Of a stretch of 52,497 nt of DNA, positions 1 through 52,497 are shown piece by piece. The number at the start of each line of letters is the position of its first letter. Positions within the stretch are counted from its first letter, which is position 1. Position numbers and translations under genes: made by a program. The notes under the pieces are model-generated. The model was not told the DNA's origin and made no database searches. It saw only the letters and a list, made by a program, of their open reading frames with translations. The DNA comes from Thermoplasmata archaeon (lineage in GTDB: Archaea; Thermoplasmatota; Thermoplasmata; Lutacidiplasmatales; UBA184): NCBI GenBank assembly GCA_022750155.1, contig JAKIWG010000016.1, positions 1 through 52,497 on the forward strand, in the 5' to 3' direction.

Positions 1-1
1 C

Positions 2-628
2 GGCACCCTCCCCCCTCCCGTTGTCTCCGTACTCTCCGACTTTCGCCTGCTCGTCAACCGTTCCGTCCGCGATGCGTTGGACCGGGGGCTCACCGCCCGC
101 GGCTCGCTCACCAAGTTCAGCCAACAACTGGCCCGCGAGTATCGCCTGCTCGGCTCGGGGGCTGCCATGGTGCTGGAGGACCTCCACCTGCCCCAAGGGA
201 GAGGACGGAGTCGCCGCACCCGTCGTCGACTCTCCTCCTGGCCCCAAAGGGAGCTCCACCGCCAACTGGAGTACAAGGCGGAGGAGCGCGGGGTGCCGGT
301 GCTGATAGTGAACCCTGCCTATACGTCGAAGACCTGCCCGGTGTGTGGCGAGATCAAGGATCGCCGAAGTAGGGTGGGCCGGGTGTTCGTCTGCGACCGC
401 TGTCGGTGGCGATGCGACCGACAGCGGAACGCGGGGCTGAACATTTGCCGAACCGTCCTTGCCGAGCTCCCGGAAGGGGCGATGAAGCAGGGACTTGGGG
501 GTCTATGGCTTGACCCCAACGCCCTGACCGATGATGCGATGATTCTCCGCTACCCCCCGGGTAACGCCGGGGCGCACGAGAGGAGCGGAGGGTCAGGGAG
601 AGTCGAGACGGGTCCTCGCAACAAATGA
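2..628 (+). CDS. tnpB: TnpB-like protein (IS200/IS605 OrfB), 3' part
   Basis: The frame is open to the left window edge, so the N-terminus lies outside; a TTG at 77 is an internal codon rather than a convincing start. The visible part has the C-terminal half of the TnpB RuvC-like nuclease: a VLEDLHLP segment supplying the second acidic residue, a QLEYKAEERGVPV segment, the zinc ribbon (NPAYTSKTCPVCG ... CDRC) and the third RuvC motif CDRQRNAGLNI with its Asp. TnpB proteins are RNA-guided nucleases encoded by IS200/IS605-type elements. No TnpA is visible. The gene ends with a long tail (about 70 residues after the NAGLNI motif). Whether the element is intact cannot be judged from this window. 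Confidence 0.85.
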   Translation, partial: GTLPPPVVSVLSDFRLLVNRSVRDALDRGLTARGSLTKFSQQLAREYRLLGSGAAMVLEDLHLPQGRGRSRRTRRRLSSWPQRELHRQLEYKAEERGVPVLIVNPAYTSKTCPVCGEIKDRRSRVGRVFVCDRCRWRCDRQRNAGLNICRTVLAELPEGAMKQGLGGLWLDPNALTDDAMILRYPPGNAGAHERSGGSGRVETGPRNK

Positions 629-1018
629 CCAGTTTCGATTCAAAGCCCCACCGCGACCGGGTGGATCGCGACTTTTCGCCCATCGGTGGAGGTCCTGGAC
701 CGCGCGTTTCGTGGCCTCCGCCGAGTCCGAGGGTGAGCGAGCCGGTGCAGCGGTATCTCGCGACTCGAACTCCCCGTTGTCGGTCCCTCTCTCTGGGCTC
801 GTCGCCACGGGTCATATCCGTCGAACTTCCGGCCGCGGGATCTACGAATATTCGACGGAGCGGGATCAACGGCCGCGCGCTCAACGGAGTGGACCGACAA
901 TGGCAGAATCCACGTGGACCCGCCGGTCGTACGCTCCAGAGGGTGTATCCCCGTCGTATCTCCCGGCGAGGTATTTCTAGGCCGGCCCGTTCCTGAATCT
1001 GCCAGGAGCTGCCGAAAC
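629..1018. other. Intergenic stretch without a supported gene
   Basis: About 390 bases between the TnpB-like gene and the solute-binding protein gene. Open frames on both strands cross it but show compositional, arginine-rich translations with no recognisable domain. It should contain the right end of the TnpB element and the promoter of the downstream gene; an AT-richer spot lies near 841-856 (TCTACGAATATTCGAC). The downstream gene has its own Shine-Dalgarno (AGGAGCT) at about 1005-1011. Confidence 0.5.
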
Positions 1019-4000
1019 ATGTCGAAAGAGCCCATATCATACACCAGCGACGATCCCCACACCCGTTCGCGCTCGATCGCCTCGGTGGCTTCGGGCGCCG
1101 TCATCACCCTGCTCCTACTGTCCGCCCTTCCCGGCGGCCTCGGCGCGCCGGGCGTGACGGCCCATGCTTCGAGCCCCTCTCTGGCCAATCTCCGTCCCTC
1201 CGTCGCTTCCAATCCGTGCCTCGTGAGCCCCGCGTCCACCCAAAGGCACGACCTCGTGGTCACCTCCTCGGAACTCCAGACCCTGGTGGGGACTCGCGCG
1301 GCGTTCCACGCTCTGTTCACGAACGGAACGATCGGCTCCTCGTATGACTGGGCGTTCGGCGACGGCAGCTCCGCGAGAACGCTCGGGCCGAGCGCCTTCC
1401 ACGCGTTCACTAACCCCGGACTGTTCGCGGTCTGCGTCCGTTCGACGGACGCCTGGGGGACGGTCCACGACAGCCGATCCTCGATCCTCCTGTTCCCCGT
1501 CCTGGACGAGGGCGGGAACGACGCGCACGGGACGCACGCGATCCTGACGGGCGCGGTGGTTTCCAACGGCACCTCCGGGGTCCAACCTACGGCCCTCATC
1601 CAGGCCGGCGGCTCGGTCACCGTGTCCGTACTGGTCTCCGTTTCCCCGACGAACCCCGCCGCCACTTCGCTCGGCTCCACGTTCCTGCTGAGCGCGAACG
1701 CGGGCACCCACGGGACGCTGTCGAAGGTTTCGGTGAACCCCACGGGGACGAGCCGCGCGAAGGTTTCGTTCAACCCGTCCACGCCGGCCGGGCTCTATGA
1801 GCTCACCTATTCGCTCTCCACGACCACTCCGATCAACGGCTCCAACGTGCTCTCCTGGAGCAACTTCACGTTCACGATCGCCGTGGGAGCCTCCCTCGGA
1901 GGCCACGCAGTGCCGACTCCCGCCACCGGCCACGCCGGGGTCCTGAATGTCTTCGAGACCGCCCCCGGTGGCGCCTCCACGCTCGACCCCGCGATCAGCT
2001 ACGAGACGGTCGGGGGCGAGGTCATCTCCAACGTATACCAGAACCTCGTCGATTGGAACCAATCGGGACCCAACCCGCAGGTCAATCCGATCCTCCCGGA
2101 CCTCGGAACGTGTGTGCCGGGCAGCTTCGAGTGCTCCAGCCTGTACGGCTCGTCCCTGGTGACCAACACCTCGGTCACGTTCGTGATCAACAACCAGTCC
2201 CGCTTCTACGACGGAGCGACGGGAAAGTCGTGGGGGGTCTGGCCCACGGACGTGCTGTTCTCCGTCGTGCGGACGATGGGCTTCGCCACCTATCCCTGTT
2301 GGGGTTGCAACAACGGGTGGATGATCAGCCAGGCGCTCCTGCCCTCGGGCAACGGCGCATGGGACGGTGGCCTCCACGCCCCCGGGAACAACACCCCCCA
2401 GCACGAGTACGCCGCGGTGGCCCTCAATCAGAGCACCACGTGCCCTGCCATCGCGCTGGTCTCTCAGCACGGCTGCGTCACCTTCGACTTCCCGTCCTCC
2501 TCGGTGTCGCCCGGCTCCCCCCGGTTCTTCCTCGATGTGCTCGCGGGTCCATGGGGCGGCGCCGTCGTCCCCTGCGGATGGTTCAGTGCCTCCGCCCAAG
2601 GGGCCGGGATCCCCTATTGGACGGCCGGGAACGTGAGCGGGACCGGCGACCATCCGTGCGCCGCTCCGGGCCAGCCCGGATATGGGGTCGTCCCCTCGAG
2701 CGTGCCGGTCACCGGCTGGGACTCCTGGGAGATCGCCGGGTCGCTGCCCCCCTGGGTCGGCACGGTATCGGGCTCCATGGCCGGAAGCGGTCCCTACACC
2801 CTCGCCGCGTACACCCCCGGGAGCTCTTACACACTCCAGGCGAACCCCGGCTGGCGCGCGAACCCCAATTGCCACGTCGCTGGATGCATGCCCGCCTCGG
2901 GGCCCGCGGCCCGGACCGTGTTCGTCGACTGGGCGACAGGATTCGGAGCCGGACAGTCCGCGATCTCCTCCGGCGCCGCCGACGTGGCGAGCTACTCGGT
3001 GACTAACGCCACGAGCGTGGTCCGACAACTGGAGGCCGGAGTGCTGTCGGTACGGGTCGTGCCCTCTCGCACCACCTACTTCGACCCCCTGAACCTGAAC
3101 TACAACGTGTCGGTGGCGAACACGATCGCCGGTCGAGCGCTCACGGCTCCGGCGACGGTCCTGACCGACCTCAACCTCCGCCAGTTCCTGATCCACTCCT
3201 ACCCGTACGATCGGTCGATGAGCTCCTCCTACGACGCGGGGGGGCTCGCGTATCGATTCGAGCAGGGAGGGGCCATCCCGAGCTTCTTCGGGGCGAGCAC
3301 GCCGACGAACATCTCGTGGCCTTCCGGAGGTGCCGACACGAATCCCGCCGATGCGGGGGGCGCGGCGTGGTGGTGGAACCTCACCTCGCACGACGGGGCG
3401 GCGGGTGGACACTGCACGCCCTCGCATCCATGCTCGTTCTTGATGACGTTCGTGAACGGGACGACGGCCGACGAGAAGGCCCAGAAGATCTGGGTCGCGA
3501 GCATCATCGCGATCTCCGGCGGCGCGATCCGACCGGTGCTGAAGGGCTTGACCTTCCTCCAGACGGTCATCAACTCGCTCTACACTCCGCCGGGGAGCAA
3601 CCCGCAAACCGTCTCCTCCGGGCTCGGATGGGTGGTCGACTATCCGGACCCGACCGATTTCGTCACCCCGCTCTACCTTCCGGACACCAGCTACACGTTC
3701 AGCGACGCGATTGCGGAGGAGCTCTCTCTGTTCAATTCGAGCAGCTGCCCGGTGGCCGTGACCCACTACTCGTCGCTGTCGACGCCCATCCCCATGGGCT
3801 GCCAGGGGACCGCGTATGCCGCCATGGTTGGGGCGTTGAGGGCGGCCGCCCTCGGGCCGCTCACCCCGGCCCGACTCCTCCTCTACGACGAAGCGGAGCA
3901 GGTGGCCCTACGGCTCGGTCTGTACGTCTCGACCGGTCAGGGCATGAACGTGCTGACCTTCGCCCCGTGGATCGACTCGTCGAGCGTGCCCTCCGGGGTG

Positions 4001-4375
4001 CTGACCGGGGAGAACATGATCGATTGGGGCCTGCTCCGCTACACGCCGCATCCGGCGCTCCTCGCCATCGAGGCCCCCGCGGCGAGCCCCGTCCCAGTAC
4101 CCCTCGGCCGGTCGGTGACGCTGGTCGCGATCGCCTCGGGCGGAACGGGCGGATACCGGTACCTGTGGTCGGGATTGCCCCCCGGGTGTACCTCGGTGAA
4201 CGCCTCCTCGACGACCTGCACGCCGACCTCGCGCGGGGTCTACAACGTGTCGGTCGCCGTGACGGACGCCTCGGGAACCAGCGTGACGAGCGCCGCCCTC
4301 AGCCTGCGGGTTGCGTCTCCCGTCGCCGTCATCGGAGTCCGCCGACCCGTGCGGCCGCTCAGCCGAAACGCCTGA
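1019..4375 (+). CDS. Large secreted family-5 solute-binding protein with PKD domains
   Basis: About 1118 residues. The ATG at 1019 was chosen because AGGAGCT lies 7 bases upstream and a hydrophobic export segment (about residues 21-45) follows directly. An N-terminal PKD domain (WAFGDGSS, about 85-165) precedes a linker and a full SBP_bac_5 domain (about 305-1015), recognisable from LDPAISYETVGGEVISNVYQ, DVLFSVVR and a late VVDYPDPTDFVTPLYLPDT segment. This family binds peptides or nickel for ABC importers. A C-terminal Ig/PKD-like repeat carries LWSGLPPGCTSVNASSTTC. No C-terminal membrane anchor and no permease or ATPase genes are adjacent, so it is an orphan receptor held, if at all, by its N-terminal segment. 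It is roughly twice the usual family length. Binding specificity is unknown. Confidence 0.88.
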   Translation: MSKEPISYTSDDPHTRSRSIASVASGAVITLLLLSALPGGLGAPGVTAHASSPSLANLRPSVASNPCLVSPASTQRHDLVVTSSELQTLVGTRAAFHALFTNGTIGSSYDWAFGDGSSARTLGPSAFHAFTNPGLFAVCVRSTDAWGTVHDSRSSILLFPVLDEGGNDAHGTHAILTGAVVSNGTSGVQPTALIQAGGSVTVSVLVSVSPTNPAATSLGSTFLLSANAGTHGTLSKVSVNPTGTSRAKVSFNPSTPAGLYELTYSLSTTTPINGSNVLSWSNFTFTIAVGASLGGHAVPTPATGHAGVLNVFETAPGGASTLDPAISYETVGGEVISNVYQNLVDWNQSGPNPQVNPILPDLGTCVPGSFECSSLYGSSLVTNTSVTFVINNQSRFYDGATGKSWGVWPTDVLFSVVRTMGFATYPCWGCNNGWMISQALLPSGNGAWDGGLHAPGNNTPQHEYAAVALNQSTTCPAIALVSQHGCVTFDFPSSSVSPGSPRFFLDVLAGPWGGAVVPCGWFSASAQGAGIPYWTAGNVSGTGDHPCAAPGQPGYGVVPSSVPVTGWDSWEIAGSLPPWVGTVSGSMAGSGPYTLAAYTPGSSYTLQANPGWRANPNCHVAGCMPASGPAARTVFVDWATGFGAGQSAISSGAADVASYSVTNATSVVRQLEAGVLSVRVVPSRTTYFDPLNLNYNVSVANTIAGRALTAPATVLTDLNLRQFLIHSYPYDRSMSSSYDAGGLAYRFEQGGAIPSFFGASTPTNISWPSGGADTNPADAGGAAWWWNLTSHDGAAGGHCTPSHPCSFLMTFVNGTTADEKAQKIWVASIIAISGGAIRPVLKGLTFLQTVINSLYTPPGSNPQTVSSGLGWVVDYPDPTDFVTPLYLPDTSYTFSDAIAEELSLFNSSSCPVAVTHYSSLSTPIPMGCQGTAYAAMVGALRAAALGPLTPARLLLYDEAEQVALRLGLYVSTGQGMNVLTFAPWIDSSSVPSGVLTGENMIDWGLLRYTPHPALLAIEAPAASPVPVPLGRSVTLVAIASGGTGGYRYLWSGLPPGCTSVNASSTTCTPTSRGVYNVSVAVTDASGTSVTSAALSLRVASPVAVIGVRRPVRPLSRNA

Positions 4376-4387
4376 GCCTCCGAGCGT

Positions 4388-4411
4388 GGGGGGCCCCGGC
4401 GGGGGCCCCCC
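4388..4411 (+). terminator. GC-rich hairpin after the solute-binding protein gene
   Basis: A perfect 10-bp stem (GGGGGGCCCC paired with GGGGCCCCCC) with a 4-base loop starts 12 bases after the stop codon and is followed by CTCTTATTC. It may be a terminator or an mRNA-end hairpin. The same T-rich tail (about 4415-4421) may serve as the TATA-like element of the next gene, 25 bases ahead of its ATG. Confidence 0.45.
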
Positions 4412-4444
4412 GACCTCTTATTCACGGGCACCCTGCGAACGGGG

Positions 4445-4855
4445 ATGGTCGTCTTCCCTTCCGCCGAGTGGGCGGAGGCGTTCCGCACCGCGCTGAACGC
4501 GAATCCCGCGTACGCCGAGTCGGCGAAGGTGTGGGAGGGGGACATCCTCCTCCTGATCCTTCCGGACCCGTCGCACCCCCACGGGGAGGGGGTGTACCTC
4601 GACCTCGCCCAGGGAGCGTGCCGGGGCGCCCGATACGTCTCGGACGCCGGGGGAGTGCAGAGCGAGTTCGTCTATCAGGGCTCCCGGTCGGCCTGGGGGA
4701 GACTGATCCGGGGGGAGCTCGATCCGGTGCGAGCGATCCTGGACGGGACGTTCCAGGTCAAGGGCAACATGGCCAAGGCGCTCCGATTCACGCGGGCGGC
4801 CAAGGAACTGGTCGAGACCGCGGGGAAAATTCCGGCGACGATGGCCTCGGCGTAG
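4445..4855 (+). CDS. SCP2-domain (sterol-carrier-like) protein
   Basis: 136 residues, the usual size of a single SCP2 domain. It begins with MVVFPSAEWAEAFRTALNAN, continues through a WEGDILLLILPDP strand, and ends with the typical LDGTFQVKGNMAKALRF segment of the family. SCP2 domains form a hydrophobic tunnel that binds lipids or acyl-CoA, and stand-alone archaeal copies are cytoplasmic. The neighbouring acyl-CoA ligase operon on the opposite strand is compatible with a lipid or acyl-CoA role, but no partner is shown. A TATA-like CTTATTC lies about 25 bases before the ATG, suggesting a leaderless transcript. It converges with the next gene, 15 bases away. Confidence 0.8.
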   Translation: MVVFPSAEWAEAFRTALNANPAYAESAKVWEGDILLLILPDPSHPHGEGVYLDLAQGACRGARYVSDAGGVQSEFVYQGSRSAWGRLIRGELDPVRAILDGTFQVKGNMAKALRFTRAAKELVETAGKIPATMASA

Positions 4856-4870
4856 TACGACGGTGGACTC

Positions 4871-5923
4871 CTAGCTCGAGGGAGCCGGGACCGCCGAAAT
4901 CACGGGCGTCGCAGCGGATCCGGGGGGGCCGGCGAGCGGGTCCGTTCCCGGTGCCGTTCCGGCCGTCGAGGCCCCCGCGGTCTTCGGAGGGGCGGGGGGC
5001 TTGGGCGGAGGAGGCATCATCCGGGCCTTTGCGTACCCGATGAGGCGGGACCACCCGGCCTCGGCCGCGTCGAGGTGGTAGGCGGCCTTGTCGCGGGCCA
5101 GGAAGTGGTGGCGTGCGCCGGGGATCTCCGCGAACTCGACCTCCAGACCCCCGGCCCCGGCATACGGCGCGAACTGGGCCCGGACCCGACCGGCCGCGGG
5201 GTCGGCCCCGGCCAGCAGCAGGAACGTGGGGGAGTTGATGAGCTTGAGCTCCTCCGGAGGGCGCACGGGCATCGGATACGCGAGCAGGAGGGCCGAGAGC
5301 CTTGGGTCCTTCGTGGCGAGGGCGATGGCCAGCGACCCCCCGTAGGAGGCGCCGAAGAGCGCGGTCTTGTCGACGTCGACCATCTCCTGCCCGCGCAGGT
5401 AGGCCAGAGCGTCCGAGTAGAGATGGACCATCCGGGCGATACGTGGAGAATCGAGCGGGACCCCACCGCGGGTGTGGGCCCCCATCCGCAGCGCGAGGTG
5501 GTCGGAGGAGCCGACCGAGCTCGTCTTCCCGACGTCCGGCAGCATCACCTCGAACCCCTCGCGGGCGAATCGGATGGCGCCGTCCAGCAACGCCGTCGTC
5601 AGTCCGTAGATGTCCGGGCAGACCAGCACGGTGGGGTGCCGGACCGGCTTCGTCGGGGTCAGCACGATCGCCGGTGCCTTCTGCTCCTTCGTCGCATCCG
5701 TCGGGAACCAGACCCGCTCGCTGCGGTACGGGGGGAGCGGGGCTCCGGGTTTGGCGCCGGACTTGATCCAGGCCTTATTCAGAAAATCGAGGACGCAGAG
5801 CTGGAAGCGTTCCTTGCTGAGGACGATGACCGCCTGGCGCTTCTTGCAGATGTCGCAGACTCCGATGACGCCGCTGCCGAACTGTAGGTCCGGGAGCGTG
5901 AGCATCAGGTCCTCGTCCGTCAT
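4871..5923 (-). CDS. Dienelactone hydrolase-family alpha/beta hydrolase
   Basis: 350 residues. A short N-terminal cysteine motif (C23-x2-C26 and C43, in GVCDICKKRQ) precedes an alpha/beta hydrolase fold. The nucleophile elbow is GASYGGS with Ser193, the acid is Asp241 (LLAGADPAAG) and the base His272 in GARHHF, the layout of the dienelactone hydrolase family; the classical enzyme uses Cys, so a serine nucleophile marks an esterase or peptidase-like subgroup. The last 50 residues are a Pro/Ala-rich tail. The start ATG overlaps the stop of the upstream PIN-domain gene (ATGA), so the two are translationally coupled behind the acyl-CoA ligase gene. The substrate is unknown. Confidence 0.82.
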   Translation of the reverse strand: MTDEDLMLTLPDLQFGSGVIGVCDICKKRQAVIVLSKERFQLCVLDFLNKAWIKSGAKPGAPLPPYRSERVWFPTDATKEQKAPAIVLTPTKPVRHPTVLVCPDIYGLTTALLDGAIRFAREGFEVMLPDVGKTSSVGSSDHLALRMGAHTRGGVPLDSPRIARMVHLYSDALAYLRGQEMVDVDKTALFGASYGGSLAIALATKDPRLSALLLAYPMPVRPPEELKLINSPTFLLLAGADPAAGRVRAQFAPYAGAGGLEVEFAEIPGARHHFLARDKAAYHLDAAEAGWSRLIGYAKARMMPPPPKPPAPPKTAGASTAGTAPGTDPLAGPPGSAATPVISAVPAPSS

Positions 5924-6351
5924 CGCTTCCTGCGGCCTCGGGGACGCACGTTGACAGGAGGGGGGGTCTTAACCGTTGCCGAAACGCGTCGGGGGGAGGG
6001 GGGTCGCTGCAGGACCAATCGGGTCCGGTCGCGCGGGACCAGGACGGAGACGCCGCGGGAAAGCAGGCGGCTCCTCAGCTCCCGGTCCGCCGTGACCACG
6101 CTCGCCGACCGCGCCACCGCAAGCCCCACGATCGTCTCGTCGCCCGACCCCGCGTTCGGCTGCGTCGTGAGCTGACGGGCCAGCGCGAGGGCGAGGGGCG
6201 CCGCGGGCAGGCCACGACGGACCAACGCCTCGAGCTCTCGCAGCACGGACGCGGGAACCCGCACTACGGCTCCCGGCAGGCACCGATCGATCTCCTCGGC
6301 CAGCCTCGGCCCCCCGAGCGGGGGGAGGAACGCGTTCGCGTCGAGGAGCAC
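5920..6351 (-). CDS. PIN-domain nuclease-like protein
   Basis: 143 residues. The sequence starts MLLDANAFL and has spaced acidic residues typical of PIN domains: Asp4, Glu39, Asp71 (SGDETIVGLA) and Asp89 (VVTADRELRSRLL). This is the archaeal Fcf1/VapC9-like type, which cleaves or binds RNA in the cytoplasm. No small antitoxin gene precedes it. It lies 25 bases after the acyl-CoA ligase gene and overlaps the hydrolase gene by four bases, so it is the middle gene of an operon. A stand-alone RNA-processing role is more likely than a toxin. A basic tail (PRGRRKR) ends the protein. Confidence 0.78.
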   Translation of the reverse strand: MLLDANAFLPPLGGPRLAEEIDRCLPGAVVRVPASVLRELEALVRRGLPAAPLALALARQLTTQPNAGSGDETIVGLAVARSASVVTADRELRSRLLSRGVSVLVPRDRTRLVLQRPPSPRRVSATVKTPPPVNVRPRGRRKR

Positions 6352-6376
6352 GAGCGGTGGGTGCCGCCCGCCGGGC

Positions 6377-7969
6377 CTACGGCTTTCGGAGGACGACCCC
6401 GAGCGTTTCCCGGTCGTGTTCGACCCCTCCGCGTCGACCCCGCAGGACGAATCGCTGGGCCTTCTGGTTCGCCGTCTTGGGGATCTCCTCCAGGAACTCG
6501 ACGAACCGCGGGACCATGAAGTAGGGAAGGTGTTCGCCGCAGAACTCGAACAGCTCCTTCGGCGCCACGTGGGCGCCGGGCCGTAGCTGGACGAACGCCT
6601 TGACGTCCTCCTCCCCGAGGGGGGACGGGACGCCCACGACGACCGACTCGAACACGGCCGGGTGGCGGTTCAAGACGCTTTCGACGTCGTACGGCGCGAG
6701 ATTCTCGCCGCGACGTCGGATGACGTCCTTCTTCCGGTCGACGAAGTAGTAGTAGCCCTCCGCATCGCGGGTGACGTAATCGCCCGTGTGGAACCACAGG
6801 TTGCGCCACGCGTCGACCGTCTGCTCGGCCTTGCCGTGGTAGCCGAGGAACATCGTGAACGGGGTCCGGGGCCGGACGATGAGCTCCCCCCGGGTCCCGT
6901 CGGGGACCGGCCGATCGTCGTCGTCCACGACCTCGGCCTCGACGAACCCCAGGGGGGTGCCTACCGAGCCGACGCGGACGGCGTCCGGTGGATTCATCAG
7001 GGTCGTGCAACCGCACTCGGTCATCCCGTAGAGTTCGATCAGCTTTAGCCCGAACCGCTGTTCGAACCGTGGCCAGAGGTCGCGCGTGGCGCCCGCCGTC
7101 AGCGCAACATGGACCCGGTGCGTACGGTCCGACGGTTTCTCGGGCTGCTTGAACAGGACGTTGATCATCGAGATCAACAGCGAGACATGGGTTGCCTCCA
7201 CGCGCGCCGCGGTCTCCCAGAACGTCGACGCGTGGAACCGGTCGTCGAAGGCGGCGGTCAGGTCGTACAGGAGGGCGGTCAGCGTGGTCATCTCCTGGGC
7301 GTTGCAATGGAAGAGCGGCAACGCGGTGAACAACACCGAGCCCTCGGTGAGCCGGCTACGACGTCCGATCTCCCGGGGGGTCGTCAAGAGCTTCTCGTGG
7401 GGGATGACCGCCCCCTTCGGAGGTCCGGTCGTCCCACTCGTGTAGAGGATCGAGGCGGCGTCCTGGGGTCGCGGGGTCGCCAACGCCGGCAGGGGGGCGT
7501 CGGAGGGCAACTCCTCCCAGGGTCGAACCGCCTCGACCCCCGGGGCGGACCCGACACGCCACTCCTGAGGGATCCCGAGGGCCGAGCGATGCGGAGCGTA
7601 GACCTCCCAGAGCCGCGAGTCGACCACCAGTCCCTTCGGCTGGCAGTCCTCGAGCTCGTACCGAAGGAGCTCGCCCTTCAGCCCCGTGTTCAGGGGAACC
7701 AGGACGGCGCCCGCCTTGGCCGCGCCGAACCAAAGCTCGAGGAACTCCGGGCCGTTGAACAGGAGCGCGGCGACGCGCTCCCCCCGGGTGAATCCGACGC
7801 GCACGAGGCCGGAAGCGACGCGGTCCGATTCCACATCGAGCTCCGCGTACGTCCGACGGGCGTCCGGGAACACCACCGCGGTGCGTCCGCCGTTCTTCGC
7901 GGCTTTCCCCCGGACCAATGAGACGAGGTCGTGGTACTCCTCCGGGGGGGCGAGCATCCGATGGGGCAT
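6377..7969 (-). CDS. Acyl-CoA synthetase (AMP-forming ligase)
   Basis: 530 residues, normal for the ANL superfamily. The P-loop-like motif ILYTSGTTGPPKGAV, the ELYGMTE motif, the TGDYVTRDAEGYYYFVDRKKD hinge region and the catalytic lysine in IPKTANQKAQRF are all present, so it should be active in ATP-dependent activation of a carboxylic acid and transfer to CoA. It resembles crotonobetaine/carnitine or medium-chain ligases (CaiC/FadD-like), but the acid cannot be named from sequence. It is the first gene of a three-gene operon with the PIN and hydrolase genes and is divergent from the NUDIX gene. ATG at 7969 is the start. Confidence 0.87.
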   Translation of the reverse strand: MPHRMLAPPEEYHDLVSLVRGKAAKNGGRTAVVFPDARRTYAELDVESDRVASGLVRVGFTRGERVAALLFNGPEFLELWFGAAKAGAVLVPLNTGLKGELLRYELEDCQPKGLVVDSRLWEVYAPHRSALGIPQEWRVGSAPGVEAVRPWEELPSDAPLPALATPRPQDAASILYTSGTTGPPKGAVIPHEKLLTTPREIGRRSRLTEGSVLFTALPLFHCNAQEMTTLTALLYDLTAAFDDRFHASTFWETAARVEATHVSLLISMINVLFKQPEKPSDRTHRVHVALTAGATRDLWPRFEQRFGLKLIELYGMTECGCTTLMNPPDAVRVGSVGTPLGFVEAEVVDDDDRPVPDGTRGELIVRPRTPFTMFLGYHGKAEQTVDAWRNLWFHTGDYVTRDAEGYYYFVDRKKDVIRRRGENLAPYDVESVLNRHPAVFESVVVGVPSPLGEEDVKAFVQLRPGAHVAPKELFEFCGEHLPYFMVPRFVEFLEEIPKTANQKAQRFVLRGRRGGVEHDRETLGVVLRKP

Positions 7970-8040
7970 CCGGCCGTTCGCATAAGGGTTCTAGGCCCGC
8001 CGTCCGAAGCCCTCTTACCGAGCGGACATTGGCGCGGGGG

Positions 8041-8496
8041 ATGTCGTCGCGCTCCGTCCCGTTTCGACCGGACCGGCCGGTCGTGGCCGAGCTCGCCGCC
8101 GGTGCGGTGCTGCGGTCCGCGGTCGAACCGAATATCCTCCTGCTCCACGAGCCCTCCGAGGACCGGTGGTGCTTTCCCAAGGGCCACGTCGAACCCGGGG
8201 AATCCCTCGAGACCGCGGCCCGACGCGAGGTCCACGAGGAGACGGGGATCCGGGAGTTCTCCCTGGAGCGGGAGCTTCGGGAGGTGCGATACCGCTTCTT
8301 CCGCTCCAAGTCCGGGGTGAACGTGATGAAGACCGTCGTCTACTTCCTGGGACGCACCTCGGAACGGGAAGTGCAGCTCGAATCGATCTTCGACCGGGCG
8401 GAATGGGTGACGGTCGCCGAGGCAATGGCGCGGGTGCGCTTCCCCGCCGATCGGGAAGTGCTTGCGGCGCTTACGGCCCTCGATGAACCCCGATAG
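8041..8496 (+). CDS. NUDIX hydrolase
   Basis: 151 residues when started at ATG 8041; the frame continues upstream but only over the divergent promoter region. A complete Nudix box occupies residues 48-70 (GHVEPGESLETAARREVHEETGI), matching G-x5-E-x7-REUxEExGU. The fold elements before (WCFPKG) and after match the diadenosine tetraphosphate hydrolase/MutT-like type. It hydrolyses a nucleoside diphosphate linked to another moiety in the cytoplasm; the substrate is open. A TATA-like CTCTTACC lies about 28 bases before the ATG. Confidence 0.88.
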   Translation: MSSRSVPFRPDRPVVAELAAGAVLRSAVEPNILLLHEPSEDRWCFPKGHVEPGESLETAARREVHEETGIREFSLERELREVRYRFFRSKSGVNVMKTVVYFLGRTSEREVQLESIFDRAEWVTVAEAMARVRFPADREVLAALTALDEPR

Positions 8497-8799
8497 GCCT
8501 CGCGTCGGCCTACGAACTTCCAGAAAGAGGCCGACCCGGCGACGGTTTGCCGGGCCCCGGCGTGGGTGGACGTCGGGTCCCGGCACTAGATTCACCTCGG
8601 GAACAGGGATATAGAACACTCCACGGGGTCAATTTGGCGTTAGAACGAGACTCGCCCGAACGGCCCTGAATTCGCCCGCGGACGACATCGCGGGGAAGGG
8701 GATTCGCCGCATCCGGAATATCCTCCCCCCACGGGGAAGGGGGCGAGGGTCACGCATTGAGCGGCCCGGCGCCGAGGACGCCGGGCCGCCGTCGCATCG
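8497..8799. other. Intergenic stretch with several hairpins
   Basis: About 300 bases between the NUDIX gene and the stop of a surface-protein gene on the other strand. It holds an 8-bp hairpin (8504-8511 with 8528-8535), immediately followed by a 6-bp hairpin (8535-8540 with 8549-8554), a TATA-like GGGATATAGAAC near 8606, and an 11-bp hairpin (8761-8789). No coding frame is convincing. The first two hairpins probably end the NUDIX transcript; the TATA-like site has no gene after it on the plus strand. Confidence 0.5.
8761..8789 (-). terminator. 11-bp hairpin behind surface-protein gene
   Basis: GCGGCCCGGCG and CGCCGGGCCGC form a perfect 11-bp stem with a 7-base loop, 11 bases after the stop of the minus-strand gene that ends at 8800. 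There is no T-run after it, so it may protect the 3' end or help termination. Confidence 0.5.
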
Positions 8800-10230
8800 C
8801 TACGGCTTGGGGGGTGTGGGTCCTCCGGAGCCGGTGTTCGTCCCATAGGGGGTCGGCGGGGAGGGCGCGGTGGCACCACTGGGAGGGAGCGCGGAGTCCG
8901 GTGACTGGCGATAGCTCGGGGCGAGCCCCCGTGCGGCGCGGCCCTTGGACCACTCACGCCAACCGACGGTTCCAACTCCGGCCACGATCAGGCCGATCAA
9001 CAGCCCGATAAGGAGGACGGGGGGCACCACGGTGCCCGCCGTGCTCGGAGCCCCGTTCGAACCGCACCCGCTCACAAGGCAGGTCGACTGCGCCTGAGCC
9101 TGGGGCACGGCCTCGGGTTGGGCCTGTACGGAGCTCGGAGCGGGAGCGGTCAGCGGCCGCGCGGCCGCCGTCACACCGTTCATCGGGGCCAGGGTCGCGT
9201 CGGACCTCGAATAGGCCGAGGCTCCCGCGACGATCTCGACGTGATGGTGGATCGCATCGACGGCGAGGTCCACGCGCGAGGTGGCGAAAGAGGTGGCGCC
9301 GAGAGCGTGGGGGTCCCAGCCGTGACCGGCCGTCCCGAACAGGTCGAAGGCGTGGGGGACCAGGATGATCCCCTCCTCGTCATCGAACGGTCCCGTGAGG
9401 GAGAGCACGATCACCGGTACGGTCTGTCCGTTGGCGAGTGGCACGGTCCCTAGATCGGTCCCATGGAGATCGATCATGCCGGACCCATTGACGGAGCCCG
9501 ACGGGCCCCCGGAGGCGGTCACGGCGGACCCGGCGAACGACGTTCGGCTGGCGGCCCATCCGAAGGCCCATGCTCCGGACGCGGTGAATGCGGAACTCGA
9601 GTTCCAGCTGATGTTCGGCCCGACGTTCCACGGGACGACGCCCAGGGCGGGAGCGAACTGGACCGAAGCGTGAGCGCTTCCGCGGGCGGCGACAAAGGCC
9701 GAGGCCACCGCGGTCGAAGCGCCGTGGTGGACGGTCACCGAGAAGCTCTGGTTGACCGCGCCTTGGCTCGCGGCGGAGGCGTTGTCGATCCCGAAGGCGG
9801 GCGTCGCGGTGCCGTTCTCGTACACCGTGGCAGCCGTCGTGAAGTTCCCGAACCCGGTGTCCTGCTCGTAGGCCCGGTAGCTGAGATTCCCCAGGATCAT
9901 CGGCGCCGAGCAGTTCGGCGAGCAGAACGTGCCGAAGAGGGACGCGCCGACGGTGCGCTGCGCCTCCAGGGCCACGGTGGAGCTCGATGTGTTGGTCGCG
10001 GTCAAGATCACGTGCCAGCCAAAGAACGCGTGGAGCGAGTACGACCCGTTCGGCAAGATCACGCTGAGGTTGGCCCAGCGCTCGGCCCCGTATGCCCACT
10101 GCTGGGTCGCCCCGGACTGCGGGGCGACGGCCGCATTCGCTGCAGGCGCCGCCAGGGGGAGGGCCAGCGTCGCCAGCAGCAGGGCGCCGAGCACGAGGAG
10201 TGAGCCGAACGTTCGTTCGTGGGAGTTCAT
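8800..10230 (-). CDS. Membrane-anchored Asn/Ser/Thr-rich surface protein
   Basis: 476 residues. It has a signal peptide (MNSHERTFGSLLVLGALLLATLA), a long extracytoplasmic part rich in N-x-S/T sequons, one membrane segment near the C-terminus (VPPVLLIGLLIGLIVAGVG) and a short Pro/Ser/Gly-rich inner tail. No known domain is recognised. The plan matches the protein encoded at 36556-38037 (signal, WAYGAE or WAWGAA near the start, glycosylation-type sequons, C-terminal anchor), so the two may be distant paralogues. A TATA element lies at 10287-10293 and AGGA precedes the ATG. Its function is unknown; a cell-envelope or adhesion role is inferred from topology only. Confidence 0.8.
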   Translation of the reverse strand: MNSHERTFGSLLVLGALLLATLALPLAAPAANAAVAPQSGATQQWAYGAERWANLSVILPNGSYSLHAFFGWHVILTATNTSSSTVALEAQRTVGASLFGTFCSPNCSAPMILGNLSYRAYEQDTGFGNFTTAATVYENGTATPAFGIDNASAASQGAVNQSFSVTVHHGASTAVASAFVAARGSAHASVQFAPALGVVPWNVGPNISWNSSSAFTASGAWAFGWAASRTSFAGSAVTASGGPSGSVNGSGMIDLHGTDLGTVPLANGQTVPVIVLSLTGPFDDEEGIILVPHAFDLFGTAGHGWDPHALGATSFATSRVDLAVDAIHHHVEIVAGASAYSRSDATLAPMNGVTAAARPLTAPAPSSVQAQPEAVPQAQAQSTCLVSGCGSNGAPSTAGTVVPPVLLIGLLIGLIVAGVGTVGWREWSKGRAARGLAPSYRQSPDSALPPSGATAPSPPTPYGTNTGSGGPTPPKP

Positions 10231-10286
10231 GGTTTGGTTCCTGGACGGAGCGGACCCCGTCAGAGGGATGGAGCCGAGAAGTGGGG

Positions 10287-10293
10287 TATAAAC
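10287..10293 (-). promoter_or_regulatory. TATA box of the surface-protein gene
   Basis: Read on the minus strand the site is GTTTATACC, about 60 bases before the ATG at 10230, which predicts a 5' leader of about 30 bases with AGGA near its end. Directly upstream on the same strand is a CGGGCG/CGCCCG hairpin (10293-10316) that could end the preceding regulator transcript. Confidence 0.55.
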
Positions 10294-10364
10294 GGGCGTT
10301 CCGACCGGTTCGCCCGCTTTGGGACCGTGTGCTACGGTGTCTCTAGGGGTTCGAGCCCGAGGGT

Positions 10365-11687
10365 TCAGGAGGCGGGGCCCCGACCGGGGGGGACCCGGAG
10401 GTTCTCGCGTTGCCGTCGCAGTTCGAGCGCCAGGGACTCCCCCATCGACGTGAGCCGGTAGACCCTGAGCCGTCGCGGGCGCCCACGGACGTGTCGGACA
10501 TCCTGCGAAAGCACCCCCGCGATGACGAGCCGTCGCAGCACGTTGGAGAGCGGGCTCTGCCCGACCTCCAGCCTGTCGGACATCCCGGCCTGCGTGAAGG
10601 TCGGAGGAGCGATCTCGTCGTCGTGGAGCGTGCCGAGCGAGTACAGATGCAGCACGACGCGTTGCGAAAGCCGCAGCCGCTCGACCTGCTCCGGTGGGGC
10701 GGGGGCCGGCAACACCGGGGCGATCGGCGGTAGGGCGGGCTCGATTTCGGGCCTCGGCCGAGGGATCGTGAGCGGCACCGGTCCGAGCGAGGGTCCCGAT
10801 GGGGGAGCTGCCGCGAGCTCGGGTCGGACGAATTGGGAGGTGACGATCGGACGCGGGCCTTCCGGCGGCCGGTCGATCAGGACCGCCTGCGGCGGAGCGG
10901 AGGTCGCTCCGGTGATCCGGCCGTGTCGCCCGGCACGGTCACCGTAGAATGACCGCGTGTACAGCACGATCCCGACCACTACCAGCCCCGCCGCCAGGAC
11001 TCCTCCTGTCAACCAGGGGATCACGCCACCCAATGGGCTGGTCGGACTCGCCGAGGCGGGGCCGCTCACATTCACCATCAGAGTGGTGCTCGAGCTTGCG
11101 TTGGCAGAATCCGTCACCTGAAATGTCGCAAGGTAGGAGCCGGGGGCGGCGTACGTGTAGGAGAGATTGAACCCGCTGCCGACCTGTCCGTTCCCGAACG
11201 TCCAGGTCGCGCTGCGGAACGTGCCCGACCCGCCGATCACCGTCGCCGAGAAGTCGACGGTCAGCGGGGCGACCCCTGATTTCGGGACGACCGTGGCGAG
11301 GGTCCGCAAGGCCCCGCTCGAAACGGCGAGCGTCTGGGCGCATTGGCCCGTCTGGGAGCCCTGCGTCACGGAAACGATCGTGGTGTAGGACCCAGGGTGG
11401 TCGAACCGGTGAATGGGGGCGAAATACGCCGTGCCCGTCCCGTTGAAGTACGACCCATCCCCGAACGACCAGTCGATCGCCGAAGGGGCCACGCCGAGCG
11501 CAGTGAGCTCGTAGGCCACGACGAGGGGCGCGTTCCCCGCCGTCGGGTGTAGGCTCAAGGTGAGGCCGGCACTGCATCCCTGGGCGGTGGGGGGCGGCGT
11601 GCCGCCGACGATCGGGGCCGTGCACAGCAGTCCGAGCGACAGGAGTCCGCCGAGGACGAACACCCCGCGAAGCGTTCGAACCCTCAT
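10365..11687 (-). CDS. Transmembrane one-component regulator: two PKD domains, TM helix, cytoplasmic winged helix
   Basis: 440 residues from the ATG at 11687, which overlaps the TGA of the upstream kelch gene (ATGA). Order of parts: signal or anchor (6-28), two PKD domains outside (WSFGDGSYFNG at 73; WTFGNGQVGSG at 162), a membrane helix (about 222-243), a Pro-rich cytoplasmic linker, then a winged-helix domain (about 336-430) with LSQRVVLHLYSLG, TQAGMSDRLEVGQSPLSNVL as recognition helix and RPRRLRVYRLT as wing. The topology is that of a membrane-bound transcription factor that senses something outside the cell. It is encoded as the second gene of a coupled pair with a kelch-PKD surface protein. 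Ligand and target promoters are unknown. The topology is read from sequence; the sensing role is inferred. Confidence 0.82.
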   Translation of the reverse strand: MRVRTLRGVFVLGGLLSLGLLCTAPIVGGTPPPTAQGCSAGLTLSLHPTAGNAPLVVAYELTALGVAPSAIDWSFGDGSYFNGTGTAYFAPIHRFDHPGSYTTIVSVTQGSQTGQCAQTLAVSSGALRTLATVVPKSGVAPLTVDFSATVIGGSGTFRSATWTFGNGQVGSGFNLSYTYAAPGSYLATFQVTDSANASSSTTLMVNVSGPASASPTSPLGGVIPWLTGGVLAAGLVVVGIVLYTRSFYGDRAGRHGRITGATSAPPQAVLIDRPPEGPRPIVTSQFVRPELAAAPPSGPSLGPVPLTIPRPRPEIEPALPPIAPVLPAPAPPEQVERLRLSQRVVLHLYSLGTLHDDEIAPPTFTQAGMSDRLEVGQSPLSNVLRRLVIAGVLSQDVRHVRGRPRRLRVYRLTSMGESLALELRRQRENLRVPPGRGPAS

Positions 11688-13579
11688 CGCTCCCATTCCG
11701 GCGCTCCCCCGCGGCCGTCCCACATCCCACGCACGAGCTCGTCCGACTCCGCCGCGAGACGTCGGATACGGAACCGTTCGACCGCGAAGGCCGTAGCGCC
11801 CGCGGCGACCGCAATCGCCCCCAGGGCGTAGACGAGGGCGGTCGACGAGAGGCCGAGCAGGACGGGAGGTACCGGGCCGCCGACGACCTGGACCGTGGGA
11901 AGGGTGCGATTGACCGGCTGACCCGCCGCGTCCTCGACCCTCAGGATGGGAACGAACGTCCCGCTGGACGAGTACGTGTGCGTGATGCTGACCCCGGCCT
12001 CCGAGGAGCCGTGGCTCCCGTCGCCGAAGTTCCATTCGATCGTATAGGGCGCCCGGCCGCCGGAGACGCCGGCCTGGAACGTGACGACCAGCGGGGAGGT
12101 CCCTTGCAGCGGGGAAAAGGTGTAGGTCGCCTGGAGGGGAACCACGGCGAGGGCTACGACGGTCGCAGTCGCCGCCCGGCTCCCGCCCTGGCTGTCAACG
12201 ACGACGGAGGAGACGGTGTAGGTCCCTGCGATGCTGAACAACATCGTGGAGGAGTAGGTGGCTCCGTCCCACGCCAGGGCCTGCTCGCACCGCCCGGTGC
12301 CAGGACAGACGCTGAGGTTGTACGGACCCGACCCGCCGGAGGCGTTCGTCGTGATCGTGACCTCGAACGGAACTTCCCCGATCGAGCGGGAGATGGAAAG
12401 TGCGACGGCGAGATTTGACGGGTTACCGGAGCTGCCTGAGGACGCGCTCGCCGTTCGACCGCAGAGCGTCCAGGTCTGTCCTGCCTGCGCCGAGCGCACT
12501 CCCCGGGAATCCAGACCCCCGAACAGCACCAGGCAGCCGTTCGAGCCACTCGTGTTTTCCGATAGGCCGGCCGACCATCGGGGCGAGGGTGCGGAGGGGA
12601 GGGGGCTGACCGAACTCGCCCACGAACCGGCCGAGTAGGTCCAACTGTCGTTCAGGGCTCCCACGCTGGCCGGCGATTCTCCGCCGAACAGGTACACGAC
12701 CCCGAGGCCCACGTCGTAGGCGATCGATTCCCCGAGTCGGGCCGATGGGGCGAGGGCGGTGGTCCGGTTCACCCAGCTCTGGCCGTCAAACGACCAGGAT
12801 TGGCTGGGCGCGAGGCCGGAGGGACTGAGGACCGCGAGTAGGTAGCCGTCCGCGACGTCGTAGGCCACCGAGGGGCAGCACGCGGCGGGGGGCGACTCGC
12901 CGGAGACCGTGACCGCCGACCAGCCCCCGCCGGCGAACGAGTACAGGTCGGATCGGGGCCCGGAGGCATCGACTCCGCCGAACAGGATCACCGAGGAGGT
13001 CGTCGGGTCGTACGAGGCCCCGGCCGCATCGCGGGGGCTCGGCGGGTGGAACCCGGTCTGCGAGAGCATCGTCCAGGTTCCGGACGAGAACATCCAGGTG
13101 TCGCCGAGGTAGCCGGAGGCACCGAGCCCCCCGAACAGGAGGACCCCAGCCGAAGAGGGGTCGTACACCATCGCGGCCCCCTCACGTCGCGGTGGGGGCG
13201 AAATGAGCAGGGAGGCCGTGAGGTTCTGCCAGTGACCCGCGACCAGGCGCCAGGTTTCTCCGACCGGCTGGCCCATGGGACCGGAAGCGGTCCCTCCGAA
13301 CAGGAGGACGTAGCCGTCGTGCGCGTCGTACACCATCCCCGCCGGGGCGAGTATCGGTGGGGGGGTCCCGGCCGCGGCGGTCTGGTTCGTCCAGTTGCCA
13401 GCCCACGCCGTGCTGGGGTCGGCACTCCGGAGAGTCACGGGGTGGAACGACGATACGGGACGCGCGACGGTCGAGTGGAAGGACGCGGAAGCTCGGCCCG
13501 AGGGGGCGGGAAGGATGAATGCGCCGCTGACCACCAGCAGCACGACCAGAACGACCAGCGCCGATGACCCCCCACGCAT
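11684..13579 (-). CDS. Membrane-anchored kelch-repeat and PKD surface protein
   Basis: About 631 residues from ATG 13579 (MRGGSSALVVLVVLLVV, an export signal). GTG codons at 13618 or 13666 are alternative starts giving a longer cytoplasmic N-region as in its paralogue at 28330-30249; a TTCATAAG element lies about 27 bases before 13666. About six kelch-type repeats follow (for example MVYDAHDGYVLLFGG, MVYDPSSAGVLLFGG, SYDPTTSSVILFGG), forming a beta propeller, then a linker beta region and a PKD domain (WNFGDGSHGSS), a C-terminal membrane helix and a short charged inner tail. The stop overlaps the start of the winged-helix regulator gene. Binding of carbohydrate or protein outside the cell is inferred from the fold class. 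Confidence 0.8.
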   Translation of the reverse strand: MRGGSSALVVLVVLLVVSGAFILPAPSGRASASFHSTVARPVSSFHPVTLRSADPSTAWAGNWTNQTAAAGTPPPILAPAGMVYDAHDGYVLLFGGTASGPMGQPVGETWRLVAGHWQNLTASLLISPPPRREGAAMVYDPSSAGVLLFGGLGASGYLGDTWMFSSGTWTMLSQTGFHPPSPRDAAGASYDPTTSSVILFGGVDASGPRSDLYSFAGGGWSAVTVSGESPPAACCPSVAYDVADGYLLAVLSPSGLAPSQSWSFDGQSWVNRTTALAPSARLGESIAYDVGLGVVYLFGGESPASVGALNDSWTYSAGSWASSVSPLPSAPSPRWSAGLSENTSGSNGCLVLFGGLDSRGVRSAQAGQTWTLCGRTASASSGSSGNPSNLAVALSISRSIGEVPFEVTITTNASGGSGPYNLSVCPGTGRCEQALAWDGATYSSTMLFSIAGTYTVSSVVVDSQGGSRAATATVVALAVVPLQATYTFSPLQGTSPLVVTFQAGVSGGRAPYTIEWNFGDGSHGSSEAGVSITHTYSSSGTFVPILRVEDAAGQPVNRTLPTVQVVGGPVPPVLLGLSSTALVYALGAIAVAAGATAFAVERFRIRRLAAESDELVRGMWDGRGGAPEWER

Positions 13580-13766
13580 TCGGGCGAGCAGGCGGTCGAA
13601 TCGGGCCGTGATCCGCACGTCCGCCCTCGAAGCGGTCTGGCGATTCGCCCGGCTCGTGGCTAGCACTGTCGCTTCTATCGGAATTTCCCTTATGAACTTG
13701 GTCTGGAGATACACGGTTGATAGAGGGTTTTCTCCCGAGCGGGTCGCTAACGGCCGAGGTGGCCCT

Positions 13767-15434
13767 CTAGAACTCGGGCCACCGGAATCGACCTTTTCGG
13801 GCGATCGCCTGGGATTCGGGATATCCGGCGTCGGCATGGCGCACGACCCCGATCCCCGGGTCGTTGTGAAGGACCCTCGCCATCCTCCGCTCCGCGTCCG
13901 CACTCCCATCGGCCACAATGACGAGGCCCGCGTGGATGGAGTTTCCGATTCCCGTTCCTCCCCCGTGGTGCACAGAGACCCACGACGCCCCGCCCGCCAC
14001 GCTCAGCAATGCGTTCAGGATCGGCCAGTCGGCGATGGCGTCCGAACCGTCCTTCATCCGCTCCGTCTCCCGGTAGGGGCTCGCCACGCTTCCCGTGTCG
14101 TGGTGGTCCCTCCCGATCGCCACCGGCGCCGTCAGCCGCCCATCGCGGACCATCTCGTTGACCAGGCGGCCGAACTTCTCGCGATCCCCGTACCCCATGT
14201 AGCAGATGCGCGCGGGGAGGCCCTGGAACTGGACCCTTTCGCGGGCCATCCGGATCCAACGGGCGAGGTGGTGGTCCTCTGAGAACTCCGTGAGCACCAT
14301 CTCGTCGATTCGGAAGATATCCTTCGGGTCGCCGGATAGGGCCACCCAACGGAACGGTCCGCTGCCGACGGCGAACAGCGAGCGGATGTACTTGGGAACA
14401 TACCCCGGGATCTCGAACGCGCGCTCCACACCGGCATCCCGCGCCTGGGTCCTGAAATTGTTTCCATAATCGAACGCGCGCGCCCCCCGCGCCTGGAGGG
14501 TTAGGATGGCCCGCGCCTCGGTGGCGATAGAGCTGCGGACCCGGGCCAGATAGCCCACCGGGTCGTAGGCCCGGAGCGTCGAGGCGGTCTCGACGGTAAG
14601 ACCCATGGGAATGTAGCCGACGTTGATGTCGTGAGCCGCGGTCTGGTCGGAGACGATGTCGGGAGTGACCTCCCGTTCGACCAGTTCCGGGTAGACCTGC
14701 GCTGCGTTCGCGCACAGACCGACGGAGCGTGCCACCCGTTCGGTGGCCGCCCGCCGAACCCGTGTCAGGGCCTCCTCGAGCGACGGGGCCACCTCGTCGA
14801 GATAGCCCATCCTAAGGCGCCGGTCGATCGCCTCCGGGTCGACGTCCACGAAGAGCCCGGCGCCCCCGAGCATCGTCACGGCCAGCGGCTGGGCACCGCC
14901 CATCTCCCCCAGACCGCTCGTCAACATCCATCGCCCGACGAGGTCCGGTTGGTTGAACTCCGCCCGGGCCAGCGCGCCCAAGGTCTCAAAGGTGCCCTGA
15001 AGGATCCCCTGCGTGCCGATGTAGATCCAACTTCCCGCCGTCATCTGCCCGTACATCGTCAGGCCTCGGGCCTCCAGGTCCCAGAACTGCTCGTCGGTCG
15101 CCCACCGAGGCACGACCATCGCATTCACGATCAGGACGCGCGGGGCATCGGAGTGGGTGGGGAACACACCGACGGGTTTTCCGGACTGGACGAGGAGGGT
15201 CTCGTCGTTCCCGAGTTCGGGGAGCAGGGAGACCAGTCGGTCGTACGACTCCCAATTCCGCGCCGCCTTGCCCCGGCCCCCGTACACGATGAGGCCCGCC
15301 GGATCGCGGGCGACCTCGGGGTCGAGATTGTTCATGAGCAGCCGATACGCACCCTCCTGGCTCCACCCTTTGCAGTGGAGATTCGCACCGCGGGGCGCGC
15401 GGATCACTCGGCTGGGGTCACGCAGGGTCGCCAC
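13767..15434 (-). CDS. hutU: Urocanate hydratase (urocanase)
   Basis: 555 residues from GTG 15434, the normal length of the family; GGAGGAGGG lies 10 bases upstream and the family N-terminus ([11 protein letters not shown]) starts at once. The frame extends upstream to an ATG at 15506 but without support. Family hallmarks are [47 protein letters not shown], the NAD+-binding [11 protein letters not shown] region and the cysteine in [12 protein letters not shown]. The enzyme uses tightly bound NAD+ to add water to urocanate in histidine breakdown. No hutH, hutI or hutG gene is in the window. It is divergent from tRNA-Thr. Confidence 0.93.
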
Positions 15435-15671
15435 ATCGGCCCGACCCTCCTCCCGCTTACAATGCTTTGCCGCGACCTGAAGGTGGACCGATAACCTCGA
15501 CCCCATTGTCGCTCACCCCGCCGGCCTGAACGCGGAGCCCGGTGGGACGACCTTGGGGAAGCAGGGACGACCTCTTCTCCGCCCGGACCCACGGGAGTTC
15601 GTGCCCGAGGCCGAGCCGTCGCTCCGACCACTGAGGGGGCCCTGCCGGAGAGTGCCCGAGGAAGCACCTAG

Positions 15672-15678
15672 GATATGA
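15672..15678 (+). promoter_or_regulatory. TATA-like element ahead of tRNA-Thr
   Basis: GATATGA lies about 30 bases before the mature 5' end of the tRNA, the usual place for the TATA element of an archaeal tRNA promoter. Confidence 0.4.
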
Positions 15679-15704
15679 ACAGTTAGGCGGATTCTCTGAC
15701 GGTT

Positions 15705-15777
15705 GCCGCTGTAGCTCAGTCGGTAGAGCGGCTGATTTGTAATCAGCAGGTCGGGAGTTCGATTCTCCCCAGCGGCT
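15705..15777 (+). tRNA. tRNA-Thr (anticodon UGU)
   Basis: 73 bases with a full cloverleaf: acceptor GCCGCTG paired with CAGCGGC, D-stem GCTC/GAGC, anticodon stem GCTGA/TCAGC enclosing the loop TTTGTAA (anticodon TGT, reads ACA), and T-arm GGGAG-TTCGATT-CTCCC. The discriminator base is U, as common for archaeal tRNA-Thr. No intron and no encoded CCA. It stands alone between the urocanase and dodecin genes. Confidence 0.97.
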
Positions 15778-16020
15778 CTTCATGCAGTCGCAGGCTCGAA
15801 GGACGACCAGCCACCCGCCGCCCTCAATGGGGTCGCCAGTCGGAGGCGACGGTTCGCAATTCCGGCCCGGCGGAGGACCCCCGGCCCCTTCCCAACGCAT
15901 TGCGGGGTGGGTCACAGAACTGACCCAAGGATCGCACGCCTCTCGGTGCCCGAGCAATCCCCGCTCCCTGGGAACGCACCCTTTTACCTCGGAGCTTGTT
16001 GCCTCGGGTAGAGGAGCCCC

Positions 16021-16218
16021 ATGGTCCAGAAGGTCACCGAAGTGGTCGGGTCGTCGAAGGAGAGCTTCGCCAAGGCCGCCGAGAACGCCGTCAGTACCGC
16101 CGCAAAGACGGTTCGGAACCTGCGATGGTTCCGCGTGACCGAGTTCGAGGGGCAGATCCACGACCAGAAGGTAAGCGAATACCGAGCGACGGTCAAGATC
16201 TACTTCGACCTGGACTGA
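16021..16218 (+). CDS. Dodecin
   Basis: 65 residues, the typical dodecin size. The family pattern is clear: KVTEVVGSSKESFAKAAENA, then TVRNLRWFRVTEFEGQI and VSEYRATVKIYFDLD, including the tryptophan that stacks on flavin. Dodecins form hollow dodecamers that store or sequester riboflavin or FMN in the cytoplasm. GAGGAG lies 6 bases before the ATG and a TTTTACC element about 38 bases before. It converges with the peroxiredoxin gene, 8 bases away. Confidence 0.93.
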   Translation: MVQKVTEVVGSSKESFAKAAENAVSTAAKTVRNLRWFRVTEFEGQIHDQKVSEYRATVKIYFDLD

Positions 16219-16226
16219 GGGGCCAC

Positions 16227-16694
16227 TCACGGGTCCCCGGGCCGGTGAGGGGTCGTTCCGCCCAAGAAGGCGCGGACGGCCCGGTCGACGTGGGGTCGGG
16301 GCAGGATCGCCTCGATCACTTCGCGGATTCGCCCGTCGGGGTTGATCAGGAAGGTGACGCGCTTCGCATGACCGAACGCACCCAGCACCCCAAACAGCCG
16401 GGCCACCTCCTTGTCGGAATCGGACACGAGCGGGAACGGGAGGGAGCACTCCGACGCGAAGGCGACCTGGTCGACGGCCGAGTCGACGCTGACCCCGACG
16501 ATGTCGACACCGCGGTCTTGGAAGGCCGGAAAGTGGTGGGCGAACTCCTTCGACTCGGAGGTGCACCCCATGGACCCCGCCTTGGGGTAGAAGTACAGTA
16601 CGACCGACCGGCCGCGGAGGGAAGAGAGCCTGAGTTTCGCTCCGTGCGTCGTGGGAGCCTCGAAGTCAGGGGCCAGCTCCCCGGGAATCAGCAC
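16227..16694 (-). CDS. Peroxiredoxin (AhpC/TSA, BCP-like)
   Basis: 155 residues from GTG 16694. The peroxidatic site is Cys44 in FYPKAGSMGCTSES, fitting P-x3-S/T-x2-C. The usual BCP resolving cysteine five residues later is absent; Cys83 (ASECSLPFPLVSD) is the only other obvious partner, so the recycling type is open. It reduces hydroperoxides in the cytoplasm. A minus-strand GTTAATAC element (16716-16723) sits about 25 bases before the GTG, so it has its own, probably leaderless, promoter after the aldo/keto-reductase-like gene. Confidence 0.87.
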   Translation of the reverse strand: MLIPGELAPDFEAPTTHGAKLRLSSLRGRSVVLYFYPKAGSMGCTSESKEFAHHFPAFQDRGVDIVGVSVDSAVDQVAFASECSLPFPLVSDSDKEVARLFGVLGAFGHAKRVTFLINPDGRIREVIEAILPRPHVDRAVRAFLGGTTPHRPGDP

Positions 16695-16715
16695 CTTCCA
16701 ACCAGTTTCGCGGTC

Positions 16716-16723
16716 GTATTAAC
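16716..16723 (-). promoter_or_regulatory. TATA box of the peroxiredoxin gene
   Basis: GTTAATAC on the minus strand, centred about 26 bases before the GTG start at 16694, the spacing of a leaderless archaeal promoter. Confidence 0.55.
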
Positions 16724-16734
16724 CGTCGGCCCTG

Positions 16735-17691
16735 CTATTCGGAGGGGCTGTTGGGCTCCTCGATCGACCGGTTCACCCGATGTCTCGTCGCGGCGGAAAG
16801 CGGCGGTCGGCCGAGCGCGGAGAGCGCGGCTTCCACGGTGGTAGGTTCAACCGGGCGGACGAGTACACTGGCGACCGAAGGCAGCCCCAGGACGAACTGG
16901 ATCGCCGCCTCGGCGAGGGTCCGTGTCCGTTCCTCGGTCAGAAACCCTAGGCGGGTCACCGGTCGAAGCCGTTGCTCCAGCGTCTCCCAACGTTCGAATC
17001 GGGCGGATGGGCCGTCGGAAACCGACGAGCCGCGCAGGAACCCCCCGTCGAGCGCCCCGTGGGCAAACGGATCCTCGACCAGGAGCGACGCCCGGCCCCC
17101 CCGGACGACGCGTTCGGCCTCGACCGCGAGACGATGGTCGAGCAGGTTCGCCGCCATCACGAGGAACCCGGCCCCCGCCTCGAGGACGGGCGGAAGCAGG
17201 TCGAGCCGCGTGGCGGGCGTGACCTTCAACCCCCATCCCCCCGTGGCCCCGGAATCTGCCAACTCCTGGAGGAGGCGCGGGGTCTCGGGGCGGTCGAGCC
17301 ACGCCCCCTGGCTCGGCAACAGGCATGGGAAAAGGGTCACGGGCACCCCGATCCGGGCCGCCGACTGGTCCAATCCGGACCTCAGCCGGTCCAGAAGCTC
17401 CTGCGACGTGGCCGGGGGAGCGGGCCGCCCCTCGTCCACCAGTACGAGCGCCGAGAGGTCCGAGCCTTCCGGCGGCCGGCTCGCGCCCACCCGACCCTCG
17501 GCGCCCTCCGTCCCGCGACCGCAAAGATCGACCGCGTCGATTCCCGCCGCGAACGCCCGTTGCAGGGTTCCCGCACCCTGGATGGAAGCGCCCCGGGGCC
17601 CCGAGGAATCTTCCGAGAGGTCGAGCCCGATCACCGAGATGGTCCGGTCACCCCTCCCGATCCTCCGCCGCTCGAGCGCGCCTCCGCTCAA
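16735..17691 (-). CDS. Degenerate aldo/keto reductase-like protein
   Basis: 318 residues, family length. The C-terminal part (TLAEAAIQFVLGLPSVASVLVRP, then VEPTTVEAALSAL) is the late barrel and NADPH-site region of aldo/keto reductases, and AAGIDAVDL matches the strand carrying the catalytic Asp. The catalytic Tyr that should follow is missing (CGRGTEG), and the expected Lys and His positions are also not seen. It may be a pseudoenzyme or a strongly diverged member. It follows the GNAT gene on the same strand after 37 bases. Confidence 0.65.
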   Translation of the reverse strand: MSGGALERRRIGRGDRTISVIGLDLSEDSSGPRGASIQGAGTLQRAFAAGIDAVDLCGRGTEGAEGRVGASRPPEGSDLSALVLVDEGRPAPPATSQELLDRLRSGLDQSAARIGVPVTLFPCLLPSQGAWLDRPETPRLLQELADSGATGGWGLKVTPATRLDLLPPVLEAGAGFLVMAANLLDHRLAVEAERVVRGGRASLLVEDPFAHGALDGGFLRGSSVSDGPSARFERWETLEQRLRPVTRLGFLTEERTRTLAEAAIQFVLGLPSVASVLVRPVEPTTVEAALSALGRPPLSAATRHRVNRSIEEPNSPSE

Positions 17692-17728
17692 GGATCCGCC
17701 TCCCTCTTCCTACGCCGGAGCGGACGCG

Positions 17729-18334
17729 TCACGGGAATGACCTCGTCGTGGCGAACCGCTCTCCTCTCAGACTGGCAGCCAGTGCCTGGGGAGCGGGCTC
17801 TCCGGGTGGAACCGGATAATACGCGATCTTTCCCGGTCGCACGACGTGCGAGATCCAAGCGCCGAGAGCCTGCCGGCCGAACCCCCGGCCACGGAATGAG
17901 GGCACGGTCTCCACCGCCCCCTCCTCCGCGGGTCCATGCTCGCGCACCGACCAGGCCCACGCGACGGGCTCCGCACCCGATAGGACCACGAAATGGGCCC
18001 CGTGTCGAGCGACGGTCGCCCCGTCCCCCTCGGGCGGGAGCTCTCGAAACCGGTACAGTTCGAGGTCCTCCCACGCCCCTCGGGGGGGGCCCTCAAGGAG
18101 GTCAGAGATTTCCTGGGGTCGGTCGAACGCGACCGCCGGTTTGATGGAGCCCAATCGGGCGCGCTCGGCTTCCGAGGCCGTTTCGCCGAAGAACACGCTC
18201 ACTCCGTCACGGTGCCGAGCGAACATCGCGCGCGGGGGGCGGTCGAGTGCGGAGGAGAACGGATGGAGCCGATGTCCCGCGTCGATGCGATATCGCAGGA
18301 GCGTGTGGATCCTGACCAGCTCGGACGGGCGCAC
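17729..18334 (-). CDS. GNAT-family N-acetyltransferase
   Basis: 201 residues from GTG 18334. The acetyl-CoA-binding motif A is present as VETVPSFRGRGFGRQALGAWI (R-G-R-G-F-G). The preceding strand (HFVVLSGAEPVAWAWSV) fits the GNAT core; the N-terminal third resembles the GNAT-like proteins with an extra N-terminal lobe. The substrate is unknown. An ATTATC element on the minus strand at 18358-18363 sits about 26 bases before the start. It is divergent from the RFC large-subunit gene. Confidence 0.8.
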   Translation of the reverse strand: MRPSELVRIHTLLRYRIDAGHRLHPFSSALDRPPRAMFARHRDGVSVFFGETASEAERARLGSIKPAVAFDRPQEISDLLEGPPRGAWEDLELYRFRELPPEGDGATVARHGAHFVVLSGAEPVAWAWSVREHGPAEEGAVETVPSFRGRGFGRQALGAWISHVVRPGKIAYYPVPPGEPAPQALAASLRGERFATTRSFP

Positions 18335-18357
18335 GTCGGCGACACCGCGAGCGCTGA

Positions 18358-18363
18358 GATAAT
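18358..18363 (-). promoter_or_regulatory. TATA-like box of the GNAT gene
   Basis: GATTATCTC on the minus strand, about 26 bases ahead of the GTG start at 18334. Confidence 0.45.
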
Positions 18364-18420
18364 CCCGCGGTCGCTCATCCCCCCCGCGGGGTTTTCCGCC
18401 TCAGGGGGTGTCGTGGGCCG

Positions 18421-20103
18421 TTGGCGCCTCCCGCTCCCCCCGTCGATCACCGCCCGCTCACCGAGCGACTTCGTCCGTCGAAGCTCTCGGAGATGGTCGG
18501 GAATGCCGCCGCGCTCGCCGCCCTGAGAAGCTGGGCGGCCGCGTGGAGTGGCGGAACGATTCCGGCCCGACGCGCCGCCGTCCTCGCGGGTCCCCCGGGG
18601 GTCGGCAAGACGACCGCCGCGCTCGCCCTCGCCCAGGAGATGGGCTGGTCGGTCGTGGAGATGAACGCCTCCGACGCGCGGAACCAGACGGCCATCGAGC
18701 AGGTCGCCGGCCGGGCGTCGCTCACCGAGACGTTGGGGACCACGGGGGTCTACCGAAGCTCGAAGGAAGGGGGCCGTTCCCTGATCCTCCTCGACGAAGC
18801 CGACTGCCTCACCGGCCGCGCGATCGAGTCTTCCACCCCCAGAGCGACCCCGCTCACGCTCCGCCAGTTCCTTCGGGGACGGTACGGGACCGTCGAGGCG
18901 CTCGCGAACGCCTGGGGCCTTGGCAAGGCGGGCCACCCGAGGGGATTCGAGAGCTGGGAGAACGTTCCCGCCACCGCCGGTCGGGCCGCGTGGGCCCGGC
19001 TCCCGTCGGCGCTGTCGGACCTCAATGAGTGGCGGGGGGCGGCCAAGCCGAAAGACCTGACCGACCGGGGGGGCCTCGGAGCGATCGCTCGGCTCGTCCG
19101 GGAGACGCGGCAACCGCTCGTCCTCACCGTCAACGACGAGCGGACGCTCACCCGGTACTCCCCGGTGTTCCGCAACTCGGTGGCCCGGGTGCACTTCGGC
19201 CCGGTGCCCGACGCGCTGCTCCGCGGGCTCCTGCGACGGATCATCCTCCGAGAGGAGCTGACGATCTCCGCGTCGGCCCTCGACGCGATCGTGCACCGGT
19301 GCCGGGGCGATGTGCGCGCCGCGCTCAACGACCTCGAAGCCGTCGCGCCTCTCCCCCCGGACCTGGTGCAGGGTTCGGTGCTGGGGGGGCGAGACTCCGT
19401 CGCCGAGCTTGAGGGGTTCACCGAGGAGGTGTTCGGCCACCCGATGGTGTACCGGAACGTCGAAATCCGCAATCGCCTCGACGCGACGCCGGATGACCTG
19501 TTCCCCTGGATCGAAGAGAACCTTCCTCGATTCGCGGTCGACGCGGCCCATCGGTATCGGGGCTTCGAGCTCCTCGGCCGGGCCGAACTGTTCCTGGCTC
19601 GGGCCCGCCGGCAGCGGGTCTGGGGCCTGTGGAGCTACGCTTCCGAGATGATGACCGGCGGCGTGAGCCTCGCGGCGTCGGAGGGCGCCAGCCCGAGGTC
19701 GGCGCGCGCGTTCTTCCCTTCGTTCCTCGGCGACATGGGCCGAACCCGGCAGCTCCGAGCCCAACGCACTGCCCTCTCGCAGAGGACCGGCCGACGGTTC
19801 CACGTCTCGCGTCGGAAGGCGAACGAGCTGTTCTTTCCCTGGATGGAGGGGCTTCTGAGAGGCGCGCGGAGGGACCCGAAGGAGGTCGCCGCTGCGCGGC
19901 GGGTCCTGCGAGAACTCCAGATGACCGCGGAGGACGTGGCGATCTTGCTCGGGGTGGAGCCGGAGTCAGCACAGGTCGCGGAATGGCTCGGGACGCCGGA
20001 GATGATGGTCGAAGAAGAAGTGACGAGTGAGCCCACCCCGCCCGCCCTGCCGCCTTCCGCCGAGCCCGGGAAGAAACGGCAGCGGAGCCTGGGCGAGTTC
20101 TAG
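18421..20103 (+). CDS. rfcL: Replication factor C large subunit
   Basis: 560 residues. TTG 18421 is chosen because the conserved N-terminus (LTERLRPSKLSEMVGN) needs a start before residue 12 and no ATG or GTG fits. AAA+ motifs: Walker A GPPGVGKTT (57-65), NASDARNQTAIE (83-92), Walker B LILLDEAD (121-128), sensor 1 LTVNDERTL (235-243). Between Walker B and sensor 1 there are about 80 extra residues (about 138-216). The C-terminus ends QRSLGEF, a PCNA-interacting (PIP) motif. With the small subunit (not in this window) it loads the PCNA clamp at primer ends. Confidence 0.92.
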   Translation: MAPPAPPVDHRPLTERLRPSKLSEMVGNAAALAALRSWAAAWSGGTIPARRAAVLAGPPGVGKTTAALALAQEMGWSVVEMNASDARNQTAIEQVAGRASLTETLGTTGVYRSSKEGGRSLILLDEADCLTGRAIESSTPRATPLTLRQFLRGRYGTVEALANAWGLGKAGHPRGFESWENVPATAGRAAWARLPSALSDLNEWRGAAKPKDLTDRGGLGAIARLVRETRQPLVLTVNDERTLTRYSPVFRNSVARVHFGPVPDALLRGLLRRIILREELTISASALDAIVHRCRGDVRAALNDLEAVAPLPPDLVQGSVLGGRDSVAELEGFTEEVFGHPMVYRNVEIRNRLDATPDDLFPWIEENLPRFAVDAAHRYRGFELLGRAELFLARARRQRVWGLWSYASEMMTGGVSLAASEGASPRSARAFFPSFLGDMGRTRQLRAQRTALSQRTGRRFHVSRRKANELFFPWMEGLLRGARRDPKEVAAARRVLRELQMTAEDVAILLGVEPESAQVAEWLGTPEMMVEEEVTSEPTPPALPPSAEPGKKRQRSLGEF

Positions 20104-20119
20104 CCGACCGGTACGCGGC

Positions 20120-22306
20120 TCACTCGAATCGGCCCACGCCCGGGCCGCCGCCGGCTTGGGCCTTCTCGAACTTCGAGGTGACCTTTCCGCTCATCGCGGC
20201 CATTCGCATGGCGATGGGCTTGTTCTTCATCGAGACCCGGATGAACCCGGCCCCGAGGAAGCCCGCGGCCGTCGCCTGCAGCGAAACGTTGGCGACGCCC
20301 ACCGACGTGAGCGTCCCGATCGGACTGACGACCGGGACCGCGGGCGAGACCGTGATCGGGATCCCCGCCGGCGGTGGCGGAGGAGGCGGTGGGAGGGCGG
20401 ACTGGCCCGGAATCGACGGCGAGAGTCCGACGTTCACCGTGGCGAGCGGGAACGACTGGATGACGGTGGAGGTGTTCGTGTACGGACGATACGTCGCCGA
20501 GGTGTAGTACCCGTCGACGGCTCCGCTGCCGCCGGCCTTGCACTCCACCGTGATGCACGCGTCGACGGGGACGGTGGTGTAGGGAGGGCCCGTGTCCACG
20601 ACATTGAACGACGCGGTCCAGGTGTCCCCGATGTACAAGGCGTTCTGGCTGTGATTGGTGCTCCAGTTCCACCCGTAGGTCGTGAGCCCCCCGACCTGCA
20701 CGCTGGGCGTCGGTACGGTCTGGCACGACCGCTCGAACTCGCCGGAGGGGAGCTGGCACGAGGCTGCGAACTGGGGATTGCTGGCGACCTTGATGTTGCC
20801 GAACGGCACGTAGGTGAACAGCGGCTGGGCGGTACCATTGGCGACGAGCGTATTGTAGATCGGACCGAAGCTGATGTGGCGGAGCGCGTTCATCAGGGTC
20901 GGATTCTGGGTATCCGGATTGTTCCAGGCCCCGTGCGGGACGAACTGGAGGTCGCCGGCCTGTCCGTCCGGACACGCGGCATACGCCGGCCCGTCCCAGC
21001 TGCCGCCGGTAGCGGCCGCTAGGTCACAGGCGGCAGCAATGACGTGATTGACGTTCGCCTGCACCAGCGGGCCCCCCGGCCCGCCTCCTCGCGGGCCGAC
21101 CGGCCACCCCGGGGAGAGGGGATCGCTCGGGGTCGTCCATAACGTGATGGTGTCGATCGTGCAGACTCCGCCGACCGAGTCCGAACAGGTGGGAGAGTTG
21201 TGGGCGAGCGCGGCGATCGAATCCTTCGGGTTCCCGTCCTGCGACGTCACCCATCCCTCGCAGTTCGGGCTCACGGCGACGCCGAACTGGAAGGAGGGCT
21301 CGCACGTCCATCCGTTCGCCTGGGTGCCTCCGCAACAGGAGTCGAAGGGACTGACGTAGTAGTTCTCCACGTAATGCGGGTCCCGCGGAGCCGTCGAACC
21401 CATGAGCACGATCACGTGGTGGGTGTGTCCCGACCACGTCAGCCCGCTCCCGATGATGGCCCCGTAGAGCGAGGTGATCGCCGGGGAGTGCAGGAAGTTG
21501 TCGTCGAGCCCGATGACGCCGCTCCAGCCCCCACCGAACACGCCGTCCTGGAAGGTCGAGACGACGTCCGCCCCGAATTCCGAGGCTGCGACGAAGTTGC
21601 TGATATCGACGTGGTACTTCGATCCGTCGAACAGCCCATCGTCCCAGTCCCCTCCGTCGGTCGCAAAGAAATCGACGAGGGCGAACGTGACGTGCGAATG
21701 GGGGTTCGCGGCTTGGATCGCGTTGGCAATCGACCCGGCGTTCGCCATGAAGAACGGCACCCCGTTCGACTCCTCGCACGGTAAGCTGAACGCGCCCGGG
21801 TTCGCCCGAGCGCACTTGTCGGTCCCGTAGTAGAAGAATCCGTGATTGTACACCCCGTCGTAGGCGGTGGTCTCGATCACGAACGCCACCTCTACATCGG
21901 GCCAAGCCGGGGCGGCCGCTCCCCCGGCGATCGCACTGAGCGTGACGCGCGAGACCGGGTTCCCCGCAGGACAGCCGGTCCCGCCGAGGGCACAGATCGA
22001 CTGGGGGGTGTTCTGGATGTGGAGCGTGACGGCGGGCGCGTTCGAACCGCTCTGCGGGGTCTGAGTGATCGTCGGCATCGGCGTCTGGTTCGCGGGCGCC
22101 GCGGCGGTCGAGGAGGAGGAGGCGCTCGCCGGATCGGCGAGGGTCACCACGCCAATTCGATTCGCCGTCGGATGGCCGAATGGCCCGGAGAGAAGCGCGA
22201 GAACCACGAGGGGAAGCACGGCGAGGCCGAACAGCGGGATTCCCCAGAGGAGCCGGCCCCGTCGGCCTGAAGGCCTGAGGAGAAAGGGCGGTCGCACCGC
22301 GGTCAC
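20120..22306 (-). CDS. Large secreted protein with a vWA-like N-terminal region
   Basis: About 728 residues from GTG 22306; GTG 22333 is an alternative and no ATG is nearby. An N-terminal membrane segment (about 20-40) is followed by a Ser/Thr/Ala-rich linker. The region with DVEVAFVIETTAYDG, SIANAIQAANPHSHVTFALVDF and FGADVVSTFQD resembles a von Willebrand A fold with the DxSxS metal site replaced. Downstream are several Cys pairs (for example SPFDSCCGG), a Pro-rich linker (PPPPPPPPAG) and a final beta domain. No C-terminal anchor is visible. The function is unknown; surface location is inferred. Confidence 0.72.
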   Translation of the reverse strand: MTAVRPPFLLRPSGRRGRLLWGIPLFGLAVLPLVVLALLSGPFGHPTANRIGVVTLADPASASSSSTAAAPANQTPMPTITQTPQSGSNAPAVTLHIQNTPQSICALGGTGCPAGNPVSRVTLSAIAGGAAAPAWPDVEVAFVIETTAYDGVYNHGFFYYGTDKCARANPGAFSLPCEESNGVPFFMANAGSIANAIQAANPHSHVTFALVDFFATDGGDWDDGLFDGSKYHVDISNFVAASEFGADVVSTFQDGVFGGGWSGVIGLDDNFLHSPAITSLYGAIIGSGLTWSGHTHHVIVLMGSTAPRDPHYVENYYVSPFDSCCGGTQANGWTCEPSFQFGVAVSPNCEGWVTSQDGNPKDSIAALAHNSPTCSDSVGGVCTIDTITLWTTPSDPLSPGWPVGPRGGGPGGPLVQANVNHVIAAACDLAAATGGSWDGPAYAACPDGQAGDLQFVPHGAWNNPDTQNPTLMNALRHISFGPIYNTLVANGTAQPLFTYVPFGNIKVASNPQFAASCQLPSGEFERSCQTVPTPSVQVGGLTTYGWNWSTNHSQNALYIGDTWTASFNVVDTGPPYTTVPVDACITVECKAGGSGAVDGYYTSATYRPYTNTSTVIQSFPLATVNVGLSPSIPGQSALPPPPPPPPAGIPITVSPAVPVVSPIGTLTSVGVANVSLQATAAGFLGAGFIRVSMKNKPIAMRMAAMSGKVTSKFEKAQAGGGPGVGRFE

Positions 22307-22482
22307 TGGTAAAAAGGAAACCCACTGCCCCACCTTACCCTTTGCGGTCCGATAGCACGAATCTACCCTTCCGGTAGGGAGCCACCTGGTGGGGGACGGC
22401 GCCTCCGGGCCGTGCTCCCGAACGGGCGACAGCGGAGACGGCGTGGGACCCAGCCCACCCCCAAGCTGCCCGGACCGTGGGT

Positions 22483-23328
22483 TCAGGGGCGGTTCCGACC
22501 GGCCGGGTGTCCCCTTCGTTCCGGCGGTCGAGCGCAAGTCCGGCACAGCAGTGGATCATCGTCGAGGACGCTAAGGTGCACGCACGTTTCGCAGACCGGC
22601 GCTCCGCATCGTTCGCATTCCCCGAGCTGCTCCCCGGGCCTGGTGCGGGAATCACAGACCGAGCACCGGGAGGCGCCCTGCTCCGCCCGAGGCGCCCCGC
22701 GAGCCCACGAGGCGGAGACCGCGAGGGACGCCACCAGGGAGTCCAGCTCCGCCGGAACGTCCTCCCGGGGTTCCCGCTCGAAGCTAAGGGGCCGTCGGCC
22801 GGGCATGGTCGAGGACCGGTCGACCCCGAGCTCGCGAGCCATCTTCTCGAGTTCTCGGGCGGTCAACCGCTGGTCCAAGGCTCCCCGGCCTGACGCCTTC
22901 GTGGGAGTCCCGCGCGGGGGAGGCGTCAACTCGGACGACCTGATCCCGCGCCATTGGGAAGGGCCGGCCGCGAGAGGGGACGCCCTCGGGTCGGGAATGG
23001 GGAAGGCGGAGGTGGGAAGCGGGCGGGCCGGAATGGGGGAGATTGGCCGGGATTCGGGCGCCCGAGGTTTCTCAGATCGTGAGCGGTCCCCCGCGTTCAC
23101 ACGCTCCCGTTCCGCGGGCATCGGTCGATACGGTTCCTCGTCCAGGTCCGGGCCGGAAAGCACCGAAGCGAGGCCTCCTGTTAGCCCGATCGCACCGACG
23201 GTGAAGAACAGCTCCCAGAGCGGGAATCGGCTCGGTCCGACGTGGGTGCCCGCGCTGAGGGAAGCAAGGCTCAGCGCGAGGCAGACCCCTCCGAAGGAGA
23301 AGAGAGGCAGGCTCTCGCCGAGATCCAT
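22483..23328 (-). CDS. Two-TM protein with C-terminal eight-cysteine zinc finger
   Basis: 281 residues. Two hydrophobic helices (about 8-27 and 36-58) are followed by a long Pro/Ser/Arg-rich linker and a C-terminal domain with Cys at 222, 225, 238, 241, 246, 249, 262 and 265. The spacing C-x2-C-x12-C-x2-C-x4-C-x2-C-x12-C-x2-C is that of a treble-clef cross-brace finger (FYVE/RING/B-box type) binding two zinc ions. A role in protein or lipid contact at the inner membrane face is only an inference. It lies upstream of the secreted vWA-like gene on the same strand, 176 bases apart. Confidence 0.72.
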   Translation of the reverse strand: MDLGESLPLFSFGGVCLALSLASLSAGTHVGPSRFPLWELFFTVGAIGLTGGLASVLSGPDLDEEPYRPMPAERERVNAGDRSRSEKPRAPESRPISPIPARPLPTSAFPIPDPRASPLAAGPSQWRGIRSSELTPPPRGTPTKASGRGALDQRLTARELEKMARELGVDRSSTMPGRRPLSFEREPREDVPAELDSLVASLAVSASWARGAPRAEQGASRCSVCDSRTRPGEQLGECERCGAPVCETCVHLSVLDDDPLLCRTCARPPERRGHPAGRNRP

Positions 23329-23666
23329 GAGCCATGAGGGCGCGCCCGTTCGGCCCGGAACCTTACGGCCCGACAGCGGTCGCCGAACGTCGGGGAGCGG
23401 GCGTCCCCCCCGGCGGGGGCCGCTGTGTGATTCGGGAGTAGGCGGGGTCCGCGGACTAGGACGGTTGGTTCGCGTAGCTCGCCCCTCCCCCCGGACCCCT
23501 CCGGACGATATCCGCGCTGGGTCGTTGAAGCTATCGGAGGGACCCTGCTGCGACCGGCGCCGGTTGGTCGCTCAGGGCCGAGCCGGATGGGACCGCGATT
23601 CGGGCTTCGCCATCAGTATAAATACACACCCCCGACATAAACATCCGGTGCCCTCTCGAGGTCTCG
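23329..23666. other. Divergent intergenic region
   Basis: 338 bases between the zinc-finger membrane protein gene (minus) and a small secreted protein gene (plus). The right part holds a strong TATA box (23617-23624). The left part is G/C-rich with short repeats such as GGCGGGGGCCGC and no supported gene or RNA. Confidence 0.5.
23617..23624 (+). promoter_or_regulatory. Strong TATA box of the small secreted protein gene
   Basis: TATAAATA in the context AGTATAAATACAC is close to the archaeal consensus. It predicts transcription from about 23645 and a leader of about 20 bases that carries GAGGT 7 bases before the ATG. It is the best TATA box in the window, suggesting high expression. Confidence 0.75.
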
Positions 23667-24272
23667 ATGGGAACCAGGATGCGACGTCGGACGGTCTACG
23701 CGGCGACGATTGCGGCAATGTTGGCGATGGTCGGGGGGTGGGTCCTCGCGGCCAGCACGACCACCGTTCTTCCGAGTCAAACGAGCAACGTCACATCGGG
23801 CAGTCCCGGAGGATTCTCGGCCGCCGTGGTCCAATCGACCCAGGTCGTCGCGGTGAGCTCCTCGATCGCGGCGTACGCCGCCGGTGGCACGCAAGCCGCG
23901 GGCACGAGTGCCCTCTCCGGTACCACCACGACGCTCGCGATCTGTGCCGCGGGGCCTTGTACCGCCAATTACAACTCGGTGAACAGCAACCCGAGCACCG
24001 CCGGGGACTACGCGGTCCAGCTCGTGGTCTCCGTGACCCAGCCGGCCACCGGGGGCGCGAGCAGCGGCTTCGACATCCAGTTCGAGACGAGCATCAACGC
24101 CAACGTGCTCGTGTTCGGCTACGCGTACTTCCAGACCGGGGTCTCCTCGGCAGTGACCGCGCAGACGATCAATGTCTACGTGTTCGTCGACCTCGGGGTC
24201 AACGCCGCCCCTACCGTGAACTCGATCTCGGTCCAGATGAACGGGTGTCTCTCCGCGACGACCTGCCCGTAG
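23667..24272 (+). CDS. Small secreted protein, Ser/Thr/Ala-rich
   Basis: 201 residues. A basic start (MGTRMRRRTVY) and a hydrophobic stretch (about 11-29) form an export signal; the mature part is a beta-rich, Ser/Thr/Ala/Val-rich single domain with few charges and two late cysteines (NGCLSATTC). No family is recognised. A strong TATA box, a short leader with GAGGT, and the low-charge composition suggest an abundant envelope protein or a pilin-like subunit, but no processing motif of type IV pilins is evident. Confidence 0.72.
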   Translation: MGTRMRRRTVYAATIAAMLAMVGGWVLAASTTTVLPSQTSNVTSGSPGGFSAAVVQSTQVVAVSSSIAAYAAGGTQAAGTSALSGTTTTLAICAAGPCTANYNSVNSNPSTAGDYAVQLVVSVTQPATGGASSGFDIQFETSINANVLVFGYAYFQTGVSSAVTAQTINVYVFVDLGVNAAPTVNSISVQMNGCLSATTCP

Positions 24273-24372
24273 ACCTACCGACGGGAGAGGCGGTCCGCCG
24301 CTCCCCGAACCCTTTCCGGTTCGCCTCGGCCCGGGGCGCGCTGATGGAGCGATCCCCGGGGAACGAACGCAC

Positions 24373-24402
24373 CCGAGGGTAACCAAGCTCCTTTACCCTC
24401 GG
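24373..24402. promoter_or_regulatory. Operator-like 10+10 bp inverted repeat
   Basis: CCGAGGGTAA (24373-24382) and TTACCCTCGG (24393-24402) are exact reverse complements with a 10-base spacer, so the half-sites are two helical turns apart. The repeat ends 16 bases before the ATG of a winged-helix gene, and its right arm overlaps the only TATA-like element (CTTTACC). This suggests autoregulation by blocking TBP; not tested. Confidence 0.6.
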
Positions 24403-24418
24403 CGACCATGCTGGGTGG

Positions 24419-25102
24419 ATGACCGGGTGGGAGCCAGCCCTCGAGCACGGCCTCACTCCGAGGCTCGATGACCGGGTCCTCGACTTCCTGAACAAGCGCA
24501 CCGGAACCATCGCGTTCAGCGGCCTTCGCCGGGCTCTCGGAGCCCATCCGGAATCGCTGACCCGTGCGCTCCGTCGCCTCGAACGGGGGGGGGCGGTGCG
24601 GCGCGATGACTCTGGGTACTCACTGACGGTCCCCGGTCCCGACCCCGGACCCTCCCCCGAAGCCGTCAGTGCCCGGGCCGTGGCGACCGTTCAGCTCCCT
24701 CCCGCGGTCAGCCGGGACACGCTCTTCGGGATCCTCGCGGGCCGATGGTCCGGTCCCCTCCGCTGGGTCGGGGTGTACGACCGTCCGGGGGACCCCTGGC
24801 TCGCCTGGTCGTTAGATGAGACCCCGGGACACGTCCTCCTCTCCGTCAAGAAGGGCACCCTCCGAGTGCTCGTCGATCTTCCCCGCGACAATGCGGAGGG
24901 GGTGCGGCTGGAAGGGGCCGCCGACGATCTGCTCCTCCGGATCCTGGAACGCCTCAAGAACGCACGCGACCCCGGCCCCGCTTCCGCGACGGCGCTCGCG
25001 CGCGGAGGCGGGACCGGCGCGTACGATGTGCTGTGGAACCTCTCCCTCCCCTCCGCCCCCCGGGTTGATATGGAGGGAGCCCTAGGACCTAGCGCGTCCT
25101 GA
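24419..25102 (+). CDS. Winged-helix DNA-binding protein
   Basis: 227 residues. The N-terminal 65 residues form a winged helix (DDRVLDFLNKRTGTIAFSGL, then the recognition helix HPESLTRALRRLERGG and the wing VRRDDSGYSLTV). The C-terminal part, about 90-215, is an unassigned alpha/beta region (WVGVYDRPGDPWLAWSL, GHVLLSVKKGTLRVLVDLP) that may bind an effector. An inverted repeat sits just upstream. The stop overlaps the ATG of the GNAT gene (TGATG), so both are expressed together. Confidence 0.75.
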   Translation: MTGWEPALEHGLTPRLDDRVLDFLNKRTGTIAFSGLRRALGAHPESLTRALRRLERGGAVRRDDSGYSLTVPGPDPGPSPEAVSARAVATVQLPPAVSRDTLFGILAGRWSGPLRWVGVYDRPGDPWLAWSLDETPGHVLLSVKKGTLRVLVDLPRDNAEGVRLEGAADDLLLRILERLKNARDPGPASATALARGGGTGAYDVLWNLSLPSAPRVDMEGALGPSAS

Positions 25103-25920
25103 TGGCAGTCGCATCGACGGTCTCCGAACTCCCCTCGCCGCCCGAACTCGTCACGGTGCTCGAGGAGAGTCATTGCCAGTTCCTTCGGCAGGTCGCCGGT
25201 CGCCCCGCGGAAAGCTCCCTCGGACCGGTCCGGTGGTTCCACTCGTCGCTGCCCTCGCCGCTGCTCAACGGCTGCGTCTGGGCCGGCGACGCCGTGGGAT
25301 TGGACTCCCTCGGGGGGATCGCCACCCGCCTGGTCGAAGAACCCGGACCCTCCTCCCTGTGGATCCCGGATCGCCTCGTCACGGGGCAGACGGCGCGCGA
25401 TCTCATCTCCCTCGGCCTCGAGCGTACTCCGCCGTGGTCCGGGGTCGCGCTCGACCTCCGGTCGGCCGATCAGACCCACGAACCCTCCGGCGCGTTCCTC
25501 GTACAGGAGTCGCACGACCTGGAGTCCGACCGGTTGTTCACCCGGACGTGGAACCTCGCGGGCGTCGACCTGCCGGAGGCCGCCGAGGCGGTGCTCTCCG
25601 AGCACATCGAGTCCGCCCGCGCGCACCGGGCGCTTCGCCCTCTCATCGCCTGGTCGCACGCCGCGCCGGCCGCCGTCTGCCTGCTCGCGGGGGGGCCGGG
25701 GTACATCGCGGTCCACGGCCTCTCCACCCTGCCGGCCGTCCGGCGGCACGGCATCGCGAGCTCGCTCGTGCTCCACGCGCTCAAGTTGGCCCACGCCGAG
25801 GGCGCTCGATACGCCGTGGCCGTCGTCCCCCCCGCCGGGGCGGAGATGCTCGCCAAGTTGGGGTTCCTGCCGTACACCGGCTGGGAGCGCTTCGAGTGGC
25901 GCCCCGAGAACGCGGTGTGA
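25102..25920 (+). CDS. GNAT-family N-acetyltransferase
   Basis: 272 residues; the ATG shares one base with the stop of the winged-helix gene. The C-terminal half carries the GNAT core: a strand YIAVHGLSTLPAV, motif A RRHGIASSLVLHALKLAH, and AVVPPAGAEMLAKLGFLPY near the end. The N-terminal 140 residues form a separate lobe with no recognised motif, as in two-lobed GNAT proteins. The substrate is unknown. Coupling to a regulator gene with its own operator suggests a regulated acetylation step. Confidence 0.8.
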   Translation: MAVASTVSELPSPPELVTVLEESHCQFLRQVAGRPAESSLGPVRWFHSSLPSPLLNGCVWAGDAVGLDSLGGIATRLVEEPGPSSLWIPDRLVTGQTARDLISLGLERTPPWSGVALDLRSADQTHEPSGAFLVQESHDLESDRLFTRTWNLAGVDLPEAAEAVLSEHIESARAHRALRPLIAWSHAAPAAVCLLAGGPGYIAVHGLSTLPAVRRHGIASSLVLHALKLAHAEGARYAVAVVPPAGAEMLAKLGFLPYTGWERFEWRPENAV

Positions 25921-25997
25921 CTGGGTCGGTGGGAATCCGGTCAATATCCCCCTCCGTCCCCTGACCCGGGTGCCGTCCACGACGGCGGAGGAATCGA

Positions 25998-26246
25998 ATG
26001 CACGAAGGACACGACGAGGAAGGCGGAGTGCCGATGGGACCGTGGGTGTGGAGCGCCTACAAGGCGTACAACGAGCTCCTGCGCGAGAAGATCAAGAAGC
26101 GGTTCGACCAACAGGAAGGCCCGTGGATGGATCAGCTGGCCGGGCTCTTGGTCGAGCTCGTCAACGCGCGCTGGGAAGGCGGACGCGCCGGGGACAAGGC
26201 GGAGACCGAGATCCTCGCGAAGCTGAACAAGCTCCTCGGGGAGTAG
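25998..26246 (+). CDS. Small charged helical protein, unknown
   Basis: 82 residues. It starts with an acidic/His-rich MHEGHDEEGG and continues as amphipathic helices (AYNELLREKIKKRFDQQ, WMDQLAGLLVELVNARW, ETEILAKLNKLLGE). No family is recognised. A second Met at residue 13 is a possible start. Codon use and helix periodicity support a real gene. A very short Pro-rich frame starts 3 bases after its stop. Confidence 0.6.
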   Translation: MHEGHDEEGGVPMGPWVWSAYKAYNELLREKIKKRFDQQEGPWMDQLAGLLVELVNARWEGGRAGDKAETEILAKLNKLLGE

Positions 26247-26249
26247 ACC

Positions 26250-26330
26250 ATGGCCTCCCCGTACCCCGGTCCCGGGTCGGGCCCGTTCCCCGTGCCCCAG
26301 CCGCCGATCCCGCTCCCGTCGCCGTTCTGA
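26250..26330 (+). CDS. Possible proline-rich micropeptide
   Basis: 26 codons beginning MASPYPGPGSGP and ending IPLPSPF. It starts 3 bases after the stop of the preceding gene and GGGGAG lies about 12 bases upstream of its ATG, so translation by reinitiation is possible. The composition is extreme (Pro, Gly, Ser). It may be chance; the close spacing is the only positive sign. Confidence 0.25.
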   Translation: MASPYPGPGSGPFPVPQPPIPLPSPF

Positions 26331-26397
26331 ACGGGACGATGGGCGTCGGTCGGGGGCGGGGCACTGCCGGACCAACCTTTTCCCCCCCGGGGGGCCG

Positions 26398-27327
26398 ATG
26401 AGCCTCGCCGAGCTCGAGTCCGAGCTCACCGGGGCCGTGGAACGCCTTCGGCCGAGCGTCGTGCGGGTCGAGAGCTTCGGTCGACAGGAGGGCGCCGGTT
26501 CCGGCCTCGCCATCGCGCCGCTGCGCCACATCGTCACGAACGCCCACGTGCTCCGGGGCGCCTCGCGCGTCGCGGTCCGATCCCCGGAAGGAGACCGGAT
26601 CGAGGCCGAGATCGTGGGCGCGGATGCGGCGACCGATGTCGCCGTCGTCCGCGTCCCCCACGGTCATTGGCCGGTGGCGCCGTTCGGGGATTCCGAGCGG
26701 CTGCGCGTCGGACAGTTCGTCGTCGCCGTCGGGAACTCCCTGGGACTTCCCGGGGAGCCGACGGTGTCCCTCGGCGTGGTGAGCGCCCTCGGGCGCACCC
26801 TTCCGGGGACCGACTTCATCTTCGAAGGACTCTTGCAGACCGACGCGGCGATCAATCCCGGGAACAGCGGCGGTCCCCTGGCCGACCTCCGCGGGGCCGT
26901 CGTCGGACTCAACACCGCGATGGTGCCGTTCGCCCAGGGGGTCGGGTTCGCCGTGCCGATCAATACCGTGCGCCACGTCGCCGAGCAGATCGTCCATACG
27001 GGCCACGTGGTGCGACCCTGGCTCGGGATCACGGGGTCGACGCTGGATGCGCAGGCGGCCGCCGAGCGCCGACTCTCGAGCTCCTCCGGCGTTCTCGTCC
27101 GCGAGATCGCTCCCTCCGGTCCGGCGGCCGAGGCCGGATTGAGCCCGGGCGACGTGCTGCGTCGCGTCGCCGGCACGCCCGTTCGGTCGCTTCGGGAGCT
27201 GCTCCAGAGGCTGTCGAGTCTGCCCGTCGGCGGCTCGATCGACCTCGAATTCGAGCGACGGGGGTTCCCGCGCCGAGCGGTGGTCCGGTTGGCCGAGGCC
27301 CCCGTTCTTCGAGGCCGAGCGGGTTAG
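26398..27327 (+). CDS. HtrA/Deg-family serine protease with PDZ domain, no signal peptide
   Basis: 309 residues. The chymotrypsin-fold triad is His50 (IVTNAH), Asp80 (AATDVAVVRV) and Ser157 (NPGNSGGP). A single PDZ domain follows (about 200-300, with GVLVREIAPSGPAAEAGLSPGD). The protein starts directly with the protease domain, without signal peptide or membrane helix, so it should act in the cytoplasm, unlike most bacterial DegP/DegS. It probably removes or holds damaged proteins. It converges with and overlaps the OsmC gene by four bases. Confidence 0.88.
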   Translation: MSLAELESELTGAVERLRPSVVRVESFGRQEGAGSGLAIAPLRHIVTNAHVLRGASRVAVRSPEGDRIEAEIVGADAATDVAVVRVPHGHWPVAPFGDSERLRVGQFVVAVGNSLGLPGEPTVSLGVVSALGRTLPGTDFIFEGLLQTDAAINPGNSGGPLADLRGAVVGLNTAMVPFAQGVGFAVPINTVRHVAEQIVHTGHVVRPWLGITGSTLDAQAAAERRLSSSSGVLVREIAPSGPAAEAGLSPGDVLRRVAGTPVRSLRELLQRLSSLPVGGSIDLEFERRGFPRRAVVRLAEAPVLRGRAG

Positions 27328-27761
27328 AGCACGTGGGCGGTCAGGTGGACCGCCACGTTGCCGCGGATCGCATTGGAGATCGGGCAGCCCTTCTCCGCCG
27401 CCTGGGCCGCTTCCTCGAACTCCTTCGCGCCGAGGCCGGGAACTTTCCCGCGGACCGTCAGATCCATCGTGGTGACCTTCCAAGCGTCCCCCACCTTGTC
27501 GAACGTGGCGACCGCGGTGACCTCGAGGCGGTCCGGGGCGTGTCCGCCGCGGGTGAGTCCCCCCGAGAGGGCCATGGCGTAGCAGGCGGCGTGCGCGGCG
27601 GCGAGCAGTTCCTCCGGGCTCGTCTTCCCGCCGGATTCCTCCGTGCGCGCGGCCCACGTCACGGGGAGCTTGGGAAGCGCACCGCTCTCGCCGCGTACCT
27701 CGCCGTTTCCGGTCCTCAGGTCGTGTTCCCACACCGCATGGGCCGTCCGCTTTGCCGCCAT
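27324..27761 (-). CDS. OsmC-family peroxiredoxin
   Basis: 145 residues from ATG 27761 (MAAKRTAHAVWEHDL); the frame extends 40 codons upstream but only with composition-driven sequence. Both reactive cysteines are present: Cys60 in AAAHAACYAMALS and Cys126 in EKGCPISNAI, the OsmC/Ohr arrangement. SPEELLAAAHAACYAMAL is the family signature. It reduces organic hydroperoxides, probably with a dithiol such as lipoate. Together with the nearby protease and the other peroxiredoxin it fits a stress-defence role. Confidence 0.9.
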   Translation of the reverse strand: MAAKRTAHAVWEHDLRTGNGEVRGESGALPKLPVTWAARTEESGGKTSPEELLAAAHAACYAMALSGGLTRGGHAPDRLEVTAVATFDKVGDAWKVTTMDLTVRGKVPGLGAKEFEEAAQAAEKGCPISNAIRGNVAVHLTAHVL

Positions 27762-27867
27762 CGCCACGGGCGACCCCCGACCCCGATTTAACTTGACGGT
27801 CGAGCGCGGCGCGGGGACGGACGGGCTCCCGCCGCAGGTGTTTTGGGAGGGTGGGTCCCTGTCATGG

Positions 27868-28308
27868 ATGATGGCCTCCACGACCCTTTCCCTCCCACGC
27901 TATCTGGTGCTCGAACCGCGGGGGAGCGTCCGTCTCGAACTGACGCTGCCCTCGCCCTCGTGCGAGATCGATGTGCGGCTGGAGAACCCGGCCCCCGAGC
28001 GAAGCTTCGTGCTCGTGATCGCGGAAACCCGGGGGACGTTGCTCCAGCGGGTCCGGCTCGCGGGGGGGGCGCGGATCTACTTCGCCCCGCGCCGCTCCGG
28101 CCTGTACCTGCTCTTCCTGAGCAACCCGGGCCACGAGTCCGTGACCCTCTTTCTCCACGCGTCCGCACCCTCCCGTCGGACCCGCCCGCGGAGGGTCCAT
28201 GCGCGGAAGCCGCACGTCCGCGAGGCGGAGGCCGCGGGTCCGACGCCGGGCCCGGGCGGAAAGCCGCGGCGAAGTTCTACCCGCCGCGTGCCGCGGCGAT
28301 CGCACTGA
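27868..28308 (+). CDS. Hypothetical beta-sandwich-like protein with basic tail
   Basis: 146 residues from ATG 27868 (MMASTTLSLPRYLVLEPRG). The first 100 residues alternate hydrophobic strands and turns (RLELTLPSPSCEIDVRLENP, RSFVLVIAETRGTLLQRV, RSGLYLLFLSNPG, SVTLFLHAS), as in an emp24/GOLD-like beta sandwich, but this is a fold impression only. The last 45 residues are Arg/Pro-rich. No signal peptide. It fills an otherwise empty 570-base stretch. Confidence 0.5.
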   Translation: MMASTTLSLPRYLVLEPRGSVRLELTLPSPSCEIDVRLENPAPERSFVLVIAETRGTLLQRVRLAGGARIYFAPRRSGLYLLFLSNPGHESVTLFLHASAPSRRTRPRRVHARKPHVREAEAAGPTPGPGGKPRRSSTRRVPRRSH

Positions 28309-28329
28309 GCACGCGGTGGGTCCACCGGC

Positions 28330-30249
28330 TCAACGCGATCGGAGCGTGTCGTCCGGGGTCTCCGACCACTCGGGCGGGATGTAGCAGAACGGCCGAGGGG
28401 CCGGGGGCGGGGGGAGCCGGCGGGCCGCCTTCCACATCATCAGCGCGCCGAGGGTGCTGAGGATGAGTCCGGCACCGATCGGGGGCACCAGCACCCAGCC
28501 GATCGGCATCACCGCGGGCGCGGCCGCGGACGTCGTGGGCAGCGTGGCGCTTCCCGCCGGCTGGGGGGCCGGGACGGTGAGCCCGACGGAGGCGACCTCG
28601 GTGGCGTTCCGGGCGTCCGTCACCGTCACGGTGACGCGGTAGTCGCCCGCCAACCTCGGGGCGCAGGTCAAGCTCGAGGTGGAGCTCGACGGGCAGTTCA
28701 CCGGGAGGCCGCTCCAGACGAGCAGGTAGGGGGCCCTCCCGCCGGTGACCTGCGCCGTGAAGGTCGCGGTCGAGCCGGGCTGAACGGTACCCGGAGTCAC
28801 TCCGAGGGCGAGCGCGAGGGGGAGGTCGGCCACCCGTACGATCCCCTGGTCGAGGGCGTAGACCCCGCGGCTGTCGGTGACATTGAGAGTGGCCCGGTAG
28901 GCGCCCGGGGAGGCGTACGAGTAGACGAGCCTCGGGCTGGTGCTGACCGAGTTGCCGACACCGGTCGCGAGGGCGTACCGGTAGGGCGGAAGTCCGCCCA
29001 CGACGAACGCGGTGAGCTGGACGGCCTGTCCTGGCACGACGACCGTGCCCGACAGGAGGAGCGACGCCTGCAGGGGAAGGACGAACGCCCAGGTCGCGGC
29101 GACGGGGCTGCCAGTGCTCTGGGTTCCCAAGGCGATGATGTACCCGTCGGCCGCGTCGTAGGCGACGGTGGCGGAGGAACGTCCTGGGACGGCGTGGACC
29201 CCAAGCGCGGAGAGGTTCGTCCACTGGCTCGAGGCGTATGTCCAGCTGTCGCGCATCGCCGCCGTGCCATGGCCGCCGAACAGGAGGAGGCCGTTGTTCA
29301 ACGGGTCGTAGACGACCCCCGCGCTGTCCCGCGCGGCGGGACCCGAGGCGGTCGAGCTGGTCCGGTTCGTCCAGGTCTGGTGCGCGTAGCTCCACGTGTC
29401 GCCGCACGGGTGCCCGCACGCCCCGTTGCCTCCGAACAGGAGGTCAAAGCCGTCGCTGGCGTCGTAGACGAACGCCTCGGCCGATCGGGCCGGCGGGAAC
29501 TGGGCGGTGGGGTCGGTCACGTTGCTCCACCGCCCTGAGGCGAACATCCAGAGGTCCGAGAGCGCCTGCCCGTTCTGGAGCGCCCCCCCGAGCAGGAGAA
29601 TCCCTCCGACGGTCGGGTCGTACGTGCTTCGGGCGTCCGTCCGGGGCGAGGGCGAGCCGCCCGTGGGACTCAGCATCGCCCAGTAAGTGCCTCGGAACTG
29701 CCAGGTCTCGGCGCTGACGCCGGTCGACGTGCGGCCCCCAAAGAGGACCAGTGCCTTCTCGGAGGGGTCGTAGCTCAGCGTGGCCCCCGACCTGGGCGAG
29801 GGGGCCGTGGCCAGCGAGCTCGTCAGGTTGGTCCAGTTGCCGTGGGTGAACGACCAGGTCTCGGAGGAGGGGCACGTGAGGCTCGAGCATCCCCCGAAGA
29901 GGATGACCGAGGAGGTCTGCGGGTCGTACGCCATGGCGGCTCCCGTCCCCGGGGCCGGGGCGGAGAGGGCCTGGGCCCCGAGCTTCAGCCACGCACCGGG
30001 TTTGGCGGGCGGGGCACCCGCCGGGGTCGAGGAGAGCTGGAGCCCGGCCTCCGCGTGGGACGGCGCGGAGACCGGACGGGGCGAGGCTCCGGCATGGAAC
30101 AGTGGGATCAGCAAGGCTCCGACCGCCACTAGCGCGACGAGCGCCGGGACGCCGTACCGCGCTGCGCGGACGCGGGCCGCCTGGGGGAGGGCAAACGGGG
30201 CCTGGGCTCGGGCCGGACCGTCGGTGTGGCCGGATGTTAGAATACGCAT
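28330..30249 (-). CDS. Membrane-anchored kelch-repeat and PKD surface protein
   Basis: 639 residues, same plan as the kelch protein at 11684-13579. A cytoplasmic N-region (about 30 residues) and a membrane segment (about 33-52) are followed by about six kelch repeats (AMAYDPQTSSVILFGG, SYDPSEKALVLFGG, VYDPLNNGLLLFGG), two PKD/Ig-like domains, one with LVWSGLPVNCPSSSTSSLTC, a C-terminal membrane helix and a Pro-rich inner tail. Unlike the first copy, no regulator gene follows. The TATA box CTTTTTAA (30280-30273) lies 24-31 bases before the ATG and a palindrome covers the start codon. It is divergent from tryptophanase. Ligand unknown. Confidence 0.82.
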   Translation of the reverse strand: MRILTSGHTDGPARAQAPFALPQAARVRAARYGVPALVALVAVGALLIPLFHAGASPRPVSAPSHAEAGLQLSSTPAGAPPAKPGAWLKLGAQALSAPAPGTGAAMAYDPQTSSVILFGGCSSLTCPSSETWSFTHGNWTNLTSSLATAPSPRSGATLSYDPSEKALVLFGGRTSTGVSAETWQFRGTYWAMLSPTGGSPSPRTDARSTYDPTVGGILLLGGALQNGQALSDLWMFASGRWSNVTDPTAQFPPARSAEAFVYDASDGFDLLFGGNGACGHPCGDTWSYAHQTWTNRTSSTASGPAARDSAGVVYDPLNNGLLLFGGHGTAAMRDSWTYASSQWTNLSALGVHAVPGRSSATVAYDAADGYIIALGTQSTGSPVAATWAFVLPLQASLLLSGTVVVPGQAVQLTAFVVGGLPPYRYALATGVGNSVSTSPRLVYSYASPGAYRATLNVTDSRGVYALDQGIVRVADLPLALALGVTPGTVQPGSTATFTAQVTGGRAPYLLVWSGLPVNCPSSSTSSLTCAPRLAGDYRVTVTVTDARNATEVASVGLTVPAPQPAGSATLPTTSAAAPAVMPIGWVLVPPIGAGLILSTLGALMMWKAARRLPPPPAPRPFCYIPPEWSETPDDTLRSR

Positions 30250-30257
30250 ATATGCGT
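30244..30257. promoter_or_regulatory. Palindrome over the start codon of the kelch gene
   Basis: ACGCATATATGCGT is a perfect 14-bp palindrome that includes the ATG at 30249. As the transcript is predicted to be leaderless (TTAAAAAG at 30273-30280 read on the minus strand), the palindrome would cover the transcription start, a suitable place for a repressor. Confidence 0.45.
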
Positions 30258-30375
30258 GTTCGCGGGATTGGGTTAAAAAGCTCCCCCGTTATTTTGTACA
30301 TCCCGCTTCCGGGTATCCTGCCGCGGCGCGGACGTGAGACGCCAACGCAGGGGGGGGCCGGATCGGGTTGCCCGA

Positions 30376-30389
30376 GGTCTATATAGACC
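30376..30389 (+). promoter_or_regulatory. Palindromic TATA box of the tryptophanase gene
   Basis: GGTCTATATAGACC is a perfect 14-bp palindrome whose centre TATATA lies about 26 bases before the ATG at 30409. It should serve as the TATA box of a leaderless transcript; the GGTC/GACC arms add symmetry beyond the TBP site. Confidence 0.6.
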
Positions 30390-30408
30390 GGGGGGGTCGA
30401 GGCGCCGG

Positions 30409-31800
30409 ATGGGGTCCGAGCCAGTCCCTCCGCCCCCCATCGAACCGTACAAGGTCAAGGTCGTAGAGCGGATCTCCCTGCCCTCCCGCGAGGCGCGCGA
30501 GTCGGCGCTCGTGCGATCCGGGTTCAACCTGTTCAATCTCACCTCCGAAGAGGTCTACATCGACCTGCTCACCGACTCGGGCACCTCGGCGATGAGCGAC
30601 CGCCAGTGGGCGGGTTTGATGGTCGGGGACGAGAGCTACGCGGGGAGCCGGAATTTCCGCCACCTGGAGGAGGTCGTCCGAAGGATCACGGGCTTTCCCG
30701 AGGTGATCCCGACCCATCAGGGACGGGCGGCGGAGAACCTCCTGTTCTCCCTGCTCGCGCGACCGGGCAGCACGGTCCCGAACAACATGCATTTCGACAC
30801 GACGCGCACCCACGTGATGCGGAACGGAGCGAGGGCCGTGAACCTTGCGATCCCGGCCGCGTACGACTCGCAGGACCCCCACCCGTTCAAGGGGAACGTC
30901 AACGTCCCCCGGCTTGCTGCGCTCCTGGCCGACCCCCAGGTCAAGGTCCCGCTCGTCATGGTGACGCTTACCAACAACACCGGGGGCGGCCAGCCGGTTT
31001 CGCTCGAGAACCTGGGGGAAGTCTCGCGAGTGTGCCGGGCCCGCGGGGTCCCGCTGTACCTCGACATGTGCCGGTGGGCGGAGAACAGCTTTTTCGTACG
31101 GGCGCGCGAGCCGGGGATGTCCCACCGTTCGATCGCCGAGATCGGCCGGATGACGTTCGACCTCGCCGACGGGGCCACGATGAGCGCGAAGAAGGACGGG
31201 CTCGTCAATATCGGAGGCTTCCTGGCGACGCGGGACCCTGAGCTCGCCGCCCGGGCCAAGGAACTCCTGATCGTCTTCGAGGGGTTCCCGACGTACGGCG
31301 GTCTCGCCCGACGCGACCTCGAGGCGATGTCGATCGGGCTCGAAGAGGCGATGGACCTCGAGTACCTGGCCCATCGGGTCGGCCAGGTGGCGTTCCTCGC
31401 GGAGCGGATCGCCGCCCACGGCGCGCCGGTCCTCAGGCCGCCGGGGGGCCATGGCGTCTACCTCGATGTCCGGCGTTTCCTCCCGCACCTTTCGCCGGCG
31501 GACCTGCCCGGTCAGGCCCTCGCGGTGGAGCTGTTCCGGGAGGGAGCGGTGCGGTCGGTCGAGGTCGGGGCGATCATGTTCGGGGACGGCGAGTCCCCGA
31601 GCCCGGGAGAAACCCCTCTCGAGCTCGTCCGACTTGCGATCCCCCGTCGCGTGTATTCGTCGGCCCACCTCCAGTACGTCGCCGACGTCGTCGGAGCGGT
31701 CTGGCGGCGCCGCGAACGGATCGTGGGGATGACGATGACCCACGCTCCGGAGCACCTGAGGCATTTCACGGCGAAGTTCGCTCCGAAACCCGCCGCGTAG
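30409..31800 (+). CDS. tnaA: Tryptophanase (beta-eliminating lyase)
   Basis: 463 residues from ATG 30409. The whole sequence follows the tryptophanase/tyrosine phenol-lyase family: GDESYAGSRNF, PTHQGRAAENL, NNTGGGQPVSL, the PLP lysine in MSAKKDGLVNIGGF (Lys262), EGFPTYGGL and the carboxylate-binding IPRRVYSSAH. Two positions separate the enzymes: Asp130 (MHFDTTR) and Val386 (SVEVG) match tryptophanase, where tyrosine phenol-lyase has Thr and Arg. So L-tryptophan cleavage to indole, pyruvate and ammonia is the better guess, though other stretches look phenol-lyase-like. Cytoplasmic, PLP-dependent. No transporter for tryptophan of the TnaB type is nearby; an EamA exporter follows. Confidence 0.9.
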   Translation: MGSEPVPPPPIEPYKVKVVERISLPSREARESALVRSGFNLFNLTSEEVYIDLLTDSGTSAMSDRQWAGLMVGDESYAGSRNFRHLEEVVRRITGFPEVIPTHQGRAAENLLFSLLARPGSTVPNNMHFDTTRTHVMRNGARAVNLAIPAAYDSQDPHPFKGNVNVPRLAALLADPQVKVPLVMVTLTNNTGGGQPVSLENLGEVSRVCRARGVPLYLDMCRWAENSFFVRAREPGMSHRSIAEIGRMTFDLADGATMSAKKDGLVNIGGFLATRDPELAARAKELLIVFEGFPTYGGLARRDLEAMSIGLEEAMDLEYLAHRVGQVAFLAERIAAHGAPVLRPPGGHGVYLDVRRFLPHLSPADLPGQALAVELFREGAVRSVEVGAIMFGDGESPSPGETPLELVRLAIPRRVYSSAHLQYVADVVGAVWRRRERIVGMTMTHAPEHLRHFTAKFAPKPAA

Positions 31801-31897
31801 CGGCCGAACGCCTGCACCCGAGAGCTCATCCCGCTACGCCGGCTCGGAGGCGGCGCGGGTCAGCGCTCGGTCGGCCCAAGCAGGGGAGCGGGTCGGA

Positions 31898-32824
31898 GTG
31901 CGAGGTCGAGACGTTCTGCTGCTCGTCGCCTTGGCGGCGACCTGGGGCCTCTCCTTCGTGTTCATCCGCATCGCCTCGCCCGCGCTCGGACCGTTCCTCC
32001 TTGTCGAGCTGCGGGTCGGCATCGCGGCGATCGTGCTCGGCGTGCTCGTGCTCGCGCGGGGTTTGCGGGCGAGCGACCTGCCGGCGCTCCGCCGGGCCCC
32101 CGGGCCGTTCGTCACGCTCGCCGTGCTCAACGCCGCCATCCCGTTCACCCTGATCTCGGCGGCGGAGCTGGTCCTCCCCGCGTCGGTGGCGGCGATCGTC
32201 AACGCCACGGTCCCGCTGTTCACCGCGATGATGGCGATGGTCTGGCTCGCCGAGCGACTGTCGGCGTACCAGGGGGTCGGCCTCCTCCTCGGATTCGGCG
32301 GGGTCGTGCTGCTCGTGGGGGGAGGCACGCTCCCGTTCACGCTCTGGGTCATGCTGGGGGTCACCGCGTCCCTCGCCGGGGCGGTGTCGTACGCCGTGGG
32401 AGCGATCTACACCAAACGCACGTTTCCGGACCGCTCGCCGATCGCACTGACCCTGGGCCAGGAAACGGTCGCCGCCCTGTTGATCCTCCCCGTCGCCGTC
32501 TCGACGGTCCCCTCGGCCCACTTCACCGAGGTGGCCCTCCTCTCCGCCGTCGGGCTCGCCGTATTCTCGACCGCGATGGCCTACCTCGTCTACTTCGACC
32601 TGCTCCAACGGATCGGCCCGACCCGTTCCACGTCGGTCACCTTCCTCGTTCCCGTGTTCGGTCTCGCCTGGAGCCGGGTGCTGCTCGGGGAGCCGCTCGG
32701 GGCCCCGCTGCTCGCCGGGCTCGCGTGCATCCTTCTCGGGGTGGGGCTCGTGACCCGCATCGGGGCCGCCGAGGCGACCGGAGGGGCCCCCCCGACAGCA
32801 GTCGAGTCGCTCAGAACTTCTTAA
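31898..32824 (+). CDS. EamA/DMT-family transporter
   Basis: 308 residues from GTG 31898, with about ten hydrophobic helices in two repeated halves and the family pattern LLLVALAATWGLSFVFIRIA at the start and GPTRSTSVTFLVPVFGLAWS near the end. DMT carriers of this type move amino acids, nucleosides or drug-like metabolites, mostly outward. It follows tryptophanase on the same strand after about 100 bases; export of a tryptophan-derived product is possible but not shown. Confidence 0.87.
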   Translation: MRGRDVLLLVALAATWGLSFVFIRIASPALGPFLLVELRVGIAAIVLGVLVLARGLRASDLPALRRAPGPFVTLAVLNAAIPFTLISAAELVLPASVAAIVNATVPLFTAMMAMVWLAERLSAYQGVGLLLGFGGVVLLVGGGTLPFTLWVMLGVTASLAGAVSYAVGAIYTKRTFPDRSPIALTLGQETVAALLILPVAVSTVPSAHFTEVALLSAVGLAVFSTAMAYLVYFDLLQRIGPTRSTSVTFLVPVFGLAWSRVLLGEPLGAPLLAGLACILLGVGLVTRIGAAEATGGAPPTAVESLRTS

Positions 32825-32858
32825 GGGCCGAAGGATGCGTACGCGGGAAGGTTCTGGA

Positions 32859-33806
32859 ATGGGTTCTAAGCGGTCGGAGTCGCAGGGCTGGAAGGCGCTC
32901 GACGATCGCCTGCGTCGGATCGAGGCGAGCCCCCATACCATCAGCCTCCTCGCGTCCCTCTCGCTCGAAGGCGGCGAGTCCGCGTGGACCAAACCGGCGA
33001 TGCTCTCCCTCTACGAGGGCCAAGGCGACGCGCGCACGCCGGAACTGTTCTTCGCCGAGCTGAAGGAGCTCACCCTCGCCGTCCGATCGGTCGAGGTGGA
33101 ACAACGCTACGCCCCGTGGGCACCGACGACCGCGATCGCCGACCTGCCGGCGAGCACCCTTGCGCCCGAAGCCCACGCGACCCCGGCGCTGTGGTTCGCC
33201 CGGTGGGTGGGCGTCGCCCAGCGGCTCGGGCCTATGTGGCCCAAGGTCCGCGGGATGCTCCGGGACCTCGCCGACGAGGCCCCGGTCGTGTCGGACGACG
33301 ACGAGCAGGGGGAATCCCGGGCCGACACCCCGCTACGCTCATTTCTCACCATGCTGGAGGCGATCGTGGAGAGCTTGCCGGGGCGGATCGAGGCCCCGGC
33401 CCCTCGCCTGGAGCCCCCTCGGAGCGCAGACCTCCGGGAGTGGGAGGAACTGGTGCAGACGGTTCCCTTCGGGCCGCTCGAACCCGCGCTGCGGGGGCGG
33501 ACCATCTCGTTCCCGGACGGGGTCGAGCTCCGATTTCTCCGGTATCCGCGCATGGGCGAGCTCTCCTGGGCCGACGGAGGTTCGCGTCTCAGTTTCCTCG
33601 CCGGGGGGGATCCGGAGATCCCGGCCCCGATCGCTTCGACGCTGGGGGCGTACGTTTCCGCGGCCCGACCGGCGCTGGAAGCGGAGGTGACCGGGTTCGT
33701 GGAACGGTGCGAACGGGCATTCGGCCGTTTCCGGGAAGCGTTCGCGCCGGAGCTCGTCGCCCGTGCCCTCGCTCCGACGAACGTCGGCCGGGACGGGTGG
33801 AAATGA
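32859..33806 (+). CDS. Hypothetical protein of the MoxR-VWA operon
   Basis: About 315 residues from ATG 32859, preceded by GGGAAGG at 8 bases; an in-frame ATG at 32835 is the alternative. A TTCTTAAGG element at 32816-32824 suits the later start. The sequence is alpha-helical, acidic in its middle (VVSDDDEQGES), with no recognised domain. Its TGA overlaps the ATG of the MoxR gene (ATGA). In MoxR systems a third gene often codes for an adaptor or client; this is inferred only from position. Confidence 0.68.
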   Translation: MGSKRSESQGWKALDDRLRRIEASPHTISLLASLSLEGGESAWTKPAMLSLYEGQGDARTPELFFAELKELTLAVRSVEVEQRYAPWAPTTAIADLPASTLAPEAHATPALWFARWVGVAQRLGPMWPKVRGMLRDLADEAPVVSDDDEQGESRADTPLRSFLTMLEAIVESLPGRIEAPAPRLEPPRSADLREWEELVQTVPFGPLEPALRGRTISFPDGVELRFLRYPRMGELSWADGGSRLSFLAGGDPEIPAPIASTLGAYVSAARPALEAEVTGFVERCERAFGRFREAFAPELVARALAPTNVGRDGWK

Positions 33807-34873
33807 GCGACCTCTCCGGCTCCCAGGGTTTCGCGGGCCAGATCGCCGACTCGGGGCTCTCCGGAGGGGGGTACGGGGGCCAGGTGCGGGCCTCCCAATT
33901 GCGCCGCATCCTGCTCGCCCACCTCTCGATGCGCTGGCCCCCCCTGTTCATCTGGGGTCCTCCGGGGGTCGGAAAGAGCTCGGTGGTCCGGCAGGTCGCG
34001 GCCGAGCGGCGTCTGGAGGTCCTCGACCTGCGGATGCTGCTGCTCGACCCGGTCGACCTTCGCGGCCTTCCGGTCCCGTATCGTGGGAAGGTCCGATGGT
34101 CCCCGCCGGAGTTCCTGCCGGAGAAGGGCAAGGGAATCCTGTTCCTCGACGAACTGAACGCCGCGCCCCCGCTGGTGCAGGCGTCGGTCTACCAGCTGGT
34201 GCTCGACCGGAAGATCGGGGAGTATCGGCTTCCGGACGGCTGGATGGTCGTGGCCGCGGGAAACCGCGAGTCGGACCAGTCGATCGCCCACGCGATGCCG
34301 AGCGCGTTGCGCTCTCGCTTCGAGCACCTCGAACTCATCCCCGACCTGGAAAGCTGGAAAACGTGGGCCTACGGGGCAGGGGTCCACGCCTCGGTCATCG
34401 CGTTCCTCGAGTTCCGGCCGGCCCTCCTGTATCAAATGCTTCCGGAGTCGAAGCCGTTCCCCTGCCCGAGGACCTGGGAGATGGTCAGTCGGGTCCTCTC
34501 CCTCGAGCTCGGGACCGAAGAGGAGCTGCGGGTGCTCGAGGGATGTGTCGGTACCGGTGCGGCCACCGAGTTCGACCTGTTCCGAAAATCGCTCAATGTC
34601 CTGCCGAAACTGGAGCGCGTCATCGAAGGGATGGACGCGCTTCCGCCCGACGCGGTGACGGGCTACGCGCTCGTCTCCGGACTCGTCGCCCGGTACGGAC
34701 GGGAGCCCGCTCGCCTACCCCGCCTCATCGCCTACGCCGAGCACCTGGGCCGCTCCGGATTCCGCGAGCTCGAGGTGCTGCTGATCCGCGACCTGGTGCG
34801 CCGGAACCCGTCGGTGAGCAAGTCGCCGGCGTTCCGGCGCTGGGCCGAGCAGAACGTCCAGGCGCTTGGTTAG
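33803..34873 (+). CDS. MoxR-type AAA+ ATPase
   Basis: 356 residues. Walker A GPPGVGKSS (53-61), Walker B ILFLDELNAA (112-121), sensor 1 AAGNRESD (152-159) and the arginine-finger region MPSALRSRFEH are all present. A Gly/Ser-rich N-terminus precedes the ATPase core. MoxR ATPases act as chaperones that load cofactors or assemble complexes with VWA-domain partners; the next gene encodes such a partner and begins right after the stop codon. The first gene overlaps by four bases, so the three are one unit. Confidence 0.88.
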   Translation: MSDLSGSQGFAGQIADSGLSGGGYGGQVRASQLRRILLAHLSMRWPPLFIWGPPGVGKSSVVRQVAAERRLEVLDLRMLLLDPVDLRGLPVPYRGKVRWSPPEFLPEKGKGILFLDELNAAPPLVQASVYQLVLDRKIGEYRLPDGWMVVAAGNRESDQSIAHAMPSALRSRFEHLELIPDLESWKTWAYGAGVHASVIAFLEFRPALLYQMLPESKPFPCPRTWEMVSRVLSLELGTEEELRVLEGCVGTGAATEFDLFRKSLNVLPKLERVIEGMDALPPDAVTGYALVSGLVARYGREPARLPRLIAYAEHLGRSGFRELEVLLIRDLVRRNPSVSKSPAFRRWAEQNVQALG

Positions 34874-36121
34874 ATGCGAGGGGCGGGGGGACCCAAACCG
34901 CGCCGCGGCCGAGCGGGAGCTCGAAGGTCCGGCCCCGCGCCTCCAGGCGAGATTCTTGGGGGCGAGGTCGCGGCCGAATCAAGGGAGGCGGCGACGCCCG
35001 ACGGGTCGCAGGCGATGTCCGATGCCCGCGCGAGGTTCCTGACCCGGAACCCGTTCCTCGGCGTCGTCGCACTCGGGATGCCGTGGAAGGAGTCGCCGGC
35101 GGTTCGCTCGGTGACCTCCGACGGGTCCACGTTGTACTACAATCCGGAGTTCGTGCGCCACGCCCCACCGTTGGAGCTCGAGGCCCACCTGATGCACGTC
35201 CTCCTGCACTGGGCCCTCGGGCATCCGTGGAGGGGCGCCGGGTTCGACGCGAGGCGCTGGCGGGCAGCGACCGACCTCGCGCTCGTCGAGCTGTTCCTGA
35301 GGAGCCCGTACGATTACCGGCCGGTCCTTCCCCTCCGATACCCGCCGGAAACCGGTCGAGACCGTTCGGCCGAGGAGATCGCGTCGATCCTGCCGGAATC
35401 CTCCCCCGATGGGGACGAGGCAGGGTCGCTCCGATCGGATCTCCCGGAATGCTGGCAGGACCCTGTGGAGGGGGAGGGCCTCGAGGACCGACTGCGGCAG
35501 CGTTGGAGGGAACGTCTCGTCCAGGCGGCGCAGTCGACCAGCGCGGGGGGCGACGGCGGGGCATTCGCCGAGGAGACCCTCCGGGCGCTGGAAGCCCCCC
35601 GGATCGACTGGCGAGGACGTCTGTCGATGTTCTTGCAGCGGAGCCAAGCGGCGGATTACACCTGGGTGCCCCCCAACCGGCGCTACCTGCATCGGGGAGT
35701 CTACCTGCCCGGGACCCGATCCCGCAGTCTCGGCGACCTCGTGGTCGCCCTCGATACCTCCGGGTCGATCGACCCGGACGTCGCCCGGTCGTTCCTCGCC
35801 GAGGTGGGCCAGATCGCCCAACTGCTGGGGTCCACGGGGCGACTCCTCCTGATCCAGGCCGACGAGGAGGTGAGGGACGTGCGCACGATCGGTCCGGGCG
35901 ATCGAGTACCGGATACGATCCGGGGCCGAGGGGGGACGAGCTTCGTGCCGGTGTTCGACTACCTGTCGCACCACCCGGAGATCTCCCCAGGCGGACTCCT
36001 CTACCTGACCGATGGGCAGGGAACATTTCCGGAGAAGGCGCCGCCGTTCCCGGTCCTCTGGGTCCTGGTCGCGCCCGCCCACGTCCCGTTCGGAGCGTCG
36101 CTGGCACTGCCTGGCGGATGA
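34874..36121 (+). CDS. VWA-domain protein with metallopeptidase-like N-terminal region
   Basis: 415 residues; ATG directly follows the MoxR stop. The N-terminal half matches the putative metallopeptidase region found with VWA-like domains (DUF2201 type): MHVLLHWALGHPWR (108-120). The HExxH glutamate is replaced by Val109, so hydrolysis is doubtful though metal binding by His108, His112 and His117 is possible. The C-terminal half is a VWA domain with the intact MIDAS DTSGS (about 293-297) and YLTDGQG. It should work with the MoxR ATPase in a MoxR-VWA chaperone pair. Confidence 0.82.
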   Translation: MRGAGGPKPRRGRAGARRSGPAPPGEILGGEVAAESREAATPDGSQAMSDARARFLTRNPFLGVVALGMPWKESPAVRSVTSDGSTLYYNPEFVRHAPPLELEAHLMHVLLHWALGHPWRGAGFDARRWRAATDLALVELFLRSPYDYRPVLPLRYPPETGRDRSAEEIASILPESSPDGDEAGSLRSDLPECWQDPVEGEGLEDRLRQRWRERLVQAAQSTSAGGDGGAFAEETLRALEAPRIDWRGRLSMFLQRSQAADYTWVPPNRRYLHRGVYLPGTRSRSLGDLVVALDTSGSIDPDVARSFLAEVGQIAQLLGSTGRLLLIQADEEVRDVRTIGPGDRVPDTIRGRGGTSFVPVFDYLSHHPEISPGGLLYLTDGQGTFPEKAPPFPVLWVLVAPAHVPFGASLALPGG

Positions 36122-36226
36122 CGTGCGGCGGATTGTCCGAGATGTGGTACTGGGAGCTCTACAAGCCATTAATAGGACTGGCCGCCGTGAACCCTTTGCC
36201 TGCCTCGGGTGGGCGAGGGAACGAAC

Positions 36227-36385
36227 ATGGGATGCGGCAAAATGAAGGTGGCGTGCGACGACGGCTTTGAAGTGGTCACGAGCGACAAAAAGGAGCTGGT
36301 CTCCCTGGTCCAGTGGCACACGAAGCACAAGCACAACATGGACACGACCGAAGAAGCGGTCATGAAGATGTCCAAGCACCCGTAG
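36227..36385 (+). CDS. DUF1059-like small protein
   Basis: 52 residues starting MGCGKMKVACDDGFEVVTSD and continuing ELVSLVQWHTKHKHNMD. This matches DUF1059 proteins (about 55 residues, an N-terminal Cys motif and a His-x-His near the C-terminus), small cytoplasmic proteins that may bind metal. GAGGGA lies 7 bases before the ATG and an ATTAATAGG TATA-like site at 36167-36175 predicts a leader of about 30 bases. Function unknown. Confidence 0.72.
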   Translation: MGCGKMKVACDDGFEVVTSDKKELVSLVQWHTKHKHNMDTTEEAVMKMSKHP

Positions 36386-36413
36386 GGGTGCCCGGAGATC
36401 TCCGCCCTATCGT

Positions 36414-36535
36414 CAACCATTTCCGTTAGCTCCCACCGGATCGTTTCGACGTGACTTTCTGCTCCAGATCAGCGGCTGAGCCGGTGGCCCAGCGGACCCG
36501 GTAGGATTCCTACAGAAGAACGTGGGAAATGGTTG
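36414..36535. repeat. 122-base element bounded by 11-bp inverted repeats
   Basis: CAACCATTTCC (36414-36424) and GGAAATGGTTG (36525-36535) are exact reverse complements 100 bases apart, in the gap between two convergent genes. Inside are further dyads (GTAGGATTCCTAC at 36501-36513). No ORF. It could fold as one long-stem RNA, act as a two-way terminator, or be a small miniature element. Confidence 0.5.
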
Positions 36536-36555
36536 TCTCCGTCCGCTCGGAGGGC

Positions 36556-38037
36556 TCAGCCTCGACGGGTCCCCCCTCGTCGGGCGGTCCACACGAGGAG
36601 CGGACCGACGATCGCGCCGCTCACGGCGAAGACGGCGGCGACGACTCCCCACGGGGAGCTGCCCCTCGGGGCCACCGAGGGAGCGACGGGTTGCCCGAGC
36701 CCGTGCATGGAGGCACTCGCCTGGGCCGGTGACAGCGGCGCGGCGGTCACGACGGACGTCCCGGCCGGAGTGGATTGCTGACCGTCGACCATCGCGTGCC
36801 GCGGCGAGTACAACAGGCTCCCGCTTGGGGCGGCGGTTTGGGCCAGCGGCGCGCTCGCCGCGTGCTCGGGCACGGCCTGCACGAGGCCCGCCGATTTGGT
36901 GACGTCCGAGGCGGGCAACACCAACGGGCCGTTCGCGAGGAGCACGCCGCCCGAACCCGCGCCGTCGGTGTACGCGATCACGAAGTCGAGTTCCGTGCTT
37001 CCGTCCGGTAGGTAGACCGTCTTGGTCCCGGTCACCCGGAAGGTGAAGTTGACCGGGCCGGTCGAGTTCAACGACGCGCCGCCGGTCTTGGACGCGCTCG
37101 CCGTGCTGCCTCCCGAGGACGCCCGGTCGACCTCGGCGTAGGCCGCCCACCCCTGGAAGGAGACGTTCGAGGTGGCTCCCCAGCTCTTCCCGACGAAGAG
37201 GGGCCCCCGGACGATGACCAGGGCCGGGACGAAACTCGCCCGGAGCGACTCGGCGACGAACCCCGACGCGCTCACCGATCCGGTGGTGTACCGGATCTGC
37301 TCTCCCCCGCCCGCGGGGCGGGTCACGTTCGGGAAGTTCACCGCGTCGAGCGAGACGTTCATGGCCCGCAGGCTCTCCACGTGCTCATCGTTGAGCGACA
37401 AGGATCCGTTCGGGCCCGTCGTGAGGTTCAGGTAGGCGGAGTATGCGGTCAGCGTCTGCACGGTCGCCGAGAGGCTGATGTTCATCGGCCGGAGCGGGGG
37501 CGTCACGTTGGGCCCGTAGGTCCCGGCCATGGGGAAGGTCCCCGAGCCAAGGACGGTGAGCGATACGCCCCGATACTCGGCCGATTGCACCGTGACGTAG
37601 AGGTGACCGGAGGAGGGGGTCGAGACATTCACGATCGCGTAGACCGCGTACGCGACGTCCGCGGACTCGTAGACGGCGACGAACGCCCCGGAGTTGGTGA
37701 GATTGCCTCCGGTGAGGGCTTGGGAGGAGTTGTAGGCCCCCACATAGGTGGCGCTCACTGACACGTTCGCGGCGGCGCCCCAGGCCCACGTGGCGCGCGG
37801 AGCCGTCGAGTTGAACGGGACCGGGTGAGCCAAGACCCCGAGCCCGGCCGTGGGCGCGGACGGCGACGCGGCTCGGGCGGGCGTCGCGAAGGTCGCCAGG
37901 GACATCCCCCCGGCGATCATCAGCAGACCTAGCAGCCCCGCCGTGATCCACCGCGGATTTCGGGCCGCGCGTCGGAGGTCTCGAGGTTCGTTCGGCGATG
38001 GGGGGCGCGCACGGGCGTTCGATTCTCTGGCTCCCAT
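36556..38037 (-). CDS. Membrane-anchored Asn/Ser/Thr-rich surface protein
   Basis: 493 residues. A basic cytoplasmic N-region of about 30 residues, a membrane segment (about 31-52), a long sequon-rich outer part (for example NVSVSATYVGAYNSS, PMNISLSATVQ), and a C-terminal helix (WGVVAAVFAVSGAIVGPLLVW) ending in ARRGGTRRG. It shares topology and composition with the protein at 8800-10230 and may be a distant paralogue. No known domain. A heavily glycosylated envelope protein is inferred. It is divergent from the next gene. Confidence 0.78.
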   Translation of the reverse strand: MGARESNARARPPSPNEPRDLRRAARNPRWITAGLLGLLMIAGGMSLATFATPARAASPSAPTAGLGVLAHPVPFNSTAPRATWAWGAAANVSVSATYVGAYNSSQALTGGNLTNSGAFVAVYESADVAYAVYAIVNVSTPSSGHLYVTVQSAEYRGVSLTVLGSGTFPMAGTYGPNVTPPLRPMNISLSATVQTLTAYSAYLNLTTGPNGSLSLNDEHVESLRAMNVSLDAVNFPNVTRPAGGGEQIRYTTGSVSASGFVAESLRASFVPALVIVRGPLFVGKSWGATSNVSFQGWAAYAEVDRASSGGSTASASKTGGASLNSTGPVNFTFRVTGTKTVYLPDGSTELDFVIAYTDGAGSGGVLLANGPLVLPASDVTKSAGLVQAVPEHAASAPLAQTAAPSGSLLYSPRHAMVDGQQSTPAGTSVVTAAPLSPAQASASMHGLGQPVAPSVAPRGSSPWGVVAAVFAVSGAIVGPLLVWTARRGGTRRG

Positions 38038-38117
38038 GGGGTTCTCCCAGTCCTATCCATGGAGGCAGGGGGTATCGGGCGAGACGCACGAGAGTACGGG
38101 TCGAATCGTTCGGAGGG

Positions 38118-38124
38118 GTTTATC
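38118..38124 (+). promoter_or_regulatory. TATA box of a two-TM protein gene
   Basis: GTTTATC sits 24-30 bases before the GTG at 38148 and thereby supports that start over the longer upstream frame. Confidence 0.6.
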
Positions 38125-38147
38125 TTCGGGCGCGGCGAGGCGAGAAC

Positions 38148-38960
38148 GTGCAGTCGCCCCCAGGAGTGGAGGACCCGATCTCCGCGATCTTCGACCTTTC
38201 GGACCGGGTGGCCGAGATGGCTCCGCTGGTCCGCCGGATGTACCGGTACACCTCGATCGTCCTCCTGTTCTGGATCGTCATCATGGCCGTCGTCGCCCTC
38301 GCCACCCTGCACGGGGCCTTCTGGCTGACGATCCTCGCCGTGGTGGGTCTGATCATCGGGGGGCTGGGATTCAGCCTCCTCCGGCAGACCGACCGGTTCT
38401 TCCGATTGTTCGTGGCACGACACCGCTCCATTCGACTCGTACGCGAAGCCGACCCCCGAGTGAAGATCCCCGACGGACGCACCCCGGTCGAGCGGCTCGG
38501 ACGCCACCTGATCGACTCCAACCCGACCGTGGATGCGTTCGTTCGGCTCGATCCTTCCGCGGTGCGGTACAAGGTGGCGCTGCCGGGCGCGAAGCGGAGC
38601 GTCCCGTTCGACCTCGTGATCGAGCGCCCCGGGGGCGCGATATGGAAGACCCTCGGGATGGGCGACCACGGATTCGCCATCTTAGCGAGGGTCGGCCCGG
38701 AGGCGCCCACGGTGGCCGACCTCCAACGGCTCGAACAGGATGTCAGCGAGGTCGGCCACACACTCGATGCATTACCCGTTCGCGCCATCCTCCTCCGGAC
38801 GCAGCCGATCCCCCTCCCCGAGGACGTCTACGAGTACTCGGTGGGTCACCCGGCCTACGTCCGCCGAGGGGGCGAGAGCTACCGAGTGGCCCTCGAGATC
38901 GTCACCGAGCAGCCGGACGGGACCTACGACTTCGTCCCCCACGTGTTGGGCGTGCCGTGA
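38148..38960 (+). CDS. Two-TM membrane protein with cytoplasmic domain, unknown
   Basis: 270 residues from GTG 38148, chosen because of the TATA box 24-30 bases before it. After about 35 acidic residues come two close hydrophobic helices (about 39-58 and 62-80, SIVLLFWIVIMAVVALATL), then a cytoplasmic region of about 185 residues with mixed alpha/beta pattern (FDLVIERPGGAIWKTLGMGD, LPVRAILLRTQPIPLPEDV). No family is recognised. Converges with the winged-helix gene. Confidence 0.7.
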   Translation: MQSPPGVEDPISAIFDLSDRVAEMAPLVRRMYRYTSIVLLFWIVIMAVVALATLHGAFWLTILAVVGLIIGGLGFSLLRQTDRFFRLFVARHRSIRLVREADPRVKIPDGRTPVERLGRHLIDSNPTVDAFVRLDPSAVRYKVALPGAKRSVPFDLVIERPGGAIWKTLGMGDHGFAILARVGPEAPTVADLQRLEQDVSEVGHTLDALPVRAILLRTQPIPLPEDVYEYSVGHPAYVRRGGESYRVALEIVTEQPDGTYDFVPHVLGVP

Positions 38961-38982
38961 CGGGGGCGCCGTCCGGCGTGGG

Positions 38983-39384
38983 CTAGCCGGGGGGACGCCG
39001 GCCCGCGAGCCAGTCAGGCGCACGAACGAACCGGTAGTGCTCGGCCAGCTCGCGTCCGTATAGGTCCTGGTAGAACCGATGGTACGCCTTGAGGTGCTCC
39101 ACCCCGGGGCGCGTGATCCGGATATCGTAGCCCTGCACGTCCCGGGAGACCGTGGCAAACTTCTCGGTCGTCAGGTACTCGAGTACCTTGTCGGTCATGT
39201 GGGAGTTCGAGCGGATCGCATGCAGGATCTCCTCCTTCGACACCCGACCCGAGTACGCCCGAAGCGCCTCGTCGACCCGTGCCATGAGGTCCTCCTGCCC
39301 GAGGTCGAGATTGAGCTCGGCGAAGAGCCTCGACAAGGCGATGAAGGCGTAGATTCGGTACCCCTTGTAGCGACGCTCTGGCAC
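38983..39384 (-). CDS. Winged-helix-like protein
   Basis: 133 residues from GTG 39384. The middle shows a helix-turn-helix pattern (SKEEILHAIRSNSHMTDKVLEYL) with a wing (FATVSRDVQGYDIRITRPG) and a C-terminal helix rich in Tyr/His (LKAYHRFYQDLYG). The N-terminus is a conserved-looking YKGYRIYAFIALSRLF helix. Likely a small DNA-binding regulator; target unknown. Confidence 0.65.
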   Translation of the reverse strand: MPERRYKGYRIYAFIALSRLFAELNLDLGQEDLMARVDEALRAYSGRVSKEEILHAIRSNSHMTDKVLEYLTTEKFATVSRDVQGYDIRITRPGVEHLKAYHRFYQDLYGRELAEHYRFVRAPDWLAGRRPPG

Positions 39385-39501
39385 CGTGACCGCCCTCTCC
39401 TAGTCGGCCCCGGTACAAGGTAGTTCGCCCGCGGCGAACCGCCTCGCCCGCCAACAATCGATAAATCGCCGCCGGGCAGGGGGGTCGACGGGGTCCCGCA
39501 C

Positions 39502-40137
39502 GTGAACGAGATCGGATTCCTGCTCGCGGTCGGGGTGAGCGTCTTCGCTCTCGTGGACCCGGTGGGGGCCCTCCCGTTCTTCGTGAGCCTCACCGAGGGG
39601 TTTCCCGACGCGGACCGTCGCATCGTCCTCGGCCGCGCCGTCCTCGTGCTCGGGAGCATTCTCGGCATCTTCGCCCTGGTCGGCCGGTTCCTGTTCGCGG
39701 CGTTCGGCTTCACCCTCGCGGCATTCGAGATCGCGGGAGGGATCATCCTCTTCCTCGTCGCGGTCGAGATGCTGACGGGGGGCACGCGCAGCACGAAGAT
39801 GACGGACGCCGAGCGGGAGGAGGCGCTCGCGCGACGGGACGAGATCTCGGTCGTCCCCCTCGGGATCCCGCTCCTCGCGGGCCCGGGAGCGATCTCTACG
39901 GTGATGATCTACGAAGGGAACGCCGGCGGGGACGTCTTCGAGATCGTGGCCGTCTTCGCGGCCATCGCGGCCACGACCGTCGCCACCTGGCTCATCCTCG
40001 GGTACGGACAGCGGATCCTCCGCGTCATCGGGCGTGTCGGGGTGATGGCGCTCACGAGGGTGATGGGTCTCCTCCTCGCCGCGGTCGCGGTCCAGTTCGT
40101 CATCAACGGCCTGGTCTCCATCGTCCCGCTCCTGTGA
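39502..40137 (+). CDS. MarC-family integral membrane protein
   Basis: 211 residues from GTG 39502 with six hydrophobic helices. The family signatures are VFALVDPVGALPFFVSLT at the start, IVLGRAVLVLGSILGIFAL, and VVPLGIPLLAGPGAISTVM in the middle. MarC (UPF0056) proteins are inner-membrane proteins of unknown transport function; the old link to antibiotic resistance has been withdrawn. A CGATAAATCG element lies about 38 bases before the start. Confidence 0.9.
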   Translation: MNEIGFLLAVGVSVFALVDPVGALPFFVSLTEGFPDADRRIVLGRAVLVLGSILGIFALVGRFLFAAFGFTLAAFEIAGGIILFLVAVEMLTGGTRSTKMTDAEREEALARRDEISVVPLGIPLLAGPGAISTVMIYEGNAGGDVFEIVAVFAAIAATTVATWLILGYGQRILRVIGRVGVMALTRVMGLLLAAVAVQFVINGLVSIVPLL

Positions 40138-40171
40138 CCTGCGGTTCTAGGCGTCCGCGCCGGGCGGCGGG

Positions 40172-40879
40172 CTAGGTGCGCCGCTTGGTCCGCTTCACGA
40201 CCGAGGGGCGTCGAGCCGTCCCGTGCTTCTTCGTCGGGGCCGGCGCCTTGCGGACGCTTGCCTTTCGGGCGAGGGGCGTCGACGGGCGATGCCCCGTCGC
40301 TTTTTCGACGAGGTCGAGCACCATCGTGTTCGGAGTCGCCGGGTTCCGCGCTTTCGACCAGACCTTCTCCCCAGCCGGGACGGGGACCGGGAGGTCATTC
40401 TCCGCGGGGGGAAACCCACACTCGTAGGCGTCGGTGTAGGCGCAGTACGGGTTGAAGGCGCGGTTGAAGTCGAGGTCGTACTCGTCCGTCTCGTTCAGCT
40501 CCATGGTGAGATAGCGTCCGGGCCCATAGGTCTCCCTCCCGCTCGTCGCGTCGCGGAATGGGACGAACACCGAACTCCCGACCCCTTCGCCGGCATGATA
40601 GACCCGCAGCCGCAGCGGCTTGCCTCCCAGTCGGAAGCGGACCTCACCGAGGAGCCGCATCACCGCCTGACCATCGCGGTTCGTGCGGAGGAATGCTTCC
40701 TCCGGGACCGGACGCCGGACGAGCTGCCCCTTGACCACGTATCGCGGGTCGATCGGGAAGTACTGCAGTCCGTGAAACCCCTGGACGCTCTCTGCGACGA
40801 ACGGGGACTCGGCGTGGTGGGCCATGAACCGGTCCTTCATCGTACGCTCGTACTCGAGCTCCTCGGTGTAGTCGCCCAT
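40172..40879 (-). CDS. DUF1684 protein with Lys/Arg-rich tail
   Basis: 235 residues. The DUF1684 pattern is clear: the start YTEELEYERTMKDRF, FHGLQYFPIDPRY, FRDATSGRETYGPGRYL, then DLDFNRAFNPYCAYTDAYECG and FPPAENDLPVPVPAGE. The fold is beta-barrel-like and its function is unknown. The last 50 residues are basic (RKASVRKAPAPTKKHG, KRTKRRT), an unusual addition that might bind nucleic acid. With ATG 40879 it overlaps the amidase gene by 43 bases; ATG 40840 would give an ATGA overlap but would cut the conserved N-terminus. Confidence 0.83.
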   Translation of the reverse strand: MGDYTEELEYERTMKDRFMAHHAESPFVAESVQGFHGLQYFPIDPRYVVKGQLVRRPVPEEAFLRTNRDGQAVMRLLGEVRFRLGGKPLRLRVYHAGEGVGSSVFVPFRDATSGRETYGPGRYLTMELNETDEYDLDFNRAFNPYCAYTDAYECGFPPAENDLPVPVPAGEKVWSKARNPATPNTMVLDLVEKATGHRPSTPLARKASVRKAPAPTKKHGTARRPSVVKRTKRRT

Positions 40880-41889
40880 GGTCCGGTCTCAGGGGCCGCA
40901 CGGCTCACGGGTGATAAGCCTGCTCGAGGGGCTTCGCCCCAGCCCGGCGCCTCCCTGGACGGGGGCTGGGCGAACGGAGCGGGGAAATCGAGGGCCACGA
41001 CCACGTTCGGCAGGTCGACGACCTCGGCCAGGCGCAGGTTTCCCAACAGACTCGCGAGTACGTACCCCTCCTTCGCGGTCCAGCCGCCCTCGACGAGCCA
41101 ATCGAGCAGGTTGTCGAGCGCCATGCGGGTCGCCTCCTCCATCGACGGGGCGACCCCGAGGGCGGTCCAGCAATCGCCGGGGACCGGGGGCGGCGGCCCA
41201 CGGGAGACGACCCGTGGAGCGGGGGGTGCTCCGCCGGAGCGGAGCTGGATCCGGACCCGAGCGGTCGCGGGCGTCTCGATCCCCGTGCCACAGAGCTCCC
41301 CGTCCCCCTGCGCGGCGTGGGGGTCCCCGAACCCGAGCATCGCACCGGTCTGATACACCGGAAGTCGGACCACCGACCCCCTCCGGTGCCAGCGGTGGTC
41401 CATGTTCCCTCCGAACCGCTGTGGGGGAATCAGGGGATACCGGCCGCTCTCGGGAGCCACTCCGATCACGCCCAGCATCGGGGCGAGGGCGATCTCCACC
41501 GGTCGAAGGAATCCCCGGAGCGGCCTCGCCACCTCCCCCTCGATCGCCCAGATCACCAGGTCGTCGTCGAATCGCTGGGCAAGGAACCCGAACTCCCGGA
41601 ACACGCCCGTCCATCCCCAGGAGGCGGTACGGATCTCGAGCAGCTCGACGTCGACGGCATCCCCCGGCCGGGCTCCCCGAACCTCGACGGGGCCGGCTAC
41701 GGCGTCCACCCGGCCCATGTCGAGCGCGTGGAGGTCGCTCGGGCGACTCGACGGCCCCAGCTGGCCTGTCGAGGAGTCGTGCAACTCGACTATGAACTCC
41801 TCTCCGGGATCGACCGAGAAGACCGAGGCCGCCCCGGGTTCCCAGGCAAATTGGAGGTGTGCCTCCTGCCGGCCGTCGAACACCCTCAC
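40837..41889 (-). CDS. Acetamidase/formamidase-family protein
   Basis: 350 residues from GTG 41889. The family is shown by RVDAVAGPVEVRGARPGDAV, the long GFGDPHAAQGDGELCGTGIE stretch with its acidic and His residues, and the MALDNLLDWLV and TAKEGYVLASLLGNLRLAEV segments near the end. These enzymes hydrolyse short amides to ammonia and a carboxylate. The C-terminal 40 residues overlap the next gene and are poorly conserved-looking. It lies between alaX and the DUF1684 gene on one strand. Confidence 0.87.
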   Translation of the reverse strand: MRVFDGRQEAHLQFAWEPGAASVFSVDPGEEFIVELHDSSTGQLGPSSRPSDLHALDMGRVDAVAGPVEVRGARPGDAVDVELLEIRTASWGWTGVFREFGFLAQRFDDDLVIWAIEGEVARPLRGFLRPVEIALAPMLGVIGVAPESGRYPLIPPQRFGGNMDHRWHRRGSVVRLPVYQTGAMLGFGDPHAAQGDGELCGTGIETPATARVRIQLRSGGAPPAPRVVSRGPPPPVPGDCWTALGVAPSMEEATRMALDNLLDWLVEGGWTAKEGYVLASLLGNLRLAEVVDLPNVVVALDFPAPFAQPPSREAPGWGEAPRAGLSPVSRAAPETGPWATTPRSSSTSVR

Positions 41890-41919
41890 CGGGCCCTTCT
41901 CCGTTTCCTTCGGTTCCGC

Positions 41920-42672
41920 TCAGCCCTGCCGGCGAGGCTCTTCGGGAACGCCGGGGGAGGGCAGGGATAGGTAGAGTCGCTTGTTGCGCGCTCCCTTGTT
42001 TTCGATCCTGAGCAGTCGGGCATGGCCGACCTCCGAGGTGCGGCGCACGTGGGTGCCCCCGTCCGCTTGGACGTCGAACCCGCGGATGTCGATGAGCCGG
42101 ACCTCATCGACGTCGGGTACCAGGTCCGGGGCCACCCGGACGAGGGACGGATCGCGTGCGGCCTCCGCCCGCGGGATGAAGCGCACGACCACCTCTCGGT
42201 CCTCCCGCACCACCTGGTGCACCTCTTCGAGCAGGAGTTCGGCGAGCTTCGCATCGAACTCTGGGATGGAAAAGTCCATCCGTGCGCGGTCGACCGCGAT
42301 CTGGCCGCCAGTAATCCCCGCTTGGTACCGCCGGAACACGACGCCGCTCAGGATGTGCAGGAGCGTGTGGTAGCGCATGTGCGCGTACCGGCGTCCCCAG
42401 TCGAGCTCCGCGTGCATCCGGGCCCCGACGGGGGGCAGCGCCGGTCCCTGCAGGTGGTGGGAGATCCCCGAGGGCCCCTTCTCCACGTTGATGACCGACC
42501 ACCGCGAGCTTCCTTCGCCCCGGAGCGACCCGGTATCGTGAGGCTGTCCGCCTCCGGTCGGGCAGAATATCGTGGACTCGAGTTCGACCGCGCTCCCCGA
42601 GGTCGCGCGGACCGTGACCTCCGCCTCGCGGAGGTATGCGTCGGTCAGGTAGAGGTCCGCAGGCATCGGCAA
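41920..42672 (-). CDS. alaX: Alanyl-tRNA editing protein AlaX
   Basis: 250 residues, the medium (AlaX-M) size. The zinc/editing motifs are His102-x3-His106 in YHTLLHILSG and DGGTHV (204-209) with His208. The position that is Cys in many AlaX and AlaRS domains (CGGTH) is Asp204 here. An N-terminal beta barrel region contains FCPTGGGQPHDTG. The enzyme removes wrongly attached Ser or Gly from tRNA-Ala in trans. A CTCAATACGG TATA-like site lies about 25 bases before the ATG. It leads the operon with the amidase and DUF1684 genes. Confidence 0.9.
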   Translation of the reverse strand: MPMPADLYLTDAYLREAEVTVRATSGSAVELESTIFCPTGGGQPHDTGSLRGEGSSRWSVINVEKGPSGISHHLQGPALPPVGARMHAELDWGRRYAHMRYHTLLHILSGVVFRRYQAGITGGQIAVDRARMDFSIPEFDAKLAELLLEEVHQVVREDREVVVRFIPRAEAARDPSLVRVAPDLVPDVDEVRLIDIRGFDVQADGGTHVRRTSEVGHARLLRIENKGARNKRLYLSLPSPGVPEEPRRQG

Positions 42673-42752
42673 GGGGCAGGAAACCGGCCGTATTGAGCCT
42701 CCCGAGCGGTGCGGATGCGCATTTCAACGCATCGAGAGGAATCTGCGGGAAA

Positions 42753-42766
42753 GGAGTATATTCTCC
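42753..42766 (+). promoter_or_regulatory. TATA box within a dyad, PKD-repeat protein gene
   Basis: GGAGTATATTCTCC matches its reverse complement in six of seven pairs. The TATATT centre lies 23-28 bases before the ATG at 42785, predicting a leaderless transcript. Confidence 0.55.
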
Positions 42767-42784
42767 GGAGGCCAGAACGGGAAG

Positions 42785-45199
42785 ATGCGTCGTTCCGGGT
42801 GGGCAGCACAACGACGCGCCGAACCGCGTCGAGGCTGGGGGAAGCTCGCACCCATCCCGGTCGTAGCCGTGGGGCTGGCGCTCCTCGTGCTTGGCCCGGG
42901 GTTGCTACCCGGGGGACCGGTACCCCGAACCGCCCTCGCCCGCGCGCATGCCGTGGCCCATCCGACCTTCCGCCCGGCGCCGCACCCGGGCCTTCGGGAA
43001 GCATCGCACCCGACGGCGTCGTCCGTATGGTACACCCAGGAAGGAACGACGCTGGCCCAATGGGACAGCAGCTACACCCGCCTCGTGCTTCCCACGATCC
43101 GCCTCACCGTCGCCCTCGCGCCCAGCCCGGTCTCCATCGGGTACGAGCTGAACGGTCTGTCGGACGCCGGGGACTGGTACCAACTGGTCATCGCGGACAA
43201 TTGGCCCGGGTGTGCGAGCGGGTACGAGGAGGTGACGGAGATCTGGACGAACTCCGGGTCCAGCGGACCGATTACGTGCGACCCGACCCTCTCCCTCAAG
43301 CGGGGGGACCTGCTCGAGCTCAACCTCTCCTTCGCCTCCAGCTCGAGCACCTGCCTTACGGTCGTCGACCGGACCAGCGGCCTGAGTCATTCGGTGTGCG
43401 TCACCCCGCCCGACAGCGGCGGTACGGGGTTCACCGTGCTCTCCACGACCGCGGACTCGAACGGGTACTTCACCGGCCCCATGACGGAAGCCCTGAACCA
43501 GACCTCGTCCAGCTGCCCGGATTACTCGAAGCTTCCTACGGTGGCCTACTCGTTCCTCACCCCCGCATGGTCGACGCAGTACATCCCGTGGGCCGACGAG
43601 TTCGAGTACGGAGGCTCGGGGACGTACTGCTTCGGCGGCTCGCCCGGGATCCAGGGCGTGAGCTCGTACGTTCCCGTGACGTCGTACTTTGACAACTCCG
43701 CCGGCTCCGGGTTCAATTCCCGGTACGCGGGAGCCCAGAACGAGTCGGTCGTGGTCCCCGGCACGACCCTTCGGTACGAGACCGATCCGACGCTCCTATC
43801 GAGCGTCTCGGCCTCCGCCACGAGCCTCCTGCTCGCGGTGGGGGGGACGACCACCCTCACCGCCTCGGTCTCCGGGGGAGTGCCTCCGTACGGCGCCCTC
43901 TGGACCGAGAACGGCACGTTCGTCCCCAACCGGAACCTCAGCTGGGATTGGAACGCCACCTCCTCCGGCGTGACGGCGTTCATCGCCTACGGGATCGACG
44001 CACAGGGCGACGTGATCGGGCCCTCGAACACCGTCCTGGTGGACATCCCCGGGCCCCTCTCCGTCTCGCGGATCTCCGCGAGCCCGTCGTCGGGCTCGCT
44101 GGACGTCGGGCAGACGACCACCCTCAGCGTCCTGGCGTCGGGCGGGATCGCACCCTACACGTTCCTTTGGTCCGGGCTTCCGACCGGCTGCTCGGCGGCC
44201 AACTCCTCCTCGCTGGTCTGCACGCCGACGGCGGCCGGCACCTTCGCCGTGGAACTCGAGCTCATCGACGCGAACGGCACCACGGTGGGGACCCCGACGA
44301 TGGTCTACCACGTCGCGACCGACCCGGTGGCCACCCTCACGGTCACCCCGAGCGTCGTGGAGGTCGGACTGCCTCTCCTGCTTTCGGTCGCGGCCTCCGG
44401 AGGGGCCGGAACCCTGCAGTTCGCGTGGAGCGGCCTCCCGCCCGGATGCTCCGGGACGACGAACCGTATCTCGTGCTCCCCCACCGGAGCCGGGCAGTTC
44501 CAGGTGGGGCTGACGGTCAGCGACGCCAACGGATTCGCCCTCGTGTTGCCGACCTTCGCCTTGGGGGTCCAACCTCAACTCGCCGTGACCCTCAGCGTCT
44601 CCCACCCTCTCGCGGACGTCGGCCAGGCGATCCGCCTGATCGCCTCGGTGACCGGAGGGGGTGGCGGGTTCAGCTACGAGTGGATCGGACTTCCCTCCGG
44701 TTGCCTGGGGCTGAACGCATCGACGCTGCTCTGCACCTCGACTTCCCCGGGCTCGACGGTCCTCGCCGTGTCGGTGATGGACGGTCTCGGCGGCTCGTCG
44801 CAGAGCGCTCCGATCGCCCTCATCGTCTCGGCGGCACTCGTCGTGACCCTGGTCTCCTCCTCCACCTCGATCCCGGCGGGAACCTCGCTCAACCTCTCGG
44901 CGGTGGCCACCGGCGGCTCGGGGACGCTTTCCTATGCGTGGTCCGGCCTTCCGGAAGGCTGCGTCGCCGACAACGCGGCGTCGATCCTCTGCGCGCCGGA
45001 CTCCCTCGGGAGCACGACGGTGCGGGTCGCCGTCACCGATGCCGCCGGCGAGACGGTGGTGGGGAACCTCACCGTGACCGTGACGAGCGGCTCCGGCACC
45101 ACCCTTTCCCTGGACGCGACGGCGGCGATCGCCCTCGGGATTGCCGCGGCGGCGATCCTCGTCGTGGCGGTGGTGGTCTACCGGCGCCGCGCCCAGTGA
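42785..45199 (+). CDS. Secreted multi-repeat PKD/Ig-like surface protein
   Basis: 804 residues. The signal or anchor is at about 22-44. A unique N-terminal domain (about 75-340, with paired Cys and strands such as IGYELNGLSDAGDWYQLVIA) has no recognised family. Then come five tandem beta repeats of about 85-90 residues (about 340-770), most with the core Y/F-x-W-S/I-GLP-x-GC followed by a second Cys, for example FLWSGLPTGCSAANSSSLVC and AWSGLPEGCVADNAASILC. A C-terminal helix and YRRRAQ anchor it. The repeats match the C-terminal repeat of the solute-binding protein at 1019-4375. Ligand unknown; adhesion or sugar binding is possible. Confidence 0.82.
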   Translation: MRRSGWAAQRRAEPRRGWGKLAPIPVVAVGLALLVLGPGLLPGGPVPRTALARAHAVAHPTFRPAPHPGLREASHPTASSVWYTQEGTTLAQWDSSYTRLVLPTIRLTVALAPSPVSIGYELNGLSDAGDWYQLVIADNWPGCASGYEEVTEIWTNSGSSGPITCDPTLSLKRGDLLELNLSFASSSSTCLTVVDRTSGLSHSVCVTPPDSGGTGFTVLSTTADSNGYFTGPMTEALNQTSSSCPDYSKLPTVAYSFLTPAWSTQYIPWADEFEYGGSGTYCFGGSPGIQGVSSYVPVTSYFDNSAGSGFNSRYAGAQNESVVVPGTTLRYETDPTLLSSVSASATSLLLAVGGTTTLTASVSGGVPPYGALWTENGTFVPNRNLSWDWNATSSGVTAFIAYGIDAQGDVIGPSNTVLVDIPGPLSVSRISASPSSGSLDVGQTTTLSVLASGGIAPYTFLWSGLPTGCSAANSSSLVCTPTAAGTFAVELELIDANGTTVGTPTMVYHVATDPVATLTVTPSVVEVGLPLLLSVAASGGAGTLQFAWSGLPPGCSGTTNRISCSPTGAGQFQVGLTVSDANGFALVLPTFALGVQPQLAVTLSVSHPLADVGQAIRLIASVTGGGGGFSYEWIGLPSGCLGLNASTLLCTSTSPGSTVLAVSVMDGLGGSSQSAPIALIVSAALVVTLVSSSTSIPAGTSLNLSAVATGGSGTLSYAWSGLPEGCVADNAASILCAPDSLGSTTVRVAVTDAAGETVVGNLTVTVTSGSGTTLSLDATAAIALGIAAAAILVVAVVVYRRRAQ

Positions 45200-45217
45200 T
45201 CGGGCACGCCCGTCGAT

Positions 45218-45586
45218 CTACAGGTAGCCGAACTGGCGTTTGGCGAATTCGCTCATCCGCTCCGGGGTCCAGGGCGGCTCCCACACCATGTCCACGACCG
45301 CCGAATGGACCTGGGGGACCTTCTCGATCGTCCCTTTGACCTCCTCGGCGAGGATCCCCGCGACGGGGCAGCCCGGGGCGGTGAGCGTCATGTGGAGGGT
45401 CACATCGTCCCCTATCCAATCCATTCCGTAGATCAGGCCGAGGTCGACGATGTTCATCGGGATCTCCGGGTCGAAGATCTTCTTCAGCCCGAGCATGATC
45501 TGGGCCTCCCGTTCCGCGTACGGTCCCGGGGCGGAGGCGGCCGTCGCCGGCGCCGGAGGTGGGGATGCGGGGGACGCTTCGCTCAT
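45218..45586 (-). CDS. MIP18/SufT-family Fe-S assembly protein
   Basis: 122 residues from ATG 45586. The MIP18 (DUF59) core is LKKIFDPEIPMNIVDLGLIY, with the conserved cysteine in LTAPGCPVAG (Cys73) and the C-terminal VWEPPWTPERMSEFAKRQFG, typical of SufT/PaaD-like proteins that help mature iron-sulfur proteins. The N-terminal 20 residues are Pro/Ala-rich. A GTTATAC element read on the minus strand (45616-45611) is 25-30 bases before the ATG. The nearby Rli1 gene encodes a Fe-S client type, but no direct link is shown. Confidence 0.88.
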   Translation of the reverse strand: MSEASPASPPPAPATAASAPGPYAEREAQIMLGLKKIFDPEIPMNIVDLGLIYGMDWIGDDVTLHMTLTAPGCPVAGILAEEVKGTIEKVPQVHSAVVDMVWEPPWTPERMSEFAKRQFGYL

Positions 45587-45610
45587 CGACCGGATTGAGG
45601 CGGACCCACC

Positions 45611-45616
45611 GTATAA
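45611..45616 (-). promoter_or_regulatory. TATA box of the MIP18 gene, perhaps bidirectional
   Basis: CGTTATACGG on the minus strand is 25-30 bases before the ATG at 45586. On the plus strand the same site reads CCGTATAACG and could start the mptA transcript about 25 bases before its ATG at 45664. Confidence 0.5.
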
Positions 45617-45663
45617 CGTGTCCGGGAGCTCTGTGTCACGGTCCGGTCGCCGGAAATCGACAT

Positions 45664-46599
45664 ATGCCACGTTCCGGTGGTAGGGGGGTGAAGGACATCC
45701 ACGCCATGGCCCCTCCGCGGGGTTCGTTGCGACTGCGCCGCGTGGGGGTCGCCGGCCTGAAGAAACCGCTCGTGGTCGCACGTCCGGAGCACCTGACCAC
45801 GCTGACGGCCACCTTCTCCGTCGCCGTCGACCTCCCGTCCGACCGGAAGGGCTCGGACCTCTCCCGCAACGCGCAGGTGTTGGCCGAGGTGGTGGACCAG
45901 ACCTCCACGCACCCGGTGTCGGGCCTGGAGGCCGCCTGCTCGGTGATCGCCGAGGTGCTGCTGGACCGCCACCCGAGCGCGCGCGAGTCGGCCGTCCACG
46001 CGACCGCCGAGTACTTCCTCGCGCGAGGCATCTCCGAAGAGCGGCGTTCGCTGGAGAATTACCTGCTGATCGCCGACGCGCGCGCATACCGCGCCGAGGA
46101 CGGGGCCGTCTCCGTCATTCGCACAATCGGGGTCGAGGCGGTCGGCATGACGGCGTGCCCGTGTGCGATGGAGGGGTGCCGGGAGCAACTGACCCGAGAG
46201 TTCCCGCTGCTCGCCGACCCCTCGTTGGCCGAGCTCCCGATCGTCACGCACAACCAGCGCAACCGAACCCGGCTGTCGATCGAGCTCCCGGCCGGCATCG
46301 AGGTCGAGGCGGACGAGATGATCTCCGTCGTCGAATCGGCCCAGTCCTCCCCGACCTACGCCATCCTGAAACGGGGCGATGAGGCGCAGCTGGTGCTGAA
46401 CGCCCACCGACACCCGAGGTTCGTGGAGGACGTGGTTAGAGAGCTGTTGTCCCACACCGGTCGGCAGTTCCCCCAGCTCCCCGACTCCGCGGTCGTGACG
46501 GCGGAGACCCGGAGCGAGGAATCGATCCACAAGTACGACGTCGAGGCGTCGCACTCGGCGACGATCGGCGAGCTGCGCGCGGGATCGTCCCGTCCGTAG
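45664..46599 (+). CDS. mptA: GTP cyclohydrolase MptA (type IB, FolE2 family)
   Basis: About 311 residues from ATG 45664; GTG 45688 and ATG 45706 are alternatives, but the family's N-terminal D-x-Q-like motif (DIHAM) argues against the latest one. Signatures are LRRVGVAGLKKP, FSVAVDLPSDRKGSDLSR, GVEAVGMTACPCA (Cys165, Cys167) and THNQRNRTRLSIELP (His196), ending ESIHKYDVEASHSATIGELR. MptA is Fe(II)-dependent and converts GTP to the cyclic phosphate of dihydroneopterin, first step toward tetrahydromethanopterin or related pterins in archaea. Confidence 0.92.
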   Translation: MPRSGGRGVKDIHAMAPPRGSLRLRRVGVAGLKKPLVVARPEHLTTLTATFSVAVDLPSDRKGSDLSRNAQVLAEVVDQTSTHPVSGLEAACSVIAEVLLDRHPSARESAVHATAEYFLARGISEERRSLENYLLIADARAYRAEDGAVSVIRTIGVEAVGMTACPCAMEGCREQLTREFPLLADPSLAELPIVTHNQRNRTRLSIELPAGIEVEADEMISVVESAQSSPTYAILKRGDEAQLVLNAHRHPRFVEDVVRELLSHTGRQFPQLPDSAVVTAETRSEESIHKYDVEASHSATIGELRAGSSRP

Positions 46600-46603
46600 C
46601 GGC

Positions 46604-47914
46604 GTGGCGGAGGGTCCGGTGCGATACGCCCTCGGTGCCATCCGGCGACGTCCGGGGCGCTCGGCCGCCACCGCGTTCGGGATCGGCCTCGCGACCGCCC
46701 TCGTCGTCGTGCTCCTCGCGCTCTCCTCGGGGATCCAGTCGAGCGCCAGCCGCCTCGCCGCGTCGAGCGGCGTCGATCTCCTGGCCACGAGCGCCAACAC
46801 CACGATCACCTCCGGGACCTTCCCATCGGTGACCGGTGCCCACCGGTTGCCGTCGGCGATGGAGTCGGCCGACCCCAATGTCGTTTCGGCGAGCCCCTGG
46901 CTCGTCAGCTCGTTGACCTTTGGCAACCAATCGCTGTTCGAGGCCGCGAACGCGAGCGCCATCCCCGGCGGGTGGGCACCGGCCGGATCGGGGGCCGTCG
47001 GCTGGATCCCTTCCGACAACCAGGGGATCGAGACCCCGGCGACCCTGGAGGGTGCCGGGTTCACCCAACCCGGTGACCCGCTATACGCGAACGGGACCTA
47101 CCAGGGGAAACCCACTGACTCCGTCGTCCTCGACTCGGGCCTCGCGTCGATCCTGCATGCCCGCCCCGGTTCGATCGTGTGGGCGAGCGCCGCGGATGTC
47201 GCCAACCGCTCCGGACTCCGGGCCTGGTACCTATCCGCTACGGCGTTCCGCGTCGTCGGGATCTCCGGACCGTTCTGGCTCATCCCGTCCGCGCTGCTCG
47301 GGTTCTTCTATCTCTCCGAGCTTCAGGTGCTCCTCGGGGGTCGGTCGGCCTCCTCCGACTACGCCTCCCTCGTCTTGATCCATCTCCATGACACCACGAA
47401 TCCCTCGGTGGACCGGACGACGCTCGCCGGACACTTTCCGGGCCTGACGGTCTTCACGCTGGGAGACATCCTCGGTGCGGTCCAGAACATCGTCGACCTC
47501 TACCGAACCTTCGGGACCTTCATCGGGGCGATCGGGGTCTGCGTCGCCACCCTGTTCGCGACCACCGTGCTCCTCATGAGCGTCGACGACCGGAGCCGCG
47601 AGTTGGCGCTGCTCCGCGCCGTCGGTTTCTCCCGCGCGCGCGTCGGGGCCCTGGTGGCCGAGGAGGGGGTATACCTCGCGTTGATGGGGCTATGCGTAGG
47701 ACTCCTCCTGGGCGGGGCCGGCGCGTACGCCCTGAACCGGTTCCTCGAGTCCCTGTTGCCGGGCCTCCCGGCCGGGTTCTCGTTCGTCTCGTTCGACCCC
47801 TCGGTCATCGCGAGCGGCGTGGTCGAGGTCCTGCTCGTCGGATTGATCGCCTCGGCCCTTCCCGCGTTGCGCGCGATGCGATTGCCGATCTCCGAGGAGC
47901 TGAGGGCGGCATGA
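46604..47914 (+). CDS. ABC transporter permease, FtsX/MacB type
   Basis: 436 residues from GTG 46604, 4 bases after mptA. A first helix (about 20-42) is followed by a long outer domain (about 45-300, sequon-rich) and three C-terminal helices (IGAIGVCVATLFATTVLLM, LALMGLCVGLLLGGAGAYAL, VVEVLLVGLIASALPALRAM), the FtsX layout; SVDDRSRELALLRAVGFSR is the cytoplasmic coupling segment that meets the ATPase. Its stop overlaps the next permease ATG. Confidence 0.87.
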   Translation: MAEGPVRYALGAIRRRPGRSAATAFGIGLATALVVVLLALSSGIQSSASRLAASSGVDLLATSANTTITSGTFPSVTGAHRLPSAMESADPNVVSASPWLVSSLTFGNQSLFEAANASAIPGGWAPAGSGAVGWIPSDNQGIETPATLEGAGFTQPGDPLYANGTYQGKPTDSVVLDSGLASILHARPGSIVWASAADVANRSGLRAWYLSATAFRVVGISGPFWLIPSALLGFFYLSELQVLLGGRSASSDYASLVLIHLHDTTNPSVDRTTLAGHFPGLTVFTLGDILGAVQNIVDLYRTFGTFIGAIGVCVATLFATTVLLMSVDDRSRELALLRAVGFSRARVGALVAEEGVYLALMGLCVGLLLGGAGAYALNRFLESLLPGLPAGFSFVSFDPSVIASGVVEVLLVGLIASALPALRAMRLPISEELRAA

Positions 47915-49164
47915 GGTGGCGAGCCCGTGCCCCCCTGCGGCATCATCGTCTGCAAACGATCCTGACGGTCGCAGCGATCGCGACGGCGGTTTCGCTCCCC
48001 GTCGTCCTGCTCTCGGTGGGCGGGGGGGTCTTCCAGCACGAGCTCGCCCAGCTCCAGAACGCCGGGTACGAGATCGTGGTCTCGGCCTCGGGGGTCCACG
48101 CGGTCGACCAATCCCACTCGCTCGCCGCGTCGATCGACCGGGTCGGCTCGGTGACGGCAGCGTCCCCGGTCCTCAGCTTCGCCTTGGACGCCTTTGTGGG
48201 GCCCGGTGGGGGCGCCCAGCCGGTGCTCGTGGAGGGGGTCATCCCGCAGGCGTTCGAAGCGACGGAGGGACCCACCGAACGATCGGTCCTCCCCTCGCCC
48301 CTCCCTCTCGGCGACCCGACCGACCTCGTCCACTACCGCGGAGGGAGTTACCGCGGGGTTGCATCGTGGGATGTGATGGTCTCTACCCCGTTCATGCAGA
48401 GCTCCGGCTCCGGGACGGGGACGAGCCTCATCCTTTCCCCCGACTCGAATCGGAGCGGGGGAGTGGCGTTCAACGTCACGGGAGTCTTCGGGGTTCCGCC
48501 GACCACGCTCGGCCCGACCGCCGCCTATGCAATGGTCGTCCCGCTCTCCGACCTGCAAGTCCTGGCGGGCCTGGGCGCCGCTCGGACGTCCGGTGACCCT
48601 CCCCTCGACGCCGCCGACACGATCGAGGTCGCGTTGGATGGAGCGGCGGCCGCGGACCCGTCCCAGATCGACCGGGCGGCCTCGGAGATCCAGGGCCTCG
48701 TCCCGTTCTACGGAGTGACGTCGCTGACCCAGGAGGCCCAACATCTGCAGGAGGCGAACTCGGTGCTGACCGGGTTCTACCTCGCCCTCTCCTCGGTCGC
48801 CCTCGCGGTCGGACTGATTTTCCTCGCCCTCGTCCTCGTCCGGCGCGTGGAGTCCGAGCGGAAGTCGATCGGCATCCAGCGGGCGATGGGCGTGCCCGGG
48901 AGGTTCATCGCCTCGGGAATCGTCCGTACGGGCCTCCTCCTCTCCGGTGGAGGGGCAGTCGTCGGTGTCGGGGCGGGGATCATCCTGGTCCGACTCCTTC
49001 AGGTCTACGGGAGCCCGGAGGTGCAGGCCGCCGCCAACCTCGCGGTGTTCGATCCGCGGACCCTCATCCTCCTTGGGGCGGGAGTCGTCGGGCTCTCGAG
49101 CCTGGCGAGCGCGCTGGCCTCGCGGACCGCGCTCCGCCTCTCGATCCCCGAGGCGCTGCGATGA
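47911..49164 (+). CDS. ABC transporter permease, FtsX/MacB type
   Basis: 417 residues from ATG 47911, overlapping the first permease stop by four bases. Same plan: a first helix (about 14-37), an outer domain of about 240 residues, and three C-terminal helices. VRRVESERKSIGIQRAMGVPGRF is the coupling segment. It pairs with the first permease as a heterodimer. Its stop overlaps the ATPase ATG. Confidence 0.87.
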   Translation: MRWRARAPLRHHRLQTILTVAAIATAVSLPVVLLSVGGGVFQHELAQLQNAGYEIVVSASGVHAVDQSHSLAASIDRVGSVTAASPVLSFALDAFVGPGGGAQPVLVEGVIPQAFEATEGPTERSVLPSPLPLGDPTDLVHYRGGSYRGVASWDVMVSTPFMQSSGSGTGTSLILSPDSNRSGGVAFNVTGVFGVPPTTLGPTAAYAMVVPLSDLQVLAGLGAARTSGDPPLDAADTIEVALDGAAAADPSQIDRAASEIQGLVPFYGVTSLTQEAQHLQEANSVLTGFYLALSSVALAVGLIFLALVLVRRVESERKSIGIQRAMGVPGRFIASGIVRTGLLLSGGGAVVGVGAGIILVRLLQVYGSPEVQAAANLAVFDPRTLILLGAGVVGLSSLASALASRTALRLSIPEALR

Positions 49165-49865
49165 ACCCGGCCAAGGCGCCGCGCATCGAGCTCCGAGGTG
49201 TGGCCAAGACGTTCGGCGGGGGAAGGCCGGGCGAGGTCCGTGCGCTGGGAGGGATCGACCTGGCGATCGCACCCGGTGAGTTCGTGTCCGTGGAGGGCCC
49301 GTCGGGGTGTGGCAAGACCACCCTCCTCAACCTCCTCGGTCTGATCGACGTCCCGACCCGCGGCGAGCTCACGTGGGACGGGCGCCCGATCGGGAACCGC
49401 TCGGAGCGGGAGCGCACCCGCCTGCGTCTCTCCGGGGTGGGATTCATCTTCCAGCGGTTCTACCTATTGTCGACCTTGACGGCGAGGGAGAACGTGGAGC
49501 TTCCCATGCGGGCGGCGCGGGTGCCTTCCGCGGACCGACGGGCGCGGGCCGACGCGCTGCTCGCTTCGGTCGGACTGACGCCCCGCGCGGAGGCGTATCC
49601 CCACCAGCTTTCCGGGGGAGAGGAACAGCGGGTCGCCGTCGCCCGGGCCCTGGCCAACCGCCCCGGGATCCTCCTCGCGGACGAGCCGACGGGGGAGCTC
49701 GACAGCGCCAACACCGAGGCGATCCTCGACCTGCTGGTGCGAGTCCGGGGGGAGACCGGGGCGACCCTCCTCGTGGTGACCCACAACCCGAAGGTCGCCC
49801 AGCGGGCGGATCGCCACCTCCAGATGCGGGACGGTCGGGTCGTGGCCGACGACGGGGGTCGCTGA
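49161..49865 (+). CDS. ABC transporter ATP-binding protein, LolD/MacB type
   Basis: 234 residues. Walker A GPSGCGKT (46-53), Q-loop Gln98, signature LSGGE (150-154), Walker B ILLADEPTGELD (170-181), H-loop His208. The LADEPTGELDSAN stretch is typical of the LolD/MacB/FtsE group that drives FtsX-type permeases. It overlaps the second permease gene by four bases, completing a three-gene ABC unit that works on lipoproteins, peptides or cell-envelope signals rather than import. The cargo is unknown. Confidence 0.92.
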   Translation: MNPAKAPRIELRGVAKTFGGGRPGEVRALGGIDLAIAPGEFVSVEGPSGCGKTTLLNLLGLIDVPTRGELTWDGRPIGNRSERERTRLRLSGVGFIFQRFYLLSTLTARENVELPMRAARVPSADRRARADALLASVGLTPRAEAYPHQLSGGEEQRVAVARALANRPGILLADEPTGELDSANTEAILDLLVRVRGETGATLLVVTHNPKVAQRADRHLQMRDGRVVADDGGR

Positions 49866-49867
49866 CC

Positions 49868-51649
49868 GTGGCGCGGATCGCGATCCTGCTCAACGACCGC
49901 TGCCACCCGAAGGAGTGCCAGTGGGAGTGTCAGGCGTACTGCCCACCGGTCCGTATGGGACAGGAGTGCATCGTCGAGGGGCCGAACGGCAAGCCGATCA
50001 TCTCCGAGACGCTGTGCATCGGATGCGGCATCTGCGTGCACAAGTGCCCGTTCGACGCGATCAAGATCCTCAATACGCCGGAGGCCGACGAGTCGGAGAT
50101 CGTCCATCGGTACGGGTACAACGGCTTTCGCCTCTACCGGCTCCCGCTCCCCACTCCCACGGGGATCACCGGGCTGCTCGGCCCGAACGGGACGGGGAAG
50201 TCGACGGCGCTCCGGGTGCTCGCCGGGCTCGAGGTCCCGAACCTGGGCGACTACGGGCACCCCGCGTCGTGGGAGAAGGTCCTAGCCCGCTATCGCGGGA
50301 CCGCGCTCCACGCCCACCTGTCCAAGCTCGCCCGCGGGGAGGTGAAGGCGGCGATCAAGCCCCAGTACGTCGACCGCTTGAGCGACGAACCGTTCACCGC
50401 GGAGGAGTACGTCGCCGCCGGCGGCACGGCACGCCCCCTCGCCGCGCTCGAACAGGTGGGTCTCGCGAACCGTTCCGGCCGCAAGCTCTCCGAACTTTCA
50501 GGCGGAGAGCTGCAGCTCACCGCGATCGCCCGCACGTTGTCCTCGGAGGCCGACCTCTACCTGTTCGACGAACCGTCGAGCTACCTCGACATCGTCCACC
50601 GCCTGGAGATGGCGCGCGTCCTGAGGAAGCTCGGGGAGTCCCACAGCGTGCTCGTGGTCGAGCACGACCTCGCGCTCCTCGACTACCTCGCCGACCAGGC
50701 CCACCTCGTGTACGGGGAGGAGGCCGCGTTCGGGGTGATCAGCCACCCGCTCCCGATGCGCACGGCGGTGAACACGTACCTGAACGGCTACCTGAAGGAC
50801 GAGAATGTCCGGTTCCGCACGGTGGCGGTCCGATTCATCGCCCACCCCCCGAAACCCCCGGCCCACCGGAACATCGCGGTCCGGTTCGGGGCCCTCGAGA
50901 AGACGTTCCCCGAGTTCGACCTGAAGGTCGGCGCGGGCGAGCTCGCGAAGGGGGAGACCGTGGGGATCGTCGGCCCGAACGCCACGGGCAAGACGACGTT
51001 CGTCCGGATGCTCGCCGGGGCCGAGAAGCCGACGGTCGGCACGCCACCCGCCGGGGTCACCGTCAGCTACAAACCGCAATATCTGAAGGCGACCCAATCC
51101 GCGAGCCTCCGGGAGCGGGTGACCGCCCTATCGGCCGACCCGAACTTCGACGCCAAGCTGTTCGAGCGGGAGCTCGTCCCGGGTCTCCACCTGGACGGAC
51201 TGCTCGACGTCGCCCTGCCCGACCTTTCCGGAGGGGAACTGCAGCGAGGGGCGGTCGCGCTGGCGATGGCCCGAACGGCCACCCTGTTCCTCCTGGACGA
51301 ACCCTCCGCCTACCTGGATTCCGACGAGCGGATGTCGATGGCGCGGTTGGTGCGGCGGCAGGTCGAGCGCACCGGTACCACGGCGCTCATCGTCGACCAC
51401 GACGTGTACTTCCTCGACCTGGCCTGCGACGGCCTCATGGTCTTCCAGCCGGAAGGCGCCGAGGGTCGTGCGGGGAGTGGCGCGGGCCCTTTCGCGATGA
51501 GGGACGGGATGAACCGGTTGCTGGAGCACGTGAAGATCACCTTCCGCAGGGACGCCGAGACCCTTCGCCCGAGGATCAACCAGGAGGGCTCGGTCCTCGA
51601 CCGAGAGCAGCGAGGTCACGGGGAGTACTACTACGAACCCGCCGCCTGA
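49868..51649 (+). CDS. rli1: Ribosome recycling ATPase ABCE1/Rli1
   Basis: 593 residues from GTG 49868, 2 bases after the ABC ATPase. The N-terminal ferredoxin-like domain has Cys12-x4-Cys17-x3-Cys21-x3-Cys25 and Cys50-x2-Cys53-x2-Cys56-x3-Cys60 for two 4Fe-4S clusters. Two ABC domains follow: GPNGTGKST (105-113) with LSGGELQL, and GPNATGKTT with LSGGELQRGAVA. The C-terminus MRDGMNRLLEHVKITFRRD ... GEYYY is diagnostic. It splits ribosomes into subunits after termination. The frame is complete and all motifs intact. Confidence 0.95.
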   Translation: MARIAILLNDRCHPKECQWECQAYCPPVRMGQECIVEGPNGKPIISETLCIGCGICVHKCPFDAIKILNTPEADESEIVHRYGYNGFRLYRLPLPTPTGITGLLGPNGTGKSTALRVLAGLEVPNLGDYGHPASWEKVLARYRGTALHAHLSKLARGEVKAAIKPQYVDRLSDEPFTAEEYVAAGGTARPLAALEQVGLANRSGRKLSELSGGELQLTAIARTLSSEADLYLFDEPSSYLDIVHRLEMARVLRKLGESHSVLVVEHDLALLDYLADQAHLVYGEEAAFGVISHPLPMRTAVNTYLNGYLKDENVRFRTVAVRFIAHPPKPPAHRNIAVRFGALEKTFPEFDLKVGAGELAKGETVGIVGPNATGKTTFVRMLAGAEKPTVGTPPAGVTVSYKPQYLKATQSASLRERVTALSADPNFDAKLFERELVPGLHLDGLLDVALPDLSGGELQRGAVALAMARTATLFLLDEPSAYLDSDERMSMARLVRRQVERTGTTALIVDHDVYFLDLACDGLMVFQPEGAEGRAGSGAGPFAMRDGMNRLLEHVKITFRRDAETLRPRINQEGSVLDREQRGHGEYYYEPAA

Positions 51650-51682
51650 CGAGAGACTTGCCCTTTCCGGAGGCATTCATGT

Positions 51683-52468
51683 TTACGCAAACACCTCGGC
51701 CATTCGCTTGAGTCCGGCGGCCATCCGGTTCTCCTCGACCCCGATGTAGAACGCGGTTGTCGCGGGGGATTCGTGCCCGTACATGGCCTGAATCGACTCG
51801 ATCGGCACCCCGGCATCGTGGCTGATCCTTCCGAACCCACGGCGCATCGAGTAGAGGCCCCTGGGCGCTACGCCAGCACGACGCAGAAGCCTTCGCCAGT
51901 CGTGGTCGATGGCGTGATAGCTCCCGGGCCAGACAGCGTCCTCGGTTCTCTTTCCTCGGACGAACGGCAGCATCTCCCCGTACGCGAGCGGGTTGATGGG
52001 AACCCGCCGTTCCTTCGCCGAGTATCGTCCCTTGCCTTTCAGCACCATCGTGGGCGGTGCCCCTTCGAGGTCCAAGTCCCCGACCCGCAGCCGGTGCAGT
52101 TCGACCGGCCGGGCGCCGTGGAGCAGGAGGATCGCGACGAGCAACCGCTCCCTTCCCACCGCAGCATCGAGGACCAGCTTGGCCGTCGGGACGTCTACGT
52201 ATGGTCGCCGTCGGGGGATGGGCCTCCCGAATCGCCATATCTCGGGATCGGCCGCAATCGGATTCCCGCACCAACCCAGGAACCCCCGAAGCCGGCTCAG
52301 CCAATTCTGGCGGCTGGTAGATGCCAGCCAATCGGCACGGCTCAGCGCTTCGACCATTCGCTCCGTCACATCGGAATCGTGTCCGGGGGCCGCGAACCCG
52401 AGCCGCACAAAGACAGGGGGCCGAACTCGCCCTCCTGACCCGTACGGGTAGGCCATGTTGCGCAACAC
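51683..52468 (-). CDS. Tyrosine recombinase (integrase, XerC/D-like)
   Basis: 261 residues from ATG 52468; ATG 52453 is an alternative. An N-terminal SAM-like core-binding region (about 35-70) precedes the catalytic domain: Arg120 (HGARPVELHRL), Lys144 or Lys146 (MVLKGKG), Tyr206-x2-Arg209 (LYSMRRGFG) where the canonical motif is H-x-L-R, His232 (YGHESP) and the nucleophile Tyr241 (TTAFYIG). So one histidine position is Tyr, seen in some active members. The right end of the window cuts upstream context, so mobile-element membership cannot be judged. It converges with rli1. Confidence 0.85.
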   Translation of the reverse strand: MLRNMAYPYGSGGRVRPPVFVRLGFAAPGHDSDVTERMVEALSRADWLASTSRQNWLSRLRGFLGWCGNPIAADPEIWRFGRPIPRRRPYVDVPTAKLVLDAAVGRERLLVAILLLHGARPVELHRLRVGDLDLEGAPPTMVLKGKGRYSAKERRVPINPLAYGEMLPFVRGKRTEDAVWPGSYHAIDHDWRRLLRRAGVAPRGLYSMRRGFGRISHDAGVPIESIQAMYGHESPATTAFYIGVEENRMAAGLKRMAEVFA

Positions 52469-52497
52469 CCTTCCCGTCCGAACTCTCCATTCTTCGC

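Follow-up and report, generated by a model that had tools for sequence, protein, structure and literature searches.

The window – the whole stretch of 52,497 nucleotides of Thermoplasmata DNA that we analysed – carries two overlapping genes, one for a kelch/PKD surface protein (A) and one for a membrane protein with a predicted winged helix (B). The question raised by this locus is whether the pair forms a single device that carries information from outside the cell to its DNA. To our knowledge archaeal links from cell surface to transcription are poorly known, and no published account of this pair was found, judged by titles and the beginnings of abstracts among the matches listed. Our data make it fairly probable that A and B form a surface-to-DNA signalling module which consists of two proteins, needs no kinase and has been multiplied and diversified in a family of Thermoplasmata. 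Such a module would link events at the cell surface directly to gene control. The pair is modular, a genome may hold as many as eight copies of it, and it comes with candidates for a docking motif and an operator as well as with fusions that occur in nature; the question can therefore be put to a direct test in vitro with small components: a B of 124–144 residues lacking a membrane helix, a tail peptide of 15–20 residues and a promoter element of 20 bp.

The basic anatomy of the locus (Table 1) agrees with the preliminary description. Both open reading frames lie on the minus strand, translate as described there and overlap as ATGA (11684–11687); Pfam matches and hydropathy bear out the outer kelch propeller, PKD domain and membrane anchor of A, and the propeller supports the suggestion that A is of a ligand-binding type. 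A hydrophobic stretch at residues 7–25 of A is defined by hydropathy only. An alternative GTG start at 13666, adding 29 residues, is possible; a TATA-like element lies 26 nt before it. A defence system and a structured RNA of known type were considered and rejected: PADLOC gave no match at E≤0.01, and Rfam none at the gathering threshold in positions 10000–14000.

Table 1. Features of the A–B locus and of the promoter element within the window
Feature	Position	Strand	Description and basis
Gene A	11684–13579	-	Signal stretch, kelch propeller, PKD, TM, 31-aa cytoplasmic tail; 631 aa from ATG 13579
A kelch beta-propeller	12455–13342	-	aa ~80–375, limits approximate; Pfam PF24681 (1.1e-21), PF13418, PF13415 above curated cut-off
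A PKD	11900–12118	-	aa ~488–560; Pfam PF18911 (1.8e-11) at 494–558, PF00801 at 488–554
A transmembrane stretch	11780–11869	-	aa 571–600; hydropathy peak 573–591
A cytoplasmic tail with motif RIRRLAAESDELVRGM	11687–11779	-	Hydropathy; tail profile
Gene B	10365–11687	-	Signal stretch, PKD x2, TM, linker, PadR/MarR-like winged helix; 440 aa; start inside ATGA overlap
B signal peptide	11601–11687	-	aa 1–29, hydropathy only (stretch 6–24)
B two PKD domains	11067–11564	-	aa 42–122 and 130–207; Pfam PF18911, two stretches, limits by eye
B transmembrane helix	10947–11024	-	aa 222–247; hydropathy 222–240; helix 225–248 in low-confidence model
B cytoplasmic winged helix	10401–10676	-	aa 338–429; AlphaFold, Foldseek, profile against PDB
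B recognition helix	10515–10559	-	aa ~377–391
Promoter element TATCTCCAGACCAAGTTCAT (box and TATA-like), upstream of A	13692–13711	-	De novo motif, specificity counts, genome patterns
Second exact TATCTCCN8TWYWT match	957–976	+	Upstream of gene for PKD and SBP_bac_5-like protein (1019–4375)

A critical issue is the nature of B. The two PKD domains, single membrane helix and winged helix earlier ascribed to it are upheld by Pfam (PKD matches twice, 3.3e-18, above the curated cut-off), by hydropathy and by an AlphaFold model, built from a two-row alignment, in which the C-terminal 103 residues form a winged helix (mean pLDDT 91.2, pTM 0.82). The stretch TQAGMSDRLEVGQSPLSNVL, previously taken to mark the recognition helix, spans helix 2 and the beginning of recognition helix 3. 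The nearest PDB folds found by Foldseek are PadR-like (5h20; Rv3488, 5zi8), and a profile of the winged helix retrieves Rv3488 at 3.4e-5. At the level of families the domain is less easily placed: the C-terminus of B reaches the cut-off of no Pfam or NCBIfam model (best Pfam, HxlR, 12.2 bits with 20.8 needed; the PadR model TIGR03433, 16.7 bits against 101.8), PF03551 is matched by 20 of 23 winged-helix members at E≤0.01 (best 3.6e-6), and one fusion protein scores 23.1 bits against a PadR cut-off of 27. The wing carries a conserved basic signature, RHVxGxPRRxKVYRLT, and the predicted domain would bind DNA. Weaker matches occur across the phylum at the N-termini of soluble AAA/TPR regulator-like or other proteins, which discounts the possibility that the domain is restricted to this gene pair.

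The full-length model of B is poor (mean pLDDT 49.3) and usable for helix positions only, yet its helices at 3–22 and 225–248 agree with the topology derived from hydropathy. Given the order of parts – N-terminal signal stretch, PKD domains, one membrane helix, winged helix – and the existence of B proteins lacking a membrane helix, a winged helix inside the cell is most likely, and we take B to be so oriented in vivo. The preliminary description had named a winged helix outside, no membrane helix, or no conserved adjacency in relatives as counting against it; predictions and counts point the other way in each case.

That the window's pair is one of several copies of a module follows from its recurrence. 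The genome itself holds five copies of the winged helix, the window's and four more at 41–57% identity, each behind a surface-protein reading frame with a membrane helix and short tail; within the family B is present in 53 of 103 genomes, with up to eight module copies in one. In a first set of loci, own copies included, a tailed membrane-protein frame lies directly upstream of B in 49 of 53 cases, the exceptions being L048 (at a contig edge), L073, L091 and L095; the first 40 relative loci were hand-picked among the matches listed, to which the results of the scan of named genomes are likewise confined. A second set comprised 21 of 29 B matches outside the genus and 20 of 21 from four further genomes, the eight excluded being G149, G160 and G343, seen earlier, and five weak matches in long reading frames. 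Here 32 of 41 B genes (one locus, REEB18, had also been seen earlier) stand directly behind a frame whose product has a membrane helix and a short tail at its end. With uniform gene calling, such a frame precedes 28 of 38 B genes in this set, compared with 5 of the 147 genes other than B (Fisher 7e-20). Together these counts place the adjacency beyond chance. Three second-set B genes (L141, L149, L161) have no upstream A though not at contig edges. At L091, in REEB18, the order is inverted, B then A, with the tail retained. The ectodomains of A differ between modules (Pfam sample, 20 of the 23 A proteins listed).

What these A proteins share is the tail, many of which carry a motif approximating R-x-x-R-E-G-x-x-[LIW]-V-x-x-[LM]. 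The tail profile (A3) matches the window's A, itself one of its rows, at G000:C11:11717–11839 (E 6.4e-11). A two-way test in eight genomes gave 31 B matches at E≤1.6e-22 and 21 tail matches at E≤1.3e-4; every one of these adjoins a B, and seven are not profile rows. Since no more than 150 first-look candidates were scored in each genome, further tails may exist elsewhere. At E≤1.3e-4 ten of the 31 B genes have no tail match. In the second set the profile recovers 18 of 32 A proteins at E≤0.01, and the motif is not visible by eye in the tails of L134, L139, L140, L159 and L160. One tailed frame (L097) lies without B on a 3.2-kb contig. The second kelch protein of the window (28330–30249) is real and, as stated in the preliminary description, has no such partner: none of the five B matches of the genome lies there, and its tail lacks the motif. 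Amphipathicity of the tail is only suggestive, p≤0.05 against shuffles being reached in four of eight tails (window's tail, 0.054).

Variants of B are telling. Two first-set B proteins lack a membrane helix and adjoin a tailed A (L093, L094); the second set adds L146 and L169, in which the helix-turn-helix begins at residues 14 and 26 of the reading frame. In two relatives (L165, L157) kelch, PKD, membrane helix and winged helix form a single chain; the N-terminal part of the L157 frame is probably not coding, to go by its GC3 profile. The strong tail matches beside B, the B proteins without a membrane helix and the kelch–winged-helix fusions lead us to view A and B as acting as one unit, and the shared motif and the fusions back a coupling in which the tail of A would contact B.

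The likely site of action lies upstream of A. About half of the module promoters, and few others, carry the consensus TATCTYCG-n7-TTTAT, derived from 35 of the 53 first-set modules (18 were excluded as close relatives, contig-cut or without A), less three lost at contig edges (L017, L054, L060). At ≥15 bits the element occurs in 18/32 modules, 2/67 other secreted and 1/140 other genes of the training set, and held-out in 12/32, 3/67 and 1/140; the held-out contrast weakens at ≥10 bits (18/32, 11/67 and 13/140). Among second-set loci the counts are 14/26, 3/29 and 1/91, omitting six with A at a contig edge (L133, L136, L137, L139, L145, L168); there modules are not told apart from other secreted genes by the nine box columns on their own (p 0.078). 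No box is recognisable in the remaining modules, about half, and the strict pattern is only moderately commoner with B (19 matches in the ten genomes that have B, 11 in the twelve that do not). The genome has just two exact TATCTCCN8TWYWT matches, the second before gene 1019–4375, a candidate further target, in line with the earlier suggestion that nearby surface-protein genes might be targets. B is the presumed reader of the box, which could also be read by another factor. In one orthologous pair (L018/L029) an inverted repeat, CTATC...GATAG, surrounds the TATA.

These features can be assembled into a working scheme. A would be the receptor half: its kelch/PKD ectodomain would bind an extracellular ligand, and its short tail in the cytoplasm would dock on B. 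B would be a DNA-binding protein of PadR/MarR type, anchored through its own membrane helix or, in some relatives, probably through the tail of A alone. Engagement of A would alter B in its dimer state, its position or its stability, and B would then activate or repress the promoter of its own A–B operon through the box just upstream of the TATA, and possibly act on a few other surface-protein genes. That the module acts on its own promoter is probable. More tentatively, and at a little under even chances, these modules may form a distinct archaeal class of split receptors, in which kelch/PKD ectodomains of various kinds are joined to a tail motif that docks a soluble, anchored or fused PadR-like factor and each module controls its own promoter via the TATCTYCG box – a duplicated, kinase-free sensor repertoire, family-wide.

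Could B instead be a local regulator of its own operon, sensing the state of membrane or envelope through its membrane helix and PKD domains and setting the level of an A that is adhesin or enzyme and passes no signal to it? We regard this as unlikely: gene overlap and an element at the operon itself, with only two exact matches in the genome, fit such a reading, but the restriction of strong tail matches to neighbours of B, the B variants without a membrane helix and the kelch fusions do not. It is also improbable that the winged helix serves as a protein–protein or membrane–nucleoid tether in an A–B surface complex with no part in gene regulation. Winged helices can serve protein contacts and other non-DNA roles, and the C-terminus of B does fall below every Pfam and NCBIfam cut-off; the conserved basic wing, the PadR/MarR folds as nearest solved relatives, the occurrence of a related domain in a soluble, regulator-like AAA/TPR protein and a promoter element common to modules nevertheless argue for DNA.

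Most improbable, to our minds, is that adjacency came about by simple duplication of two neutral neighbouring genes, the tail being a stop-transfer signal or anchor only. The motif exceeds the basic residues that the positive-inside rule leads one to expect after a membrane helix (EG, LV, L/M), and the association survives altered gene order (L091), recurs as fusions and joins differing ectodomains, even if the copies are clearly related and some A tails lack the motif.

A surface-to-DNA module of this kind has partial counterparts. Transmembrane transcription regulators (TTRs) of bacteria and archaea, as set out in the accessible part of PMC10269533, combine a DNA-binding domain and membrane helix in one protein, mostly single-pass and without kinase. 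B likewise has a predicted DNA-binding domain and at least one membrane helix (fold prediction, hydropathy), but differs from TTRs as described there in its PadR/MarR-like winged helix, C-terminal behind PKD ectodomains; the words PadR, Thermoplasm- and PKD are absent from the accessible main text of that source. In its co-component systems – ToxR/ToxS, TcpP/TcpH and VtrA/VtrC – an associated protein affects the activity or stability of the regulator. A–B resembles these in joining a membrane regulator to an associated protein, with a membrane partner encoded beside it at the 49 of 53 and 32 of 41 loci above. It differs, as far as that text goes, in its partner, a large surface protein of kelch/PKD type that bears a cytoplasmic tail motif, and in its fused and membrane-helix-free variants, homology of the parts being judged by Pfam matches only. 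B is not ToxR-like: 23 winged-helix members match 23 Pfam families at E≤0.01, and Trans_reg_C, the OmpR-type winged helix, is not one of them. The best reading is by analogy, as an archaeal co-component system comparable to ToxR/ToxS and built from other parts. The 'one-component' label of the preliminary description suits B alone and the fused forms; for the split form of receptor and membrane regulator 'co-component system' is the better name.

The PadR family (Rv3488, 5zi8; 5h20) supplies the nearest fold and profile match, yet B scores too low for the PadR cut-offs and is linked with surface proteins. ArnR and ArnR1 of Sulfolobus acidocaldarius are archaeal membrane-bound helix-turn-helix regulators acting on surface-structure promoters; in the portion of PMC6396743 available they have an N-terminal helix-turn-helix, a HAMP-like and a sensing domain and two C-terminal membrane helices, and the flaB fragment with both of their boxes, inverted repeats TCGAC-N5-GTCGA, spans -43 to -84. 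Measured against that account B is of another type, with its winged helix C-terminal and one membrane helix after the signal stretch, and the module promoter element is unlike the ArnR/ArnR1 boxes.

A pair of genes, A and B, overlaps as ATGA in the window (see the table), which is contig C11 of a 2.13-Mb genome in 51 contigs and has a GC content of 69.2%. The most likely working of this module is that A would sense outside, that its cytoplasmic tail would talk to B, and that B, from the membrane, would act on the promoter of its own operon; the step from outside to inside we infer from the architecture, the tail and the existence of fused forms.

Features of the window and of other loci named in the text
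Feature	Location	Strand	Description
A	11684-13579 (start ATG 13579)	minus	631 aa; kelch and PKD, TM, 31-residue tail
B	10365-11687	minus	440 aa; signal stretch, two PKD domains, TM, proline-rich linker, C-terminal winged helix
Urocanase gene	13770-15506	minus	directly upstream of the module
PKD protein gene	1019-4375	plus	sub-threshold SBP_bac_5 (solute-binding) similarity
Promoter-pattern matches	957-976; 13692-13711		exact; the former precedes the PKD protein gene
Second kelch-PKD surface protein	28330-30249	minus	
TnpB/Cas12f-like protein, C-terminal part	2-625 (contig start)	plus	Pfam Cas12f1-like_TNB 1.9e-21
L098, same genome (G000:C1)	1747-4179	minus	811 aa; winged helix, AAA and TPR
L074, other genus	394-5121	plus	1576-aa ORF
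L150, other genus	1928-7120	plus	1731-aa ORF

Evidence that the two genes belong together, as the preliminary description had proposed, comes from their conserved adjacency. The winged helix of B occurs five times in this genome – the window's copy and four at 41–57% identity – and each of the five B genes follows a surface ORF that ends in a TM and a short tail; a sixth, weak match (E 6e-8) is an AAA/TPR protein. Across a first set of 53 loci (40 chosen neighbourhoods, eight added and the five own copies) a tailed surface ORF stands directly upstream of B in 49, with gaps, using chosen start codons, of −13 to 153 nt. The exceptions are L048, at a contig edge, L073, whose contig ends 261 nt downstream, L091, where A lies downstream of B, and L095, where a surface ORF does so.

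Because our script had been refined on these loci, a second set was fetched: 20 regions (21 B) outside the genus and 20 from four further genomes within it. One of its 41 B was already in the first set, that of the relative Thermoplasmata archaeon isolate REEB18, found among the matches listed in a single-domain scan of contigs. In 32 of the 41, B is preceded by an ORF that has a TM and tail at its C-terminal end. As to the remainder, L138 and L147 lie at contig edges, L132 is the reversed REEB18 locus, L150, L157 and L165 are long single chains, and L141, L149 and L161 lack any such upstream ORF. Under one uniform gene-calling rule, second-set loci gave a tailed neighbour for 28 of 38 B against 5 of 147 other genes (Fisher 7e-20). 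The second kelch-PKD protein of the window, which the preliminary description gave as having no such partner, indeed has no B match beside it and a tail without the motif described below, and is a useful negative control. Urocanase adjoins the module also in L030 and L100 (Pfam), and this copy may occupy a conserved genomic place.

Many predicted cytoplasmic tails of A carry a motif. The alignment of the tails centres on R-x-x-R-E-G-x-x-[LIW]-V-x-x-[LM], and a 41-position profile of TM plus tail, run on up to 150 scored candidates in each of eight genomes, gave 21 matches at E≤1.3e-4 (14 being rows of the profile, seven outside it), every one adjoining, by coordinates, one of 31 strong B; ten of these B have no tail match at that threshold. 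Lower matches begin at E 0.001; one of them, G039:C95 (E 0.0013), belongs to a tailed ORF whose 3.2-kb contig has no B. The motif is wholly absent from L042 and L045, and the profile recovered 18 of 32 second-set tails at E≤0.01. At E≤1e-4, 12 of 20 sampled A proteins have a kelch match, which exceeds the cut-off in 10, and 17 have a PKD match; by these comparisons the predicted ectodomain is variable and the inside part conserved.

B itself occurs in a long form (PKD-TM-winged helix, as in the window) and a short one (TM-winged helix), and a crude hydropathy scan predicted no TM in 9 of the 41 second-set B. In L146 and L169 the HTH starts at ORF residue 14 and 26, leaving no space for an ordinary anchor; L093 and L094, also without TM, are 144 and 124 aa. 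Each of these four is preceded by an A with a motif or motif-like tail. In L165 and L157 kelch, PKD, TM and winged helix are joined in one ORF. The ORFs of L074 and L150, judged by eye, seem to finish with a TM followed by two winged helices in tandem.

Pfam and NCBIfam models all fall below their cut-offs at the C-terminus of B. At E≤0.01, Pfam PadR was matched by 20 of 23 members of the winged-helix family, the best at 3.6e-6; 12 matched MarR_2. The profile of the 23 members hit, among solved structures, the PadR regulator Rv3488 (3.4e-5). Structure prediction upheld the proposed fold: for the domain alone, with an alignment of one relative, a winged helix was predicted at mean pLDDT 91.2 and pTM 0.82, the remaining four of five models having mean pLDDT 58 to 82. 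Helices are predicted at 3-22, 37-44, 48-60 and, C-terminally, 85-101, with wing strands at 64-71 and 77-83. Foldseek ranked PadR 5h20 and Rv3488 at the top (E 3e-4 to 6e-4, TM 0.58-0.65).

A further issue is where B would act. De novo search of 32 module upstreams yielded TATCTCCGGCgGgGGTTTAT, in which a box stops some 6 nt 5′ of a TATA-like element. Scores of at least 15 were reached by 18 of the 32 modules – the motif's own training set – and by 2/67 other secreted genes, 1/140 others and 0.3% of shuffles. Four-fold de novo cross-validation, in which controls took the best of four matrices for the full score, gave 12/32 modules against 3/67 and 1/140 at that threshold, and 18/32 against 11/67 and 13/140 at 10 bits. 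Ranked against secreted genes, the modules had p 0.015 with the full score and 2.7e-5 with only the box columns. With the old matrix, second-set loci gave 14/26 modules against 3/29 secreted genes and 1/91 others. For the contrast with secreted genes the rank test gave 0.0026 and Fisher's test, at 12 bits, 6e-4; with only the box columns the separation of second-set modules from secreted genes was not significant (p 0.078). Some scoring controls are themselves module genes: those first in line in L031 and L152, and the L134 ORF taken as A. In L031, L043/L100 and L152 a third surface-protein gene comes first in line, with a promoter element of 13.9 to 23 bits and a basic tail unlike A's.

A strict pattern matched 30 times in 22 genomes; 19 of these matches fall in ten B-carrying genomes and 11 in twelve that have no B at E≤1e-18. 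At nine, a start codon 26–28 nt downstream opens a secreted ORF; seven are examined modules, two lie outside examined loci, and all nine are in genomes other than those twelve. A tenth, in G018, sits inside a longer ORF. TATCTCCN8TWYWT has only two exact matches in the window's genome, both within the window, and 13 further places with one mismatch (reversed control pattern, four); the PKD protein gene, which carries the second of the exact matches, is a possible regulon member. Whether B would activate or repress its own promoter is a choice in which we slightly favour activation, since the box, lying immediately 5′ of TATA, has a position similar to that of the fragment, −43 to −84, to which the activators ArnR/ArnR1 of archaea bind (PMC6396743).

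Membrane-anchored transcription regulators with co-component partners are already known (PMC10269533). By the literature searched, what seems new is the archaeal variant with kelch/PKD receptors and a PadR-like C-terminal domain, together with the tail motif, the TM-less and fused forms and the module-linked promoter element.

Of the family's 103 genomes, 53 carry the B domain at E≤1e-18; they belong to five of seven genera and have one to eight copies each. Among 292 genomes sampled across the phylum, 153 have a match at E≤1e-6; the best match outside the family, among those listed, is 3.0e-19. In the 13 extra-family loci inspected the winged helix sits close to the N-terminus, and hydropathy calls a segment in L078 only. 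By this distribution the module looks to be a family-level trait that has expanded. The winged helix of L098 is related to that of B, and each of eight scanned genomes has one weak B match in an ORF of 811–842 aa.
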